DNA from: an uncultured Pelagibacteraceae bacterium
Lineage (GTDB): Bacteria > Pseudomonadota > Alphaproteobacteria > Pelagibacterales > Pelagibacteraceae
Direction of reading: 5' to 3'
DNA: 54,755 nucleotides
Assembly: GCA_902601235.1 (NCBI GenBank)
Contig: CACKMG010000004.1
Coordinates: forward strand, 1 to 54,755
Shown: positions 1-54,755 of the stretch, piece after piece
Layout of the letters: every line of letters starts with the position of its first letter
Numbering within the stretch: the stretch's first letter is position 1
The notes under the pieces: generated by a model
Database searches by the model: none
What the model was told of the DNA's origin: nothing
The model's input: only the letters and a program-made list of their open reading frames with translations
Translations under genes and position numbers: made by a program

Positions 1-2
1 AA

Positions 3-314
3 TTGCCCGATTTTAAAAAAAACCTTTATAATAAAACTAATACTGAAATTGAAATTAATGTTTGGAATAAACAACCGCTGCTAATTAATAATTTGAAAAA
101 AAAAGAGCCAAAAATTAAGCATAAAGTTTATTTTGATAAAAGAAAAAAAATTCAATTAAAAATTCATTTATATTATAAACTATTATTAGGCATAATTTAT
201 AATTACGTTTCGTGGAATGAAGTTCAAAATCACTGTTTATTTGAAAGAAGACCAAATAAATATGATCCTGATACGGTTATGTGGCTTAACTTATATAAAT
301 TTAAAAAAAATTAA
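3..314 (+). CDS. C-terminal end of an unidentified protein (cut by window edge)
   Basis: The reading frame is open from the first bases of the window to a TAA stop at 314, so this is the 3' end of a gene that begins outside. The visible 100 or so residues are Lys/Asn-rich and carry no motif I recognise. The end contains an FERRPNKYDP stretch that may be the conserved tail of a larger enzyme. An in-frame TTG lies at position 3, but nothing supports it as a true start. It converges on the cytidylyltransferase gene with only 19 bp between the two stops. Function unknown. Confidence 0.55.
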   Translation: MPDFKKNLYNKTNTEIEINVWNKQPLLINNLKKKEPKIKHKVYFDKRKKIQLKIHLYYKLLLGIIYNYVSWNEVQNHCLFERRPNKYDPDTVMWLNLYKFKKN

Positions 315-333
315 TTTTATTTTGAAATAACTT

Positions 334-1020
334 TTATTTTTTTGAGTTTTGAATTTTTTGTTTTGCTCTGATTAAATCTGTAAAATTATCAATGTCTATT
401 ATATCATTTTTTTCTTCATAGCATTCTATTTTAGACTGAAATAGTTTTTTACCTTTTTCAATTGTTTTTTTTTTTGAAAAATAGATTTGTCCAGTATCAT
501 AATAATGTACTTTCAATTTTTGTGTTCCATAATTAAATTTTCTTGAATTTAGTGGTAAAATTTTTTTATTTTTAAAATGTAAAGCTCGGTCAATAGGATG
601 ATTGAATTCCTTTATCACCATGAAATGATCTGCTTTACTTTTTATAAATAATTTAAGCATTTTAATGATATAATTTTTTTTTACAAAAATAGCTGTAGGA
701 TAAATATAACAAATTATATCGAATTGATATTTTACTTTAATTCTTTTAACAGTATCTTTGATAACCTCAAAAACTGGTGTTTTATCGTCTGATAAATTTT
801 TTCTTCTTAAAAATGGAACCTTTGCTCCATCTTTTTCTGCGATTAATTTTATTTTTTTTGAGTCTGTGCTAACAAAAATATCTTTAAAACATTTACTTTT
901 CTTTAAGTTTTCAATAACATGAGAAATCATTGGTTTACCACCAATTTTTCTTATATTTTTAAAAGGAATTCTTTTGCTCCCATATCTAGCTGGAATTATA
1001 CATATAATTTTTTTTTTCAT
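334..1020 (-). CDS. pseF: CMP-pseudaminic acid synthetase-like cytidylyltransferase
   Basis: This is a 228-aa acylneuraminate cytidylyltransferase family protein. It should transfer CMP from CTP to a nine-carbon 2-keto-3-deoxy sugar acid in the cytoplasm. The N-terminal nucleotide-binding signature IIPARYGSKRIPFKN is at residues 8-22. YPTAIF at about 107-112 and HYYDTGQIYF at about 172-181 are typical of the PseF branch rather than NeuA. The start is an ATG. Pseudaminic acid synthase (pseI at 9384) and pseB/pseC (24992-27142) are in the same window but not adjacent, so the pathway is dispersed. It is the last gene of a minus-strand run. A second member of the family is at 24166-24903. The exact sugar acid is inferred, not proven. 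Confidence 0.85.
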   Translation of the reverse strand: MKKKIICIIPARYGSKRIPFKNIRKIGGKPMISHVIENLKKSKCFKDIFVSTDSKKIKLIAEKDGAKVPFLRRKNLSDDKTPVFEVIKDTVKRIKVKYQFDIICYIYPTAIFVKKNYIIKMLKLFIKSKADHFMVIKEFNHPIDRALHFKNKKILPLNSRKFNYGTQKLKVHYYDTGQIYFSKKKTIEKGKKLFQSKIECYEEKNDIIDIDNFTDLIRAKQKIQNSKK

Positions 1021-1050
1021 AAATTATTTTTATATTAACATTTGTTATTA

Positions 1051-1242
1051 TTAATTTAAATATTTTGTAAACTTTTTAAGTTTGTAGGATAAAAATTTCG
1101 CACCCTTTTCAGAAAAATGAATATGATCTCTGTAAATTTTATTTAAGTCATCTGTTAATAATTTACATTTTCTTTCTAATGTATTGCAGAATAATTCTCG
1201 TCTAGAAACAAAATTAATATTTTTTTCTCTTAATATTTTTTT
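1051..1242 (-). pseudogene. Displaced C-terminal end of the SGNH domain of the acyltransferase
   Basis: Reading the minus strand from the A7 run (1242-1236) in the frame that one extra A would restore gives 63 residues ending in TAA at 1051. The translation contains ELFCNTLERKCKLL and then DHIHFSEKGAKFL. This is the classic Cys-containing segment and the Asp-x-x-His block of SGNH acyltransferase domains. The intact paralogue at 32809-34851 ends with the equivalent DDDHLSSLGSKKI. There is no independent start codon or ribosome-binding site, so this is the tail of the preceding gene and not a separate gene. The reconstructed full-length protein would be about 637 aa (1051-2963). Confidence 0.78.
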
Positions 1243-2963
1243 GCTAAATCTAAATTCTCTCTTTTTTCGTATTCAATTGAATCTAAATATACTTTTCTTT
1301 CAATCTTATCTAATTCAATTCTATCTGGTAAAGAATTATTCTTGTATATATAGGTATCTAGTCGATTTAAATTATTTTTATATTTAATATAAAAATCATT
1401 TAGAAAAATAACATATCTTTTTTTATCTTTTTTAATTAAATCGATTATTTCGATTAATTTCTCCAGATCGGTAGTATGGGATGCCAAAACTATAAAATCA
1501 GCTTTTTCATATTGTTTATGAATATATTTGGTAAACTCAATTTTCCTACATTTTGTTATATTATTTAATAAAAAATCTTTAAAACATTCTAGTTGATAAT
1601 TATGTGTCCACGTTCTTATTTTTGGAGAAAATACATAAGAATAATAGTCTCTATTTAACTCGTCTGAAAAATAAAACATTCTTTGTAAATCTTCAGCAAC
1701 TGAATTTCCTACAATAAGCATATTCTTTCTTTCAGAAAAATTATCATAATTATAATTCATTTCAAAGTCTCTGTGATTTTGACTAAATTTCTGAATATTT
1801 AATAATTCATGAAAACGAGAGGGGAATCCATTCTGTTTAATAATACTGATGGAAAAACTAACTATTAAAAATATAAAAAATAAAATCAAAATTGATAATT
1901 TTTTAAAATTAATTTTTTGTTTTTTTCTTGCTGGTTGTTCAATAAAAAAATACGAAATAATAGATAACAAAAAAATGATTATTATTAATTCTATTTTATT
2001 GAAATCAAAAAGCTTTCCATCATCAATCCTTGAAAATACGAAGATAGGGTAGTGCCACAAATAGAGAGAGTAAGAAATAACGCCAATACCTACAAATATT
2101 TTATTTGATAAAATATTTTTTATAATTGTATTATTATTTGTAAAAAAAATTATTAAGCATGTTCCAATAATTGGAACTAAAGCTAAAAGAGATGGATGTC
2201 TCATCCCATCTTCAAATAAAAAAAGAACAGAAATTAAAATCAAAATGATACCAATAAAACAAAATATATTACTCAAAATTATTGATTTATTTTTGAATTT
2301 AGATTTTATTTGTAAGTATGCCAAAATTGTTCCTGCTAATAATTCCCAACCCCTCGAAGGAAGCATGTAAAAATTGAAATTGAAATGTTTAATACTTGCC
2401 CATTCAGCAAATGTTAAACTAATAAAAAAACCTAAAAATAGTATGTGTAAAAAAAATTTTTTTAAAAATTTAAATATAAAGATAAATACTATTGGGAAAA
2501 GTATATAAAATTGTTCCTCTATTGCCAATGACCACGTATGAAGGAATGGTTGGAATAAACCTCCGATAGCCCCATATCTCAAACCACTATAATGAAAATA
2601 CATATTAGAACTAAAAAATATGGAAGAAATAGCTGATTGACTAAACTCAATAAATCTATGTGATAAAAGATAATACCAAGCAAGAGGAAATGAGCAAATA
2701 ATAACAAAAATTAATACTGGTAATATTCTTCTAATTCTTCTTTCGTAGAAATTGGAATAAGAAAACTTGTTAGTAAGAATTAATTCTTTTAAAATTATAG
2801 AAGAAATTAAATAACCCGAAATAACAAAAAAAATATCAACTCCTAAAAAACCACCTTTAAAAAATTGTGAATTAAAAATTTGAATTTCAGCATGATATAA
2901 AATGACTGACAATACAGCGATTGCTCTTAATCCATCTATTTCAGGTCTATAATTTATTTTCAT
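1230..2963 (-). CDS. Acyltransferase-3 / SGNH surface-glycan O-acyltransferase, frameshifted near the 3' end
   Basis: This is an OafA/YrhL-like membrane O-acyltransferase. It opens with RPEIDGLRAIAVLSVILYH, then GVDIFFVISGYL and about ten hydrophobic segments up to residue ~370. A soluble SGNH-type domain follows from about residue 410; its block I reads GNS rather than the usual GDS. It would acylate (usually acetylate) a glycan across the membrane. The frame stops at 1230, before the catalytic Asp-His block of the SGNH domain. The missing end is present in another frame just downstream (1051-1242), displaced at an A7 run (T1236-T1242 on the given strand). The intact homologue at 32809-34851 shows the expected layout. 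Either the gene is broken, or expression needs frameshifting or slippage, or this is a base-call error. Confidence 0.85.
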   Translation of the reverse strand: MKINYRPEIDGLRAIAVLSVILYHAEIQIFNSQFFKGGFLGVDIFFVISGYLISSIILKELILTNKFSYSNFYERRIRRILPVLIFVIICSFPLAWYYLLSHRFIEFSQSAISSIFFSSNMYFHYSGLRYGAIGGLFQPFLHTWSLAIEEQFYILFPIVFIFIFKFLKKFFLHILFLGFFISLTFAEWASIKHFNFNFYMLPSRGWELLAGTILAYLQIKSKFKNKSIILSNIFCFIGIILILISVLFLFEDGMRHPSLLALVPIIGTCLIIFFTNNNTIIKNILSNKIFVGIGVISYSLYLWHYPIFVFSRIDDGKLFDFNKIELIIIIFLLSIISYFFIEQPARKKQKINFKKLSILILFFIFLIVSFSISIIKQNGFPSRFHELLNIQKFSQNHRDFEMNYNYDNFSERKNMLIVGNSVAEDLQRMFYFSDELNRDYYSYVFSPKIRTWTHNYQLECFKDFLLNNITKCRKIEFTKYIHKQYEKADFIVLASHTTDLEKLIEIIDLIKKDKKRYVIFLNDFYIKYKNNLNRLDTYIYKNNSLPDRIELDKIERKVYLDSIEYEKRENLDLAKKY

Positions 2964-2994
2964 GGTTTTAAGTTATAATTTTTAATCTAATTGG

Positions 2995-3651
2995 TTAATT
3001 TTTAATTATGTATGATGGTCTACAAGGAAAATCAAATTTACTTATCCTTAATTTTTTATTCTTTATAAACTGATTTATTGCTTCAGTAGTGTTTGGAATA
3101 TGTTTATAGTCATCAATGAGTATAATTCCGTTTTTTACAATAAATGGGTATAAATTTTCTAAAACATATTTTGTTGCTTCGTAAACATCCAAGTCTAAAT
3201 GCAATAACGAAATTTTTCTTTTTTTTCTCAAAAATAAATTCAGAGTTTTTAAGATATCACCCTCAATTAAAGAGTAATTGTTGAAATTTTTTTTCAGTAG
3301 ATTATCGAGATCTTTTTTTTTTATACCATAACCTGACTTATCATTATGTCTAACAGAAAAAGCCTTATCTTCTTTTGTTCCACTATCTGGAAATTTACCA
3401 AAAGCATCGAAAGCAAAAAATTTTTTTTTTGCTTTAAAAATTTTGTTAAAGTTCATAAATCTGCTTAAACTTGCACCCCTAAAAACACCGCATTCTACTA
3501 TGTCTCCTCTTAAATTTTTTACTCTATTAAAGATCTCATAGTGAGCAATAAATTTTGAAATTCTTTCCGGTGTTGCTTTTAAATAAAAAGTGTTCTCTGC
3601 TTCCCATTGACCGATTTTTTTTATTATTCTAATATAATTTTTCTTAGTCAT
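2995..3651 (-). CDS. TylF/MycF-family sugar O-methyltransferase
   Basis: This 218-aa SAM-dependent methyltransferase belongs to the macrocin-O-methyltransferase (TylF) type. The SAM-binding region reads DIVECGVFRGASLSRFM at about residues 50-66. FAFDAFGKFPDSGT follows, then the acidic LHLDLDVYEATKYVLENLYP and ILIDDY segments that hold the metal and acceptor in this family. It probably methylates a hydroxyl of a nucleotide sugar or glycan. Its ATG overlaps the stop of the upstream 526-aa gene by one base, so the two are translationally linked. Two related enzymes are in the window (16902-17672 and, more distantly, 35921-36652). The acceptor sugar cannot be told from sequence. Confidence 0.85.
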   Translation of the reverse strand: MTKKNYIRIIKKIGQWEAENTFYLKATPERISKFIAHYEIFNRVKNLRGDIVECGVFRGASLSRFMNFNKIFKAKKKFFAFDAFGKFPDSGTKEDKAFSVRHNDKSGYGIKKKDLDNLLKKNFNNYSLIEGDILKTLNLFLRKKRKISLLHLDLDVYEATKYVLENLYPFIVKNGIILIDDYKHIPNTTEAINQFIKNKKLRISKFDFPCRPSYIIKN

Positions 3652-5231
3652 TAAAATAGATGATCACCACCAACAGATCCATTTTTTGAAATATCTAAAT
3701 ACCATCCATTAACAAAAGGGTTATCACTTTGAATTGTCATCCATCCAGTATTTTTTCTTAAAAAATCTTTAATCTTAATCTGTTTATTTAAACAAAAAAA
3801 ATAATTTCCATTTTTAGGTATTATTACCTTTTTACTCATAAATTTATCATTGTAATTATTCCAAATTTTTAAATGTAAATTTGCTTTTTTATGTTTAGAT
3901 TTTAAATAACTTAAATTAGAAAGAAGAATCTGAGAATTATTTTTATTTAATAATAAACCCCACTTAAAACTAGTTTTTTTTCTCTCAAAATTATTAATTG
4001 GGACGTGAGCATTGAAGCAAATATTACTTTCAAAAGAATTACTAGCTTCCTCAAATTTACCAATGTTTAAACCAAACTTGAGTCGTGTAAGAATTTTATC
4101 TTTGTAAGTGGTATAAATTTTACAAAAATAGTTATTATCTTTTTTAAGAAAAATTTTATTCATTTCAATAATATTATTAATATTCAAAAATTTTGGACTA
4201 TTAAATTTTTTATCAATTTTTAGAAATTTTTTTACTTTTCCAATCATTCTGCCATTTTGATCAAAAATTATAAGATTTAAATCAAATTTGTTTTTAGAAA
4301 AGTTTGGATAAACTGCAAGTTCTGTTTTCATATTTTGTTTTATTAAAAGAGGTATAGCGACGTAAGTATCATCATATAACTTTGGATTTGGGTTTTTCCA
4401 GTATTGTGATTTATCATTTTTGTTTGAAAGGTCATAATAAGTATGTGTTATTGAGGAATCATATTTTTCTTTATCAAATGAACCAGCTAAAAATCTCGGG
4501 AAAAAAGATTTAAAATTGTGATGAATTTTTACTATTCCCTTTTTATTTTGAAAAAAATTTCTGTCTTCCTTACTTAAGAAAAAATTAAAACAAGTTTCAT
4601 AAGCTGCTAATTTTTTAAACTTAAGGATTTTTTTCTTTTCTTGACCATAAAAATTTACAAATTTTAATAAAATATTAAAATTTTTTAATCCCCTGTTTCC
4701 ATTAACAAAGGAAAAAAATGGAACCAAATTTTTACTAGGCAAAACATCAAATCCAGTCTCTGGGACTTTAAACTTATTATTAGAATATTCATCGTCTATA
4801 TCATTATAAATTCTTCCACAAGTGTGAACTGCACTTGAATTATTTACTCCATCAAAATTAATAACAAATGCTGGATATGGATAAACCATGTCATATTTAG
4901 AGATAACTTCTAGTTCAATCGATCCAACAAATAAACTTTGGAACTTGTTAAAATTAACTTCTTTTTTTAAATTTATAGTATAACTCTTAACTTGATTTAT
5001 ATATCTAATAAATTTTTTTAAAATTTTTCCATTTTTGCTTCTAATTGTAAATAAAACCTTTACTTTTTTTATATTTCTTTTAATGAGCCAATAGCCCAAA
5101 AAATGAACATTTACGTTAAGTTTTTTGTTCAGCATAAATGGAAAAATAGCTGAGGAACGAAATATTGGTTTTCTTATATCTTTTTTTAAAAAAGATGAAG
5201 TTGATACGAGGTGATCTTTGTAAGTTTTCAT
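3651..5231 (-). CDS. Unknown 526-aa protein, glycan-island associated
   Basis: I do not recognise a family. The protein has no signal peptide and no clear membrane segment. It is rich in alternating hydrophobic/polar strands (for example VKVLFTIRSKNGKILKKFI and KFDLNLIIFDQNGRMIG), which suggests repeated beta-sandwich domains. Landmark stretches are AVHTCGRIYNDID near residue 135 and a C-terminal GWYLDISKNGSVGGDHLF with clustered Gly, Asp and His. It overlaps the downstream TylF-type methyltransferase by one base and lies downstream of a GT-B gene, so a role in making or modifying the same glycan is likely. This is inferred from position only. The length is intact and base use is like the neighbours. 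Confidence 0.7.
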   Translation of the reverse strand: MKTYKDHLVSTSSFLKKDIRKPIFRSSAIFPFMLNKKLNVNVHFLGYWLIKRNIKKVKVLFTIRSKNGKILKKFIRYINQVKSYTINLKKEVNFNKFQSLFVGSIELEVISKYDMVYPYPAFVINFDGVNNSSAVHTCGRIYNDIDDEYSNNKFKVPETGFDVLPSKNLVPFFSFVNGNRGLKNFNILLKFVNFYGQEKKKILKFKKLAAYETCFNFFLSKEDRNFFQNKKGIVKIHHNFKSFFPRFLAGSFDKEKYDSSITHTYYDLSNKNDKSQYWKNPNPKLYDDTYVAIPLLIKQNMKTELAVYPNFSKNKFDLNLIIFDQNGRMIGKVKKFLKIDKKFNSPKFLNINNIIEMNKIFLKKDNNYFCKIYTTYKDKILTRLKFGLNIGKFEEASNSFESNICFNAHVPINNFERKKTSFKWGLLLNKNNSQILLSNLSYLKSKHKKANLHLKIWNNYNDKFMSKKVIIPKNGNYFFCLNKQIKIKDFLRKNTGWMTIQSDNPFVNGWYLDISKNGSVGGDHLF

Positions 5232-5318
5232 TTAATACTTAATTGATTTTACTTAAAATAACTTATTAAAGAATATAACAGAGAATTTTATAAAAAAATA
5301 GGTCAATTAATTTAAATA

Positions 5319-6929
5319 TCAATTTTGATGAGTTATATTAATTACGTGATCTTTAGATTCTATAAAATTTTTAATTGTTTGAATAATTTCGGACTCTTTT
5401 TTTTGTGTAACATTTTGAATCCAATAATCATAAAATTTATAGCTATTAATACTTGAATAATCCCCAACATATTTCATGAAATATTCTAAATCTTTAATTA
5501 ACCAATTTTTAGTGTAATAAATATGTTTCATAAAATAATATTCATAAATTTCTGAATTTTCTATTTCAAGGTTTTTCTTTTCAAAATTAAGAATTAAATC
5601 TTCATATTCTTTTAAATTTTTAGGATGGAAATTAAAGTTATAATTACAATGAGTATTATTTGCATTAGCATTTATTACAGGTATATTAAAAAGTGCATAC
5701 TCTAGCCCCACAGAACCATAGACTGTTAATGCACAATCAATACCCTCATCTATTATTTGATTATGGGGATAATTATTTGGTAATTTAATAATATGAGGAT
5801 ATTTTTTAATAAAGTCATTAATTACTTTTTCAGTTTGTGGTTGATAAATTTGAAATTTTCCAGAAAAATTAGGTCTATTTTTAATATACCATTCATAATC
5901 TGTTTTTTTTGAAATTTTTCCTAAATATTCTAACCATTCATAAAAATCTACGAATAAATTTTTTCCTTGAGCATGAATTGCGTCAAAAAAATCATGAGGA
6001 AATATAACAAATTTTTTTTTTTTATTTTTTTTGTTAATTAAACTTGGAAGAAAATTATTTCCAAAAGATGAAATTTCTGATGTTATTAAGTCTGACTTTA
6101 CACCTGCGGTTCCGGATAATCTGTATTCAATTTTTTTTTTTGCAAGTTTGATACCTTCTGTTTTGATATCATTTTTAATTAATTTGAAAGTATTTTTAAA
6201 TTCAATGAATTCTCCATGCTGATATTTCATTTTACTATCAATTTTGCTAAGTTTTCGAAAATTGACACAATAAGTTGGAATATCTTTGTTAATGGCTATT
6301 CTTAAAGGGATCGCATAAGAGTAAACAGAATGAACTCCAATTATAGCTTTTATATTTTTTTTTCTGAAGTAACTTTCCCAAAAAAAATAAAGTTTAAAGA
6401 AGTCATTTAAAAAAGTGTAGAAGTCTTTATCAATTAAAATTGTCGGTTTTTTCTTAAATTTTAAATAAGTATCATATATAAGATCACCTAATTCCACATT
6501 ATTGATTTTAATATCTAGAATATCTTTTTTTGTTTTGATTTTATCTTTAAAAATGAGAAATTTTTCTTTAGCTTTATCTGTCATTTCTCTATTTATTTCT
6601 GGCTTAAAAATTTCTCTTACACCGAATGACCTAAAAATTGAAAAATTTTTTAGATTCAATTTATCTCCCAAAAACCACCTTATTTTATTTATTAAACTTT
6701 CCTCTAAGGGTGAGGCAATCATTTTATAATTAAAATATCCTACTAAATTACTGTTATATTTTTCGCTTAAATAATTTGCAAAATAAGAAACAGGAACATG
6801 ATATGATTGAAATGCGTTGAATTCTAATAGTATACTATTATCACTATTTCTTTTTGTATGTTTGAATTTTTTTTTGAAAAAAAATTTTAACTTATTATTT
6901 ACAATAAGTTCATTTAAAAATTTAACCAT
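5319..6929 (-). CDS. GT-B-like capsule-type glycosyltransferase (KpsS/LipB-like C-terminal half)
   Basis: This is a 536-aa cytoplasmic protein. The C-terminal half resembles capsular polysaccharide transferases. KFVIFPHDFFDAIHAQG leads into WYIKNRPN, and then IDCALTVYGSVGLEYALFN followed by IPVINA. In KpsS/LipB and CDP-glycerophosphotransferase-like GT-B enzymes the latter is the nucleotide-sugar site (x-x-S-x-x-G-x-E with PVI). The N-terminal half is divergent. It is the first gene of a minus-strand run and faces the divergent LicD-like gene across 58 bp, which should hold both promoters. Donor and acceptor are unknown. Confidence 0.65.
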   Translation of the reverse strand: MVKFLNELIVNNKLKFFFKKKFKHTKRNSDNSILLEFNAFQSYHVPVSYFANYLSEKYNSNLVGYFNYKMIASPLEESLINKIRWFLGDKLNLKNFSIFRSFGVREIFKPEINREMTDKAKEKFLIFKDKIKTKKDILDIKINNVELGDLIYDTYLKFKKKPTILIDKDFYTFLNDFFKLYFFWESYFRKKNIKAIIGVHSVYSYAIPLRIAINKDIPTYCVNFRKLSKIDSKMKYQHGEFIEFKNTFKLIKNDIKTEGIKLAKKKIEYRLSGTAGVKSDLITSEISSFGNNFLPSLINKKNKKKKFVIFPHDFFDAIHAQGKNLFVDFYEWLEYLGKISKKTDYEWYIKNRPNFSGKFQIYQPQTEKVINDFIKKYPHIIKLPNNYPHNQIIDEGIDCALTVYGSVGLEYALFNIPVINANANNTHCNYNFNFHPKNLKEYEDLILNFEKKNLEIENSEIYEYYFMKHIYYTKNWLIKDLEYFMKYVGDYSSINSYKFYDYWIQNVTQKKESEIIQTIKNFIESKDHVINITHQN

Positions 6930-6987
6930 TTTTTTTATATTTATTTAATAAGAACTATACTAAATACTAATTATTATATTAAAATAA

Positions 6988-7827
6988 ATGAAAAAAAAAA
7001 TAGTTATATTTGGTGTGGGATATTACGGTAGAAACGCATTTAGAGTTTCTAAATATAAAAATTACAAAACTATTTTTTTTGTTGACAATAATTTTAAATA
7101 TTTGAAAAAAAAAATCATGGGGACTAAAGTGTATAGTCCGAAAGTTTTAAAAAAAGATCATAGAAATTTTAATTATATAATTCTCACAGGAAGACATATT
7201 GATGAAATGAGGAGTCAATTATTGGAATTTAAAATTGATAAAAAAAAAATTCTGACATGGGGGAAAAAAGATCTAAAACTAAAAAAAAAGTATTTTATCC
7301 AAAGAAGTAAAGATATTTATAATTCTTTAAAAAAATTAGTTTCTTATTTTAAGAAATATAAGATTAACTTTTGGTTGGATCATGGGTCGTTATTATTCGT
7401 AACCAGAAAACAAGATTTAGCTGATACTTATGATGTTGATCTTATATTAAATGTAAAAGATTTATCAAAACTAGAGAGGATTTGTAAACAAATATGTAAT
7501 AAATATAAAAATTATTACTACAAAACTCAATTATACCACTCATACCTTTTAAAAAAAAAAATTAAAAAAATAGTATTATTTAAAACAAGTGGCAAAAATA
7601 AGAATTATGAACCTGCTATATTTGAATTTAATTTATTAGTGAATAAAAATAAAAAATTTGAAAATTTAGCAAAAAATAAAATTTTCTCTAAAAATTTCTG
7701 GAAAAAAAAAATCTTTTTGAAATACAAAGAAATATTTCTTCCAGTTCCCTTTTGTCACACTAAGTACTTAAATATTGTTTATGGTGATAACTGGAAAACA
7801 AAATTGAATTTTTATAAAAATAGTTGA
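6988..7827 (+). CDS. LicD-like phosphotransferase with N-terminal Rossmann-like domain
   Basis: This is a 279-aa, apparently two-domain protein. Residues 1-95 start with IVIFGVGYYGRNAF (Gly-rich loop at 9-14) and IFFVDNN. This looks like the PglD-type or FkbM-associated small-molecule binding Rossmann domain. Residues ~105-279 match LicD family nucleotidyltransferase-fold proteins: WLDHGSLLF (129-137), an acidic pair in TYDVDLIL (Asp149, Asp151), and a C-terminal LPVPFCHTKYLNIVYGDNWK like the P-x-P...YL...YG-x-W end of LicD. LicD proteins move phosphocholine-like groups from CDP carriers onto glycans. In this window a CDP-activated phosphonate is a conceivable donor, but that is inference. 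It starts a four-gene plus-strand run. Confidence 0.7.
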   Translation: MKKKIVIFGVGYYGRNAFRVSKYKNYKTIFFVDNNFKYLKKKIMGTKVYSPKVLKKDHRNFNYIILTGRHIDEMRSQLLEFKIDKKKILTWGKKDLKLKKKYFIQRSKDIYNSLKKLVSYFKKYKINFWLDHGSLLFVTRKQDLADTYDVDLILNVKDLSKLERICKQICNKYKNYYYKTQLYHSYLLKKKIKKIVLFKTSGKNKNYEPAIFEFNLLVNKNKKFENLAKNKIFSKNFWKKKIFLKYKEIFLPVPFCHTKYLNIVYGDNWKTKLNFYKNS

Positions 7828-7882
7828 CTTTGTGATAAATATGGTAGAATGAACTTCACTATATTGCTTAAAAAATTCATTC

Positions 7883-9361
7883 ATGAGTAAAAAAAAAATT
7901 TTTTTAATAGTTTCTATTTTATTTATAATCTTCTTTTCTCTATTCATAATTAACGCTGTAAATGATGCTGAAAAGGACAATATACCCGATAGTGTAGAAA
8001 AATATATTCCAAAATCATTAAAAAAATTTTTATTAGAAAATATTTTTTACAAAAAGAGATTAGAAACTAGTATAGTAAGTTTGGACAACAGATTAGTAAT
8101 AAAAAGAAATGAACTTAAATCTTCAAAAGAACTCATAACTCATTTATTACATGAAATGTATGAATTAGGATTAGATAATTTAGAGTTTAACAAAGATAGA
8201 GATAAAGAAAATATAACTTCTAGAAATGGGGTTACTTACGAAATAACTACTTTTAAAACAGATTATTTATCTGGACATAATTGGAATTTGGGTAAAGCTA
8301 CAGCTTATCTAGACGAATACGATGGTAAACTTTTATTAGTTTCTAAAGATGGAGTCTTCTCACATGTTGAATTAAGTGAGTTTAATAAAGATAATGTTAA
8401 AATAAAAATAATTAAAACTAATATAAAAGAAATAATTGATTATAATGAATGGTGGTCTGAGCGTGGTGGAAGAGGGATAAAAGATACTTTAATAGATGGT
8501 GATAACTTATATGTTAGTTATTCAAATCAGGCCTCAGAAAACTGTTGGAATACAGCAATTTTAATAGCGAAATTTGATTTTAATCAACTCAATTTTAAAA
8601 AATTTTTCACTCCTCCAACATGCTTAAAATATCAAAAAGGTTATAACAGATGGAGCCATAATCTTGGTGGTGGCAAAATTGTAAAATATGATAATGAAAA
8701 TTTATTATTATCCACTGGAGCGTATAAAACGAGATTACCAGCCCAAGATAATGAAACAGTATTTGGTAAAATAATTCTAATAAATAAGTTCACTAAAGAT
8801 TGGTCAATAGTTAGTAAAGGTCATCGAAATGTACAAGGTTTATTATATGACAATGACAATAAACTTATAATTAGTACGGAGCATGGACCTAAAGGGGGCG
8901 ATGAAATTAATATTAATTTATTAAACGAAGAAATACCTAAAAATTTTGGCTGGCCAATTTCTTCCTATGGAGAACATTATGGGAATAAAGAAAAAAATTT
9001 TGCTGAAACCTATGAAGAGGCACCTCTTTATAAAAGTCATAAAGACCACGGTTTTATTGAACCTATAAAATATTTTGTCCCTTCGATTGGTATCACAGAT
9101 GTAAAAAAAGCTACCTCCAAATTCAGTAAAGAATTTCAAAATGATTACTTTATTGGAGCAATGGGCTCTGAATTAGAAGAGGGCGACTTATCATTACATC
9201 ACATAAGATTAAATGACACAAATAATCAAATTATTTATCAAGATATAATCCCAATAAAAGAGAGGATTAGAGACATTCATTATTTTGAAGAGATAAATAA
9301 ATTTTTCTTATTTATTGAAAACTCAGCAGCTATCGCGATTTTAGAGAAAAAGGATTTATAA
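7883..9361 (+). CDS. PQQ-dependent sugar dehydrogenase-like beta-propeller, membrane anchored
   Basis: This 492-aa protein has a single N-terminal hydrophobic anchor (residues ~5-24), so the body is probably periplasmic. The body matches the glucose/sorbosone dehydrogenase propeller family: GKIILINK, then GHRNVQGLLYD, and the hallmark STEHGPKGGDEININ followed by FGWP. In soluble glucose dehydrogenase the GHRN and HGP-GGDE regions line the PQQ and calcium sites. It would oxidise an aldose, or in some relatives bind a glycan without redox activity. It lies between a LicD-like gene and pseI, which is an unusual neighbourhood. No PQQ biosynthesis genes are in the window. Catalytic activity is not proven. 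Confidence 0.8.
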   Translation: MSKKKIFLIVSILFIIFFSLFIINAVNDAEKDNIPDSVEKYIPKSLKKFLLENIFYKKRLETSIVSLDNRLVIKRNELKSSKELITHLLHEMYELGLDNLEFNKDRDKENITSRNGVTYEITTFKTDYLSGHNWNLGKATAYLDEYDGKLLLVSKDGVFSHVELSEFNKDNVKIKIIKTNIKEIIDYNEWWSERGGRGIKDTLIDGDNLYVSYSNQASENCWNTAILIAKFDFNQLNFKKFFTPPTCLKYQKGYNRWSHNLGGGKIVKYDNENLLLSTGAYKTRLPAQDNETVFGKIILINKFTKDWSIVSKGHRNVQGLLYDNDNKLIISTEHGPKGGDEININLLNEEIPKNFGWPISSYGEHYGNKEKNFAETYEEAPLYKSHKDHGFIEPIKYFVPSIGITDVKKATSKFSKEFQNDYFIGAMGSELEEGDLSLHHIRLNDTNNQIIYQDIIPIKERIRDIHYFEEINKFFLFIENSAAIAILEKKDL

Positions 9362-9383
9362 TTTTTGTATTATCTAAATATAA

Positions 9384-10433
9384 ATGAAAATTGAAATTAA
9401 TAAAAAACTAATTTTTAGTGACAAGGGTCCACCAAAAATTATAGCTGAAATATCAGCTAATCATTGCGGAAATAAAAATAAATTTTTAAATTTAATTAAA
9501 TTAGCCCATTATAATGGTGCAGATTTGATTAAAATTCAAACATATCAACCTGAAGATATAGTTATAAATTCAAAAAATAAATTTTATAAAATTAATGAGG
9601 GTTTGTGGAAAAATAAATATCTTTGGGATTTATATAAACAAGCACAAACTCCTTATATGTGGCACGAAGATGCATTTAAATTGGCTAAAAAAATTGGTGC
9701 AACTTTATTTAGCACTCCTTTCAGTGTGAGAGCAGTAAAATTTTTGGAGAAACATAAAGTAAAACTCTATAAAATAGCGTCTCTTGAAAATACAGATGTA
9801 AAACTTATTGATACAATAGCTAAGACAAGAAAACCTATAATTATTTCAACAGGTGCATCTAATTTTACTGAAATAAAAGATGCCTTAAAAATTATTAATA
9901 GATATCATAATAAGGTCATTATTTTACATTGTGTTTCTGCATATCCAACTTCTTTGGAGGAAGCAAATTTATATAGAATAATTAAATTAAAAAAAACTTT
10001 TAAAAAAAATATTATAGGATTGTCTGATCATACTAATTCAATAGACAGCTCATTAGCTTCTATACCACTTGGTGCATCAGTAATTGAAAAACATTTTAAG
10101 GATAATAAGAAAAATAATTCACCTGACACAGCTTTTTCTATACTGCCAAGTGATCTAAAAGTCCTTAAATATAAATCCGAGTTGTATTTTAATGCTACGA
10201 AATTAAATGACAATAAAGATACAAATAAAGCAGATCAAAAAAATTCAAAATCAAAAAGGTCTATATTTGCGTTAAATAATATTAAAAAGAGTGAAAAAAT
10301 TAGTGAAAAAAATATTATATCACTTAGACCAAAAATAGGGATAGGTGCAAAATATTATTTTAAAATAATTGGTAAAAAAGCAAAGAACAAAATTAAAAAA
10401 GGTTACCCTATATACTTTTCAGATTTAATTTAA
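9384..10433 (+). CDS. pseI: Pseudaminic acid synthase
   Basis: This is a 349-aa NeuB-family synthase. It condenses PEP with a 2,4-diacetamido-trideoxyhexose to give pseudaminic acid. The N-terminal TIM barrel shows IIAEISANHCGN (PseI-type rather than NeuB-type), KIQTYQPEDI, FSTPFS, YKIASLE, IISTGAS, LHCVSAYPT and GLSDHT. VIEKHF with SPDTAFS follows, all in the family order. The C-terminal ~65 residues (SIFALNNIKKSEKISEKNI onward) form the SAF/antifreeze-like domain that closes the active site. The start ATG lies 22 bp after the preceding stop. The pathway partners pseF (334), pseB and pseC (24992-27142) are in the window; PseG and PseH were not found. Confidence 0.9.
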   Translation: MKIEINKKLIFSDKGPPKIIAEISANHCGNKNKFLNLIKLAHYNGADLIKIQTYQPEDIVINSKNKFYKINEGLWKNKYLWDLYKQAQTPYMWHEDAFKLAKKIGATLFSTPFSVRAVKFLEKHKVKLYKIASLENTDVKLIDTIAKTRKPIIISTGASNFTEIKDALKIINRYHNKVIILHCVSAYPTSLEEANLYRIIKLKKTFKKNIIGLSDHTNSIDSSLASIPLGASVIEKHFKDNKKNNSPDTAFSILPSDLKVLKYKSELYFNATKLNDNKDTNKADQKNSKSKRSIFALNNIKKSEKISEKNIISLRPKIGIGAKYYFKIIGKKAKNKIKKGYPIYFSDLI

Positions 10434-10444
10434 AGAATTTAAAT

Positions 10445-11113
10445 ATGATTGGCAGGATATATAAATATATTTTAGATTATATTAGGTCTAAGGACTTTTT
10501 AACTCAAAAAATCTGGAAATTGAAGATTGAAAAAAAAGTGTTACCTATAACTTATGATTTGACATCACTTGTTCTTAAAAAAAGTTTAGATTTATACAAA
10601 AAAAAACAAAAAAAAGTTTTTAATAATTATTTAGATATGGGATGTGGTCAATTGGCTATCTTGGGACAATATAAAAAAAAAATTGATCCAAAAACTAATG
10701 TTACCTCAGCTGACATTTATCATGATTTTTTGGAAAATGCTCAATTAAATGCTGAGGCAAATAATCTAAAAATAGAATTTATTCAGACAGATATGTTTAA
10801 GAATATTAAAGATAAATATGATCTAATTACTTTTAATCCCCCTTACGTTCCTCTGAGTTATAAGAAAAAAGATATAGAGTATGATAAAATAAGTTTTGCG
10901 GGATCAGAAGGAACAGATGCAATTAGTTTTTTTTTAAAAAGTGCTAAAAATTATTTAAATAAAGATGGCTTAATTTTTTTGGGAGTAAATTTATTTTACA
11001 TTCCAAAAAAAGTATTATTTGAGATAATTGATTTATACGGCTTTAAGAAAAATGAAATAATTAAAAAATTTCCAAATAAATCCATCGTGGTCGTTATTAG
11101 TGACAATCAGTAG
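10445..11113 (+). CDS. HemK-like class I SAM methyltransferase
   Basis: This 222-aa Rossmann methyltransferase has the SAM motif DMGCGQLAILG (about residues 64-74), an acidic SADIYHDFLENAQLNAE segment, and the NPPY motif (131-134). The NPPY motif is typical of enzymes that methylate a planar nitrogen, such as the release-factor/HemK and small-domain MTS groups. It is short and lacks the N-terminal helical domain of PrmC. It begins 11 bp after pseI and is the last gene of this run, ending 1 bp from the convergent carbamoyltransferase. N-methylation of an amino sugar made by the Pse-type pathway would fit both motif and position. This is inference. Confidence 0.75.
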   Translation: MIGRIYKYILDYIRSKDFLTQKIWKLKIEKKVLPITYDLTSLVLKKSLDLYKKKQKKVFNNYLDMGCGQLAILGQYKKKIDPKTNVTSADIYHDFLENAQLNAEANNLKIEFIQTDMFKNIKDKYDLITFNPPYVPLSYKKKDIEYDKISFAGSEGTDAISFFLKSAKNYLNKDGLIFLGVNLFYIPKKVLFEIIDLYGFKKNEIIKKFPNKSIVVVISDNQ

Positions 11114-11114
11114 T

Positions 11115-12824
11115 TTATTTTCTTACAATATAATCACCAATAATCAGAGCATCTAATCCAGTTCCTCCAAATGTCCTTAAAGCATCTCTTGGCGAACACA
11201 CTATAGGTTCACCTTGTATATTAAAAGATGTATTTATAATTATTCCATGGCCACTGTATTTTTTAAATTCTTTAATCAATTTCCAATATCTAAAATTATT
11301 TTTTTTATCTACGAGTTGTACTCTGACTGTATTATCGATATGCACACATGAAGGTATTTTATTTTTTATATTTTCGTTAATTTTTAACGCTATTGTCATA
11401 AAGTAAGATTTAATTTCACTAGAAATATATTTTTTATAATCTTCATCTAGCACAGATGGGCAGAATGGCCGCCAATTCTCACGATGTTTTACATTTAGAT
11501 TTATTATTTCTTTCATGTCTTTAAATAACGGGCTAGCTAAAATTGATCTGTTTCCAAGTGACCTGGCTCCGAATTCCATTTTACCTTGAAACCAACAAAT
11601 TATTTTTTTATTATGAATTAATCGAGCCGTTTCTTTGAAAATATTTTTTGATTTATAAAATTTTAATTTAGATTCTTTTAAATAGCGTAGAATTTCATTA
11701 TTCGAATACTTTTGACCATAATAAACATTTTTTAATTTTGTATTTAGCGTACAACCTTTTTTAATTGATAATAATTGTGCAGCACCAAGAGCAACACCAT
11801 TATCTGAGGAAGCTGGTTGCACAAAAATATTTTTTACATAAGGTTGCTTGCTAAGTTCACCATTCATTTTACAATTCATAGCAACCCCACCCGCTAAACA
11901 TAAATTATTATAGGTTGTTTTTTTATATAAATTTTTTGTAAGTAATTTTACTATTTGTTCAAGTCTAAATTGTACGTTAAATGCTATATCAGGATAAGGT
12001 TCTGTCAGAGCTGAGACTTTCTCTTCTCTTTTTTTCCCAAAAATTTTTACAAATTCATCGGTAAATTTCTCTCCAAATGTATGCAATCCATCATATCTAA
12101 GTTTATTATTAATTTTAAAAATACCGGTTTTTTTATTAAAACTTATAAAATTATCTAATTTATTTTGAATTTTTTGTGAGTATTTACCATATGCAGCTAA
12201 ACCCATTAATTTACCTTCATCCATATATGGTCTGAATCCTAAAAATTCTGTAAAAGTTGCATAATATCCACCAAGAGAGTCTGGAATTTTTATTTTTTCA
12301 ATTATTTTAATTTTATTATTCTCACCTTTGCACATTAGAGTAGTTAAATCCTCCCCCGATCCATCTATAGTTAAAATATTTGCTTTTTTAAAACCTGAGC
12401 AAAAAAAAGTTGATGCAGCATGACATAAATGGTGAGTAAAAAAGTTTATTTTTGGAAGTTTAGTTTTTAGCTGGTCACTAAATCCAATTTTTAGAGCTCG
12501 TTTAATTCTAACTGGACTATATAAGTTTTTATTAAGTTCGTTTTGCAAAAAATTGTAATTTTTTTTATCTTTAATTTTTTTGTTAATTTTATTTAGATAT
12601 TTTACATATTTGGGACAATCCCAACCCCATCCAATTTCACTTACTTTATTAATGTTAATATTGGCAATTTTTAAACATTTTTTAGCAGCATCAATTGGTA
12701 AGCTATTAGGAGACATCTTAATACGATTAAGTCTTTCTTCCTCTATTAAGGCTATTAATTTTCCATTTTTTAATAAGGCTGCACTTGGATTTTCTCCGGG
12801 CCCAAACATTCCAAGAATATACAT
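11115..12824 (-). CDS. NodU/CmcH-family O-carbamoyltransferase
   Basis: This is a full-length, 569-aa carbamoyltransferase. It would use carbamoyl phosphate and ATP to carbamoylate a sugar hydroxyl in the cytoplasm. The N-terminal Kae1/YrdC-like part shows ENPSAALLKNGKLIALIEEERLNRIK (10-35), the metal-binding HHLCHAAS (131-138) and TIDGSGED (152-159). GGVAMNCKMNG and FVQPASSDNGVALGAA follow. The C-terminal part shows QGKMEFGARSLGNRSIL and FNIQGEPIVCSP, as expected. Its ATG is directly at the stop of the upstream PIG-L gene (one codon junction), so the two form a pair. The target sugar is unknown. Confidence 0.9.
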   Translation of the reverse strand: MYILGMFGPGENPSAALLKNGKLIALIEEERLNRIKMSPNSLPIDAAKKCLKIANININKVSEIGWGWDCPKYVKYLNKINKKIKDKKNYNFLQNELNKNLYSPVRIKRALKIGFSDQLKTKLPKINFFTHHLCHAASTFFCSGFKKANILTIDGSGEDLTTLMCKGENNKIKIIEKIKIPDSLGGYYATFTEFLGFRPYMDEGKLMGLAAYGKYSQKIQNKLDNFISFNKKTGIFKINNKLRYDGLHTFGEKFTDEFVKIFGKKREEKVSALTEPYPDIAFNVQFRLEQIVKLLTKNLYKKTTYNNLCLAGGVAMNCKMNGELSKQPYVKNIFVQPASSDNGVALGAAQLLSIKKGCTLNTKLKNVYYGQKYSNNEILRYLKESKLKFYKSKNIFKETARLIHNKKIICWFQGKMEFGARSLGNRSILASPLFKDMKEIINLNVKHRENWRPFCPSVLDEDYKKYISSEIKSYFMTIALKINENIKNKIPSCVHIDNTVRVQLVDKKNNFRYWKLIKEFKKYSGHGIIINTSFNIQGEPIVCSPRDALRTFGGTGLDALIIGDYIVRK

Positions 12825-13484
12825 TTAATTAATTATTTTTCTAATTGATTGAAATTTTTCACAATATTTAAGACCAACTTCGTTTCCAGATAATTTCATG
12901 TAGTTTTTAATTGACTCGTAACTTCTAGGATGTGGATACGGTCTCATTTCTTTTTCATATACTTTTAATGCTTTAATTTTTTGGTCAACAGAACTTTCTA
13001 CATTATAATATAAATTAAAATCTATTAATCCAAGAGGATTCCATTCAGTTGAACTTGGTATTGGATAACAATTTATTTCTATATTAAATCCTTTTTGAGG
13101 CCTAAATACAGTAATTGTTGCTCTATAAATAGTTGTATGATCTATATTCAAGCATTTTGGATGATGTGTAAAAATTATATCAGGAGTAAAAGTAATTTTT
13201 TTTTCAATAAATTTACAAATTTTTAAAAGCGGTAAAGAGTCCATTTGATTATCAGGAAAATTTCCAAAACTATATTTTTTTATTCCCAAAATTTTTGAGA
13301 CTTTTTCTAAACATTTATTTCTATTAATTATTTTTTTTTTATTTCTTGAGCTTTCACCATCAGTGAATGTTAATAAATTAATATCATGACCTTCTTTTGA
13401 TAATTTTGCTATTGTTGCTCCACACCCTAAAGTTTCATCATCTGGATGAGCTGCCAAGACCAATATTTTTTTTTTCACTTGCAA
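12825..13484 (-). CDS. PIG-L/LmbE-family N-deacetylase
   Basis: This is a 219-aa zinc-dependent deacetylase family member. The zinc motif AHPDDETLG is at residues 12-20, with a second metal His in FTHHPKCLNIDHTT. It would remove an N-acetyl (or similar acyl) group from an amino sugar or glycolipid. The frame can start at TTG 13484 or at an in-frame GTG at 13478. The GTG gives MKKKILVLAAHPDDE, the more typical family N-terminus, so the true start may be 13478. It is first in a two-gene unit with the carbamoyltransferase, and a 98-bp divergent gap separates it from the APS-kinase-like gene. Confidence 0.85.
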   Translation of the reverse strand: MQVKKKILVLAAHPDDETLGCGATIAKLSKEGHDINLLTFTDGESSRNKKKIINRNKCLEKVSKILGIKKYSFGNFPDNQMDSLPLLKICKFIEKKITFTPDIIFTHHPKCLNIDHTTIYRATITVFRPQKGFNIEINCYPIPSSTEWNPLGLIDFNLYYNVESSVDQKIKALKVYEKEMRPYPHPRSYESIKNYMKLSGNEVGLKYCEKFQSIRKIIN

Positions 13485-13582
13485 ATATTTATAAATTAAA
13501 TAATACTATTTAATACATTTATTAAAAAAAGTTTCAATTTAAACGTTCAAATATTACACTCAATTTTGATAATTAGAAAAAT

Positions 13583-14092
13583 ATGAAAAAAAAAATCTTT
13601 AAAAAAAAAGGGATTTTATTCTGGATTACCGGTTTATCAGGAACGGGTAAGTCTTCAATTGGCAAATTGATTTTGCCCAACTTAAAAAAGAAATATGGCC
13701 CAACTATTTTAATTCATGGTGATGACTTTCGGAATATTTGGAATTTAAAAAAATTTAACAAAAAATCTAGATTAGAAAATTGTAAAAAATATGTTAAATT
13801 TTGTAAGTATATAACTGATCAAAATATTAATATTATTTTTACAGTAATTGGAATGTATGAAAATATTAGAAAGTGGAATAAAAAAAATATTAAAAATTAT
13901 ATTGAAATTTATATAGAAAATAAAAACTACAATTTAAAAACAAACTCAAAAAAATTGAAAAATAATATTGTTGGAGTTGATATTAAAGCAGAACTTCCAA
14001 AAAAGCCTGACATCAAAGTTTTAAATAACTTTGATAAAAATTTAAAAATGATATCTAATGAATTAATTAAAAAAATAAATAAAATTATTTAG
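13583..14092 (+). CDS. Adenylylsulfate-kinase-like P-loop kinase
   Basis: This 169-aa protein resembles CysC. The P-loop GLSGTGKSS is at residues 17-25. HGDDFR (45-50) stands where APS kinases have LDGDN(V)R. Then follow the SRLENCKKYVKFCKYI helix (R63 and N66 like the DR.ENIRR region) and a VIGMYENIRKWNK loop in place of the usual SPYR region. The shift from DGDN to GDD and the altered lid suggest a changed acceptor. The next gene, 5 bp downstream, is an HEPD/MPnS-family phosphonate oxygenase. An ATP-sulfurylase homologue sits in the phosphonate operon at 45705-46688. It may make PAPS for sulfation or phosphorylate another nucleotide or phosphonate; sequence alone does not decide. Confidence 0.75.
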   Translation: MKKKIFKKKGILFWITGLSGTGKSSIGKLILPNLKKKYGPTILIHGDDFRNIWNLKKFNKKSRLENCKKYVKFCKYITDQNINIIFTVIGMYENIRKWNKKNIKNYIEIYIENKNYNLKTNSKKLKNNIVGVDIKAELPKKPDIKVLNNFDKNLKMISNELIKKINKII

Positions 14093-14097
14093 CACTT

Positions 14098-15417
14098 ATG
14101 TTTTTTTTAGATATCGTAAAGATTAATCACTGGTTAAATGCAAGAAAAATTACTCTTAATTTTATCAAAAAAAAGAATGGTGGTTTATACAAAAAATTAA
14201 GAAAAAAAAAAAATTTTAAGGCTTCTAACAAAGAATTACAATTTTTACTGAAAAATCTTAATATTGAAAAAAATGATTTAGTATTAAGAAGATCACTCCC
14301 AGAATTTATTTTCCATTCAAAAAAAAAAATTGACACATCTAAAAGACCTATTATGAGAGATGGTATACATTTTTATAATTATTATTCATTACCATCACCC
14401 AAAGGTTTTAAGGCACCGGTGATTTTAGATATTTTATGTCCTCATAATAAAATACCAAAATTAAATAATGGTCATTTAGAACAAGCTATAACTATAAATT
14501 TGGGTCCAGGAAATATTTATGGAAGATGGGGAACAGATGTTAAAAAAAAAGAAAACTTTTCGAAAATAAAGTTTAATAATGAAAATGAGAAATGGGTTGT
14601 CGGTGACACTTATCTAGAGCCAACTTTCTTACCACATACTTATTCATTAGTAGATAAAACCCCAAGTCAAATATTATCTTATACTGCGAAATCTCAATTA
14701 CAGAAATTTGTTGATAATTCAAATCTTTGGCCAGTATTGTCCTATAAAAATTTTATAAAAGATATTGAATTACATGGAAATAATATTTCTTTTTTAAAAA
14801 CCTACCTTAATTCAAGAGGAATCGAAAATCACTACATTGCTGAAAAAACTAAAATCTCATTAAAAGAGATTAATAGATTTTTTAGAAAAAAAAAATTATC
14901 ACAAAATAAAGATAAAAATATTTTAAGCAAAATTTGTAAACTAATTTCAATTGATCCAAATATTTTTATTAGAAAAAAATTTGATCATGACTTAGTAGGA
15001 AAAACGTACCTTTCTTACAAAGATAGCATAAAGTCAATAAGAAAATATAAATCCTACAAAGTTTCATCAATGTCTGCTTCTGAGAGATATCCAGATCTTT
15101 TTGGTTTTTTTATAAAAGTATCAAAAAAAAAAAAAATTAAAGATTTATTTTATCATGCCAGTACTCATTATCTAATTACATCAGGAGAGATGTATTTTAA
15201 TGTTAACTCTAAATCTCAAATTATTAAAAAAGGGGATGCAATTTGGATTTCACCTTTTATTAAACATGGTTTTTCTGGAAAAGGTTCACTTATAAAAATT
15301 AGCAACGGTGAGTGTCTTGATTATCAGGACATTTATGAGATCAATAATATATTCAATTATAAAGATGTTCTTAAAAGAGCACATAAAGACAAAATAAATT
15401 GGGGATATCAAAAATAA
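14098..15417 (+). CDS. Hydroxyethylphosphonate dioxygenase / methylphosphonate synthase family, non-heme iron enzyme
   Basis: This is a 439-aa protein with two cupin-like halves. The first active site shows NNGHLEQAITINLGPG (His126) and VGDTYLEPTFLPHTYSL (Glu174, His180). This spacing matches the 2-His-1-carboxylate site of hydroxyethylphosphonate dioxygenase. Phosphonate-contacting residues of that family also seem kept (Lys17 in the ARK segment, Arg87, Tyr near 95, Asn124, Tyr172). The C-terminal cupin shows HYLITSGEMYFNV and GDAIWISPFIKHGFSG. The substrate would be 2-hydroxyethylphosphonate made by the operon at 38950-42475. The product is hydroxymethylphosphonate or methylphosphonate. The Glu ligand, instead of the Gln reported for methylphosphonate synthases, argues for the former. 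Two long A runs (A12 at 14202, A14 at 15123) lie in the frame. Confidence 0.85.
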   Translation: MFFLDIVKINHWLNARKITLNFIKKKNGGLYKKLRKKKNFKASNKELQFLLKNLNIEKNDLVLRRSLPEFIFHSKKKIDTSKRPIMRDGIHFYNYYSLPSPKGFKAPVILDILCPHNKIPKLNNGHLEQAITINLGPGNIYGRWGTDVKKKENFSKIKFNNENEKWVVGDTYLEPTFLPHTYSLVDKTPSQILSYTAKSQLQKFVDNSNLWPVLSYKNFIKDIELHGNNISFLKTYLNSRGIENHYIAEKTKISLKEINRFFRKKKLSQNKDKNILSKICKLISIDPNIFIRKKFDHDLVGKTYLSYKDSIKSIRKYKSYKVSSMSASERYPDLFGFFIKVSKKKKIKDLFYHASTHYLITSGEMYFNVNSKSQIIKKGDAIWISPFIKHGFSGKGSLIKISNGECLDYQDIYEINNIFNYKDVLKRAHKDKINWGYQK

Positions 15418-15422
15418 AAAGT

Positions 15423-16148
15423 TTATTTTTTTAAAAATAAAATATCATCTTCATCATTTTTGGGTTCTCTGGTTGGGTAAAATCCTTTTGTAAGGAGCCA
15501 ATTTTTTAATTCATTCCATAAAACACCTCCTGAATAGATATTTTTTTGATTTATTTCGACAACTATAGATTTACAGAATTCTAAAGATTTTTCAGAACCT
15601 TTAAGTGCTAATAATTCAGCACCCTGGAGATCTAAAATCCAATGATTATAATTTTTAATATTTATATCATTTCTTTTAATTAATGTATCAAATTTAAGAG
15701 TCTTTAAGTTAATTGTTTTTAGCATTCTATGTTTTCTATTAGCCCACACCTTACTTTTAGTAACTTCATCAGTGAAATTAAATATCGATGAGCAAGCTGC
15801 GTCATGATTTGATATATTAAATTTTTCAACTTTATTATCTGAGTCTGATAGTAATGCACAATAAGCTTGCTGATTTTTATAAAAGTATAAGTTATCTTTC
15901 AAATGTTCGTAGGTTTCTGGTAAAGCTTCTACCCAAATTACTTTTTTTCCAAACCAATTATATATTTCCGCTTCTGTTCCACGATGTGCACCTAAGTGAA
16001 TTATCCCCTTTGAGTCATTTATTGCTTTTAATATTTCTAAATCTAATTTACCGTAAGGGTTTGGTTCTGGAACTTTTCTTAATTTAATCAATTTCCAACC
16101 TAATTTTAGCAAAATTAAATTAATTTTTTTTTTTAAAAATGTTTTCAA
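15423..16148 (-). CDS. FkbM-family methyltransferase
   Basis: This is a 241-aa SAM methyltransferase of the FkbM type. GIIHLGAHRGTEAEIYNWFG is the SAM loop (about residues 49-68), followed by VIWVEALPETYEHLKDNL. NHDAACSSIFNF and the late LDLQGAELLALKGSE block (normally IDVEGxE..vL.G) are typical of the family. It probably methylates a sugar hydroxyl. It is the last of three minus-strand methyltransferase genes (15423-17672) packed with gaps of 5 bp or less, and converges on the phosphonate oxygenase with 5 bp between stops. Confidence 0.85.
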   Translation of the reverse strand: MKTFLKKKINLILLKLGWKLIKLRKVPEPNPYGKLDLEILKAINDSKGIIHLGAHRGTEAEIYNWFGKKVIWVEALPETYEHLKDNLYFYKNQQAYCALLSDSDNKVEKFNISNHDAACSSIFNFTDEVTKSKVWANRKHRMLKTINLKTLKFDTLIKRNDINIKNYNHWILDLQGAELLALKGSEKSLEFCKSIVVEINQKNIYSGGVLWNELKNWLLTKGFYPTREPKNDEDDILFLKK

Positions 16149-16153
16149 TTTAA

Positions 16154-16900
16154 TTAATTGTTTATTGCGTAGATTGCATTTAGTTGGAAGATTGATTTAT
16201 TAAACAAATTACCGTGATCATCTAATGAAATTAATTTATAACCATTCTTTATTAAATTTTTTTCTATTTCAAAAAAACTTACATTACTTTTATAGATATC
16301 AGAAATAATAATTTCTAATATAATTGAATTTATTTTCTTTGATTTCAAAGAATTTATAGCCCCATCAAGAATTTTCGGCTCATAGCCTTGAGTGTCAATT
16401 TTAATTATATCTATTCTATCAATTTTATTTTTATTCATATAATTGTCTATAGTATCAACTTTCACTTCTTCTTTATAAATTTTAAATTTATTCTTAAATA
16501 CTTTTTTATTATCTTGCTGTCTTTTAAACCAATTTGTATTTTCGTTTACTTCGTAAAATGATGACAAACTACCTTTATAATTTATATTAAATATTCTATT
16601 TTCACTACGATCACCCATAGCAAAGTTATTCAATATTATTTTTTTATCATTAGAATATTTTTCTTTGAGTAATTTAAACTCATTTTTAGATGGTTCAAAC
16701 GCATGAATATTCTCTATATTAAATCTTTGAATCGAATTATCTATCCATCTTCCAGTGTTAGCACCAATATCAAAAATAATTAAATCCTTTTTTTTTTGTA
16801 ATTTATTTAATATTTCAAAGTTGTCTGATAAGTTTTTTTTTTGGATTTCATAACCAAAAACTCCAAATATATATCGTAATGTTTTTTTAATTAGCTTCAT
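16154..16900 (-). CDS. FkbM-family methyltransferase
   Basis: This 248-aa enzyme shows IIFDIGANTGRWIDNSI (about residues 40-56) as the SAM motif and IHAFEPSKNEFKLLKEKY as the acidic loop. DIIKIDTQGYEPKILDGAI is the FkbM-specific IDTQGxE block, and SIILEI follows. It is clearly related to, but only distantly similar to, the next gene downstream (15423-16148). The pair is not a recent duplication. It begins 1 bp after the stop of the TylF-type gene, so the three form one operon. Likely a sugar O-methyltransferase. Confidence 0.88.
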   Translation of the reverse strand: MKLIKKTLRYIFGVFGYEIQKKNLSDNFEILNKLQKKKDLIIFDIGANTGRWIDNSIQRFNIENIHAFEPSKNEFKLLKEKYSNDKKIILNNFAMGDRSENRIFNINYKGSLSSFYEVNENTNWFKRQQDNKKVFKNKFKIYKEEVKVDTIDNYMNKNKIDRIDIIKIDTQGYEPKILDGAINSLKSKKINSIILEIIISDIYKSNVSFFEIEKNLIKNGYKLISLDDHGNLFNKSIFQLNAIYAINN

Positions 16901-16901
16901 T

Positions 16902-17672
16902 TCAATTTTTTCTAATTATAATGAAATTTGATAATGTCGTTTTTTTTTTAATAACTGTAAAAGTTTCCTTATTAAGATCATGCCAACTATCTACAGCAGT
17001 TTTAACACCGGTAGAAAAAAAATCATAGTCATCAACTATTATTATACCATCTTTAATTAAAATTTTATCAATTGTGTTAAGCACATCTAATGTAGGCTGG
17101 TAAAAATCAAAGTCTAAATAAGCAAATGTTATTTTTTTGGGAAATTGAAATTTAGATAAATTTTCTTTGAAAAAAAAACCTTTGTTAATTATTAAATTAT
17201 TCATATCAAATTTAATTTTGTTTAATTCACTTATAACCTCATCCTGCTTATGAGACATTTTACCTTGATAGTTTTCAATCTTTTTTAAATCAAAAATATC
17301 ATCTTTTAGTCTATCCAGAGCCGATGGTTTTGGGAGGCCCTCGAACGAGTCGTATAAATAAAATTTTTTTTGAGTATTTTTAATTAAATAACCAATTAAT
17401 TTTGATGTTTTTCCTTGTGCTACACCAAACTCACACACATCGCCATCTAATTCTTGGGTGCCTAAAAGTGAGTTTATTATGTTTAAACCCTCTACTAAAC
17501 TAGTTCCTTTTAGGTCCAGCAAAATCTCAAATAATTTATCCATTTTAATTTCGGGATATTTAATTATTTTATCACCATCGATTTTGTCAAAAACTATTTC
17601 TTTAAATAAATCTAAATGTTTATTTTTTATTGTTTCTCTATAGGTAATTATTTTTTTAATAATATCTTTCAT
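16902..17672 (-). CDS. TylF/MycF-family sugar O-methyltransferase
   Basis: This is a 256-aa SAM- and probably Mg-dependent methyltransferase. DVCEFGVAQGKTSKLIGYLI forms the SAM loop and FYLYDSFEGLPKPSALD the TylF signature. FAYLDFDFYQPTLDVL and GIIIVDDYDFF supply the acidic metal site. The N-terminal ~70 residues form a helical lead-in seen in longer TylF relatives. It heads a three-gene methyltransferase operon and faces the ABC transporter gene across an 83-bp divergent gap. Three chemically distinct methylations of one glycan are a plausible role for the operon (inference). Confidence 0.88.
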   Translation of the reverse strand: MKDIIKKIITYRETIKNKHLDLFKEIVFDKIDGDKIIKYPEIKMDKLFEILLDLKGTSLVEGLNIINSLLGTQELDGDVCEFGVAQGKTSKLIGYLIKNTQKKFYLYDSFEGLPKPSALDRLKDDIFDLKKIENYQGKMSHKQDEVISELNKIKFDMNNLIINKGFFFKENLSKFQFPKKITFAYLDFDFYQPTLDVLNTIDKILIKDGIIIVDDYDFFSTGVKTAVDSWHDLNKETFTVIKKKTTLSNFIIIRKN

Positions 17673-17755
17673 AAAGAAGGTTAATTTAAAAATTAATTTG
17701 TTTTATTTAATATATACTGATATGAAATACAAATTATTTATACTTCAAGTTAATA

Positions 17756-19441
17756 ATGAAATACTTTTCCCTAGTCAAAAAAATCCTAACAAAAAATGAA
17801 ATTAATTCTATGTACTTTGTTTGTGCATTAATGGTCATCAATAGTACATTAGAGGTTATATCCATTGGTGCAATTTTACCATTGTTATCGATTATGATGG
17901 GAGGTGAACTAGATAACCCTTTGTTAAGTTATATTCATGATTTTTTCACTAACAAAAATATTAGTCTTAACATAAATTTTCTTCTTATTATTATATTGAT
18001 AATATATGTAACTAAATATCTATTTTTTTTTTATTTTGTAAAGAAGCAAGCAAGCTTTGTTTTGAATTTGAGAAGTCATTTATCAACGAGAATTTTTCAA
18101 AATACGTTAAAAAAAAAATTTGAATTTTATGAAAAAAATTCATCTTCAAGTTTAATAAGAAATATTAAACAGGAAGTTGATATGTTTTGTAATGGATTGG
18201 TTTCTCCAATATTGAGCCTTATCTTAGCTTTTTTTACAGTTTCTTTTTTAGTAGTCTTCTTATTATTAGTTAATTTAAAAGCTACTCTCGCTATTATTAT
18301 ATTTTTTAGTATTGCTTATTTTTTTATAAATAAAATGTATTCTAGTTTATTGGATAAATTAGGGAAATTAAGACAATTTCATGAAAAAAATATCCTTAAA
18401 TATTTGCTTCAATCATTAAGATCAATAGCAGAGGTTAAAATATTTAAGTTACAAAAATATTACAAAAATAAATTTTTTTTTCATAATAATTCATTAGCAA
18501 ATCAGCTTGTGTCAAAAGCAATTTATGGAGCAATGCCAAAAATTTTATTTGAATTTTTAATTATTTTAATAACTTTTTCATTTATAGCTTTTTTTAGTAT
18601 TAACAATTTATCACTTAAAGATTTATTTGCTCAAATTTTAATTTACTCAGTAGCTGTTTATAGATTGTTGCCTTTAGTCACAGGAATTGCTAGACATGAT
18701 CAAAAAATTAAATACGCAACACCTGCAGCAAACACAATTAAAAACTTTTTAGATAACAAAGAGTATGATTATATAATTGGTTCAGAGGATCAAAATTTTT
18801 CTTTTAAGAAATTTATCAAACTAGAAAATATAGGATTTGGATATGGTGATAAATTAATATTAAATAAATTTAATCTAATAATTAAAAGGAATGAAAAAAT
18901 ATGTATAATGGGTAAAAATGGATCAGGAAAGAGCACATTAATAAAATTGATAGCAGGTCTAATAGAGCCAAATAATGGTAGAATTTTAGTTGATGATCAA
19001 GATTTGAATAAAAATTTAGAGAACTGGAGAAATCTTTTAGGTTATGTAGGTCAAGAAGTAAATCTTATAGAAGGCTCACTAATAGAGAATATATGCTTGG
19101 GTATAGATGAGGAAAAAATTGATCAAAAAAAACTATCAGAAGTTATCAACCAAGCACAATTACAAGATTTTATTTCAAAATATGATAAAAATAAAAACCT
19201 AGGCGAGTTTGGTAACAAAATTTCTGGTGGAGAAAAACAAAAGATAGCCCTTGCAAGATCTTATTATAAATCACCTAAGATTTTATTATTTGATGAAGCC
19301 ACAAGTGCAATGGATGAAAAAAGTGAAAATGAGATAATTAATAGTTTTAAAAATTCACTAATTGATAGAACAGTAATTTTTATCACTCATAAAAAAAATT
19401 ATTCTGAATTTTTTGATAGAGTAATAAATTTAGATGAATAA
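17756..19441 (+). CDS. ABC transporter, fused permease-ATPase (PglK/MsbA-like lipid-linked glycan flippase)
   Basis: This is a 561-aa half-transporter. An N-terminal membrane domain (residues 1-~310, about six hydrophobic helices) is followed by a C-terminal ATPase. The ATPase has Walker A GKNGSGKST (~386-394), Q-loop YVGQEVNLIEGS, signature ISGGEKQKIALARS (~489-502), Walker B ILLFDEATSAMDE and switch His in VIFITHK. The size and context match PglK-type flippases that turn lipid-linked oligosaccharides to the periplasmic side. It lies among glycosyltransferase genes and no Wzx-type flippase was seen, so it is the best export candidate for the glycan made here. Glycosyltransferase 19469-20632 follows after 27 bp. 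Confidence 0.88.
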   Translation: MKYFSLVKKILTKNEINSMYFVCALMVINSTLEVISIGAILPLLSIMMGGELDNPLLSYIHDFFTNKNISLNINFLLIIILIIYVTKYLFFFYFVKKQASFVLNLRSHLSTRIFQNTLKKKFEFYEKNSSSSLIRNIKQEVDMFCNGLVSPILSLILAFFTVSFLVVFLLLVNLKATLAIIIFFSIAYFFINKMYSSLLDKLGKLRQFHEKNILKYLLQSLRSIAEVKIFKLQKYYKNKFFFHNNSLANQLVSKAIYGAMPKILFEFLIILITFSFIAFFSINNLSLKDLFAQILIYSVAVYRLLPLVTGIARHDQKIKYATPAANTIKNFLDNKEYDYIIGSEDQNFSFKKFIKLENIGFGYGDKLILNKFNLIIKRNEKICIMGKNGSGKSTLIKLIAGLIEPNNGRILVDDQDLNKNLENWRNLLGYVGQEVNLIEGSLIENICLGIDEEKIDQKKLSEVINQAQLQDFISKYDKNKNLGEFGNKISGGEKQKIALARSYYKSPKILLFDEATSAMDEKSENEIINSFKNSLIDRTVIFITHKKNYSEFFDRVINLDE

Positions 19442-19468
19442 TTATAATTTTTTTATCAATAATAATTC

Positions 19469-20632
19469 ATGAGAAAGATAATCATATTTTATAATTTCAA
19501 AGGTTCAGCAGAGACAGAGTGGTTATTACCTATTTTTGAGTATCTTAAAAAAGATTACTTAATTTTCACAATATTTAAAAATCATCAAGCGTTTTTATCT
19601 TTAAAACAAAATAAAACAAATTTTAAGATTTGGAAAAATATTTCTAAAAATTATTATATTGAAAAAAAAAGTGATTTTTTTATATCAAAAATTTTAATAT
19701 ATATTTTTAATAATTTTTTAAAAAACGAAAAAATAGTTAATTTACTGAGAAAAAATATTTATAATTTATCTTCTATAAAAAAAATTATAAAAAAAAACGT
19801 AACTTTTAAAAATTTTCAATTATCATATTTTTTTTCTGAATTTGGTTTTTCATCAGGGTGGGTTGATTATTTAAAAAAAACAAAAAAAGTTAAGATAATT
19901 CATTATCCAAGTACACCACAAATTTATTTAAATGAAATTAAAAAAAAATATTCATTAAGAGGTGATCTACTTTTTTTAAATTCATTTTTAGATAAAAAAA
20001 TTTTTCAAAAAAAAATCCAAAGAAATAAAATTTTTATCTCAGGTAATCCCAAATATGATCCAAAATGGCTTAATCGATATTACAAAAAAGAAGACTCAAA
20101 AGATAAGATTATAATAGCATATGTTTCAAGATTTGATTATGTCAACGCTCACTATAAAAAATTATTAGAAAAACAATTAATTGATCTAATTGAAATATTA
20201 AATTTTTTAAATAAAGAAGTAGTTTTTAAATTACATCCAACAAAAAATTCTCAACAATATAAAATTTTTTTGAAAAAATATGCAAAATTTAAATGGATTG
20301 AGTCCAGCAAAAACTTAATTGAACTTTGTCAAAATTGCTTATGTCTAATAACACATCCATTTTCCGCTGCAGGTTTTGATGCCATAATGACGTCAAGACC
20401 AATTTTGCAATTATGGCCTATAGTAGAAAGAGAATTCAAAAAATCAACAAGTTATGAAACATTAAAATTGATTAATGTCTCAAACTCTAAAGATGATTTT
20501 AAAATCAAACTTCAAAAAATTATAAAAAAAAAAAAGATTTCACATTCTAATTTTAAAGAATTTTTTCCGGCAAGAAAAAATACAATTAAAAGAATATTAT
20601 CCCAATTAAAAAAAATAGAAAAAAAAAACTAA
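19469..20632 (+). CDS. GT-B-like glycosyltransferase or glycerophosphotransferase-like protein
   Basis: This 387-aa Lys-rich cytoplasmic protein has a C-terminal half with GT-B features. IAYVSRFDYVN opens the second Rossmann domain and EVVFKLHPTKNSQQ (Lys-x-His-Pro) matches TagB/polysialyltransferase-like enzymes. ITHPFSAAGFDAIMTSRPI matches the nucleotide-binding loop followed by PI/PV. The N-terminal half has only the weak GSAETEWLLPIFEYL. It is 27 bp downstream of the flippase gene. Its stop overlaps the convergent AroE-like gene by 4 bp. Donor unknown. Confidence 0.6.
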   Translation: MRKIIIFYNFKGSAETEWLLPIFEYLKKDYLIFTIFKNHQAFLSLKQNKTNFKIWKNISKNYYIEKKSDFFISKILIYIFNNFLKNEKIVNLLRKNIYNLSSIKKIIKKNVTFKNFQLSYFFSEFGFSSGWVDYLKKTKKVKIIHYPSTPQIYLNEIKKKYSLRGDLLFLNSFLDKKIFQKKIQRNKIFISGNPKYDPKWLNRYYKKEDSKDKIIIAYVSRFDYVNAHYKKLLEKQLIDLIEILNFLNKEVVFKLHPTKNSQQYKIFLKKYAKFKWIESSKNLIELCQNCLCLITHPFSAAGFDAIMTSRPILQLWPIVEREFKKSTSYETLKLINVSNSKDDFKIKLQKIIKKKKISHSNFKEFFPARKNTIKRILSQLKKIEKKN

Positions 20633-21393
20633 AAAAATTTACTTAAAATTTCTAAAGATTTCTTAGCTTGCAATGAATTCATACTTAATCCATTGTAATA
20701 TTTAATTTTATTTTTTTTTGATTGGTAAAATAATTTCGTTTTTTGTGGACTGTAAACTATGTCAAAAATTTTACATTTTTTATTAAGAAATCTGTAATTG
20801 GAGTCTGTCAAAGGACTTTTATTTAAAAATTGGTTACTTAAATTGCTCCCCAAAGGTGAGCAGTTAATAAACAAATTTACATCTATTAGATCATTATTAA
20901 AAATTTTTTTTCTTAATAATATATTTCTATTTTTAAATTTTAAATTTTTTTTAGAAATTATTATAAATTTAGATTTTTTGTATGCATTTAAAAGGTTTAA
21001 AAAAATTGCTTTTCCAGTGCCACCATATCCATAAATTAAAATTTTTGTTTTTTTTTTGATTTTTTTAATTTTTTCAAAAGCACCATACACGTCTGTGTTA
21101 TACCCAAAAAAATTAAATTTATTTTTTACTATTAAATTAACACTTCTCGCTTTTAAGCTAAAACGGTCTTTTGGAATGCTTAATTTATGTACTTTTTCTT
21201 TATAAGGCATCGTGATTGCTGCTGCTTTAAAATTTAAATCATATCTTAAACTGTTCATTTTTTTTGAGAATTCTTTTGGTTTAATTTCAATTGGTATCAT
21301 TTTGCAGTTAATTTTTTTTTTTAAAAAAAATTTTTTCCATATTTTAATTGATCTTGGGCTTTTTAATGGGAAACCTATAATACCACAGTACAT
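20629..21393 (-). CDS. Shikimate-dehydrogenase-like oxidoreductase with altered substrate pocket
   Basis: This is a 254-aa AroE-family NAD(P)-dependent enzyme. The catalytic Lys (MPYKEKV, Lys65), Asn86 (SVNLIV) and Asp101 (GYNTDVYG) are present, as is the dinucleotide loop YGYGGTGKAIF (121-131). CSPLGSN and NGLSMNSLQA near the end are also typical. The N-terminal substrate motif, normally GNPIxHSxS, reads GFPLKSPRS, so one of the two carboxylate-binding serines is lost. The NVT before the Lys is replaced. It overlaps by one base the DAHP-synthase-like gene and shares an operon with a CMP-sugar synthetase. A substrate other than dehydroshikimate, such as a deoxy-ulosonate, is therefore likely (inference). 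Confidence 0.82.
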   Translation of the reverse strand: MYCGIIGFPLKSPRSIKIWKKFFLKKKINCKMIPIEIKPKEFSKKMNSLRYDLNFKAAAITMPYKEKVHKLSIPKDRFSLKARSVNLIVKNKFNFFGYNTDVYGAFEKIKKIKKKTKILIYGYGGTGKAIFLNLLNAYKKSKFIIISKKNLKFKNRNILLRKKIFNNDLIDVNLFINCSPLGSNLSNQFLNKSPLTDSNYRFLNKKCKIFDIVYSPQKTKLFYQSKKNKIKYYNGLSMNSLQAKKSLEILSKFF

Positions 21394-22298
21394 TAAATAA
21401 TTTTCTTATTAACTATTTTTGATAATTTATTTATTCTAGATTTTAAATTGGCAAATTGTTTAAAATTAAGCGGCTGGAGCGGATCAACAGCAGAATTTTT
21501 TGGGTCAGGATGCATTTCAATGATTAATCCATCACATCCAGCAGCAACAGACGCCAGTGCTAAAGGCTCAACCCATGGAGCCCAAAATGAAGCATGGCTT
21601 GGATCAGATATAATAGGATAGTTACATATCTCCTTTAATGCTGGTATTGCTTGTATATCCAAAGCAAATCTTGAAGTTTCTCGATGTGTATGTGGAATAG
21701 AAACACCTCTTTCACATAATATTAATTTATTATTACCCTCAACAAGTATATGTTCTGCTGCACCAAGCAAGTCTCTGATACTTGCTCCAAAATGTCTTTT
21801 TAAAATAATTGGTTTGTTTAATTTTGCTATTTCTTTTAATAATTCTAGGTTTTGCATATTTCTTGAACCTATCTGTAAAATATCTGCAGTCATACTTATT
21901 CTCTCTAAGTATTTTATTTCTGTTACTTCTGTGGTGACTAATAAACCTAAATGTTTTTTTACTTCATCAAGCCATTTCATACCTTCATCTTTTGTTTCTA
22001 GATATTTTTTTGATCTGTAAGGAAATGTAAGTGGTTTGTATGCGTGACCTCTTAAAATTTTTACTCCTTTTTTTTTTAGAAATTCACCAACTTTGAAAAT
22101 CAATTTTCTACTTTCAACACCATTCGGTCCTGCAATAATTGGCAAGTTTTTTTTTGAAAAAGAAACTCTGTTATTCACTTTTACTGTTATATTTTGTTTT
22201 TTCGTAATTTCAGGTATTTTATATTTTATGTCATCTTGAGTAATATCTTTAGTTGGATTTTTATTTGATAAATTATTGATAAAGATATTTTTTGACAT
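21393..22298 (-). CDS. DAHP-synthase-like (type I-beta) PEP-aldose aldol synthase, probably altered specificity
   Basis: This 301-aa protein aligns with AroF-type DAHP synthases rather than KdsA, because it has LQIGSRNMQNLELLKE (141-156), LILCERGV and SDPSHAS (His235). The residues IEMHPDP (Glu261) and VDPLQPL (Asp272) also fit. Two key changes stand out. The metal-binding Cys of AGPCSVES is Asn59 (AGPNGVES), as in metal-independent KDO8P synthases. The KPRT acceptor-phosphate motif is KPLT (88-91), losing the Arg. It likely condenses PEP with an aldose phosphate other than erythrose 4-phosphate. The operon neighbours (AroE-like, Gfo/Idh, GT, CMP-transferase) suggest a 3-deoxy-2-ulosonic acid for the glycan (inference). 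Confidence 0.82.
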   Translation of the reverse strand: MSKNIFINNLSNKNPTKDITQDDIKYKIPEITKKQNITVKVNNRVSFSKKNLPIIAGPNGVESRKLIFKVGEFLKKKGVKILRGHAYKPLTFPYRSKKYLETKDEGMKWLDEVKKHLGLLVTTEVTEIKYLERISMTADILQIGSRNMQNLELLKEIAKLNKPIILKRHFGASIRDLLGAAEHILVEGNNKLILCERGVSIPHTHRETSRFALDIQAIPALKEICNYPIISDPSHASFWAPWVEPLALASVAAGCDGLIIEMHPDPKNSAVDPLQPLNFKQFANLKSRINKLSKIVNKKII

Positions 22299-23326
22299 TA
22301 CTTTCCTAAAATACTTTGTTTATCTTTAACTAAACTAGAATTATTATCGTTTAATGTATTATATATTGAATGTAAAACTTTTAGTAAATAATAATTATTT
22401 TTAATCTCTAAATTTTTACTACATATTTTTTTTTTCCCAAAAAATTCTTTTAAAAGTTTATAATGACCATTGCCCATGCCACTTAAAGGTCCTTTGCCAT
22501 GAGAAAATTCCTCACTATTATTTCTATCATATTTTAATATTCCTCTCTTAAAAATATTAAATGTATTTAAGCTAATTCCTTTTACAACAATTCTACCTTT
22601 ATTACCTATCGCATCGATTTCAACTTTATAATCTTTATCAGCCCTTGTTGTAGCTTTTAGAGATGAAATTATATTATTTTGATGTAAAAAATTTATTGAT
22701 ATTAAATCTTCAGCTTGTAATTTTTTTTTATTAAAACCAGCTAATACATTAAATTTTTTAATATTGCCAAATAAGTAAATTAAAGAGTCGAGTAGATGAA
22801 TAGCTTGATTTGAGAGAACTCCACCATCTGTTCTGTATTTACCTCTCCAACTTACTTTGTAATATTTAAAATTTCTTTTCCAAATAAGAGTTGCATCAAT
22901 TAAGGATATTTCTCCAAGTTTTTTTTTAGATATTTCAGATCTTAATTTTTGAATAGCTTTGTTATATCTGTTTTGGAATGCAACCCAACATTTTACTTTA
23001 AATTTTTCAGTGACTTTGATTAATTTTTTAGCATGTTCCAATTTTAAAACCATAGGTTTTTCAATAAGTACATTTGCTTTTTGTCTTAAAAAAAAATCTG
23101 CAAACTTAAAATGTAAATGCGAAGGTGTTGCTATTATTGCGTAATCAAATTTTTGTTTACTTTTTTTTACATCGTCTAAGTTTTTATAGATATTTAAATT
23201 TTTTGTTTTACTATTCCTTGTGATATTTTTTTCTAAAATGCTTATATCGTTTTTAAGTTTTAACTTTTTAAACATTTCTAAATAATATTTTCCTGAAGTA
23301 CCAAATCCTACTATAATTATTTTCAT
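22298..23326 (-). CDS. Gfo/Idh/MocA-family NAD(P)-dependent oxidoreductase
   Basis: This is a 342-aa two-domain oxidoreductase. The N-terminal Rossmann domain has VGFGTSGKYYLEMF and YAIIATPSHLH, then the family EKP motif (VLIEKPM, residues ~87-92). The C-terminal domain has WRGKYRTDGGVLSNQAIHLLDSL, matching the G-G-x-x-x-D/N...H-x-x-D active-site region. Such enzymes oxidise or reduce sugar ring positions. The stop/start overlaps with both neighbouring genes (one base each) put it firmly in the operon with the DAHP-synthase-like and GT genes. Its substrate is unknown. Confidence 0.85.
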   Translation of the reverse strand: MKIIIVGFGTSGKYYLEMFKKLKLKNDISILEKNITRNSKTKNLNIYKNLDDVKKSKQKFDYAIIATPSHLHFKFADFFLRQKANVLIEKPMVLKLEHAKKLIKVTEKFKVKCWVAFQNRYNKAIQKLRSEISKKKLGEISLIDATLIWKRNFKYYKVSWRGKYRTDGGVLSNQAIHLLDSLIYLFGNIKKFNVLAGFNKKKLQAEDLISINFLHQNNIISSLKATTRADKDYKVEIDAIGNKGRIVVKGISLNTFNIFKRGILKYDRNNSEEFSHGKGPLSGMGNGHYKLLKEFFGKKKICSKNLEIKNNYYLLKVLHSIYNTLNDNNSSLVKDKQSILGK

Positions 23327-24156
23327 TAATAATAATATTTTACAAGTTTTGAAAGAATTTTTTCTTGATGTTTAATTAATTTTTTATTTTCAATAGGCAT
23401 ACTAGAAATTTTTTTACTTTTTGAATATTTAGTATAAAAGATATCTGTTATTTTTGAATTTATACCTGATCCATCAAAACCGATGTTTTTAATTAATGAT
23501 TTTCCAGGGTATAAAAATTTATTTCTTTTATAAAAGTTATATAGAATAAAATTTCTCGTCCAAATTTTTCTTTCTTTGTGTTTAGTAATTTTTATAATCT
23601 GTGATAAATTTTTAGACAATTTTATATCTTTTTTTTTTATAAGAGTATTTTTAAACTCATTTCTAAACTTAATCCAATTTTTCGATAGTATAGCCCAGCC
23701 CCAAGGTATAAAATGATCTAATAAATAAAGATTTAAATTTTTATTATTTTTTTCATGTAGTTCTGGCAACTGATATCCACAAACGGCGCCTATCGTTTTA
23801 TTAATTTTATTAATTTTTATGCCCTTCTTAATGTATGAAAAAAACTCTTTTCTTGGTATGCAATCATCTTCGATAATAATGAGATATTTATATTTCTTAG
23901 AATAGTAATCAAGAGATTTAACTATTGATCTTGCTAAGCCTAAATTTTTTTTTCTAAATATAAAATCAAGTTTTATTTTTTGATCACCCATTATGACTTT
24001 CTTTACTTCTTGCTGGATCAATTCATCTCTTTTATTTTTTGGACCGTCTAGTATTACATTTATATTTTTTTCTTTGTAATTTTCCAAACTTATCAAAACT
24101 CTTTTAAGATGTGATGGCCTGTTGTAAGAGAATATTAATATGGAATAATCTTTCAT
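23326..24156 (-). CDS. GT-A fold glycosyltransferase
   Basis: This is a 276-aa protein. DYSILIFSYNRPSHLKRVLISL opens a GT-A nucleotide-sugar domain, and YLIIIEDDCIPRKEFF (~residues 92-107) contains the acidic EDDC metal site. FIPWGWAILSKNWIKF is a typical acceptor-side motif of this small transferase group, which is distantly GNT-I-like. The protein is soluble and has no membrane helix. It lies between the CMP-acyl-sugar synthetase and the Gfo/Idh gene of one operon, so it may be the transferase for the CMP-activated sugar made by that operon. That link is positional only. Confidence 0.75.
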   Translation of the reverse strand: MKDYSILIFSYNRPSHLKRVLISLENYKEKNINVILDGPKNKRDELIQQEVKKVIMGDQKIKLDFIFRKKNLGLARSIVKSLDYYSKKYKYLIIIEDDCIPRKEFFSYIKKGIKINKINKTIGAVCGYQLPELHEKNNKNLNLYLLDHFIPWGWAILSKNWIKFRNEFKNTLIKKKDIKLSKNLSQIIKITKHKERKIWTRNFILYNFYKRNKFLYPGKSLIKNIGFDGSGINSKITDIFYTKYSKSKKISSMPIENKKLIKHQEKILSKLVKYYY

Positions 24157-24165
24157 AATAACTAC

Positions 24166-24903
24166 TTAATAAAGAATTTTTTTTAGTTTCTTTTTTTTAA
24201 TATAATCAAAAACTAAATTAAGTATTTCTAAATCTTGTTTATTATTAATATCAAATCCAGTAAATGAATGGTCTGAAATAACAAATTTAACTTTCTTACC
24301 AATACGTTTACCTTTTCTCCAGAATCTTGCTCTTGTTGCACAAGCAAGTCCAGTTTCTTCCCTATATAATTTTGGAGCAATTTGTCTTGAAGTATAATTA
24401 TTCATCCACTTTGCTATCTTTTCTGGTCTAGAGTTTTTCATTTCGTGCCAGAAATGTCTATACAATTTAGATACAACAAAAGAACTTTCTAAATTTTTAT
24501 TTCTAATTAAGTTATTTACAACATTTTTAACCCAAGATATTTTTCTAAAAAAATTTGTACAAGTTAAAAATAAACATATATCTATCTTTGTATCATAAAA
24601 CTTTTCATAAGCTAATAATGCATTTTGAAGAGTTTTTTCTGTTGTTGTTAAAGAACCACTATATTTTTTATTCCTTAAAAAAGGAACATTTGCACCATAT
24701 TTTTTTGCCACTTTAGCAATTTTAAGTGAGTCTGTTGAGACGAAAATATCATCACAAACACCACTTTTTTTGGCTGCAATAATTGGATAATAGATTAACG
24801 GTTTATTACCAATTTTGGATAAATTTTTTAATTTAATCCCTTTTGATCCACTACGTGCAGGAATGATGCATAAAACTTTAAATTTCTTTCTTTTGGACAA
24901 CAT
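24166..24903 (-). CDS. CMP-acylneuraminate-type cytidylyltransferase
   Basis: This is a 245-aa member of the CMP-sugar synthetase family. The signature IIPARSGSKGI is at residues 13-23. IFVSTDSLKIAKVAKKYGANVPFLR and ETGLACATRARFW follow, then a late HSFTGFDINNKQDLE carrying the metal Asp. The STD...VPFLR block is shared with the PseF-like gene at 334-1020, but the rest has diverged, so it probably activates a different 2-keto-3-deoxy acid. It is the first gene of an operon with a DAHP-synthase-like and an AroE-like enzyme, which makes the product of that pathway the most likely substrate. A good sigma70-like promoter lies just upstream (24936-24963). Confidence 0.82.
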   Translation of the reverse strand: MLSKRKKFKVLCIIPARSGSKGIKLKNLSKIGNKPLIYYPIIAAKKSGVCDDIFVSTDSLKIAKVAKKYGANVPFLRNKKYSGSLTTTEKTLQNALLAYEKFYDTKIDICLFLTCTNFFRKISWVKNVVNNLIRNKNLESSFVVSKLYRHFWHEMKNSRPEKIAKWMNNYTSRQIAPKLYREETGLACATRARFWRKGKRIGKKVKFVISDHSFTGFDINNKQDLEILNLVFDYIKKKKLKKILY

Positions 24904-24935
24904 TTAAGCTAAATATTCGATAACGATTAAGTATT

Positions 24936-24963
24936 ATTATAAAATTAATTGTATTTTTGTAAA
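24936..24963 (-). promoter_or_regulatory. Candidate sigma70-type promoter for the 24903-20629 operon
   Basis: On the minus strand TTTACA (24963-24958) is followed after 16 bp by TATAAT (24941-24936), a full -10 consensus with a good -35. The predicted start of transcription would leave a leader of about 25 bases before the ATG at 24903. The gap is the 88-bp divergent region shared with pseB. In DNA this A+T-rich chance matches are common, so the call rests on the combination of both boxes, correct spacing and position. Confidence 0.45.
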
Positions 24964-24991
24964 GTTTAAATTAATTCAATACTTTAACATT

Positions 24992-25969
24992 ATGAAAAAA
25001 ATTTACTTTATAACTGGTGGCACAGGTTCTTTTGCAAAAAAACTTATCAAATATCTGTTAAAAAATAGACTTTCAAAAAAAATAATTATTTATAGTAGAG
25101 ATGAGTATAAACAACTACAATTAAAAGAGGATAATTTAATTAATAAAAATTTATCTCAAATAAGATTTTTGATTGGTGATGTTAGAGACGAACATAGATT
25201 GAATTTTGCAATACAAGAAAATATTGATACTGTTATTCATACCGCAGCAATGAAGCAAGTACCTGCAACTGAATATAATCCATTTGAAGCAATCAAAACA
25301 AATATTCTTGGAGCTCAAAATCTTATTCAATCATGCATTAACAAAAACATTAAAAAAATAATTGCCTTAAGTACCGATAAAGCTGCGGCACCAATAAATT
25401 TATATGGGGCAACAAAACTCACATCAGATAAATTATTTATTAATGCCAATTTCTATAAAGGAAAATCAAGAAGCAAGTTCTCAGTTGTTAGATATGGAAA
25501 TGTTATGGGTAGTAGAGGATCTGTTATACCTCTTTTCCTGAGTCAAAAAAAAGAAAATAAAATTTTTACTGTTACTGATAAGGAAATGACTAGATTTAAT
25601 ATTACGCTTAAAGAATCTGTTGAATTTGTCGTAAAATGTGAAAAAATGATGAATGGGGGAGAAATTTTTGTTCCAAAAATTCCATCATATAAAATATTGG
25701 ACCTATTAAACTCCATTTCCCATAAACCAAAGTACAAATTAATAGGTATTAGAGCTGGAGAAAAACTACATGAAGAATTAATAACCGATAGCGACTCTTT
25801 AAATACTCAAGAATTTAAGAATTACTTTATAATTCATTCTTCATATAAGAAAAATAAGTTAAAATATAAAAAGATATTTTCTTATAATAGCAAAGATAAC
25901 AAAAATTTTTTAACTCCAAAAGAGTTAATGATTTTGATTAAAAAAAATAAAGATGATTTTGAAATTTAA
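24992..25969 (+). CDS. pseB: UDP-GlcNAc 4,6-dehydratase (inverting)
   Basis: This is a 325-aa extended SDR enzyme. It dehydrates and inverts UDP-GlcNAc to UDP-2-acetamido-2,6-dideoxy-arabino-hex-4-ulose, the first step to pseudaminic acid. The NADP loop ITGGTGSFAKKL lies at residues 7-18. TAAMKQVPATEYNPFEAIKTN and LSTDKAAAPINLYGATKL (Asp/Lys and Tyr-x-x-x-Lys catalytic residues) follow. VRYGNVMGSRGSVIPLF and the late RAGEKLHEELI are diagnostic of PseB. It starts a ten-gene plus-strand run and is followed 21 bp later by pseC. Confidence 0.92.
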   Translation: MKKIYFITGGTGSFAKKLIKYLLKNRLSKKIIIYSRDEYKQLQLKEDNLINKNLSQIRFLIGDVRDEHRLNFAIQENIDTVIHTAAMKQVPATEYNPFEAIKTNILGAQNLIQSCINKNIKKIIALSTDKAAAPINLYGATKLTSDKLFINANFYKGKSRSKFSVVRYGNVMGSRGSVIPLFLSQKKENKIFTVTDKEMTRFNITLKESVEFVVKCEKMMNGGEIFVPKIPSYKILDLLNSISHKPKYKLIGIRAGEKLHEELITDSDSLNTQEFKNYFIIHSSYKKNKLKYKKIFSYNSKDNKNFLTPKELMILIKKNKDDFEI

Positions 25970-25990
25970 TTTTAAACTTTTTTATTTTAG

Positions 25991-27142
25991 ATGATAAATT
26001 ATGGTAAACACAGTATTTCAACAGAGGATGTTGAGTCTGTAAAAAAAACACTTAAAAGTAATTTTTTAACCCAAGGCCCAGTTGTTCAAAGGTTTGAGAA
26101 AAAACTTTCTGAATATTTCAATTCTAAATATACATTAGCTGTATCAAGTGGAACAAGTGCCTTAAATATAGTTGCAAAAGTTCTCAATTGGAAAAAAAAT
26201 GACTCAGTGATTGTTTCTCCAATTACTTTTTTAGCAACAGCAAATTGTATAGAGAGAAGTGGAGCTAAACCAGTATTTGTGGATATAAATTTAGAAGATT
26301 ATTCTTTAGATATATCAAAATTAGAAAAAAAAATAAAAGATTTAAAAAAAAAATTAAAAGCAGTGATTGTTACTGACTATGCTGGACACCCTGCTGATTG
26401 GAAAAAAATTTATAGATTAAAAAAAAAATATAATTTCAAAGTTATTAATGATAATTGTCATGCAATTGGTTCATCAATTGATAATAATCGTGGATATGCA
26501 GTGAAATACGCAGATTTTTCAATTCTTAGTTTTCATCCAGTTAAAAGTATTACTACTGGTGAGGGTGGAGCTATATTAACTAATGATAAAAAATTTTTTC
26601 AAATGTCAAAAATTTTGAGATCACATGGAGTGGTAAGAGACCAAAAAAAAATAAAGAAAATAGGTAGATGGTATCATGAAATGAGAGAAATGGGTTCAAA
26701 CTATAGACTTTCAGATATTCAGGCAGCTTTGGGTTTAAGTCAATTGAAAAGAATTAGAAAGTTTGTTTTAAGAAGAAATTATATTGCTAAATATTATGAT
26801 AAAGTTTTTGGAGATAATGAATTTTTCACTATACCGAAAAAAAGAAAAAATATTTTTCACTCTTATCATTTATATCCATTACTTGTGAATTTTAATAAAA
26901 TAAAAAAGTCCAAAAAATTTATTTTTAAACAATTTCTTAAACATCAAATAAATTTACAAGTTCACTATATACCAATAAATACTCAGCCTTATTATAGAAA
27001 AAAGTATAAATTTGTAAAAAAAAACTTTCAAAATTCTTTAAAATTTTATGAAAAAGAGATTTCGATGCCAATATATTTTGACTTAACAAATAAACAATTA
27101 AATTATATCAAAAAGATATCCAAAAAGATTTTTAAATTTTGA
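25991..27142 (+). CDS. pseC: UDP-4-amino-4,6-dideoxy-N-acetyl-altrosamine transaminase
   Basis: This is a 383-aa DegT/DnrJ-family PLP aminotransferase. It starts with INYGKHSISTEDVESVKKTL, as PseC proteins do. It has SSGTSALNIVAKVL for PLP phosphate binding, VINDNCHAIG, and the Schiff-base Lys in SFHPVKSITTGEGG. MGSNYRLSDIQAALGLSQL and a C-terminal VHYIPINTQPYY complete the family pattern. It aminates C4 of the PseB product. The gene ends in TGATG, sharing bases with the ATG of the next glycosyltransferase. Confidence 0.92.
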   Translation: MINYGKHSISTEDVESVKKTLKSNFLTQGPVVQRFEKKLSEYFNSKYTLAVSSGTSALNIVAKVLNWKKNDSVIVSPITFLATANCIERSGAKPVFVDINLEDYSLDISKLEKKIKDLKKKLKAVIVTDYAGHPADWKKIYRLKKKYNFKVINDNCHAIGSSIDNNRGYAVKYADFSILSFHPVKSITTGEGGAILTNDKKFFQMSKILRSHGVVRDQKKIKKIGRWYHEMREMGSNYRLSDIQAALGLSQLKRIRKFVLRRNYIAKYYDKVFGDNEFFTIPKKRKNIFHSYHLYPLLVNFNKIKKSKKFIFKQFLKHQINLQVHYIPINTQPYYRKKYKFVKKNFQNSLKFYEKEISMPIYFDLTNKQLNYIKKISKKIFKF

Positions 27143-28242
27143 TGAAAATAGTATTTGACTCAAAAATTTTTTTTAGCCAAAGATTTGGTGGATCATCCAG
27201 ATATTATTTTAAATTATTTGAAAACTTAAACTTGTTAGATATAGACTCATTTATTGTGAGTCCATTAAATTATAATGAATATATAAAAAATTCTAAATTT
27301 AAAAAAAATATATATGGGATTAATTTTTCAAAAATAAAATTTATGGATCCTTTCTTTAATAAAATAGATAAAATTTTTACTGAATATTATACTAAAAAGA
27401 TCAAACCAGATATAATTCACACAACAGATTACTTTAAATCTAATTTAGATAAGATTAAACCCTTAGTGGTGACTGTCCATGATTTAACTCATGAAATTTA
27501 TTATCGTGAATATGGTAAAAATAAAGATTTTAGGCCTAAAGAAAGAATATTAGATTTGGCCGATTTTATTATATGTGTTTCACAAAATACAAAAAAAGAC
27601 TTGTTAAAATATTATCAAATTAATGAAAAGAAAATTAAAGTTATCTATCATGGTAATGATTTTGACAATATTAAGGAAAATCTTAAAAAAAAAGATATCA
27701 ATTTAAATTTCAAATATTTTTTGTATGTTGGTGGAAGAAAACGGTACAAAAATTTTTTTTCTATTATTGATGTTTTTAAAAAAAATAAGCAAATATACAA
27801 TGAATTTAAAATAATTTGCTTTGGCGGGGGTCAATTATTAAATTCTGAAAAAAAAATATTAACTGAAAAAAATATAGATTTAAGTAAGATTATTTGTTTT
27901 CCTGATCAAGACGACGAATTATTATTTGATTTATATAAAAATGCTACAGCTTTGATTTATCCTTCTTTGAATGAAGGTTTTGGAATGCCAATTTTAGAGG
28001 CAATGTCTTTAGGTTGCCCAGTTATTAGTAGCAATGCAAGTTCTCTACCAGAGGTATATGGGGAAGCAGCTTTAAGTTTTTGTCCATTATCACACAGTGA
28101 GCTTCTTGATAGTTTAGAAAAAATTGCTTTTGAAAGTGAATTGAGAAAAAAATTGATTACTTTGGGATTAAAACAAAGTTTAAAATTTTCGTGGAAAAAT
28201 TGTGCGAACGAAACTCTTTCAGTATATAAAAGATTGATTTAG
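27142..28242 (+). CDS. GT4-family glycosyltransferase
   Basis: This is a 366-aa GT-B retaining glycosyltransferase. VVTVHDLTHEIYY and ICVSQNTKKDLLKYYQI lie in the N-terminal domain. FLYVGGRKRYKNF opens the C-terminal domain. ALIYPSLNEGFGMPILEAMSLGCPVIS is the canonical E-G-F-G-x-P-x-x-E-A nucleotide-sugar site. I place the start at the ATG at 27142, which overlaps the pseC stop (TGATG); an in-frame TTG one codon earlier is less likely. The sugar transferred is unknown. Confidence 0.88.
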   Translation: MKIVFDSKIFFSQRFGGSSRYYFKLFENLNLLDIDSFIVSPLNYNEYIKNSKFKKNIYGINFSKIKFMDPFFNKIDKIFTEYYTKKIKPDIIHTTDYFKSNLDKIKPLVVTVHDLTHEIYYREYGKNKDFRPKERILDLADFIICVSQNTKKDLLKYYQINEKKIKVIYHGNDFDNIKENLKKKDINLNFKYFLYVGGRKRYKNFFSIIDVFKKNKQIYNEFKIICFGGGQLLNSEKKILTEKNIDLSKIICFPDQDDELLFDLYKNATALIYPSLNEGFGMPILEAMSLGCPVISSNASSLPEVYGEAALSFCPLSHSELLDSLEKIAFESELRKKLITLGLKQSLKFSWKNCANETLSVYKRLI

Positions 28243-28252
28243 GAATAATAAA

Positions 28253-29068
28253 ATGCATTTAAAAAAAATTAAAAGAGGAGGCTTAAGAGATAAAAAAATT
28301 TTTAAGCAAAACAGTTATTCAGAGCCTTTAATTACAATAATTACTGTTGTTTTAAATAATGATAAATATCTTCAAGAATGCTTAGACAGCCTTTATATTC
28401 AAAAATATAGAAATTACGAGCATATTATTATTGATGGCGGATCAACAGATAATACTTTAAAGATCTTAGAAAAAAATAATGATAAAATAGATTTATGGGT
28501 AAGTGAAAAAGATGAAGGTATTTATGATGCGTTTAATAAAGGAATGTCTTTTGCTAGGGGTCAATATATAGGTTTTTTGAATTCAGATGATATTTACTAC
28601 AGTGACAAAACATTAAATTATGTAATTGAGGCTTTTAATCAAAATCAACAAGCAGATTTTATTTTTGGACCAGTAAAAAAACACTGGGCACTTCTTTATG
28701 GCTATAAACCTTGGAAAATTTATTTTACTTGGGGTTTTTATAGCAGTCATTCCACTGGTTTTTTTATTAAAACTGATGCTGCAAAAAATGTTGGTGAATA
28801 TAACTTAAAATATAAATATTCATCAGATTATGATTATTTTTTTAGGATGATTGTAAAAAAAAAAATGATTGGTATCGGAGTTCAAAAGAATAAAATTTTT
28901 GGTATTTTTAGAAGAGGAGGGTTTTCAAGTAGAGTTAAATTTTTAGATCACTTTAAGGAGGAAATAGCAATACGAAATGATAATGGCCAGAATAAAATTA
29001 TTATTTTGTTCATTATAGTTTATAAGTGTATTAGGCATATTAATAAGATCATAAAAGATTTAAAATGA
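28253..29068 (+). CDS. GT2-family glycosyltransferase
   Basis: This is a 271-aa GT-A inverting glycosyltransferase. LITIITVVLNNDKYLQECLDS opens the domain at about residue 26. HIIIDGGSTDNTLKIL is the conserved DGGSTD, and VSEKDEGIYDAFNKG marks the WcaA-like subgroup. IGFLNSDDIYY holds the DxD-type metal site (here SDD). The first ~24 residues before the domain are Lys-rich. Its stop overlaps the next ATG by 4 bp (ATGA), so it is in an operon with the epimerase. Donor and acceptor unknown. Confidence 0.88.
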   Translation: MHLKKIKRGGLRDKKIFKQNSYSEPLITIITVVLNNDKYLQECLDSLYIQKYRNYEHIIIDGGSTDNTLKILEKNNDKIDLWVSEKDEGIYDAFNKGMSFARGQYIGFLNSDDIYYSDKTLNYVIEAFNQNQQADFIFGPVKKHWALLYGYKPWKIYFTWGFYSSHSTGFFIKTDAAKNVGEYNLKYKYSSDYDYFFRMIVKKKMIGIGVQKNKIFGIFRRGGFSSRVKFLDHFKEEIAIRNDNGQNKIIILFIIVYKCIRHINKIIKDLK

Positions 29069-30021
29069 AGATTTTAATTACAGGGTCAGCGGGATTTATT
29101 GGATTTAGTATGTGTGAGTATTTTTTAAAGAAAAAATATAGCGTTACTGGTATTGATAATTTTGATGATTACTATTCGGTAAAATTAAAAAAAAAAAGAA
29201 TAAATATATTAAAAAAACATAAAAATTTTATTTTTTTTGATATTGATTTGATGGATAAACTTCAGATCAAAAAAATTTTAAATAAGAATAATTTTACATT
29301 TATTTTCCATTTTGCCGCTCAAGCTGGAGTAAGATATTCCCAAAAAAATCCTCAAAAATATATAAATTCAAATATAATAAGTTTTATCAATTTGATGGAG
29401 AATATTAAATCAAGGAAATTAAAAAAGTTTTTTTATGCCTCATCGAGCTCAGTTTATGGTAATTCAAAAAAATTCCCATGCAATGAAAGTCAGGAATTGA
29501 AACCAATCAATATTTATTCTAAATCAAAAAAATTTAATGAAAAAATCGCATCTTATTATAGCAAAAAGTATAGAATAACTATGATTGGATTAAGATTTTT
29601 TACTATATTTGGAGAGTGGGGTAGACCTGACATGTTATTAATTAAAATGTTTGAGGCAATACGAAATAATGAAAAACTTCAAATTAATAATTATGGAAAT
29701 CATTCTCGAGATTTTACGTATATAGGAGATGTTAAAAAAATATTTGACAAATTATTAAATAAGAGAATTATTGGACATAAAATTTTTAATATTTGTTCCT
29801 CAAAACCTCTAAAAATACTAAATATTTGTAAAAATTTTAAAAATAAAAATTTGAAAATAAAAAAAATAGCCAAACATTCAGCAGATGTTTTAAAAACTTA
29901 TGGAGATAACAAGAAAATAAAAAATTTGACTTCTATAAAATTCGTGAATCAAATGAAAGAAATAAATAAATTGTACAATTGGTATAATAAAACTAACATG
30001 TATAGATACCTTGAAAAATAA
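29065..30021 (+). CDS. NAD-dependent sugar epimerase (UDP-glucuronate 4-epimerase-like)
   Basis: This is a 318-aa extended SDR protein. ILITGSAGFIGFSMCEYFL is the NAD loop. FAAQAGVRYSQKNPQKY is the hallmark of UDP-glucuronate 4-epimerases. YASSSSVYGN and IYSKSKKFNE (Tyr-x-x-x-Lys) form the catalytic site, and LRFFTIFGEWGRPDM is again typical of that branch. It would give UDP-galacturonate, or a related 4-epimer, for the glycan. The substrate is assigned by motif resemblance only. Its end overlaps the following aminotransferase start by 11 bp. Confidence 0.82.
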   Translation: MKILITGSAGFIGFSMCEYFLKKKYSVTGIDNFDDYYSVKLKKKRINILKKHKNFIFFDIDLMDKLQIKKILNKNNFTFIFHFAAQAGVRYSQKNPQKYINSNIISFINLMENIKSRKLKKFFYASSSSVYGNSKKFPCNESQELKPINIYSKSKKFNEKIASYYSKKYRITMIGLRFFTIFGEWGRPDMLLIKMFEAIRNNEKLQINNYGNHSRDFTYIGDVKKIFDKLLNKRIIGHKIFNICSSKPLKILNICKNFKNKNLKIKKIAKHSADVLKTYGDNKKIKNLTSIKFVNQMKEINKLYNWYNKTNMYRYLEK

Positions 30022-31117
30022 TTTTATACCTCTTTATAAACCATCAATTTCTTTAAAAGAAGTTAAAAACGTAAATACCTGTTTGAAAGATGGATGGATA
30101 TCATCAAAAGGTAAATTTGTTTCAAGTTTTGAGGCTTTATTTAAAAAAAAGTTTGGTTACAAATTTGCAACAGTAGCTACTAATGGCACTACTGCTTTAC
30201 ATTTAGCTTTGCTATCATTAAATATCAAACCAGGTGATGAAGTTATCGTACCTAATATTACATTTGTAGCCAGTGTAAACGCAATTTCATATGTTGGAGC
30301 TACACCAGTGTTAATTGATATAAATAAGAACACATGGTTAATGGATATTAATGAAATAAAAAAAAAAATTACAAAAAAAACTAAAGCAGTAATTTTAGTT
30401 CACTTATATGGATTTGCTTATAACTATAATGATATTCTAAGTTTAAAAAAAAATAATTTGAAAATTATAGAAGACTGTGCGGAAGCAATTGGTTCAAAAT
30501 ATGGAAATAAATATGTTGGATCGATAAGTGATGTAGCAACATTCAGCTTTTATGGAAATAAAACAATTACAACTGGAGAAGGTGGGATGGTTGTAACTGG
30601 AAATAAGGATATCTATAAAAAGATTGTTTTTTTAAAATCACAAGGATTAGATATTCATAAAGCTAATAATTTTTATAATCACGAAATGGTAGGGTATAAT
30701 TACAGGATGACAAATATTTGTGCATCAATAGGCTTAGCACAATTAAATAGAATTAACTCATTTATAAAACAAAAAAAATTAATTTTTGAGCAATATAAAA
30801 AATTTTTAAATAAAAATATTATATTTCAAGATCAAATAAAAAATACTATAAGCACGTATTGGTTAGTTACTATTTTAGTTAATAAAAATAAGACAAAAAA
30901 AAATTTAGAAAAATATTTAAAAAAAAATAACATTGAAACGAGACCAATTTTTACTCCAATGCATAAATTAAAAATGTACAGAAATATAAAAAAAAACTAT
31001 AAAAATTCAGAAAAAATTTATAAACAGGGCATCTCCTTACCCTCATACCCGGGTTTAAAACAAAAAGAAATCAAGTTTATATGTGATAAAATTAATAAAT
31101 TTTTAAAAAGAAATTAA
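30011..31117 (+). CDS. DegT/DnrJ/EryC1 sugar aminotransferase (perosamine-synthase-like)
   Basis: This is a 368-aa PLP enzyme. It has PLYKPSISLKEVKNVNTCLKDGWISS, TNGTTALHLALLSL, and IEDCAEAIGSKYGNK. The Lys that binds PLP sits in SFYGNKTITTGEGGM, the form found in GDP-perosamine synthases and relatives. It aminates a 4-keto sugar. The only start that leaves the conserved N-terminus intact is a TTG at 30011, inside the end of the epimerase gene. The window also holds gmd (51451), whose GDP-4-keto-6-deoxymannose product is the perosamine precursor. The two genes are 20 kb apart, so that link is only possible. A hexapeptide acetyltransferase follows at once and may acylate the new amino group. 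Confidence 0.85.
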   Translation: MKNNFIPLYKPSISLKEVKNVNTCLKDGWISSKGKFVSSFEALFKKKFGYKFATVATNGTTALHLALLSLNIKPGDEVIVPNITFVASVNAISYVGATPVLIDINKNTWLMDINEIKKKITKKTKAVILVHLYGFAYNYNDILSLKKNNLKIIEDCAEAIGSKYGNKYVGSISDVATFSFYGNKTITTGEGGMVVTGNKDIYKKIVFLKSQGLDIHKANNFYNHEMVGYNYRMTNICASIGLAQLNRINSFIKQKKLIFEQYKKFLNKNIIFQDQIKNTISTYWLVTILVNKNKTKKNLEKYLKKNNIETRPIFTPMHKLKMYRNIKKNYKNSEKIYKQGISLPSYPGLKQKEIKFICDKINKFLKRN

Positions 31118-31624
31118 ATGAATCATAATTTTTTATCAAAAAACAGATTAAAAAAATTAAAACTTAAATCTTTTGGAAAAAATATTAAAATTTCACCTAA
31201 TGTAACAATAATAGGATCAGAGAATATCCAGATGGGAGATAATGTAAGAATTGATGATTACACAATTATATCTGCAAAAGAAGGTTTTTTAAAACTTCAT
31301 TCTAATATTCATATCGGTGGACAAGGTTATCTTGGATGTGGCGGTGGAATAGAAATTAAAAGTGATGTTAATATAGCCCAAGGAGTAAAAATTTACTCAA
31401 AAATTAATGATTATCTTAGCGCAAAAAATAAAAATAAAATTATAAAAGGTTCAATCAAAATAGAAAGAAACGTTATATTAGGATCAAACGCTGTAATAAT
31501 TGGAAAAACTATTATTAAGGAAGGTACGACAGTTGGAGCATTATCTCTTGTAAAACAAAATTTAAATTCCTGGTCTGTTTATGCAGGTTGTCCTGTAAAG
31601 TTTATTAGAAAAAGAAAAAAATAA
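31118..31624 (+). CDS. Left-handed beta-helix (hexapeptide repeat) acetyltransferase
   Basis: This is a 168-aa protein with repeated hexapeptide turns: ISPNVTIIGSENIQMGDNV, VNIAQGVKIY and VILGSNAVIIGKTIIKEGTTVG. A typical WbbJ-like end follows (WSVYAGCPVKFI). It would transfer an acetyl group from acetyl-CoA to a sugar. The start ATG directly follows the aminotransferase stop, so N-acetylation of the amino sugar made by that enzyme is a likely role (inference from position). Confidence 0.87.
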   Translation: MNHNFLSKNRLKKLKLKSFGKNIKISPNVTIIGSENIQMGDNVRIDDYTIISAKEGFLKLHSNIHIGGQGYLGCGGGIEIKSDVNIAQGVKIYSKINDYLSAKNKNKIIKGSIKIERNVILGSNAVIIGKTIIKEGTTVGALSLVKQNLNSWSVYAGCPVKFIRKRKK

Positions 31625-31628
31625 ACTT

Positions 31629-32816
31629 ATGAAAAAACTTGTGATAATTACTTCGGGTGTCTATCCATCACAAGGAGTTTTAAATTTAATAAAATATATT
31701 TCATATAGTTTAATAAATAACAAAAATTTTGCAAAAAAATATGATTTAAAAATATTCGTTTTTGAAGAAAATTTATTTCTCAAATTTAAAAAAATTATAT
31801 ATAATTTTTATTTGACTATACGAAATTTTTTTTTTGAAGAAAAAAAAAGAATTCATAATTTTTCTAATTCTGCAAAAATTTTTTTAAAAGAGAACAATAA
31901 TATCAAGAATAAAATAGTTTTTTTTTCAAAAAATAATATCTATAAAAATTATTCACCAGATTTAGTTTTTCCAGTTCAAGATGCCAAAATAGAAAAAAAT
32001 TTTAAAACACTGGGTTATATTTATGATTTGCAACATATCGATTTACCAAAATTTTTTACTAAAACTGAGATAAAAAAAAGGAATCAAAATTTTAAACATC
32101 TAATTGATAATACAGATGGTATTTTAGTAAATTCTTTTTTTGTAAAGAAAGGAATACTAAAAAATTTCAAAATTAACAAAAAAAATTTAGAAGTAATTCC
32201 TTTTTTACCCTATTTATATGATCCAGCTTCTAAAATAAAAAAGGATATTAAAAAGAAATATAATCTAAAAAATAATTTCTTCATAATTTGTAATCATTTC
32301 TGGAAACATAAAAATCATCAAATAGCTTTTCAAGCTTTTAAAAATTTACAACTTCAAAATAAAAAATTTGATTTAGTTTGTACTGGTATTACAGAGGATA
32401 GTAGATTTCCTAATTATTTTGAGGATTTAAAAAAAAAATTTAATAAACAAATACTAGATAATAAAATAAAAATACTTAATTTGATTCCAAGATCAGATCA
32501 GCTTGAATTAATTAAAAATAGCTTAGGCGTAATCCAACCTTCTCTTTATGAAGGCGGGCCAGGTGGGTTTTCTTCATATGAAGCAATTTCATTAAAAAAA
32601 TGTTTAATAATTTCAGATTTAAAAATCAATAAAGAAATTAAATATAAAAATATTATTTTTTTTAAAAAAAACTCCTCAAAAGATTTAACAAAAAAATTAT
32701 TAATTGTACTTAATAAAAAAAAACAATTAAAAAAAAATCAAGATTTATCTAAAATTAATCAAAAGAAATTAGGTAATCATTTTTTAAAATTAATAGATAA
32801 AATCTTAAATGATTAA
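31629..32816 (+). CDS. GT4-family glycosyltransferase
   Basis: This is a 395-aa GT-B protein. The N-terminal half has LGYIYDLQHIDLPKFFT and GILVNSFFVKKGILKNF. The C-terminal half has FFIICNHFWKHKNHQIAFQAF and GVIQPSLYEGGPGGFSSYEAISL, the nucleotide-sugar loop with the E-G-x-P...E pattern. The DLQH and CNHFWKHKNH motifs are typical of a mannosyl/rhamnosyl transferase-like subgroup common in O-antigen loci. It overlaps the next acyltransferase by 8 bp. Confidence 0.85.
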   Translation: MKKLVIITSGVYPSQGVLNLIKYISYSLINNKNFAKKYDLKIFVFEENLFLKFKKIIYNFYLTIRNFFFEEKKRIHNFSNSAKIFLKENNNIKNKIVFFSKNNIYKNYSPDLVFPVQDAKIEKNFKTLGYIYDLQHIDLPKFFTKTEIKKRNQNFKHLIDNTDGILVNSFFVKKGILKNFKINKKNLEVIPFLPYLYDPASKIKKDIKKKYNLKNNFFIICNHFWKHKNHQIAFQAFKNLQLQNKKFDLVCTGITEDSRFPNYFEDLKKKFNKQILDNKIKILNLIPRSDQLELIKNSLGVIQPSLYEGGPGGFSSYEAISLKKCLIISDLKINKEIKYKNIIFFKKNSSKDLTKKLLIVLNKKKQLKKNQDLSKINQKKLGNHFLKLIDKILND

Positions 32817-34851
32817 ATATAGATCAGATATAGATTCTCTTAGAGGCTACGCTGTCATCGCAGTAATATTATATCATTTTAAAGTTCCTTTCTTTCAAGG
32901 TGGTTTTATTGGGGTAGATATTTTTTTTGTAATCAGTGGCTATTTAATAACATCTATTATTCTTCAAGAGATGATAGATAAAAAATTTAACTTTGTTAAT
33001 TTTTACGAAAGGAGAATTAGAAGAATTATTCCTATATTATTTTTTGTTTTAATAGTTTCAATCTTAGTTCAAAATAAATTATTTTTATATGATGAAAAAA
33101 TTGATTTTTATAAAATAATATTAAGTATTGTTTTTTTTGTTTCTAACTTATGGTTTGCACAATCTGGGTCATATTTTGAACCTGATGTGAGTAATTCTCA
33201 TTTGTTGCATACTTGGAGTTTATCGATTGAAGAACAATTTTATCTTATTTTCCCTTTCTTTTTGTTTTTATTTTATAAAAGAAATTTAATTTTAATCTTG
33301 ATAGTTTTATTTTTAATAAGTTTTTTACTTGCAAATAATGGAGGTATATTAAAAAAAACCTATCCTTTTTATGATGATTTTGAATTTATAAAATTACCTT
33401 CAAATAGTTTCTATCTTTTACCGACTAGAATATGGGAACTTTTAGCCGGTTCAATAATTTCTATTTTGAAAATTAAATATGTAGATTTTGTTGAAAAAAT
33501 TTTAGTTAAAAAAAATATTTTAAATATTTTAGGTTATATATTAATTTTTATTTCTTTTATTTTTTTTTCAGATAAAGTTTATCATCCAAGTATATACACA
33601 CTTATTCCAATTTTGGGTATTTCGATACTTTTGCTTTTTGAAATTGAAAACAAATTTTGGTTTAAAAAAATTATTAACAATACTGTAATGCAGAATGTTG
33701 GTTTAATTTCTTATAGTTTATATTTATGGCATCTACCAATTTTATACTTTTATATTGATTATTTTGGACCTAAAAAATTTCACATCTATGAAACTATTTT
33801 ATTAATTTTTGTAAGCTTTATTTTCTCCATTTTATCTTATAATTTTATCGAAAAGGTCTTTAGAAGAAAAATTATTTTTAAAAGAGGAAATACATTAAAA
33901 ATTTTTCTAATTATTACTATACTAATATCTGGAATATGTTTTTATAAAATAAATTATCAAAACTTTAAAAAGGATTATCCAAAATATATCAATAAGATAG
34001 TAGAGGAAAAGAAATATTTTAAAAATGAATTTTTTAAAAACTGTTTATCAGATCCAAACAAATTTATTTCACCAAAAAATAGTTGTGTTATAGGAAATAA
34101 AAATAAAATAACATATGCATTTGTGGGTGACTCTCATATGGGAATTATTTCAAAAGAGCTGGATAAGGTCTTAAAAGTTGAAAATAAAGGAGGTCGTCAA
34201 TTAACTTATAATGGCTGTTTACCCTCAAATGAACTAAAAATTTATAATCAACCACGATATAAATGTCAAAAATATTACAATGAATTAATCAGTTTTTTGA
34301 GTGAAAAAAAAAATATTAAAACTGTAATTTTTTATTATAGGTGGGATCTTTATTACAATGGAAAAAGATTTAATAATTTAGAAGGTGGTATCGAAAAAGG
34401 CAAAGATCATATTGTAATTAAATCTAATCAAAATTTAAAAAACTTAAATATAAACGATCTAAATTCAAGTTTAAATAATTTCTTTCAAGAAATTAAAAAG
34501 CTTAATAAAGAGATTATAATAGTTAAATCAACACCAGAAATGGGTTGGGAAATACCAGGTTTTCTTGCAAAAAGACTTTTAATTAATCAAAATATAGATA
34601 AAAATTTTTTATCTATTGAAAAGAATTTATATAAAAAAAGAAATTATAATTTTGATAATTTTATAAATAAAATACAAAAAGAATTAAATTTAAAAATCTA
34701 TGATCCAGAAAAAATTTTTTGTGACGAGAAAAGATGTTTTGCATTTGAAAATGATTTCCCTCTTTTTTATGATGATGATCATCTTTCAAGTTTGGGTTCA
34801 AAAAAAATATCTGTTGACTTAGTAGATTTTATAAATGAAAAGGGACTATAA
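32809..34851 (+). CDS. Acyltransferase-3 / SGNH surface-glycan O-acyltransferase (intact)
   Basis: This is a 680-aa OafA-like protein. It starts with KYRSDIDSLRGYAVIAVILYHF and GVDIFFVISGYLITSIIL. About ten membrane segments run to residue ~375, then a single linker helix (IFLIITILISGICFY). The periplasmic SGNH domain has block I FVGDSHMG and the catalytic DDDHLSSLGSKKI near the end. It should O-acetylate the glycan or its lipid-linked precursor. It is the intact counterpart of the frameshifted gene at 1051-2963. The two are paralogous families rather than recent copies, since the sequences have diverged widely. Confidence 0.92.
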   Translation: MIKYRSDIDSLRGYAVIAVILYHFKVPFFQGGFIGVDIFFVISGYLITSIILQEMIDKKFNFVNFYERRIRRIIPILFFVLIVSILVQNKLFLYDEKIDFYKIILSIVFFVSNLWFAQSGSYFEPDVSNSHLLHTWSLSIEEQFYLIFPFFLFLFYKRNLILILIVLFLISFLLANNGGILKKTYPFYDDFEFIKLPSNSFYLLPTRIWELLAGSIISILKIKYVDFVEKILVKKNILNILGYILIFISFIFFSDKVYHPSIYTLIPILGISILLLFEIENKFWFKKIINNTVMQNVGLISYSLYLWHLPILYFYIDYFGPKKFHIYETILLIFVSFIFSILSYNFIEKVFRRKIIFKRGNTLKIFLIITILISGICFYKINYQNFKKDYPKYINKIVEEKKYFKNEFFKNCLSDPNKFISPKNSCVIGNKNKITYAFVGDSHMGIISKELDKVLKVENKGGRQLTYNGCLPSNELKIYNQPRYKCQKYYNELISFLSEKKNIKTVIFYYRWDLYYNGKRFNNLEGGIEKGKDHIVIKSNQNLKNLNINDLNSSLNNFFQEIKKLNKEIIIVKSTPEMGWEIPGFLAKRLLINQNIDKNFLSIEKNLYKKRNYNFDNFINKIQKELNLKIYDPEKIFCDEKRCFAFENDFPLFYDDDHLSSLGSKKISVDLVDFINEKGL

Positions 34852-34869
34852 TTTTATATATCAAGGTTT

Positions 34870-35886
34870 ATGAAAACTGCATTAATCATAACAACTATAA
34901 ATAGGATTAATAGGAATATTTTGAAGTTTTCAAACTATTGTAAAAAAAACAAATGGGATTTAATCATTATTGGAGATAAAAAGAGTCCAAAAAACTACAA
35001 ACTTAAATATGGACAATTTTTTAGTTTAAAGGAACAAAAAAAACTTAATTTCAATTATTCTAAGATTTGTTCTGAAAATTCTTATACTAGAAAAAATATC
35101 GGCTATTTGATTGCCTTAAAAAAAATGAATGATGTTTTAATTGAAACTGATGATGATAATTTCCCTACAAATAAATTTTTTAAAAAAAGAAAAAAAATTT
35201 TTTTTGTGAGAGAAATCTTAAATAAAGAATGGGTAAATATTTATGATATTTTTCTTAAAGGTAAAGCAAATATATGGCCTAGAGGCTTACCTTTAGAAAA
35301 AATAAAATCAAACAAAATTAATATGAGTAAAAAAAAAATTAAAGGTAACTTTCTTTTACAACAAGGTTTAGCTGATAATAATCCTGATGTAGATGCAATC
35401 TATAGATTAATGAATGAAAAAATCAAAATTAAATTCATCGACAATAAAAAAATTAGTATTGGTAGAGCAATAACTCCAACAAATAGTCAAAATACTACCT
35501 GGTTTAAACATATTTCTACACTTATGTATTTACCAACCACATGCTCGATGCGTGAGACTGATATTTATCGAGGATACATAGCCAGCAATATACTTAATAA
35601 ACTTAATTTAAAAACTTTATTTCACAGTCCAAATCTTATTCAAAATAGAAATGATCATGATCTTTTTAATGATTATCAGCAAGAATTACCTATATACCAA
35701 AATTCAGCTAAAATATTAGATCAGCTTCAGAAATTAAATTTTTCAAAAGAAAAAAATAATTTAGCGAAATGTTTGATCAAATCTTACAAACTTATGATAA
35801 AATTGGGATTAATCAAAAAAACAGAGTTAAAATATTTAGAGGCTTGGATTAAAGATATTCAAAAAATTACAGAAAAAATTCTTTAA
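34870..35886 (+). CDS. STELLO/DUF288-like putative glycosyltransferase
   Basis: This is a 338-aa protein. It starts TALIITTINRINRNIL and continues with DLIIIGDKKSP. YTRKNIGYLIALKKMNDVLIETDDDNFP has the acidic ETDDDN site typical of STELLO (DUF288) proteins, and IWPRGLPLEKI is a second family landmark. YLPTTCSMRETDIYRGYIA follows. These proteins have a GT-A-like fold; STELLO itself is known from plant Golgi and the bacterial members are largely uncharacterised. It is the last gene of the plus-strand run from pseB, ending 34 bp before the convergent methyltransferase gene. Confidence 0.7.
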   Translation: MKTALIITTINRINRNILKFSNYCKKNKWDLIIIGDKKSPKNYKLKYGQFFSLKEQKKLNFNYSKICSENSYTRKNIGYLIALKKMNDVLIETDDDNFPTNKFFKKRKKIFFVREILNKEWVNIYDIFLKGKANIWPRGLPLEKIKSNKINMSKKKIKGNFLLQQGLADNNPDVDAIYRLMNEKIKIKFIDNKKISIGRAITPTNSQNTTWFKHISTLMYLPTTCSMRETDIYRGYIASNILNKLNLKTLFHSPNLIQNRNDHDLFNDYQQELPIYQNSAKILDQLQKLNFSKEKNNLAKCLIKSYKLMIKLGLIKKTELKYLEAWIKDIQKITEKIL

Positions 35887-35920
35887 TAAAATTAATTTAA
35901 GTAGGTTGCTTCAACTTTAA

Positions 35921-36652
35921 TTAAATTTTCTTTATTTCTATAACAGCTGAAAATCGATCAGCTGAAAAAGCTCGAAAAAAATATTCTTCATTATTAAAAT
36001 TTTCTGTTAAAGCTTTATATTCTCCAACATCCCAACCAGGGTAATTATGTAATTCATCAAATTTAATTATTGCTTTATCACATAAATATTTTTTGATATT
36101 TTTTAAGATAAAATCACATGTTTCATAGGTATCGGTATCTATATGTACAAATCTAATTTTAGGATTTTTTTCATCTAAAAATTTGATTAATGTATCCTGA
36201 ATCCATCCTTTAATTGGTATCACGTTTGATTTTAATTTTGGAATTTTTTTATTTAAATTATAGCTACCAGCTTTTATCCTATGACCAAGCCAATCTTCTT
36301 TAAGTCCTTCAAATGAGTCAAATCCAAATATTTCATCAACATGACTGGAAAAAAAATTTATTGATTGCCCTTTGAATACACCAAATTCAAGAAAGATGCC
36401 TTTAATCTCTTTGTTATTTTTTTTTGCTAATTTGATAGCATATTCATTTATTTCATTTTCTTTTATTAAAACAGATTTTTTAAAGAATTTTTTAAAAAAA
36501 TTGTAACTATTTAATACTTCTTCTTTTTTATATAAATTGTAAGGAGTATTTGGGTTTTCATGCACTGGTGATAAGTTTATTTTTAAAAAAGTTAGGGCTC
36601 TTTTGATAGGTCTTAAGAATTTTATCAAAATTATTTTCAATAATGATTTCAT
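35921..36652 (-). CDS. TylF-like class I SAM-dependent methyltransferase
   Basis: This is a 243-aa protein. GIFLEFGVFKGQSINFF (~residues 85-101) is the SAM loop and IFGFDSFEGLKEDW is a TylF-like acidic/Phe segment. RFVHIDTDTYETCDFILKNI with IIKFDELHNYPGW supplies acidic metal ligands. The first 35 residues are basic and hydrophobic and may contact the membrane. It is separated by 244 bp of gene-free DNA from the fucosyltransferase-like genes upstream, so it probably has its own promoter. The methyl acceptor is unknown. Confidence 0.8.
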   Translation of the reverse strand: MKSLLKIILIKFLRPIKRALTFLKINLSPVHENPNTPYNLYKKEEVLNSYNFFKKFFKKSVLIKENEINEYAIKLAKKNNKEIKGIFLEFGVFKGQSINFFSSHVDEIFGFDSFEGLKEDWLGHRIKAGSYNLNKKIPKLKSNVIPIKGWIQDTLIKFLDEKNPKIRFVHIDTDTYETCDFILKNIKKYLCDKAIIKFDELHNYPGWDVGEYKALTENFNNEEYFFRAFSADRFSAVIEIKKI

Positions 36653-36896
36653 ATATCTTATTTTATTTACTGATTTAAATTATATTTAAAATACATGTTT
36701 ATTGTTTTTTTTTGTAAATTAAAAGTAAAAAGAAGTAAAAAATAAGACAAAACTGTTTCTCAATTGATAAACGATTAAATAAGTTTTTATTTTTTTATCT
36801 AAATATAGTTGATTATTGTACAACTTCCTAAATTTTGAAATTATTTTTAATTGTTAAATATCTTTATTAAATTTTGTTTAGATAGAAACACTAAAT
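36653..36896. other. Largest gene-free gap (244 bp)
   Basis: This is the longest non-coding stretch in the window, lying between two same-strand genes. It is almost pure A/T. I see no ORF with family resemblance, no tRNA and no clear stem-loop plus T-run. A weak inverted repeat (TTTAG...CTAAA, 9-base loop, near 36880) just past the stop of the upstream operon is too short to call a terminator. It probably ends the large phosphonate/fucosyltransferase transcript and carries the promoter of the 35921-36652 gene. Confidence 0.4.
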
Positions 36897-37916
36897 CTAA
36901 TTATATTTTTTAACCTTTTTTATTTTGCCAAAAATAAACGGAAAATGATTCTTAAGATACCATTTCCATCTTGAAATATATATATTTCGAGAATTGTATC
37001 CAAAAAATATTTCATGATCATTTTGTTTTTTGGTGCTAAATTTTTGTGCAGCACTGACAATATTTGACTTTACATATGTTATTCCATTACATTTAGAGAG
37101 AATTAACATTTCTATTACTGCCTCTTTCCCCAACTTGAATCTGTGATCTGTTCTTGGATATATTTTAAAAGAATCAATTTTAGTCATTCTATAAGATGGA
37201 TAATATATTAATTTATCTTTATATTTTTTTTTTAGTCTGTCCAAATAATCCTGCTCCTCAGTAACTAAAAAAACTTTATTATATTTATATCTTTCAATTA
37301 ATTGATCTATATTATCTATCATTTCAGAAATAGTTGAAGGATAAGCATGTCTCCTAGCTGTTTTATAACTAGACCCTCTAAAATGAACTCCAAGTATATT
37401 ATCATTTCGGAAAAAATTTTTCTTAAAAAAAATATTAGCTTCATTGGTGAATTTTTTTTTGATTTTAATTTTATTAAAAACTTGTTTAAGTTTTTTATCT
37501 TGAATATCTATAGCCATATTTTTTTGAAATTTATCACTCGAAAAAATTAAATTTGAACTTTTATAAACATCCTCAATTTTAAAATTATTTATTCTTTCAA
37601 AATAGTAATCCCAAGCATTAAATGAATTATCTACTTTCTTTTCTTCATTATAAATTGTCGTAAAATTTTTCATATCAATTATTGGGATAAAGCGATTATC
37701 TTCACAAAACTTTAATTGATTTAAAACAAATGTCAGATTGGAGAAGAGTCCTGCGCCTGGGGACCTGTTTATTATATAAAAAATTTTGTTGGGGTTTTTT
37801 TTTCCTAAGGAAATATATCTTAATCCTCTATTTATTAGATATTTATCTTTATTAAATTTTCTCTTAAAGTAAGCCTTCGGGCCTTGATTTGTTAAATATT
37901 TTTTTAATAAACTCAT
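36897..37916 (-). CDS. Fucosyltransferase-like glycosyltransferase, paralogue 2 of a tandem pair
   Basis: This is a 339-aa protein resembling NodZ/O-fucosyltransferase-type GT-B enzymes. IFYIINRSPGAGLFSNLTFVLNQL is an N-terminal Gly-rich start. LGVHFRGSSYKTARRHAYPST carries the H-x-R-G motif that binds GDP-fucose in this superfamily. KVFLVTEEQDYLDRL and KEAVIEMLILSKCNGITYVKSN follow. GDP-fucose can be made by gmd and fcl (51451-53447). Its ATG overlaps the stop of the paralogue at 37916-38938. The two share a 36-residue identical block encoded by a 109-bp perfect DNA repeat, although the rest has diverged. Confidence 0.75.
   Translation of the reverse strand: MSLLKKYLTNQGPKAYFKRKFNKDKYLINRGLRYISLGKKNPNKIFYIINRSPGAGLFSNLTFVLNQLKFCEDNRFIPIIDMKNFTTIYNEEKKVDNSFNAWDYYFERINNFKIEDVYKSSNLIFSSDKFQKNMAIDIQDKKLKQVFNKIKIKKKFTNEANIFFKKNFFRNDNILGVHFRGSSYKTARRHAYPSTISEMIDNIDQLIERYKYNKVFLVTEEQDYLDRLKKKYKDKLIYYPSYRMTKIDSFKIYPRTDHRFKLGKEAVIEMLILSKCNGITYVKSNIVSAAQKFSTKKQNDHEIFFGYNSRNIYISRWKWYLKNHFPFIFGKIKKVKKYN
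37583..37691. repeat. 109-bp perfect direct repeat, copy A
   Basis: Base-by-base comparison shows 37583-37691 to be identical to 38590-38698 over 109 bp, with mismatches starting immediately on both sides. Each copy lies in the same reading frame at the corresponding place of two tandem fucosyltransferase-like genes. The spacing is 1007 bp, almost exactly one gene length. Confidence 0.97.
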
Positions 37917-38938
37917 TACTTATTTTTGAAACCACCAATAATCTCAGGAGCCATATTTTTGTAATACCACATTAATGGAGCAATATATTCATTAGAGGTA
38001 TTCAATCCATTAAATAAAGAGTAATATTTAATTCTATTTTTTTTATCTAAAAACTTAACAAATTCACTTACGTTTGTTTGAGTATGTAAAAAACCTCTGC
38101 ACTTTGAGATGATCAAAGCATCTAAAAGAATTTCACATCCAAGTCGATATCTATGTAATTTTCTTGGAAAAATTTTAAAAGCATTGTCTTTGTTAGATCT
38201 GAACGTATCTAAATAATACAAATTATTTTCAAAATTTTTTTTCATTTTTTCGAAAAATTGCTTATCTTCGGTACACAAAAAAATTTTTTGATATTTATAT
38301 GAGGAGACAAGTTGATTTATTTTATTTATTGTTTGACTATGTGTTGCAGGAAAAGGATGGTTTGCTGAAGTTTTGTAACTAGTACCTCTATAATGTACAG
38401 CCAAAGTATTCGTATTAAGAAATTTTTTAAAAAAATCATCTGATTGATCTAAAAATTTTTTTTTAATTTTGAAATAACTTGAACCTATATTTTGAAATTT
38501 TTTATTTGAAATAGTGTTATTAAATTGCTTAAAAAATTTATTTTTTGTAATGATTACACGTCTAGATTTATAAACTTCTTCAAGCTCATAATTATTTATT
38601 CTTTCAAAATAGTAATCCCAAGCATTAAATGAATTATCTACTTTCTTTTCTTCATTATAAATTGTCGTAAAATTTTTCATATCAATTATTGGGATAAAAT
38701 TGTTTTTTTTTGCTATTTCTAAATGATTGAATACATATATTAAATTTGAAAATAAGCCTGCACCGGGCGATCTTTTGATGACATAGAATATCTTGTTTTT
38801 ATTTTTTTTTCCAAAATTGTAAAAATCAAAGTTTATCTCTAGTTTGGAGTTTATTTCATTTTGGTCAAATAAAGGTGCAGCATCTTTTTCAAGAAGAAAA
38901 TTTTTAAGAATCTTAGACAATTTTTTAAATTTAATCAT
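37916..38938 (-). CDS. Fucosyltransferase-like glycosyltransferase, paralogue 1 of a tandem pair
   Basis: This is a 340-aa relative of the next gene. It has IFYVIKRSPGAGLFSNLIYVFNHL, LAVHYRGTSYKTSANHPFPATHS (H-x-R-G-type donor site), IFLCTEDKQFFEKM and GCEILLDALIISKCRGFLHT. The region FIPIIDMKNFTTIYNEEKKV and the following 16 residues are identical to the paralogue. It lies 11 bp downstream of the phosphonoacetaldehyde-reductase-like gene and so at the distal end of the phosphonate operon. GDP-fucose as donor is inferred from family and from gmd/fcl in the window. Confidence 0.75.
   Translation of the reverse strand: MIKFKKLSKILKNFLLEKDAAPLFDQNEINSKLEINFDFYNFGKKNKNKIFYVIKRSPGAGLFSNLIYVFNHLEIAKKNNFIPIIDMKNFTTIYNEEKKVDNSFNAWDYYFERINNYELEEVYKSRRVIITKNKFFKQFNNTISNKKFQNIGSSYFKIKKKFLDQSDDFFKKFLNTNTLAVHYRGTSYKTSANHPFPATHSQTINKINQLVSSYKYQKIFLCTEDKQFFEKMKKNFENNLYYLDTFRSNKDNAFKIFPRKLHRYRLGCEILLDALIISKCRGFLHTQTNVSEFVKFLDKKNRIKYYSLFNGLNTSNEYIAPLMWYYKNMAPEIIGGFKNK
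38590..38698. repeat. 109-bp perfect direct repeat, copy B
   Basis: This is the second copy of the repeat at 37583-37691, with the same orientation and same codon phase. It codes for the block from FIPIIDMKNFTTIY to WDYYFERINN. Synonymous positions are also identical, which protein-level selection would not produce. Confidence 0.97.
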
Positions 38939-38949
38939 ATTAATTTAAA

Positions 38950-40074
38950 TCAAACTTTGTTAATTTTACTAAAATTTTTTATTTCGTTATTTTGAATAAT
39001 TCTATACAGATCTGTCTTATCAAGTTCTATTGGATTGTTCTTTAGTCTATCTAAATTTGTTTCATTTATAATATTTTGAATCTCTTTTTTGATATTTATG
39101 TTCAATTTTTTAAAATTTATTTCTAAACCAAGATTATCTATTATTTTTTGATAAAATAAATTTAAATCCTTAATTGAATTAGTTTTCGTAATTTTGAATA
39201 ATTTTTTAAATCTATTATTAATATTAATTTTTTTTTTAGCCCTTTTAGAATTGATAAAATTAAAAAAAAGAAAACTATTTATGGTCAGTGTAACGGCATG
39301 TCCATGACTTAAATTGTAGTAAGTGCTAAAATAATAAGAAACTGCATGAGGTCCATTTGTTTTGGCAATATTAATTGCTTTTCCTGAAAAGTTAGATGAT
39401 CGAGATATTTCTATTGAGCTTTTTTTATCATTTGATCTAATATATTTACGCCAGTTTTTAAATGCTAATTTTAGAGATCTTAAGGAATATTTAATGCTTT
39501 CTTTAGTAGAATTTACCGAAAATAACGACTCAGTTGATTGACATATAGTATCCATAAGACTACTTGCTTTAACATAATCAGAAGATTTCAAGGAAAACTC
39601 AGGAACAATTGAAAAATAATTAGGTTTTACTAAATTACTTGAGTAAGAAAATTTTTTATTTTTAATAAAAATTGTTCCAAATTTTGTTACTTCTGCACCA
39701 GTCCCAGCGGTAGTTGGTATTATCAAAGTAGGAATCTTTTTTTTAATTTTAAAAGTCAGATTTTTTTCAATTATTTTTTTTATATTTTTTTGACCAAAAA
39801 AAACACTACTTAACTTGCTATAGTCAATTGATGTTCCTCCTCCAATACCCAATATCATATCTGGCTTAAATTTATTTATTATTTTTTGAATTCTTAAAAA
39901 TTCTCGCAACTCAGGTTGTCGTCTCGTTTTATAATATATATAGGTATCTTTTTTTTTTAAGAGTTTTAAAATTCGATCTCTCGCACCTGAAAATTTGAAT
40001 GAATTTTGTCCAGTTATAATTAATATTTTTTTATTAATTATTTTTTTTTGAATATTTTTAAATTTAATTTCCAT
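38950..40074 (-). CDS. Iron-containing alcohol dehydrogenase, probable phosphonoacetaldehyde reductase
   Basis: This is a 374-aa group III alcohol dehydrogenase. The NAD loop GGGTSIDYSK is at 78-87 and PTTAGTGAE at 120-128. The metal-ligand frame sits at the family spacing: Asp175, position 179, His243 and His257. Position 179 is Gln instead of His, so the metal site is slightly altered. Directly after ppd and pepM, the natural reaction is reduction of phosphonoacetaldehyde to 2-hydroxyethylphosphonate, as PhpC does. That product is the substrate of the oxygenase at 14098-15417. The reaction is assigned from family plus context. Confidence 0.85.
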   Translation of the reverse strand: MEIKFKNIQKKIINKKILIITGQNSFKFSGARDRILKLLKKKDTYIYYKTRRQPELREFLRIQKIINKFKPDMILGIGGGTSIDYSKLSSVFFGQKNIKKIIEKNLTFKIKKKIPTLIIPTTAGTGAEVTKFGTIFIKNKKFSYSSNLVKPNYFSIVPEFSLKSSDYVKASSLMDTICQSTESLFSVNSTKESIKYSLRSLKLAFKNWRKYIRSNDKKSSIEISRSSNFSGKAINIAKTNGPHAVSYYFSTYYNLSHGHAVTLTINSFLFFNFINSKRAKKKININNRFKKLFKITKTNSIKDLNLFYQKIIDNLGLEINFKKLNINIKKEIQNIINETNLDRLKNNPIELDKTDLYRIIQNNEIKNFSKINKV

Positions 40075-40080
40075 TAAAAT

Positions 40081-41184
40081 TTAATTACTCATAAAATTTT
40101 TTTTAATTTGAATCAAATCTCTTGGTCTTTCTAAATTATTTATTGATTTATTCTTTATTCTTACTTCTAAAAAACTTGGACCTTTACATTTGATAAATGA
40201 ATTTATATTTTTTTGCATTTCTTTTGAATTTTTTATTAGATGATAGTTTTTAAATCTTAGAGATTTTGCAAAATCTTTTAAATTAATTTTTTCTATAAAT
40301 GTTTTTTGACTACCAACTGACTCATGTACATTATTGTTTAATAAGATATATTTAAATTTACTTGAGGCTATATTAGCTGCTGTGAAAATAGATCCTAAAT
40401 GCATCAAAAAAGAACCATCCCCATCAAGACAGTATGATTTACCTTTAAAAAATTTTGAGATAGTGGATGATATCATGGCGGAATGCCCCATTCCTCCTAC
40501 CATATAAAAATCTTTTCCCTTATTAAGAAACTTCTTATATTTTCTTAACTGATATAATTCCCTTGAAGTAAAACCAGTGGTAGCAATTATTTTTGATTTT
40601 TTTTCTATTTTTAAGAGTAAATTTTCGATAAACTTAAATCTATCAATCGAAAACTTATTATTTTTGGTAGTATTTTTTTTATTACTAACTAAAGTTTTTT
40701 TTTCAATTAAACATGCAACTGGCTTATTATTTTTTTTTGAATAATTAATTAGATTTTTAATTTTTTTAATATCATGATTGCTTCTTAATATTAAGGTTTT
40801 GATTTTTAACAATTTAAGAATTTGCAAAGTTATATTTCCTTTTGCATTATGTTGTGGTTCGTCGTTGTTAAACTGTGGGGAACCTCGCCAACCAATTATT
40901 AATAATATTGGTATTGAGTAAACATTTTCATGTGCAATTGAAACAAGAGGATTTATCGCATTCCCTAGACCAGAATTTTGAAAATATACACAAGGAATTT
41001 TTTTAGTAGACAAATGATATCCTATTCCCATCGCAACAGCACTTCCCTCATTTACAGTAACAAAATGATTTTTTTTACTATTAATTAAATTAGAAAATTT
41101 TTTTAAAACACTATCAGGAACTCCTGAAAAAAAATTTATTTTAGAATTATCTAAAATCTTAATCAACCTTTTTACTTCAATCAT
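40081..41184 (-). CDS. ppd: Phosphonopyruvate decarboxylase
   Basis: This is a 367-aa thiamine-diphosphate enzyme. It converts 3-phosphonopyruvate to phosphonoacetaldehyde, the irreversible step that pulls phosphonate synthesis forward. It has NEGSAVAMG (45-53, with the ThDP-activating Glu), QNSGLGNAINPL (69-80), GWRGSP (98-103) and DEPQH (108-112), all typical of Ppd. The ThDP/Mg motif runs from GDGS (255-258) to NNNVHES (283-289). Its start overlaps the end of pepM by 8 bp, so the two are translationally coupled. Confidence 0.93.
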   Translation of the reverse strand: MIEVKRLIKILDNSKINFFSGVPDSVLKKFSNLINSKKNHFVTVNEGSAVAMGIGYHLSTKKIPCVYFQNSGLGNAINPLVSIAHENVYSIPILLIIGWRGSPQFNNDEPQHNAKGNITLQILKLLKIKTLILRSNHDIKKIKNLINYSKKNNKPVACLIEKKTLVSNKKNTTKNNKFSIDRFKFIENLLLKIEKKSKIIATTGFTSRELYQLRKYKKFLNKGKDFYMVGGMGHSAMISSTISKFFKGKSYCLDGDGSFLMHLGSIFTAANIASSKFKYILLNNNVHESVGSQKTFIEKINLKDFAKSLRFKNYHLIKNSKEMQKNINSFIKCKGPSFLEVRIKNKSINNLERPRDLIQIKKNFMSN

Positions 41185-42475
41185 TTTTAATTAAATTTAT
41201 TATCTTGCTTATAGGTATAATTTTTCTTTCCAATTCATATGATCTTCCATTTATCAGAATACTTTTTACCGCATTTTCCATTGCAGGATATGCCGCTCTA
41301 AGTAAATGATTTGCGTAAATAACAATTTTAAAACCGTTTTTTATAAGCTCTTTTTCTCTTACATTTGAGTAAGTAGATGGAACAGCTACCATTGGTTTAA
41401 AATATTTACTTTTTTTAAACTCTTTGGCAAAGGAAAAAATTTGTTTTGTATTCTTTTCTTTACTATGAATTAGAATAGCATCAGCTCCAGCTTTGGAATA
41501 AGCGTTTGCTCTTTTTAATGCGTCTTTAACACCTTTATTGAGAATAAAACTTTCAATTCTTGCTATTGCTAAAAAATCACTATTTTTTCGAGAGTTTACT
41601 ACTTTCTTAATTTTTTTTGAAAACGAGCTAATACTATCTTGTTTTGCACCTTTTTGATTTAAAAATAATGAGTTTTTTTTAAGTCCAATTTTATCCTCCA
41701 TAATTATTGCTGATACGCCAGATCTTTCAAGAGACCTGATTAAATAGGAGATATGTTCAATTTGCCCTCCATTGTCTGCATCAAATATAAGAGGCTTAGT
41801 AGTTACATCGAGCATATCATTCAATGATATTATTCTTGAAGAAAAATCAACTGAGGAATTGTCAGGCTTTCCTTTGGTTGCCGAGTCAGTAAGACTTGAT
41901 GACCACATAGCATCAAATTCGTTAATATATTTATTTTTAACTAATTTTGTATTTTCAATAATTAACCCAGTGAGAGAGTTGTGGGACTCTAATACTTTTA
42001 CTATTGGTTTTGAATTTATTAGTCTTTTTAATACTGATATTCTATTTTCACTATTTATGCCTGCTTTTTCTATTTTTAATTTGATTTCTGATGATGAAAT
42101 ATTTTTTGTATAAGGAATTTCAATCAATTTACTTTTTATATTTTTTAGAGTTTTAATTACTTTTTTTCTTAATGTTTTTTGAATACCATTTTTCCAATCA
42201 TCCCCATGTAAAAAATAATCTGGTTTATATTTTTTTATATTAATTGTATAATCCCAATGATCTTGCTCAACAATTTGATTTACCAGTTTTAAACCTGATA
42301 CTATTTTAAATCTTTCTTGATAGCTTAGCATTGGAATTTGTTTATATTCTGAAATAGCTTTGTCTGTTAAAAGCCCAACAATTACATAACCATACTTTGA
42401 GGCTTTTTTTAATAAATTGATATGGGCACTGTGTAAAACATCAATTGCAAGAGGTACGTAGATTTTTTTTTTCAT
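41177..42475 (-). CDS. pepM: Phosphoenolpyruvate mutase with N-terminal cytidylyltransferase-like domain
   Basis: This 432-aa fusion protein makes the C-P bond by rearranging PEP to phosphonopyruvate. Residues 1-~135 form a cytidylyltransferase-like domain: PLAIDVLHSAHINLLKKA has an H-x-x-H motif (HSAH, 15-18) and ISSSEIK (126-132) the family ending. Residues ~150-432 are the mutase: WSSSLTDSATKGKPD, FDADNGG (231-237) and the diagnostic EDKIGLKKNS (260-269). Similar fusions, such as fosfomycin Fom1, cytidylylate 2-hydroxyethylphosphonate. The domain here may therefore prepare a CMP-phosphonate for transfer to the glycan. It overlaps ppd and the nucleotidyltransferase gene. Confidence 0.95.
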   Translation of the reverse strand: MKKKIYVPLAIDVLHSAHINLLKKASKYGYVIVGLLTDKAISEYKQIPMLSYQERFKIVSGLKLVNQIVEQDHWDYTINIKKYKPDYFLHGDDWKNGIQKTLRKKVIKTLKNIKSKLIEIPYTKNISSSEIKLKIEKAGINSENRISVLKRLINSKPIVKVLESHNSLTGLIIENTKLVKNKYINEFDAMWSSSLTDSATKGKPDNSSVDFSSRIISLNDMLDVTTKPLIFDADNGGQIEHISYLIRSLERSGVSAIIMEDKIGLKKNSLFLNQKGAKQDSISSFSKKIKKVVNSRKNSDFLAIARIESFILNKGVKDALKRANAYSKAGADAILIHSKEKNTKQIFSFAKEFKKSKYFKPMVAVPSTYSNVREKELIKNGFKIVIYANHLLRAAYPAMENAVKSILINGRSYELERKIIPISKIINLIKND

Positions 42476-43188
42476 TTAAATATCCTTTTTGCTATTTGAT
42501 AATCATTAAAGGTATCGATTTCCATATATTTACCTTTAACACATGAGGAATAAATAATTATTTTTTTTTTTACAAGATAATTAAAAAAATCATGCATTTG
42601 GAGTGATTTAGAACTACATGTTTTTTTTATTTTGATGTAATTCTTTATTAAAATAGGACCAATCAGTTTAGAAAATTTAAATATTCCCAAAAACTCACCA
42701 TTGCATTTATGAGTTGCAATTTTTTTCCCTATTTTTAATACTTTACCGTTTTTCATAATCACTTTGTCTGCCTGACTATGTGGATGATCAAATCTATTAA
42801 TATAACGATTTTTCCATTTTTTATCTATCGCAAGAGCAAAGTTTTTTTTAGTTTTAATAAATTGATTTAATATTTTTTTTTCATAAATAATATCTGAAAA
42901 ACAAACAATTATATCATCATCAAAGAATTTTTTTGCATAAAACAATGAGTCAAGTTGTTCATTTTTTTTATAATTTTTATTATCATAATAGGTAATTGAT
43001 TTATAATTTATTTTTTTTTTCTTAAAGCCCCTCACTACAGCAATCTTACTTATTTTTAAGTCTCTAAAAAAATCTATTTGTCTTTTTATAATTGTTTTAT
43101 TATTTATTTTTATCAAACATTTAGGTTTTTTTTTTGTAATTTGTGGAATTCTTTTACCTTGTCCAGCAGCAATAATTATTGCTTTCAT
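42472..43188 (-). CDS. LicC/PntC-like sugar or phosphonate nucleotidyltransferase
   Basis: This is a 238-aa NTP-transferase of the small LicC type. AIIIAAGQGKRIPQITKKKPKCLI is the G-x-G-x-R...P-K signature (residues 3-26). NEQLDSLFYAKKFFDDDIIVCFSDIIYE has the metal Asp, and FDHPHSQADKVIMKNGKVLKIGK and GKYMEIDTFNDYQIAKRIF close the fold. LicC and PntC enzymes make CDP-choline or CMP-phosphonates. The gene overlaps pepM by 4 bp, which favours activation of the phosphonate. It could act beside or instead of the cytidylyltransferase domain of PepM. Substrate inferred. Confidence 0.82.
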   Translation of the reverse strand: MKAIIIAAGQGKRIPQITKKKPKCLIKINNKTIIKRQIDFFRDLKISKIAVVRGFKKKKINYKSITYYDNKNYKKNEQLDSLFYAKKFFDDDIIVCFSDIIYEKKILNQFIKTKKNFALAIDKKWKNRYINRFDHPHSQADKVIMKNGKVLKIGKKIATHKCNGEFLGIFKFSKLIGPILIKNYIKIKKTCSSKSLQMHDFFNYLVKKKIIIYSSCVKGKYMEIDTFNDYQIAKRIFK

Positions 43189-43191
43189 AGT

Positions 43192-44376
43192 TTAAGTTCT
43201 TTCTAAAATTTTGAAGATATTATCTATACCATTATTATTTTTAGGAAAGATCATATTTTTCAAATTTTCTTTATTCTTTAATATGTCAGCTTCTTCATTT
43301 TTGATATGACTTACTTCTGCAATTAATTTACTTAATTCACCAACATTGTTTGCAATTTTACCAATATTTTTTTTAATAACGTTAATTTCTAAGCCTGTAT
43401 TTTTTTCGAATTCGTCATAGTCTGGTACATAAAAAATTATTGGCCTATTTAAATAAAGATAATCGAAAACTACACCAGAATAATCAGTTATAAGATAATC
43501 GCATTTATTCAAAATAGAGTTTAAATCTGTTTCGTAATCAGCAAAAATAATTGAATCTTTCTCTTTCAAAAAATTTATCATTTTTTCTATCACAGGATTA
43601 TAGCGCCTATCTCCATCCTTTTTTTCTGAATTCATATGTTTTTTTAATAACAACAAAGAATTATTTTTTTTTAAAGTTAAATTTAACTCTTCTAATTCAT
43701 CATTATTTTTTACATCTCTAAATATTTCCAAACCATCTTCTCTCCAGGTAGGAAAATATCCAAAAATTTTTTTCTTGGAATCTTCAATTCTCTTAATTAA
43801 TAATTTTTCGGCATCAATATAAAAATTATTTAATTCTTTTTCGAATATAAGGTTTCTGGGTAGATTAGACTGAAGAAGGTTATATTTGTATTTTGGAAAT
43901 CGATTTAAAAACGGTTGAGCTAATTCTTTATTAGGATAAACAAAATATTTTTCAGTTCTCTTAAATATGAAATTATTGAAAAAATTATCAGAATGTTTTA
44001 TCTCATTTACCTTTTTAGGTAATACTCCGTGCCACAAAAGTATACATTTTGAATAGATAGTAATTTTTGAGTTGATATCTTCTTCAACAAAATTGAATAA
44101 ATGCCACTCAGCAACTAAACAAAAGTAAATCCCCTTTAAAGAATTTTTTTTATATACTTCAAAATTATTATGCTTAAGAAATTTTACAATTTTTTCATCT
44201 TTTGTTATCCAGATACATCTGTAATCATTTTTGAATCTATTTAAGTAAAGAAATAAATGTCTCGAATTATCTGCAAACCTAAGACCAGCTCTATCTCCAA
44301 ATATCAATAACTTTTTTTTTTTAGGAAAACTTTTCATTATAAAAAAAAATAAGATTTTTATTAAATCTCTTAACAT
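43192..44376 (-). CDS. CDP-glycerol glycerophosphotransferase (TagB/TagF)-like transferase
   Basis: This is a 394-aa protein. KLLIFGDRAGLRFADNSRHLFLYL is the typical start of the CGPTase family. LLWHGVLPKKVNEI, IFGYFPTWREDG, LLLKKHMN and CDYLITDYSGVVFDYLYLNRPIIFYVPD are all hallmark blocks, so the catalytic part is intact. These enzymes move a phospho-alcohol from a CDP carrier to a glycan. With a phosphonate cytidylyltransferase next door, transfer of a CMP-activated phosphonate such as hydroxyethylphosphonate is the most economical reading. Glycerol- or ribitol-phosphate transfer remains possible. Gaps to both neighbours are 3 bp. Confidence 0.87.
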   Translation of the reverse strand: MLRDLIKILFFFIMKSFPKKKKLLIFGDRAGLRFADNSRHLFLYLNRFKNDYRCIWITKDEKIVKFLKHNNFEVYKKNSLKGIYFCLVAEWHLFNFVEEDINSKITIYSKCILLWHGVLPKKVNEIKHSDNFFNNFIFKRTEKYFVYPNKELAQPFLNRFPKYKYNLLQSNLPRNLIFEKELNNFYIDAEKLLIKRIEDSKKKIFGYFPTWREDGLEIFRDVKNNDELEELNLTLKKNNSLLLLKKHMNSEKKDGDRRYNPVIEKMINFLKEKDSIIFADYETDLNSILNKCDYLITDYSGVVFDYLYLNRPIIFYVPDYDEFEKNTGLEINVIKKNIGKIANNVGELSKLIAEVSHIKNEEADILKNKENLKNMIFPKNNNGIDNIFKILERT

Positions 44377-44379
44377 GAG

Positions 44380-45705
44380 TTATATATTTTTCTTTTCAAT
44401 TAAAGAAAGAGAGTTTGCAGTTGCTCCTTTTTTGGGAAAAGAAATTGTAATTAAAAATGCAAAATTATTATTTTGAAAAATTCTTCTTTTATATTTTTTT
44501 ATATTATTGAAATAAAATTTACTAATATTTTTGTTATCAAATTTTTTTGTTAGAATACAATGAGTATTTTTATAGTATTTAGTCAAATTATATGTTCTTT
44601 TTTGATCAGTAAATACAATTACATCATTTTCCAAATTGTCCTGAAAAATTTTGTTAAACATTACACCATGTTTTGTGAACAAAACTAAAGTATAATTTTT
44701 TGTAAATTTAGCAATTTCCCAAAATATTTTTTCTGAATATTTTGTTGTTTTATTATTTTTTGTAGAGTGAATAAATCGTGTCAGCCATGTAAATATTTTT
44801 TTCCATTTTTGTGAAACTGCAGTTTCCTCACTCAACATTATTATATCAGACTGAACTTGTTTTGAATGACCTAAGGAAACAATGTCATTTTTAGATGGAT
44901 TATTATTATGATAAAGCGATTCTAGATTCTCTGTCGCCATAATAAGGGGCTTGCCATACTTTTTACAGTATGAAGAAATTTTATTTATTCCTTGGTATAA
45001 ATTATAGTCACCTATTTCAGCAGACAAATCACCTCTATCAATCATAATAGCGTCAGAAAATTTAGATATTTCATTTACATTTTTTAAACCTTCACTATTT
45101 TCAACTTTTGATATGAGTATTAATTTAGGAAATTTTTTTCTAATTTTTTTTATAATTTTTTTATTTTGAACAAAACTTAAACCTATTGCATCAATTTGAG
45201 AATTTGAAAATATCTTAAAGTATTGCATATATATTTTTTCTTGTAGTCTATTATCATAAACAGAGTCAGGAATATTTAATCCTTTTTTTGGTTTTATAAT
45301 GCAGTCCTGAAGAGATTTACCTTTGATTGTTTTTTTGTTCTTTGAGATTAGTTTAAATAAATATTTTCCATCATCTAAAGAAAATTTTTTACTTTTTATT
45401 TTTTTTGGCAGAGGTTTTGTTAGTAAAATTTCATTAGCTTTGGAATTATTTCCATATTTAAAAGTAATAATTTGATTTTTTTTAATCTTTAGGGGAATAA
45501 TATTTTTTGTTCTAGGTTTTACACCAGGAAAATCAATTAGGATAACACTATTGGGTTTTATTTTTTTTATTTTTCTTATAGCAGATTTATGCCATGCTAT
45601 TGTATTATGTGAACTATTAATTCTTACAATTTCTGTTTTATTTAAAATGTATTTTAAATTTTTGGATTTTATAGTTTCTGGTCCTATTGTAGGAAGAATT
45701 TTCAT
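44380..45705 (-). CDS. Pyruvate-kinase homologue within the phosphonate operon
   Basis: This is a 441-aa protein with the pyruvate-kinase barrel. It has LPTIGPET, IVRINSSHN (Arg28, Asn30 and Ser32 as in RxNxS), LIDFPGVKPRT (Asp58, Arg65) and SKVENSEGL (Lys200, Glu202). MIDRGDLSAEIGD (Asp226), IMATENLESL (Thr258) and MLSEETA follow. Most catalytic residues are kept, but the DTKGPEIR block reads DFPGVKPRT, changing the Thr and Lys beside the potassium site. The lid region is divergent. A ~120-aa C-terminal domain follows. It sits among genes that consume PEP, so it may supply, drain or bind PEP/pyruvate or act on a PEP-like enol phosphate. Not a typical housekeeping pyk; role unknown. Confidence 0.82.
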   Translation of the reverse strand: MKILPTIGPETIKSKNLKYILNKTEIVRINSSHNTIAWHKSAIRKIKKIKPNSVILIDFPGVKPRTKNIIPLKIKKNQIITFKYGNNSKANEILLTKPLPKKIKSKKFSLDDGKYLFKLISKNKKTIKGKSLQDCIIKPKKGLNIPDSVYDNRLQEKIYMQYFKIFSNSQIDAIGLSFVQNKKIIKKIRKKFPKLILISKVENSEGLKNVNEISKFSDAIMIDRGDLSAEIGDYNLYQGINKISSYCKKYGKPLIMATENLESLYHNNNPSKNDIVSLGHSKQVQSDIIMLSEETAVSQKWKKIFTWLTRFIHSTKNNKTTKYSEKIFWEIAKFTKNYTLVLFTKHGVMFNKIFQDNLENDVIVFTDQKRTYNLTKYYKNTHCILTKKFDNKNISKFYFNNIKKYKRRIFQNNNFAFLITISFPKKGATANSLSLIEKKNI

Positions 45706-46688
45706 TAATAAAATAATTTGTTTTTTAAAGTATATATATATTTTTGTGTAGACCTTCTAGCATAAGTAAAATTTTTTTTTGATAGTATCTTTTTTCTAAA
45801 TTCACTACCCGATATTTCTTGCAAATTTTTGTGTTTACAATCTGTCCTTAATACAATTTTATCACATGATTTACAAAAATAAGATCCTTTATGTGCAAAT
45901 ATATCAATTTTCAATTTTTTTGAAAATTTTTTTACATAATTGAAAGCTTCTAGAGGCTTGTAAATATTCTCAGCACCAGCATGATCTCTACCTATTGTAA
46001 ATCTGTCAAATCCAATCATTTCTCTTAAATTTAAATGATGTATCGCTTCTCTTGGACCTGCATAATGCATATTTGCAATAAAAGGACCAAATAAAACTTT
46101 ATTTTTATATTCCACATTTTTAATTAAATTATTAAAAATTTTCCTAAGTATTTCATTCTTGAAATCACCCTTTTTTTTCATTCCAATGAGGGGATTTATA
46201 AAAACTTTTCCTCTTTCTTTTATTAATCTTTTTATTATCTCTTCATGTCCAAAATGAGGAACATTTCTAGTTTGGAAAGAACTTAAATAATATTTCTTTT
46301 TTAAAAGTTCAACCTTTCTAATTAATTTTGAATTATAATCATTAATATATTTGTAATGTTTTTGATATTTTTGTTTTAATTCAACATTGTATGAAAACTT
46401 ATTTCCAAAATTAAAAAAAATTTTTTCACCTATATAATTTTTCTTATTAATACCAAAAATTTTTTTCATAAAATTCTTCTTTTCAATAATGAATGTAAAT
46501 TTTTTATTATATCTAAAATATTTAATACCAACTGGTAAAACTAAGGGGAAACCATAATATGGTTTTTTAATGAATTCTTGTAATTTTTTTTCACTTAAAA
46601 AATTAGATTGATATTTGATAATACCCTGTTTTAAATTTGCATAATCGATTAAATACCTAGTTTGGGGGTCATTAAAATTTAACTTCAT
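45705..46688 (-). CDS. ATP-sulfurylase-like nucleotidyltransferase
   Basis: This is a 327-aa homologue of sulfate adenylyltransferase. FQTRNVPHFGHEEII (138-152) stands for the canonical QTRNPxHRGHE, with Pro and Arg changed but both His kept. INPLIGMKKKGDF, YAGPREAIHH and IGRDHAGAENIY (232-243) are strongly conserved. A zinc-type cluster (Cys272, Cys275, Cys284, His286) and ISGSEFR follow. It is shorter than usual (about 390 aa). It lies in the phosphonate operon, overlapping both neighbours. Known SAR11 genomes lack assimilatory sulfate reduction, so if the host is SAR11 the purpose is not cysteine synthesis. PAPS for glycan sulfation, or adenylylation of a phosphonate, are possible. Confidence 0.82.
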   Translation of the reverse strand: MKLNFNDPQTRYLIDYANLKQGIIKYQSNFLSEKKLQEFIKKPYYGFPLVLPVGIKYFRYNKKFTFIIEKKNFMKKIFGINKKNYIGEKIFFNFGNKFSYNVELKQKYQKHYKYINDYNSKLIRKVELLKKKYYLSSFQTRNVPHFGHEEIIKRLIKERGKVFINPLIGMKKKGDFKNEILRKIFNNLIKNVEYKNKVLFGPFIANMHYAGPREAIHHLNLREMIGFDRFTIGRDHAGAENIYKPLEAFNYVKKFSKKLKIDIFAHKGSYFCKSCDKIVLRTDCKHKNLQEISGSEFRKKILSKKNFTYARRSTQKYIYTLKNKLFY

Positions 46689-47788
46689 ATGTATTTATTA
46701 ACTAAAAATAAATATTTTTTACAATTTTTTTCAAAATCAAATCTATCCAACATTGCAAAGGCTTTCTTTGATTTTATTTGAAATATTTTTTTATTTTTTT
46801 TGAAATTAATGATAATTTTTGCTAGACTATCATAATCACCTACTTTAAATAAGGAACCTATTTTACCATTTAACAGAATTTCCTTTGGTCCCGTAGGACA
46901 GTCAGTTGATATTACATATTTTTTTAATGTTTGTGCTTCTAAAATAACGTTAGGTAAACCTTCATATTTTGATGATAACACAAATAGATCTGAAGCTTTT
47001 AAATATGGAAATGGATTAGTTTTATAATTAATAATTTTGATATTTTTTTGTAATTTATATTTATTTATCATAGTTTGAATATTAAATTTATTACTTCCAT
47101 ATCCTATTATTATTAGTTCACATTTGATCTTTTTACTTACAATTTTTATCGCTTCTATAAGTGTTGAATGATCTTTTTGATCTGTGAATCTTGCTATATT
47201 AATTATTTTTAAGAATTTAGTCCTGAAAATTTTATTTTTAACTTGATATTTACTTTTTTTTAAAATTTCTTTTTTGTCTAAAGGGTTATAAATAAAATTA
47301 GTATTAATTTTAAACTTTTTTTTAAATTCCTTTTGAAATTCTTTGCTATTTACAATAATGCAATTTGCCTTTTTAAAAAAAAATTTAAAAACTAAATTTT
47401 TTAAAAAATTTTTATTCCAACCAGATGGTGAAGAATTTGATCTAGATATAATTTTGAAATTTAAAAAATAAGATAAAATCAAAGCATAAATGTTTGCTTG
47501 AAAAGAAAATAAAACAAAATTTTTATCATTAAGATATTCTTTTAATAATATAGAAAGACAGCAAAAATATTTGTAATATTTTGAGTATTTTTTTTGATTT
47601 TTTTTGATAACATTTTTGATAAGAATTTTTTTATTAAAGAATTTATTAAAATTATCGTCAAATGTTATTAGTTGGATATTGCTTTTATACTGAGAAATAT
47701 AATTTGCTACCAAAATAAGATTTTTTTCTACCCCACCTCCTTCCATTGAGGGCATAAAGAAAATTAATCTTTTTTTACTTTTCTCCAT
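46685..47788 (-). CDS. GT4-family glycosyltransferase
   Basis: This is a 367-aa GT-B enzyme. LIFFMPSMEGGGVEKNLILVANYI is the start typical of WecG/RfaG-like GT4 enzymes. ILSYFLNFKIISRSNSSPSGWN and CIIVNSKEFQKEFKKKF follow. LKIINIARFTDQKDHSTLIEAI opens the C-domain, and LFVLSSKYEGLPNVILEAQTL is the E-G-L-P-x-x-x-x-E donor site. It is the first gene of the large minus-strand phosphonate operon and overlaps the ATP-sulfurylase-like gene by 4 bp. The 76-bp divergent gap to 47865 should hold the operon promoter. Confidence 0.88.
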   Translation of the reverse strand: MEKSKKRLIFFMPSMEGGGVEKNLILVANYISQYKSNIQLITFDDNFNKFFNKKILIKNVIKKNQKKYSKYYKYFCCLSILLKEYLNDKNFVLFSFQANIYALILSYFLNFKIISRSNSSPSGWNKNFLKNLVFKFFFKKANCIIVNSKEFQKEFKKKFKINTNFIYNPLDKKEILKKSKYQVKNKIFRTKFLKIINIARFTDQKDHSTLIEAIKIVSKKIKCELIIIGYGSNKFNIQTMINKYKLQKNIKIINYKTNPFPYLKASDLFVLSSKYEGLPNVILEAQTLKKYVISTDCPTGPKEILLNGKIGSLFKVGDYDSLAKIIINFKKNKKIFQIKSKKAFAMLDRFDFEKNCKKYLFLVNKYI

Positions 47789-47864
47789 AATTTTCTTAAT
47801 TTATTTGTTTAAATAGATATATTTTCATATTACTAATACACTAGAATTACAAATTAGAAACACC

Positions 47865-48989
47865 TTGAAACAAAAAAAAATCTATTATTGGTCACCTTTT
47901 TTGTCACCAATTGCAACTTGTAAAGCTGTTTTAAATTCAGCTGATTCATTAATGAGATATAGCTCAAATTATCAAAGTTTTATTTTAAATTTTTTTGGGG
48001 AATTTGATAAATTTATTAATAAAAAAGAAAAAAAGAAATTTAGATTTATTAATCACTATCCTTCTTTGGTAAGTTTTTTGCCATACAAAGGTAAATTAAA
48101 AAGTAGAATATCTTTTTTTATACTTTTTATATTAGGTTTTTTTCCCTTAAAAAAGATCTTAAAAGAAAATAAACCTGATTTTTTAATCATTCATTTAATA
48201 ACATCACTTCCTCTTTTTCTTCTTCTCTTTTTTAAATTTGAAACAAAATTTATTTTGAGAATTTCTGGATATCCCAAAATGAATCTTTTTAGAAAATTTT
48301 TATGGAAATTAACTTTAAAAAAGATTCATTTAATTACTTGCCCTACTGAAAATACTTTAAGATACATTAAAAGTCTCGATTTAGTTGATACTTCAAAAAT
48401 TAAACTTTTAAATGATCCGATAATAAGCGTCAAAGAAATCAATAAAAAAAAAAACGAGAAAATAGATTTAAATAATTTTTATTTAGCCGTAGGTAGATTG
48501 ACCAAACAAAAAAATTTCATGTTTTTATGTAAAGCCTTCAAAGAAATTATAAAAGAAAACAATCAAATAAAGTTATTAATTGCTGGAAATGGTGAAGAGG
48601 AAGTAAAGTTAAAAAATTTTATTAGGAAAAATAATTTAGAAAATAATATAACTTTATTAGGTTATATTAATAATATTTTCCCATATTTTAAAAATTCTAA
48701 GGGATTTATTTTAACTTCTTTATGGGAAGATCCGGGCTTTGTTTTAGTTGAGGCATCTTACTGTCGTGCCCCAATTCTTACATCAAATGCGTGGCCAGGT
48801 CCTGTGGAATTAATTAAAGATGATTATAATGGAGTAGTTTTTGAAAATAATGATATAAGTAACTTTTTAGAAAAGTTTAAATATTTTGAGAAATTTAAAC
48901 AAACTGAAAAGCTAAAACTAAACAGTATTAAATTAAGTAAAAAATTTACATTATATTATCATTATAAATCATTAACTAAATTATTTTAA
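47865..48989 (+). CDS. GT4-family glycosyltransferase
   Basis: This is a 374-aa GT-B glycosyltransferase. YYWSPFLSPIATCKAVLNSADSL is the start of a known O-antigen GT4 subgroup. FILRISGYPKMNLFRKFLWK and LITCPTENTLRYI follow. FYLAVGRLTKQKNFMFLCKAF and LTSLWEDPGFVLVEASYCRAPILTS supply the donor site (E-D-P-G-F-V-L-V-E-A). The frame opens with TTG at 47865. No ATG lies upstream in frame and the conserved N-terminus begins there, so TTG is taken as the start. It is the first gene of the right-hand plus-strand run. Confidence 0.85.
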   Translation: MKQKKIYYWSPFLSPIATCKAVLNSADSLMRYSSNYQSFILNFFGEFDKFINKKEKKKFRFINHYPSLVSFLPYKGKLKSRISFFILFILGFFPLKKILKENKPDFLIIHLITSLPLFLLLFFKFETKFILRISGYPKMNLFRKFLWKLTLKKIHLITCPTENTLRYIKSLDLVDTSKIKLLNDPIISVKEINKKKNEKIDLNNFYLAVGRLTKQKNFMFLCKAFKEIIKENNQIKLLIAGNGEEEVKLKNFIRKNNLENNITLLGYINNIFPYFKNSKGFILTSLWEDPGFVLVEASYCRAPILTSNAWPGPVELIKDDYNGVVFENNDISNFLEKFKYFEKFKQTEKLKLNSIKLSKKFTLYYHYKSLTKLF

Positions 48990-48990
48990 A

Positions 48991-50697
48991 ATGATTTTAT
49001 CTCTTTTTTTATTTTTTCTAATTTCATTATTAATTTTATTTTCAACTATAGGTTACGGATTAGTAGTAACAAAATTTCTCAAATTTGAAGGTTTTAATTA
49101 TAATTATGGATTAATTGGTTTTTTAGGACTTTTTATTTTAAGTATTATTGCAAGTCTAACACACTTATTTGCACCTCATAATTATATTCATAATATCTTT
49201 ATTATTTTAATTGGAGTTTTCAGTTTGATTTATATTGATAGAAAAAAATTTGAAAAATTAAAATATATTTCAATTATATTTGTTTTATTATTCATTTGTA
49301 TTTTAATGGCTAAGAATAATGAGGATTTTGGCTTCTATCATTTGCCTAACTCACTTCAATTTGCCCAACAAAAACTTCAATTTGGTTTAGGAAATCTCAA
49401 TCATGGTTTTAAACATATAAGTTCTCTTTTTATGATTATGTCATTGAATTATTTACCATTATTTGAATATTATATTTTTAACCTCACCAATCTTCTGTTT
49501 CTCACATTTTTAGTTTCTTTTATATTAATAGAAATTTATTTAAGGAAAAAAAATAATTTGAATTTAACAAATTTAATTCTTTGCTTGTTCTTAATTTTAT
49601 TTCTAGCTAAATTTAGTAGATTAGCAGAATATGGCTCAGATATTTCTGGTCAAATAATAATAGCTATTTATTTTTTTTATCTTTTAGAATTTTTTTATAA
49701 TAAAAAAATTGAATTAAAATCCAGAATTAATTATTTGAAGCTTTCGATGATAATGATTACATTTGCGATTTCATTAAAGTTTATATCAGTAATTTATTCA
49801 GTTTTGCTTTTAATATTATTCATATCAGTTGAAAAAAAAAAACAAATTATTCTAAAATTATTGAAAATTGACTTCTTATTTTTGATTTTTTTATCATTGA
49901 GCCTATTTATTTTTTTAAATTTTTCTGCAACTGGTTGTTTAATTTATCCAGTAGAAAAATTATGTTTTTCAGAAAAATTTAAATGGGCAATAAGTTCTGA
50001 AACTGTAAATTATTTAAATCTTTACTATGAAGTTTGGGCAAAAGGTGGAGCAGGACCAGGCTTTGGTACTGAGGATCAAGAAAAATATGTGCTTAATTCG
50101 AATTGGATACCAAATTGGTTTAAAGTTTATTTTATTGGAAAATTTTCAGATTATATTTTGGTTACATTATTAATACTAATAATATTTATCTCATTTTTTT
50201 ATAAAGATATTTTTTTACATAAAAACAAATTAAATAAAAAAAAAAAAGGTTATTCTATAATTTATTTTTCAATAATTTTAATTTTCTTATTATGGTTTTT
50301 TAATTTTCCAACCTTGAGGTATGCAGGATATATTATTGTATTTTCACTATTGACTTTCCCATTTATATTTCTAATTGAAAAAAAAATTAATTTTCATTCA
50401 CGCAAAGTATTAAAAAAAATCTCCATAATTTTTTTAATCTCATATACTGTTTTCCTAACTAAAAATATTACTAGAATAAATGATGAACTTAAATTAAAAG
50501 AAAATGATCATCATAATTTTAAAAATTTTCCATTTTTTTGGACAAAAAATAGTGAATTTAAAAAAGTAGTAATAAATGGACATGATTTATATTTGACCGA
50601 AGGCGCATGCTGGTCTGTGCCGTCTACATGTATTAGAGGACAAGGGGGTTTAAATATTACAAAAAAGAACAATTATATTTTTTATCATAAAGAATGA
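48991..50697 (+). CDS. Polytopic membrane protein, GT-C or polymerase-like
   Basis: This is a 568-aa protein with about 10-12 hydrophobic segments spread over residues 1-480 and a short non-membrane C-terminal tail. MAKNNEDFGFYHLPNSLQFAQQ (near residue 107) contains a D-x-x-x-Y-H pattern. This resembles the catalytic loop of GT-C enzymes or the LIC_10190-type membrane family. A large loop with YYEVWAKGGAGPGFGTEDQEK lies between later helices. Cysteines occur in FSATGCLIYPVEKLCF and the tail (EGACWSVPSTC). It sits where a Wzy-type polymerase or periplasmic glycosyltransferase would be expected. No other polymerase candidate was seen in the window. Function inferred. Confidence 0.6.
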   Translation: MILSLFLFFLISLLILFSTIGYGLVVTKFLKFEGFNYNYGLIGFLGLFILSIIASLTHLFAPHNYIHNIFIILIGVFSLIYIDRKKFEKLKYISIIFVLLFICILMAKNNEDFGFYHLPNSLQFAQQKLQFGLGNLNHGFKHISSLFMIMSLNYLPLFEYYIFNLTNLLFLTFLVSFILIEIYLRKKNNLNLTNLILCLFLILFLAKFSRLAEYGSDISGQIIIAIYFFYLLEFFYNKKIELKSRINYLKLSMIMITFAISLKFISVIYSVLLLILFISVEKKKQIILKLLKIDFLFLIFLSLSLFIFLNFSATGCLIYPVEKLCFSEKFKWAISSETVNYLNLYYEVWAKGGAGPGFGTEDQEKYVLNSNWIPNWFKVYFIGKFSDYILVTLLILIIFISFFYKDIFLHKNKLNKKKKGYSIIYFSIILIFLLWFFNFPTLRYAGYIIVFSLLTFPFIFLIEKKINFHSRKVLKKISIIFLISYTVFLTKNITRINDELKLKENDHHNFKNFPFFWTKNSEFKKVVINGHDLYLTEGACWSVPSTCIRGQGGLNITKKNNYIFYHKE

Positions 50698-51449
50698 AAA
50701 AAAAACCATTAATTTCAGTTATTATTACATATTATAAAAAAAAAGATTTTATTAAGAGAACTTTAAAATCAATTTTTAGTCAGACTTATAAAAATTTTGA
50801 AGTAATTTTTGTTTTTGATGAAGATGATACTGAAGATATAGAATATTTAAAATTACTTTTAATTAAATTTAAAAAAAAAAAAATTATAATAAATAAAAAA
50901 AATTTAGGAGTTGCGAAATCTAGAAATTTAGCAATTAAAAACTCAAAGGGAAAATATTTAGCATTCATAGACGCAGATGATATTTGGAAAAAAAATAAAT
51001 TGTCAAAACAATTGAATTTTATGGAGAAAAATTCTTATTATTTTTCTTTTACGTCTTATACAGTTATTGATGAAAAGGATAAAATTCTTAAGCAAATAAA
51101 AGTAAATTCTGATGCAAATTATTCCAATCTAATTAAATCAAATTTTATTGGTCTTAGTACAGTAATGATAAATAAAAAAGAGATACCAAATTTAAACTTT
51201 CCAAATTTAAGTACCCAAGAAGATTTTGGTCTATGGTTAAAGTTGGCAAGAAAAGGCTTTAAACTTAAACATTTAAATCAGACATTATCATTCTGGAGAG
51301 ATTGTAAAAACTCTTTATCATCAAGTACTTTCATAAAATTAAAAGATGCTTTTAAATTATATTATATTTATGAAAAAAAAAATTTAACATCCTCATTTTT
51401 TAGTGTATTAATTTTATCCTATAACAAGTTAATCAAATATTTTAACTAA
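50694..51449 (+). CDS. GT2-family glycosyltransferase
   Basis: This is a 251-aa GT-A enzyme. LISVIITYYKKKDFIKRTLKSIFSQTYKNFEVIFVFD is the standard start; DDTED replaces the usual DGSTD. NLGVAKSRNLAIKNSKGKYLAFIDADDIW has the N-x-G...D-x-D pattern, and TQEDFGLWLKLARKGFKLKHL is the acceptor-side E-D block. The start overlaps the membrane-protein stop by 4 bp. An A13 run (50871-50883) lies inside the frame but does not disturb it. Donor unknown. Confidence 0.88.
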   Translation: MKKKPLISVIITYYKKKDFIKRTLKSIFSQTYKNFEVIFVFDEDDTEDIEYLKLLLIKFKKKKIIINKKNLGVAKSRNLAIKNSKGKYLAFIDADDIWKKNKLSKQLNFMEKNSYYFSFTSYTVIDEKDKILKQIKVNSDANYSNLIKSNFIGLSTVMINKKEIPNLNFPNLSTQEDFGLWLKLARKGFKLKHLNQTLSFWRDCKNSLSSSTFIKLKDAFKLYYIYEKKNLTSSFFSVLILSYNKLIKYFN

Positions 51450-51450
51450 A

Positions 51451-52503
51451 TTGAAAAAAAAAGCTTTAATTACTGGAATAACAGGTCAAGATGGATCATA
51501 TCTTGCAGAGTTTCTTTTAAAAAAAGGTTATGCTGTGCATGGTATTAAAAGGAAATCATCAACTTTTAATACAAATAGAATAGATCATATTTACAAAGAC
51601 ATTCATTCAAGATCAAATTTTCGACTACACTATGGAGATTTGGCAGACTCAAATAGTATTGTAAACGTAATTAATAAAATAAAACCAAATGAGATTTATA
51701 ATCTAGGTGCACAAAGTCATGTTGGGCATTCTTTTGAAATTCCAGAATATACTTCTGAGGTCTCAGGATTAGGAACATTGAGAGTTTTAGAGGCCATGAG
51801 ATTTTTAAATTTAAAAAAAACTAAATTTTATCAAGCAAGCACTTCTGAACTTTTTGGAGAAAAACCAAACAAAGTAAATTCTTTTGATGAAAAATCTCTT
51901 ATGGTTCCAAAATCTCCTTATGGTGTATCAAAATTATACTCTTACTATATTACTAAAGTTTATAGAGAGGCATATGGTTTTTTTGCATGTAATGGGATCT
52001 TATTTAACCATGAAAGTCCTAGAAGAGGGGAAACTTTCGTTACAAGAAAAATTACAATGTATTTTGCAAAAAAAATTTTGGGTTCGAAAGATATTCTGTA
52101 CTTAGGAAATCTAAATGCTAAGAGAGATTGGGGTCATGCAAAAGATTATACAGAAATGCAATGGAAAATTCTTCAAAAATCAAAACCTGATGATTATGTT
52201 ATCGCAACAGGCAAAACTACAAGTGTAAGAGATTTTGTAAACGAATGCTGCAGATATCTTAACCTAAAAATAATTTGGTCAGGAAAAGGTGTAAATGAAA
52301 GAGGGTATTTAATAAGAAATAAAAAAAAGGAACTTATAATTAAAGTAGATAGCAAATATTACAGACCACTAGAAATAGATTATCTTAAGGGTAATCCAAA
52401 AAAGGCATTTAGAGAATTAAAATATAAACTTAAACATAGTTTTAAAGATCTTGTTAAAGATATGTTAGACTCAGATATATCTATTTTGAAAAAAAATAAA
52501 TGA
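51451..52503 (+). CDS. gmd: GDP-mannose 4,6-dehydratase
   Basis: This is a 350-aa extended SDR enzyme. It converts GDP-mannose to GDP-4-keto-6-deoxymannose. ALITGITGQDGSYLAEFLLKKGY (NADP loop), NLGAQSHVGHSF, FYQASTSELFGE, and SPYGVSKLYSYY (Tyr-x-x-x-Lys) are present. GILFNHESPRRGETFVTRKI and NLNAKRDWGHAKDYTE are strictly typical. The start is TTG at 51451, 1 bp after the GT2 stop. Any later start would lose the NADP loop. Its stop overlaps fcl by 4 bp. No GDP-mannose synthesis gene (manC) was seen in the window. Confidence 0.95.
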   Translation: MKKKALITGITGQDGSYLAEFLLKKGYAVHGIKRKSSTFNTNRIDHIYKDIHSRSNFRLHYGDLADSNSIVNVINKIKPNEIYNLGAQSHVGHSFEIPEYTSEVSGLGTLRVLEAMRFLNLKKTKFYQASTSELFGEKPNKVNSFDEKSLMVPKSPYGVSKLYSYYITKVYREAYGFFACNGILFNHESPRRGETFVTRKITMYFAKKILGSKDILYLGNLNAKRDWGHAKDYTEMQWKILQKSKPDDYVIATGKTTSVRDFVNECCRYLNLKIIWSGKGVNERGYLIRNKKKELIIKVDSKYYRPLEIDYLKGNPKKAFRELKYKLKHSFKDLVKDMLDSDISILKKNK

Positions 52504-53447
52504 AAAAATCAGATTATATATTTATTGCAGGACATAAAGGTCTTGTAGGAAGCTCAATATTAAGTTTATTAAAAAATAAGGGCTATAAAAATTTAATCGT
52601 AGTTACTAGAAAAAAACTTGATTTAAGAGACTCAAATAAAGTTTTAAAATATTTTAAAAATAAGAGAATTGATTACATGATAATGGCTGCTGCAAAAGCA
52701 GGCGGTATAATGGCCAATAGCTTGAATCAGAAAGATTTTTTTCTAAATAATATTCAAATACAAAATTCTTTGTTACAAATGGCTTTAAAGAAAAAAATTA
52801 GGAGAACAATTTATCTTGGAACATCTTGTATTTATCCTAAATTCTCAAAGACTCCTATAAAAGAGGAAAGTTTACTTACTGGAAGTTTAGAAAAAACTAA
52901 TCAATGTTATGCTATTGCTAAAATAGCAGGTATAAAATTTTGCGAGACATTATATGAAGATCATAATTTAGATATTATATGTCTGATGCCTACTAATGTT
53001 TATGGCGAAAATGACAAATTCGATGCAATTGATGGACATGTGATTCCAGCAATGATTAAAAAAATTGAAAATGCAAAAAAAAAAGGTAATAAATTTGTTA
53101 AACTCCTTGGATCTGGTAAGCCTCTGAGAGAATTTATTCATTCTGATGACTTAGCTTCGGCAATACTTCTATCTCTCGAAATAAAGAAAAAAATTTTAGA
53201 GAAAAAGTTCAATAATAAATTACCGATATTAAATGTTGGTACTAAAAATAATATATCAATTAAAAAATTATCAAATTTAATTGCGAGATATATTAATTTT
53301 AGAGGTAAAATAATTTTTGATAAAAACTTTCCGGATGGAACATATAAAAAAAATCTAGACTCAAGCAAAATTAATAAATTAGGATGGTCTCCCAAAATTA
53401 ATTTTTACGAGGGTTTAAAAAAAGTAATTAGATCAAGGATTAATTAA
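52500..53447 (+). CDS. fcl: GDP-L-fucose synthase
   Basis: This is a 315-aa SDR epimerase/reductase that finishes GDP-L-fucose from the Gmd product. IFIAGHKGLVGSSILSLL (NADP loop), AAAKAGGIMANS, LGTSCIYPKFS (catalytic Cys) and YAIAKIAGIKFCE (Tyr-x-x-x-Lys) are present. MPTNVYGENDKFD, GHVIPAMI (catalytic His) and LREFIHSDDLA also fit. It is translationally coupled to gmd by a 4-bp overlap. GDP-fucose would feed the two fucosyltransferase-like enzymes at 36897-38938. Confidence 0.95.
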   Translation: MKKSDYIFIAGHKGLVGSSILSLLKNKGYKNLIVVTRKKLDLRDSNKVLKYFKNKRIDYMIMAAAKAGGIMANSLNQKDFFLNNIQIQNSLLQMALKKKIRRTIYLGTSCIYPKFSKTPIKEESLLTGSLEKTNQCYAIAKIAGIKFCETLYEDHNLDIICLMPTNVYGENDKFDAIDGHVIPAMIKKIENAKKKGNKFVKLLGSGKPLREFIHSDDLASAILLSLEIKKKILEKKFNNKLPILNVGTKNNISIKKLSNLIARYINFRGKIIFDKNFPDGTYKKNLDSSKINKLGWSPKINFYEGLKKVIRSRIN

Positions 53448-53455
53448 TATTAATA

Positions 53456-54487
53456 ATGGATTTAAAAAATTTATTTTTTATATTTCTAATATTCATTACT
53501 CTTTTTAGTATTTTTAAAAAAAAAAATTTTCTTATAGATAATGTTTCTTATTCAAGCCATAAGATTATAGGTGCAGAAAATAAATCTCCAGTAGTAATTG
53601 GAGGTTTATATATATTAGTAGTATATTTAATTTTTTTTTATAATCATCCATTGGTGTTTGTAGCATCAATGATTTGTATTACTCTTTTGGGCCTAATGTC
53701 AGATCAAAATATTTTGACAAATCCAAACAAAAGATTAATTTTTCAAATTTTGATTTTATTATTACTATCATATTTCGAAGATTTACAGATTAAAGACGTT
53801 AAATTTGATATCTTAAATTTGTTTTTATCCAATGAATACTTCAATCTTTTTTTTACTGTTTTCTGTTTAGCGATTTTAATTAATGGGAGTAATTTTTTAG
53901 ATGGTTTAAATGGTCTTCTAGCCGGTTATTATTTAATGATTTTAATTTCGATAATAATTCTAGCTAATTTTTACACAAATGTAGATATAATCGATTATAA
54001 TTTTGTAACCACTCTAATATTTGTCTTGTTCATTTTTTTTATTTTTAATATTTTTGGTTTAGTTTATTTGGGAGATAGTGGCAGTTATCTCCTTTCATTA
54101 TTAATCGGTGTTTATCTTATCAAATTTAATTATAACAATAATTTTTTATCACCCTATTACGTGGCAGTTTTATTGTGGTATCCTGCTTTTGAAAATTTTT
54201 TTTCACTTTTTAGAAGAATTTTAAAAAAACAAAAAACATCTTTACCTGATAATTTACATTTACATCAAATTATCTTTTTATATTTACAAAATAAGAAAGT
54301 TTTTAAAAAAAAAATATTAAATCCTTTATGCAGTTTTTTAATTCTACTAATTAGTTTACCTGGATTATTATTTGCTTATAATTTTCCAGCAAAATCCTCT
54401 ATACTTGTATCAGTTATTTTTTTTAATATATCTTTATACTTAATATTATACTATTTTTTTTTTAAAAATCTTGTGCTCAAAAAATAA
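53456..54487 (+). CDS. WecA/MraY-family polyprenyl-phosphate sugar-1-phosphate transferase
   Basis: This is a 343-aa membrane protein with about nine to ten helices. It starts glycan synthesis by loading a sugar-1-phosphate onto undecaprenyl phosphate. GGLYI (49-53), LGLMSDQNILTNPNKRL (78-94), INGSNFLDGLNGLLAG (142-157), YLGDSGSYLL (204-213) and LPDNLHLHQ (263-271) follow the family order. In the first acidic motif, usually DD, the first Asp is Ser82, as in a subset of related surface-glycan enzymes. The stop lies inside the 3' end of the convergent GT2 gene, overlapping by 42 bp. Confidence 0.88.
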   Translation: MDLKNLFFIFLIFITLFSIFKKKNFLIDNVSYSSHKIIGAENKSPVVIGGLYILVVYLIFFYNHPLVFVASMICITLLGLMSDQNILTNPNKRLIFQILILLLLSYFEDLQIKDVKFDILNLFLSNEYFNLFFTVFCLAILINGSNFLDGLNGLLAGYYLMILISIIILANFYTNVDIIDYNFVTTLIFVLFIFFIFNIFGLVYLGDSGSYLLSLLIGVYLIKFNYNNNFLSPYYVAVLLWYPAFENFFSLFRRILKKQKTSLPDNLHLHQIIFLYLQNKKVFKKKILNPLCSFLILLISLPGLLFAYNFPAKSSILVSVIFFNISLYLILYYFFFKNLVLKK

Positions 54488-54755
54488 CTTAATCATCTCT
54501 GTTAAAATTAATAAACCATCTTTAAATTCATTTACTTTTTTTTTCCCCCCTATACGTTTTTTTTCATAAGAGGGTATTGTTTTATATTTCATTTTTGCTA
54601 ATTCCATTTTAAGAGGAAGTTCAACACAAAATCTAAAATCATTTGATTTAATATTAAGCTTTTTAAATGAATCAGTATTACCCATTAAGAATGTATAAAG
54701 AATATCTGAAATTTTTAGTGAAAAAAATAGATTTCCCATCAAAGAAAAAAATTTG
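54446..54755 (-). CDS. C-terminal end of a GT2 (dolichol-phosphate-mannose-type) glycosyltransferase, cut by window edge
   Basis: The frame is open to the last bases of the window, so the gene begins outside. The visible ~100 residues read ELPLKMELAKMKYKTIPSYEKKRIGGKKKV followed by a short NEFKDGLLILTEMIK segment. This matches the basic R-x-G-x-S/K-K...D-G end found after the catalytic domain of GT2 polyprenyl-phosphate mannosyl/glucosyl transferases. Its last 42 bp overlap the end of the convergent WecA-like gene. Confidence 0.7.
   Translation of the reverse strand, partial: KFFSLMGNLFFSLKISDILYTFLMGNTDSFKKLNIKSNDFRFCVELPLKMELAKMKYKTIPSYEKKRIGGKKKVNEFKDGLLILTEMIKLFFEHKIFKKKIV

Follow-up and report, generated by a model that had tools for sequence, protein, structure and literature searches.

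The window, a 54,755-nucleotide stretch of a contig from an uncultured Pelagibacteraceae bacterium, appears to hold a SAR11 surface-polysaccharide island that would make 2-hydroxyethylphosphonate (HEP), shorten some of it to hydroxymethylphosphonate (HMP), activate the two separately with CTP and, probably, attach both to glycan. We consider this reading, in which all steps are deduced from family membership, evenly balanced between right and wrong. In the proposed route, PEP would be converted to phosphonopyruvate by PEP mutase (PepM), to phosphonoacetaldehyde by phosphonopyruvate decarboxylase (Ppd) and to HEP by an Fe-dependent alcohol dehydrogenase (Fe-ADH), and part of the HEP would be cleaved to HMP and formate by a HEP dioxygenase (HEPD). 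A cytidylyltransferase (CyT) domain fused to PepM would form CMP-HEP from HEP and CTP in the manner of Fom1, and a LicC-like enzyme would form CMP-HMP from HMP and CTP. Less surely, an APS-kinase-like enzyme would place a 3'-phosphate on the CMP-phosphonate, giving a PAPS-like donor, and the phosphonate would be passed to the glycan by a TagF-like, a LicD-like or another candidate enzyme.

A HEP cassette within a ten-gene run

The genes named in a preliminary description of the window were all found in place, as full open frames with family matches far beyond chance. The cassette occupies positions 38950-43188 of the minus strand. It comprises an Fe-ADH predicted to be the HEP-making phosphonoacetaldehyde reductase (38950..40074; PF00465, E 7.5e-27, and PF25137), a Ppd (40081..41184; TIGR03297, 345 bits against a cutoff of 312.5), a CyT-PepM fusion (41177..42475) and a LicC/PntC-like cytidylyltransferase predicted to act on a C1 phosphonate (42472..43188; PF12804/PF00483), with a TagF-like gene upstream. 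A relative of the Fe-ADH comes after Ppd in many CyT-PepM loci. Within the fusion, residues ~1-135 correspond to a Fom1-type cytidylyltransferase and residues 146-432 to PEP mutase. PepM scores 356 bits with NCBIfam TIGR02320 (cutoff 320), and its EDKIGLKKNS matches the PEP mutase signature EDKxxxxxNS, which was present in all 103 surveyed loci. The reported overlap of the LicC-like and PepM frames was confirmed and measures 4 bases (42472-42475). The minus strand between 47788 and 36897 holds ten successive genes that overlap or lie at most 11 bases apart and thus look like one operon. By ending the phosphonate gene set at 43188, the preliminary description had missed the HEPD gene and an APS-kinase-like gene at 13583-15417; its interpretation was supported in part, and its remark that two cytidylyltransferases in one operon are unusual did not hold.

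The fused cytidylyltransferase domain

The cytidylyltransferase-like domain proposed at the N terminus of PepM was recovered as PF01467 at residues 12-132. Its CTP-site motifs are kept, with HSAH, GDDW and ISSS for HxxH, GDDW and ISS, and alanine in place of the glycine of HxGH. The domain matches the HEP-specific domain of Fom1 from the fosfomycin pathway of Streptomyces wedmorensis (5x3d; PMC6697681), with 41% identity over 126 modelled residues, and Fom1 has the same fusion order and CTP-site motifs. As the Fom1 domain is described as making CMP-HEP (PMC6697681), the same reaction of CTP with HEP is predicted for the window's domain. Unlike Fom1, the window's fusion lies among polysaccharide genes and has HEPD in the same island.

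In a motif survey of related loci, whose product classes were assigned from neighbours within 4-5 genes and from which 13 loci with no product class were dropped, the fused CyT motifs were broken in 19/28 non-HEP loci versus 1/61 HEP loci, or 19/31 versus 1/58 when the MpnS loci L067, L069 and L070, all intact and scored as HEP, are moved. These loci are related, one inherited change of HPGH to HPGL accounting for most AEP clusters, and one AEP case, L165, has only the mild change of GDDW to GDNW; a Fitch count on the PepM-domain tree gave 9 changes. The fused domain is intact in the MpnS clusters L067, L069, L070, L159, L160 and L194.

A HEP dioxygenase in the island

The protein encoded at 14098..15417 of the plus strand is a predicted HEPD, which would convert HEP to HMP; it matched PhpD/HEPD (3g7d) with E 1e-82 versus E 3e-10 for MpnS (6b9s). 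It carries the HEPD-type metal motifs NNGHLEQA and YLEP...PH, whose conserved residues we take to be the ligands. MpnS was ruled out as its identity by the better HEPD match and by these motifs. The glutamine of the MpnS motif NNGHxxxQ, which presumably has a role in that enzyme, is alanine in the window and is present in L160, L194, L221, L067, L069 and L071. Full-length HEPD was found in three of 297 Pelagibacterales genomes (G000, which is the window's own, G177 and G220), each of which also encodes CyT-PepM and has an APS-kinase-like gene immediately adjoining HEPD.

The LicC-like enzyme and second cytidylyltransferases

The best structural match of the LicC-like enzyme was the phosphonate cytidylyltransferase PntC. 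It has the PntC/LicC fold and groups apart from sugar-1-phosphate enzymes. A sugar-1-phosphate nucleotidyltransferase, the identity that, together with a PepM domain lacking CTP-site residues, would have undone the earlier interpretation, found no support in either structure or tree. Like PntC (Rice 2019, PMC6697681), it is encoded beside PepM and, by eye, has an EID-type C-terminal signature. Against the GxG(T/S)R...PK consensus of Rice 2019 it reads GQGKR, 8 residues and PK, with lysine at the T/S place; in an alignment that place is glutamate in ST0452. The PntC enzymes tested by Rice 2019 (PMC6697681) are reported to prefer AEP, unlike the C1 phosphonate predicted here, and no AEP-aminotransferase-like protein was detected among the window's 52 proteins.

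In the tree, the LicC-like enzyme falls in a ten-row clade (96/88); it is at most 36% identical to any other row. Of the nine other members, three (L160, L194, L221) adjoin an MpnS gene, five lie beside PhnD/PhnC and one has none of these neighbours; the PhnD/PhnC genes are phosphonate-transporter genes. By this association the enzyme would be specific for HMP, and we read the pair as a division of labour, with the fused CyT serving HEP and the LicC-like enzyme HMP. The LicC family gave 494 hits in metagenome contigs; among viral contigs, 14 weak LicC relatives and no HEPD relatives were found.

Two cytidylyltransferases in one operon are not unusual, contrary to the preliminary description. 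Rice 2019 (PMC6697681) reports 42 PepM proteins that carry both kinds of cytidylyltransferase as fusions, as well as clusters in which one enzyme is fused and the other stands alone. In our survey, a second CTP-type enzyme lay within five genes in 8/9 C1 (MpnS/HEPD) loci, 16/20 AEP loci and 7/60 plain HEP loci, counts in which the window is scored as C1 although its HEPD sits 26 kb from pepM, product classes again come from neighbouring genes, 14 loci with no product class are dropped, the named loci are not a random sample, the loci share ancestry and at least two contigs are counted twice (L072/L161 and L075/L164). The shared ancestry makes the p values of both surveys too small. The second cytidylyltransferase per cluster follows the product pattern.

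Transferase candidates and the surface setting

The CDP-glycerophosphotransferase-like gene described at 43192 is indeed of that family (43192..44376, minus strand; PF04464, E 4.3e-41, 141.5 bits against a cutoff of 22.1), and its TagF-like (Glyphos_transf) product is a candidate for transfer of a phosphonate or another phosphodiester. With 68 bits against a cutoff of 550 for the NCBIfam TarF equivalog, it is, as judged from these scores, a member of the fold family and not TarF itself. Upstream lie genes for a pyruvate-kinase-like (PK-like) protein (44380..45705; PF00224, E 5.9e-39), its partner, an ATP-sulfurylase-like (SAT-like) protein (45705..46688; PF01747, E 2.6e-43), and a GT4 glycosyltransferase that is the first gene of the run (46685..47788; PF00534, E 3.3e-30), all on the minus strand. 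Full-length PK-like relatives with at least 42% identity occur in 6/297 Pelagibacterales genomes, the window's included, and a SAT-like gene adjoins them in all six. The TagF-like protein is 63% identical to a copy in G024, where SAT- and PK-like genes are again the neighbours but there is no pepM, which weakens the idea of a gene dedicated to phosphonates.

HEP might instead be the sole phosphonate, handed from CMP-HEP to glycan by the TagF-like protein, with the LicC-like enzyme redundant or acting on a phosphate ester and HEPD belonging to another pathway in the island. The operon by itself can make no phosphonate but HEP, its TagF-like, LicC-like and PepM genes overlap or lie 3 bases apart, in L229, a Bacteroidetes MAG, the CyT-PepM-Ppd-FeADH genes are immediately followed by a TagF-like one, and the seven plain HEP loci counted above also have a second cytidylyltransferase. 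We nevertheless judge this scheme unlikely, in view of the grouping of the LicC-like enzyme with MpnS- and PhnDC-linked enzymes, the presence of CyT-PepM in all three genomes with full-length HEPD and the pepM-free TagF-like relative.

A second candidate transferase is a LicD-like protein (6988..7827, plus strand) with a PF04991 match below cutoff (E 8e-4, residues 122-199); a relative is encoded three genes upstream of the APS-kinase-like and HEPD genes in G177 (L121). The last two genes of the run (37916..38938 and 36897..37916, minus strand) encode proteins similar to each other that match no Pfam or NCBIfam family and look by eye like glycosyltransferases. GT4 and NeuB genes mark the surface setting of the window. 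Further glycosyltransferases and an ABC exporter were also recognised by eye. A diffusible phosphonate natural product, in place of a surface decoration, would fit the occurrence of HEPD and Fom1-type CyT in antibiotic pathways (PMC8976061, PMC6697681); it is very improbable here, since polysaccharide genes lie all around, a Pfam scan of 21 window proteins showed no obvious ligase or resistance family, and Acker 2022 (PMC8931226) likewise places phosphonate genes beside polysaccharide genes.

The APS-kinase-like gene and sulfate activation

The APS-kinase-like protein (13583..14092, plus strand; PF01583, E 1.5e-14) is proposed as a 3'-kinase of CMP-phosphonate, a step bolder than the rest of the route. 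Its best NCBIfam match was PRK05541 at 125 bits (cutoff 127), and it reached 60 bits with apsK TIGR00455 (cutoff 139). A sulfurylase-linked kinase of G241 (L123) also fell short of TIGR00455, at 77 bits, and also had PRK05541 as its best family, at 151 bits; NCBIfam was set aside as a judge of substrate, as it does not tell the pepM-linked kinases from the sulfurylase-linked ones. We take Cj1415/1416 to belong to the LicC-like cytidylyltransferase and APS-kinase-like families. The MeOPN pathway of Campylobacter jejuni (Cj1415-Cj1418; PMC11800397) offers, by analogy, the same pair, and its product is given as a CDP-phosphoramidate 3'-phosphate donor (PMC11800397). Unlike that pathway, the window's would have a phosphonate in the place of phosphoramidate, and the window does not pass for a MeOPN cluster, as no match to the L035 glutamine-kinase or amidate-hydrolase proteins was found among its 52 proteins.

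A real possibility, although short of even, is that the APS-kinase-like and SAT-like genes supply ordinary PAPS for glycan sulfation, unconnected to phosphonates. Both genes are in the window, whose genome encodes an ATP sulfurylase and may therefore make PAPS. In G241 and G101 a kinase of the same clade adjoins an ATP sulfurylase gene and has a sulfotransferase-like gene in the vicinity; G179 has a same-clade kinase and ATP sulfurylase in its genome, the G241 kinase shares its NCBIfam family with the pepM-linked kinases, and in G220 a SAT-like gene adjoins HEPD and a kinase that belongs to another clade. However, none of the nine genomes other than G000 that have CyT-PepM and a window-type kinase matched ATP sulfurylase or CysD, including G177, whose kinase is nearest to the window's (71%). 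One of these nine is a single contig listed as 99% complete. Moreover, the ATP sulfurylase of G300 has its own short APS-kinase-like gene in a trio, and none of the window's 52 proteins resembled any of six sulfotransferase-like queries. Among 77 usable named loci, from the best 80 of at least 588 relatives and hence not a random sample, an APS-kinase-like gene lay within eight genes of CyT-PepM in 4/13 Pelagibacteraceae loci and 0/64 others.

A single sulfotransferase family was rejected as a general partner of these genes. Of 15 genomes that combine CyT-PepM with an APS-kinase-like gene, the four-sequence profile A5 matched five, namely the four from which it was built and, as a new case, G286; among 15 with CyT-PepM alone it matched one. 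It had no match in G000, which is 62.5% complete, or in G177.

A further idea, that the SAT-like enzyme adenylylates a small phosphonate in place of CMP activation in some strains, draws on G220, where the genes for the SAT-like protein, HEPD and the kinase lie together upstream of pepM and the fused CyT lacks its ISS motif. This pattern occurs in one genome, SAT-PK pairs exist in five genomes with no full-length CyT-PepM match (G024, G027, G053, G192 and G283) and the window's own fused CyT is intact, which together make the idea highly improbable.

Discussion

Marine methane comes in part from methylphosphonate. To our knowledge, the activation of methyl- or hydroxymethylphosphonate and its attachment to marine polysaccharide have not been worked out, and we found no paper on this step. 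Parts of the picture are already in print. Lockwood 2022 (PMC9381506) describes HEPD in Pelagibacterales with surface genes, considers HMP a possible conjugate and mentions an adenylylsulfate transferase in the neighbourhood; cytidyl is absent as a term from its main text. Acker 2022 (PMC8931226), on the phosphonoglycans of SAR11 and Prochlorococcus, reports pepM in SAR11 and hypothesises surface decoration, as here, in a main text with no use of the terms HEPD, hydroxymethylphosphonate, nucleotidyltransferase or cytidyl.

We further propose, tentatively and with more doubt than confidence, that SAR11 uses a PAPS-like donor, in which CMP-HMP (or CMP-HEP) would be phosphorylated at its 3'-OH before the phosphonate is handed to a surface glycan, and that the LicC-like enzyme founds a class of C1-phosphonate cytidylyltransferases. 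In some relatives the transferase for such a donor would be of sulfotransferase type. If true, this donor would give phosphonates an equivalent of sulfation and the MeOPN route, and phosphonate transfer and sulfation would follow one logic should the 3'-phosphate step hold. The LicC-like enzyme is a single small candidate for C1-phosphonate activation, and its class, members of which adjoin methylphosphonate synthase in three other clusters, would also serve methylphosphonate. The appearance of a second cytidylyltransferase with products other than HEP would aid in predicting product type from sequence, and the island would offer a testable route for loading phosphonates onto the surface sugars of ocean microbes.

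A phosphonate operon with a Fom1-like cytidylyltransferase domain

The window (G+C content 20-26%) represents a surface-polysaccharide island in G000, a Pelagibacterales genome (839,126 bases in 44 contigs, completeness 62.5%). Ten minus-strand genes run head to tail from 47788 to 36897, encoding in order GT4, ATP-sulfurylase-like, pyruvate-kinase-like, TagF-like, LicC-like, CyT-PepM (cytidylyltransferase fused to PEP mutase), Ppd and Fe-ADH proteins and two paralogues without a family. The phosphonate genes named in the preliminary description were confirmed at their place; PepM and Ppd exceeded the curated cutoffs and the dehydrogenase belonged to the Fe-ADH family. About 26 kb from pepM, on the opposite strand, an APS-kinase-like gene (13583-14092) is directly followed by HEPD (14098-15417). 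NeuB is separated here from the APS-kinase-like gene by methyltransferase, carbamoyltransferase and PIG-L genes (10445-13484), which are absent from that place in locus L121 of genome G177. Also inside the island, shikimate-dehydrogenase-like and DAHP-synthase-like genes and one further gene (20629-23326) are shared with genome G024 (locus L028, 12782-17374), where a carbamoyltransferase-like gene lies among them.

The PepM N-terminal domain was compared with Fom1, as the preliminary description had proposed. It retained the CTP-site motifs HSAH, GDDW and ISSS, matched the Fom1 domain (E 8e-35), and its model overlaid the Fom1 domain bound to CMP-2-hydroxyethylphosphonate (CMP-HEP) at 1.0 A over 126 residues with 41% identity. 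Because of these three features, the fused domain is most likely a HEP cytidylyltransferase. Fusions of this kind were present in 26 of 297 Pelagibacterales genomes (49-100% identity, G000 included), usually with Ppd and then Fe-ADH downstream. In six of the 25 fetched SAR11 loci, this arrangement was replaced by a protein nearest to aminoethylphosphonate (AEP) aminotransferase, below the family cutoff in the two tested. A family of ~250 residues (cluster c10; L066, L068, L088, L089 and others), PhyH-like oxygenases by eye, recurred in pepM loci.

A second cytidylyltransferase tends to accompany predicted products other than HEP

A total of 103 CyT-PepM loci were surveyed (the window, 25 other SAR11 loci, and 77 from the best 80 of at least 588 relatives), with product classes assigned from neighboring genes. 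A second CTP-type enzyme lay within five genes in 8/9 C1 loci (MpnS or HEPD) and 16/20 AEP loci versus 7/60 HEP loci (Fisher test against HEP, 6e-6 and 3e-8), with 14 loci unclassed. L194, whose MpnS lies seven genes from PepM, was counted as HEP; its reassignment gives 9/10 for C1 and 6/59 for HEP. The single C1 exception, L080, carries an ATP-sulfurylase-like gene instead. Two cytidylyltransferases in one operon, described earlier as unusual, are common outside HEP loci in this survey, and clusters with two nucleotidyltransferases are in print (Rice 2019, PMC6697681).

Of the 28 non-HEP loci, 19 had broken motifs in the fused domain (HMP 2/3, methylphosphonate (MPn) 1/4, AEP 16/21), versus one of 61 HEP loci, a count that leaves out L233, ended by a contig edge, and 13 unclassed loci, five of them broken. 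Three loci counted as HEP (L067, L069, L070) have MpnS, and their reassignment gives 19/31 versus 1/58. Breakage required nine changes by Fitch parsimony, and affected four of the 26 SAR11 fusions, window counted (L071, L080, L086, L090). The p values of both surveys are all too small, owing to common ancestry and at least two contigs counted twice. The simplest reading of these sequences is that the fused domain would serve HEP and the second enzyme any other product made.

In L067, L069, L070, L071 and L159 (MpnS match split across two frames), a separate cytidylyltransferase of 146-149 aa lies between MpnS and CyT-PepM. In L246-L251 and L256, L250 being the place of L128, LicC-like genes directly adjoin PhnD/PhnC phosphonate-transporter genes; their products have an extended N-terminal region, with an HTH match in Pfam for L128, the only one tested. 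Since the 297-genome search found no full-length CyT-PepM in G149, G171, G253 and G256, which carry such genes, these enzymes might cytidylylate imported phosphonate.

Candidate transferases and sulfur-related neighbors

The proposed sequence of synthesis, CMP activation and transfer to a glycan was supported in part. The fused domain is intact and Fom1-like, and several transferase candidates remain, including the TagF-like protein (63% identical to the G024 copy), a weakly matching LicD-like protein and other enzymes. Sulfotransferase-like genes occurred in six pepM or kinase loci (L076, L078, L080, L122, L158 and L167). By Pfam, L078 alone was above the cutoff and L076 and L158 were weak; L080 and L122 had no Pfam match and were grouped by similarity. 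The L078 protein is 37% identical to one in L138, a phosphoramidate-type locus. None of these proteins was found in the window, nor the profiled family in G000.

The pyruvate-kinase-like gene adjoins the ATP-sulfurylase-like gene in the window (44380-46688) and in L028-L032 (6/6 full-length cases in the sample), and also in L237. A short APS-kinase-like gene accompanies the pair in L030, L031, L032 and L237, and a TauE/SafE gene lies nearby in L028 (Pfam) and in L029, L031 and L032 (by eye). G024 (99% complete) has the pair, and its PF01583 match is only partial, in a 150-residue frame of a type common to many genomes. Short pyruvate-kinase-like genes (~330 aa) adjoin sulfotransferase-like genes in L035, L034 (by eye), G286 C33 and G176 C21.

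An APS-kinase-like enzyme associated with CyT-PepM

Full-length HEPD was found in three of 297 genomes, with two more matches short and weak; each of the three also has CyT-PepM and an APS-kinase-like gene adjoining HEPD. Gene order around HEPD in G177 is largely that of the window, and G177 also has MpnS adjoining pepM. In the kinase tree, the window's protein belongs to a clade of 21 rows (100/99), where its sister is the G177 kinase (99/95). CyT-PepM was present in 10 of the 21 genomes of this clade versus 26/297 overall (Fisher 8e-7), and searches for ATP sulfurylase and CysD found nothing in nine of these ten (all except G000), with positive controls matched. Four single-cell genomes carry an APS-kinase-like gene near CyT-PepM, with a member of the window's clade as best match (58-72%); no ATP sulfurylase was found in three of them and no CysD in any of the four, and the sulfurylase of the fourth belongs to a gene trio that includes a short APS-kinase-like gene of its own. 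Counting against a phosphonate role, G241, G101 and G179 of the clade, and G000 itself, have a sulfurylase; in seven further members (G288, G253, G058, G003, G238, G133, G044), neither sulfurylase nor full-length CyT-PepM was found; and NCBIfam scores failed to separate pepM-linked from sulfurylase-linked kinases.

Several Pelagibacterales genomes hold phosphoramidate-type clusters (L035, L127, L135, L137-L140, L253, L257, L259, L260, L263, L264) with glutamine-kinase-like, amidotransferase, LicC-like and often APS-kinase-like genes, resembling the Campylobacter O-methyl phosphoramidate pathway. In the two tested, the glutamine-kinase-like protein matched PRK05849 at 755-779 bits; the amidate-hydrolase-like protein was below cutoff.

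Cytidylyl activation of phosphonates (Rice 2019), surface phosphonates in SAR11 (Acker 2022, PMC8931226), and HEPD in Pelagibacterales, where hydroxymethylphosphonate (HMP) may be a conjugate (Lockwood 2022, PMC9381506), are already published. No statement of the second-enzyme rule, of the C1 clade (the LicC tree group holding the window's LicC and MpnS- or PhnD/PhnC-linked relatives), or of a 3'-phosphate donor was found in the literature searched, which covers few subscription papers. C. jejuni Cj1415-Cj1418 are reported to produce CDP-phosphoramidate 3'-phosphate (PMC11800397), and the SAR11 clusters resembling this pathway contain related LicC and kinase genes. On the basis of this precedent, these clusters, and the association of the kinase with CyT-PepM without sulfurylase, we tentatively propose that the APS-kinase-like enzyme would yield a 3'-phosphorylated CMP-phosphonate.
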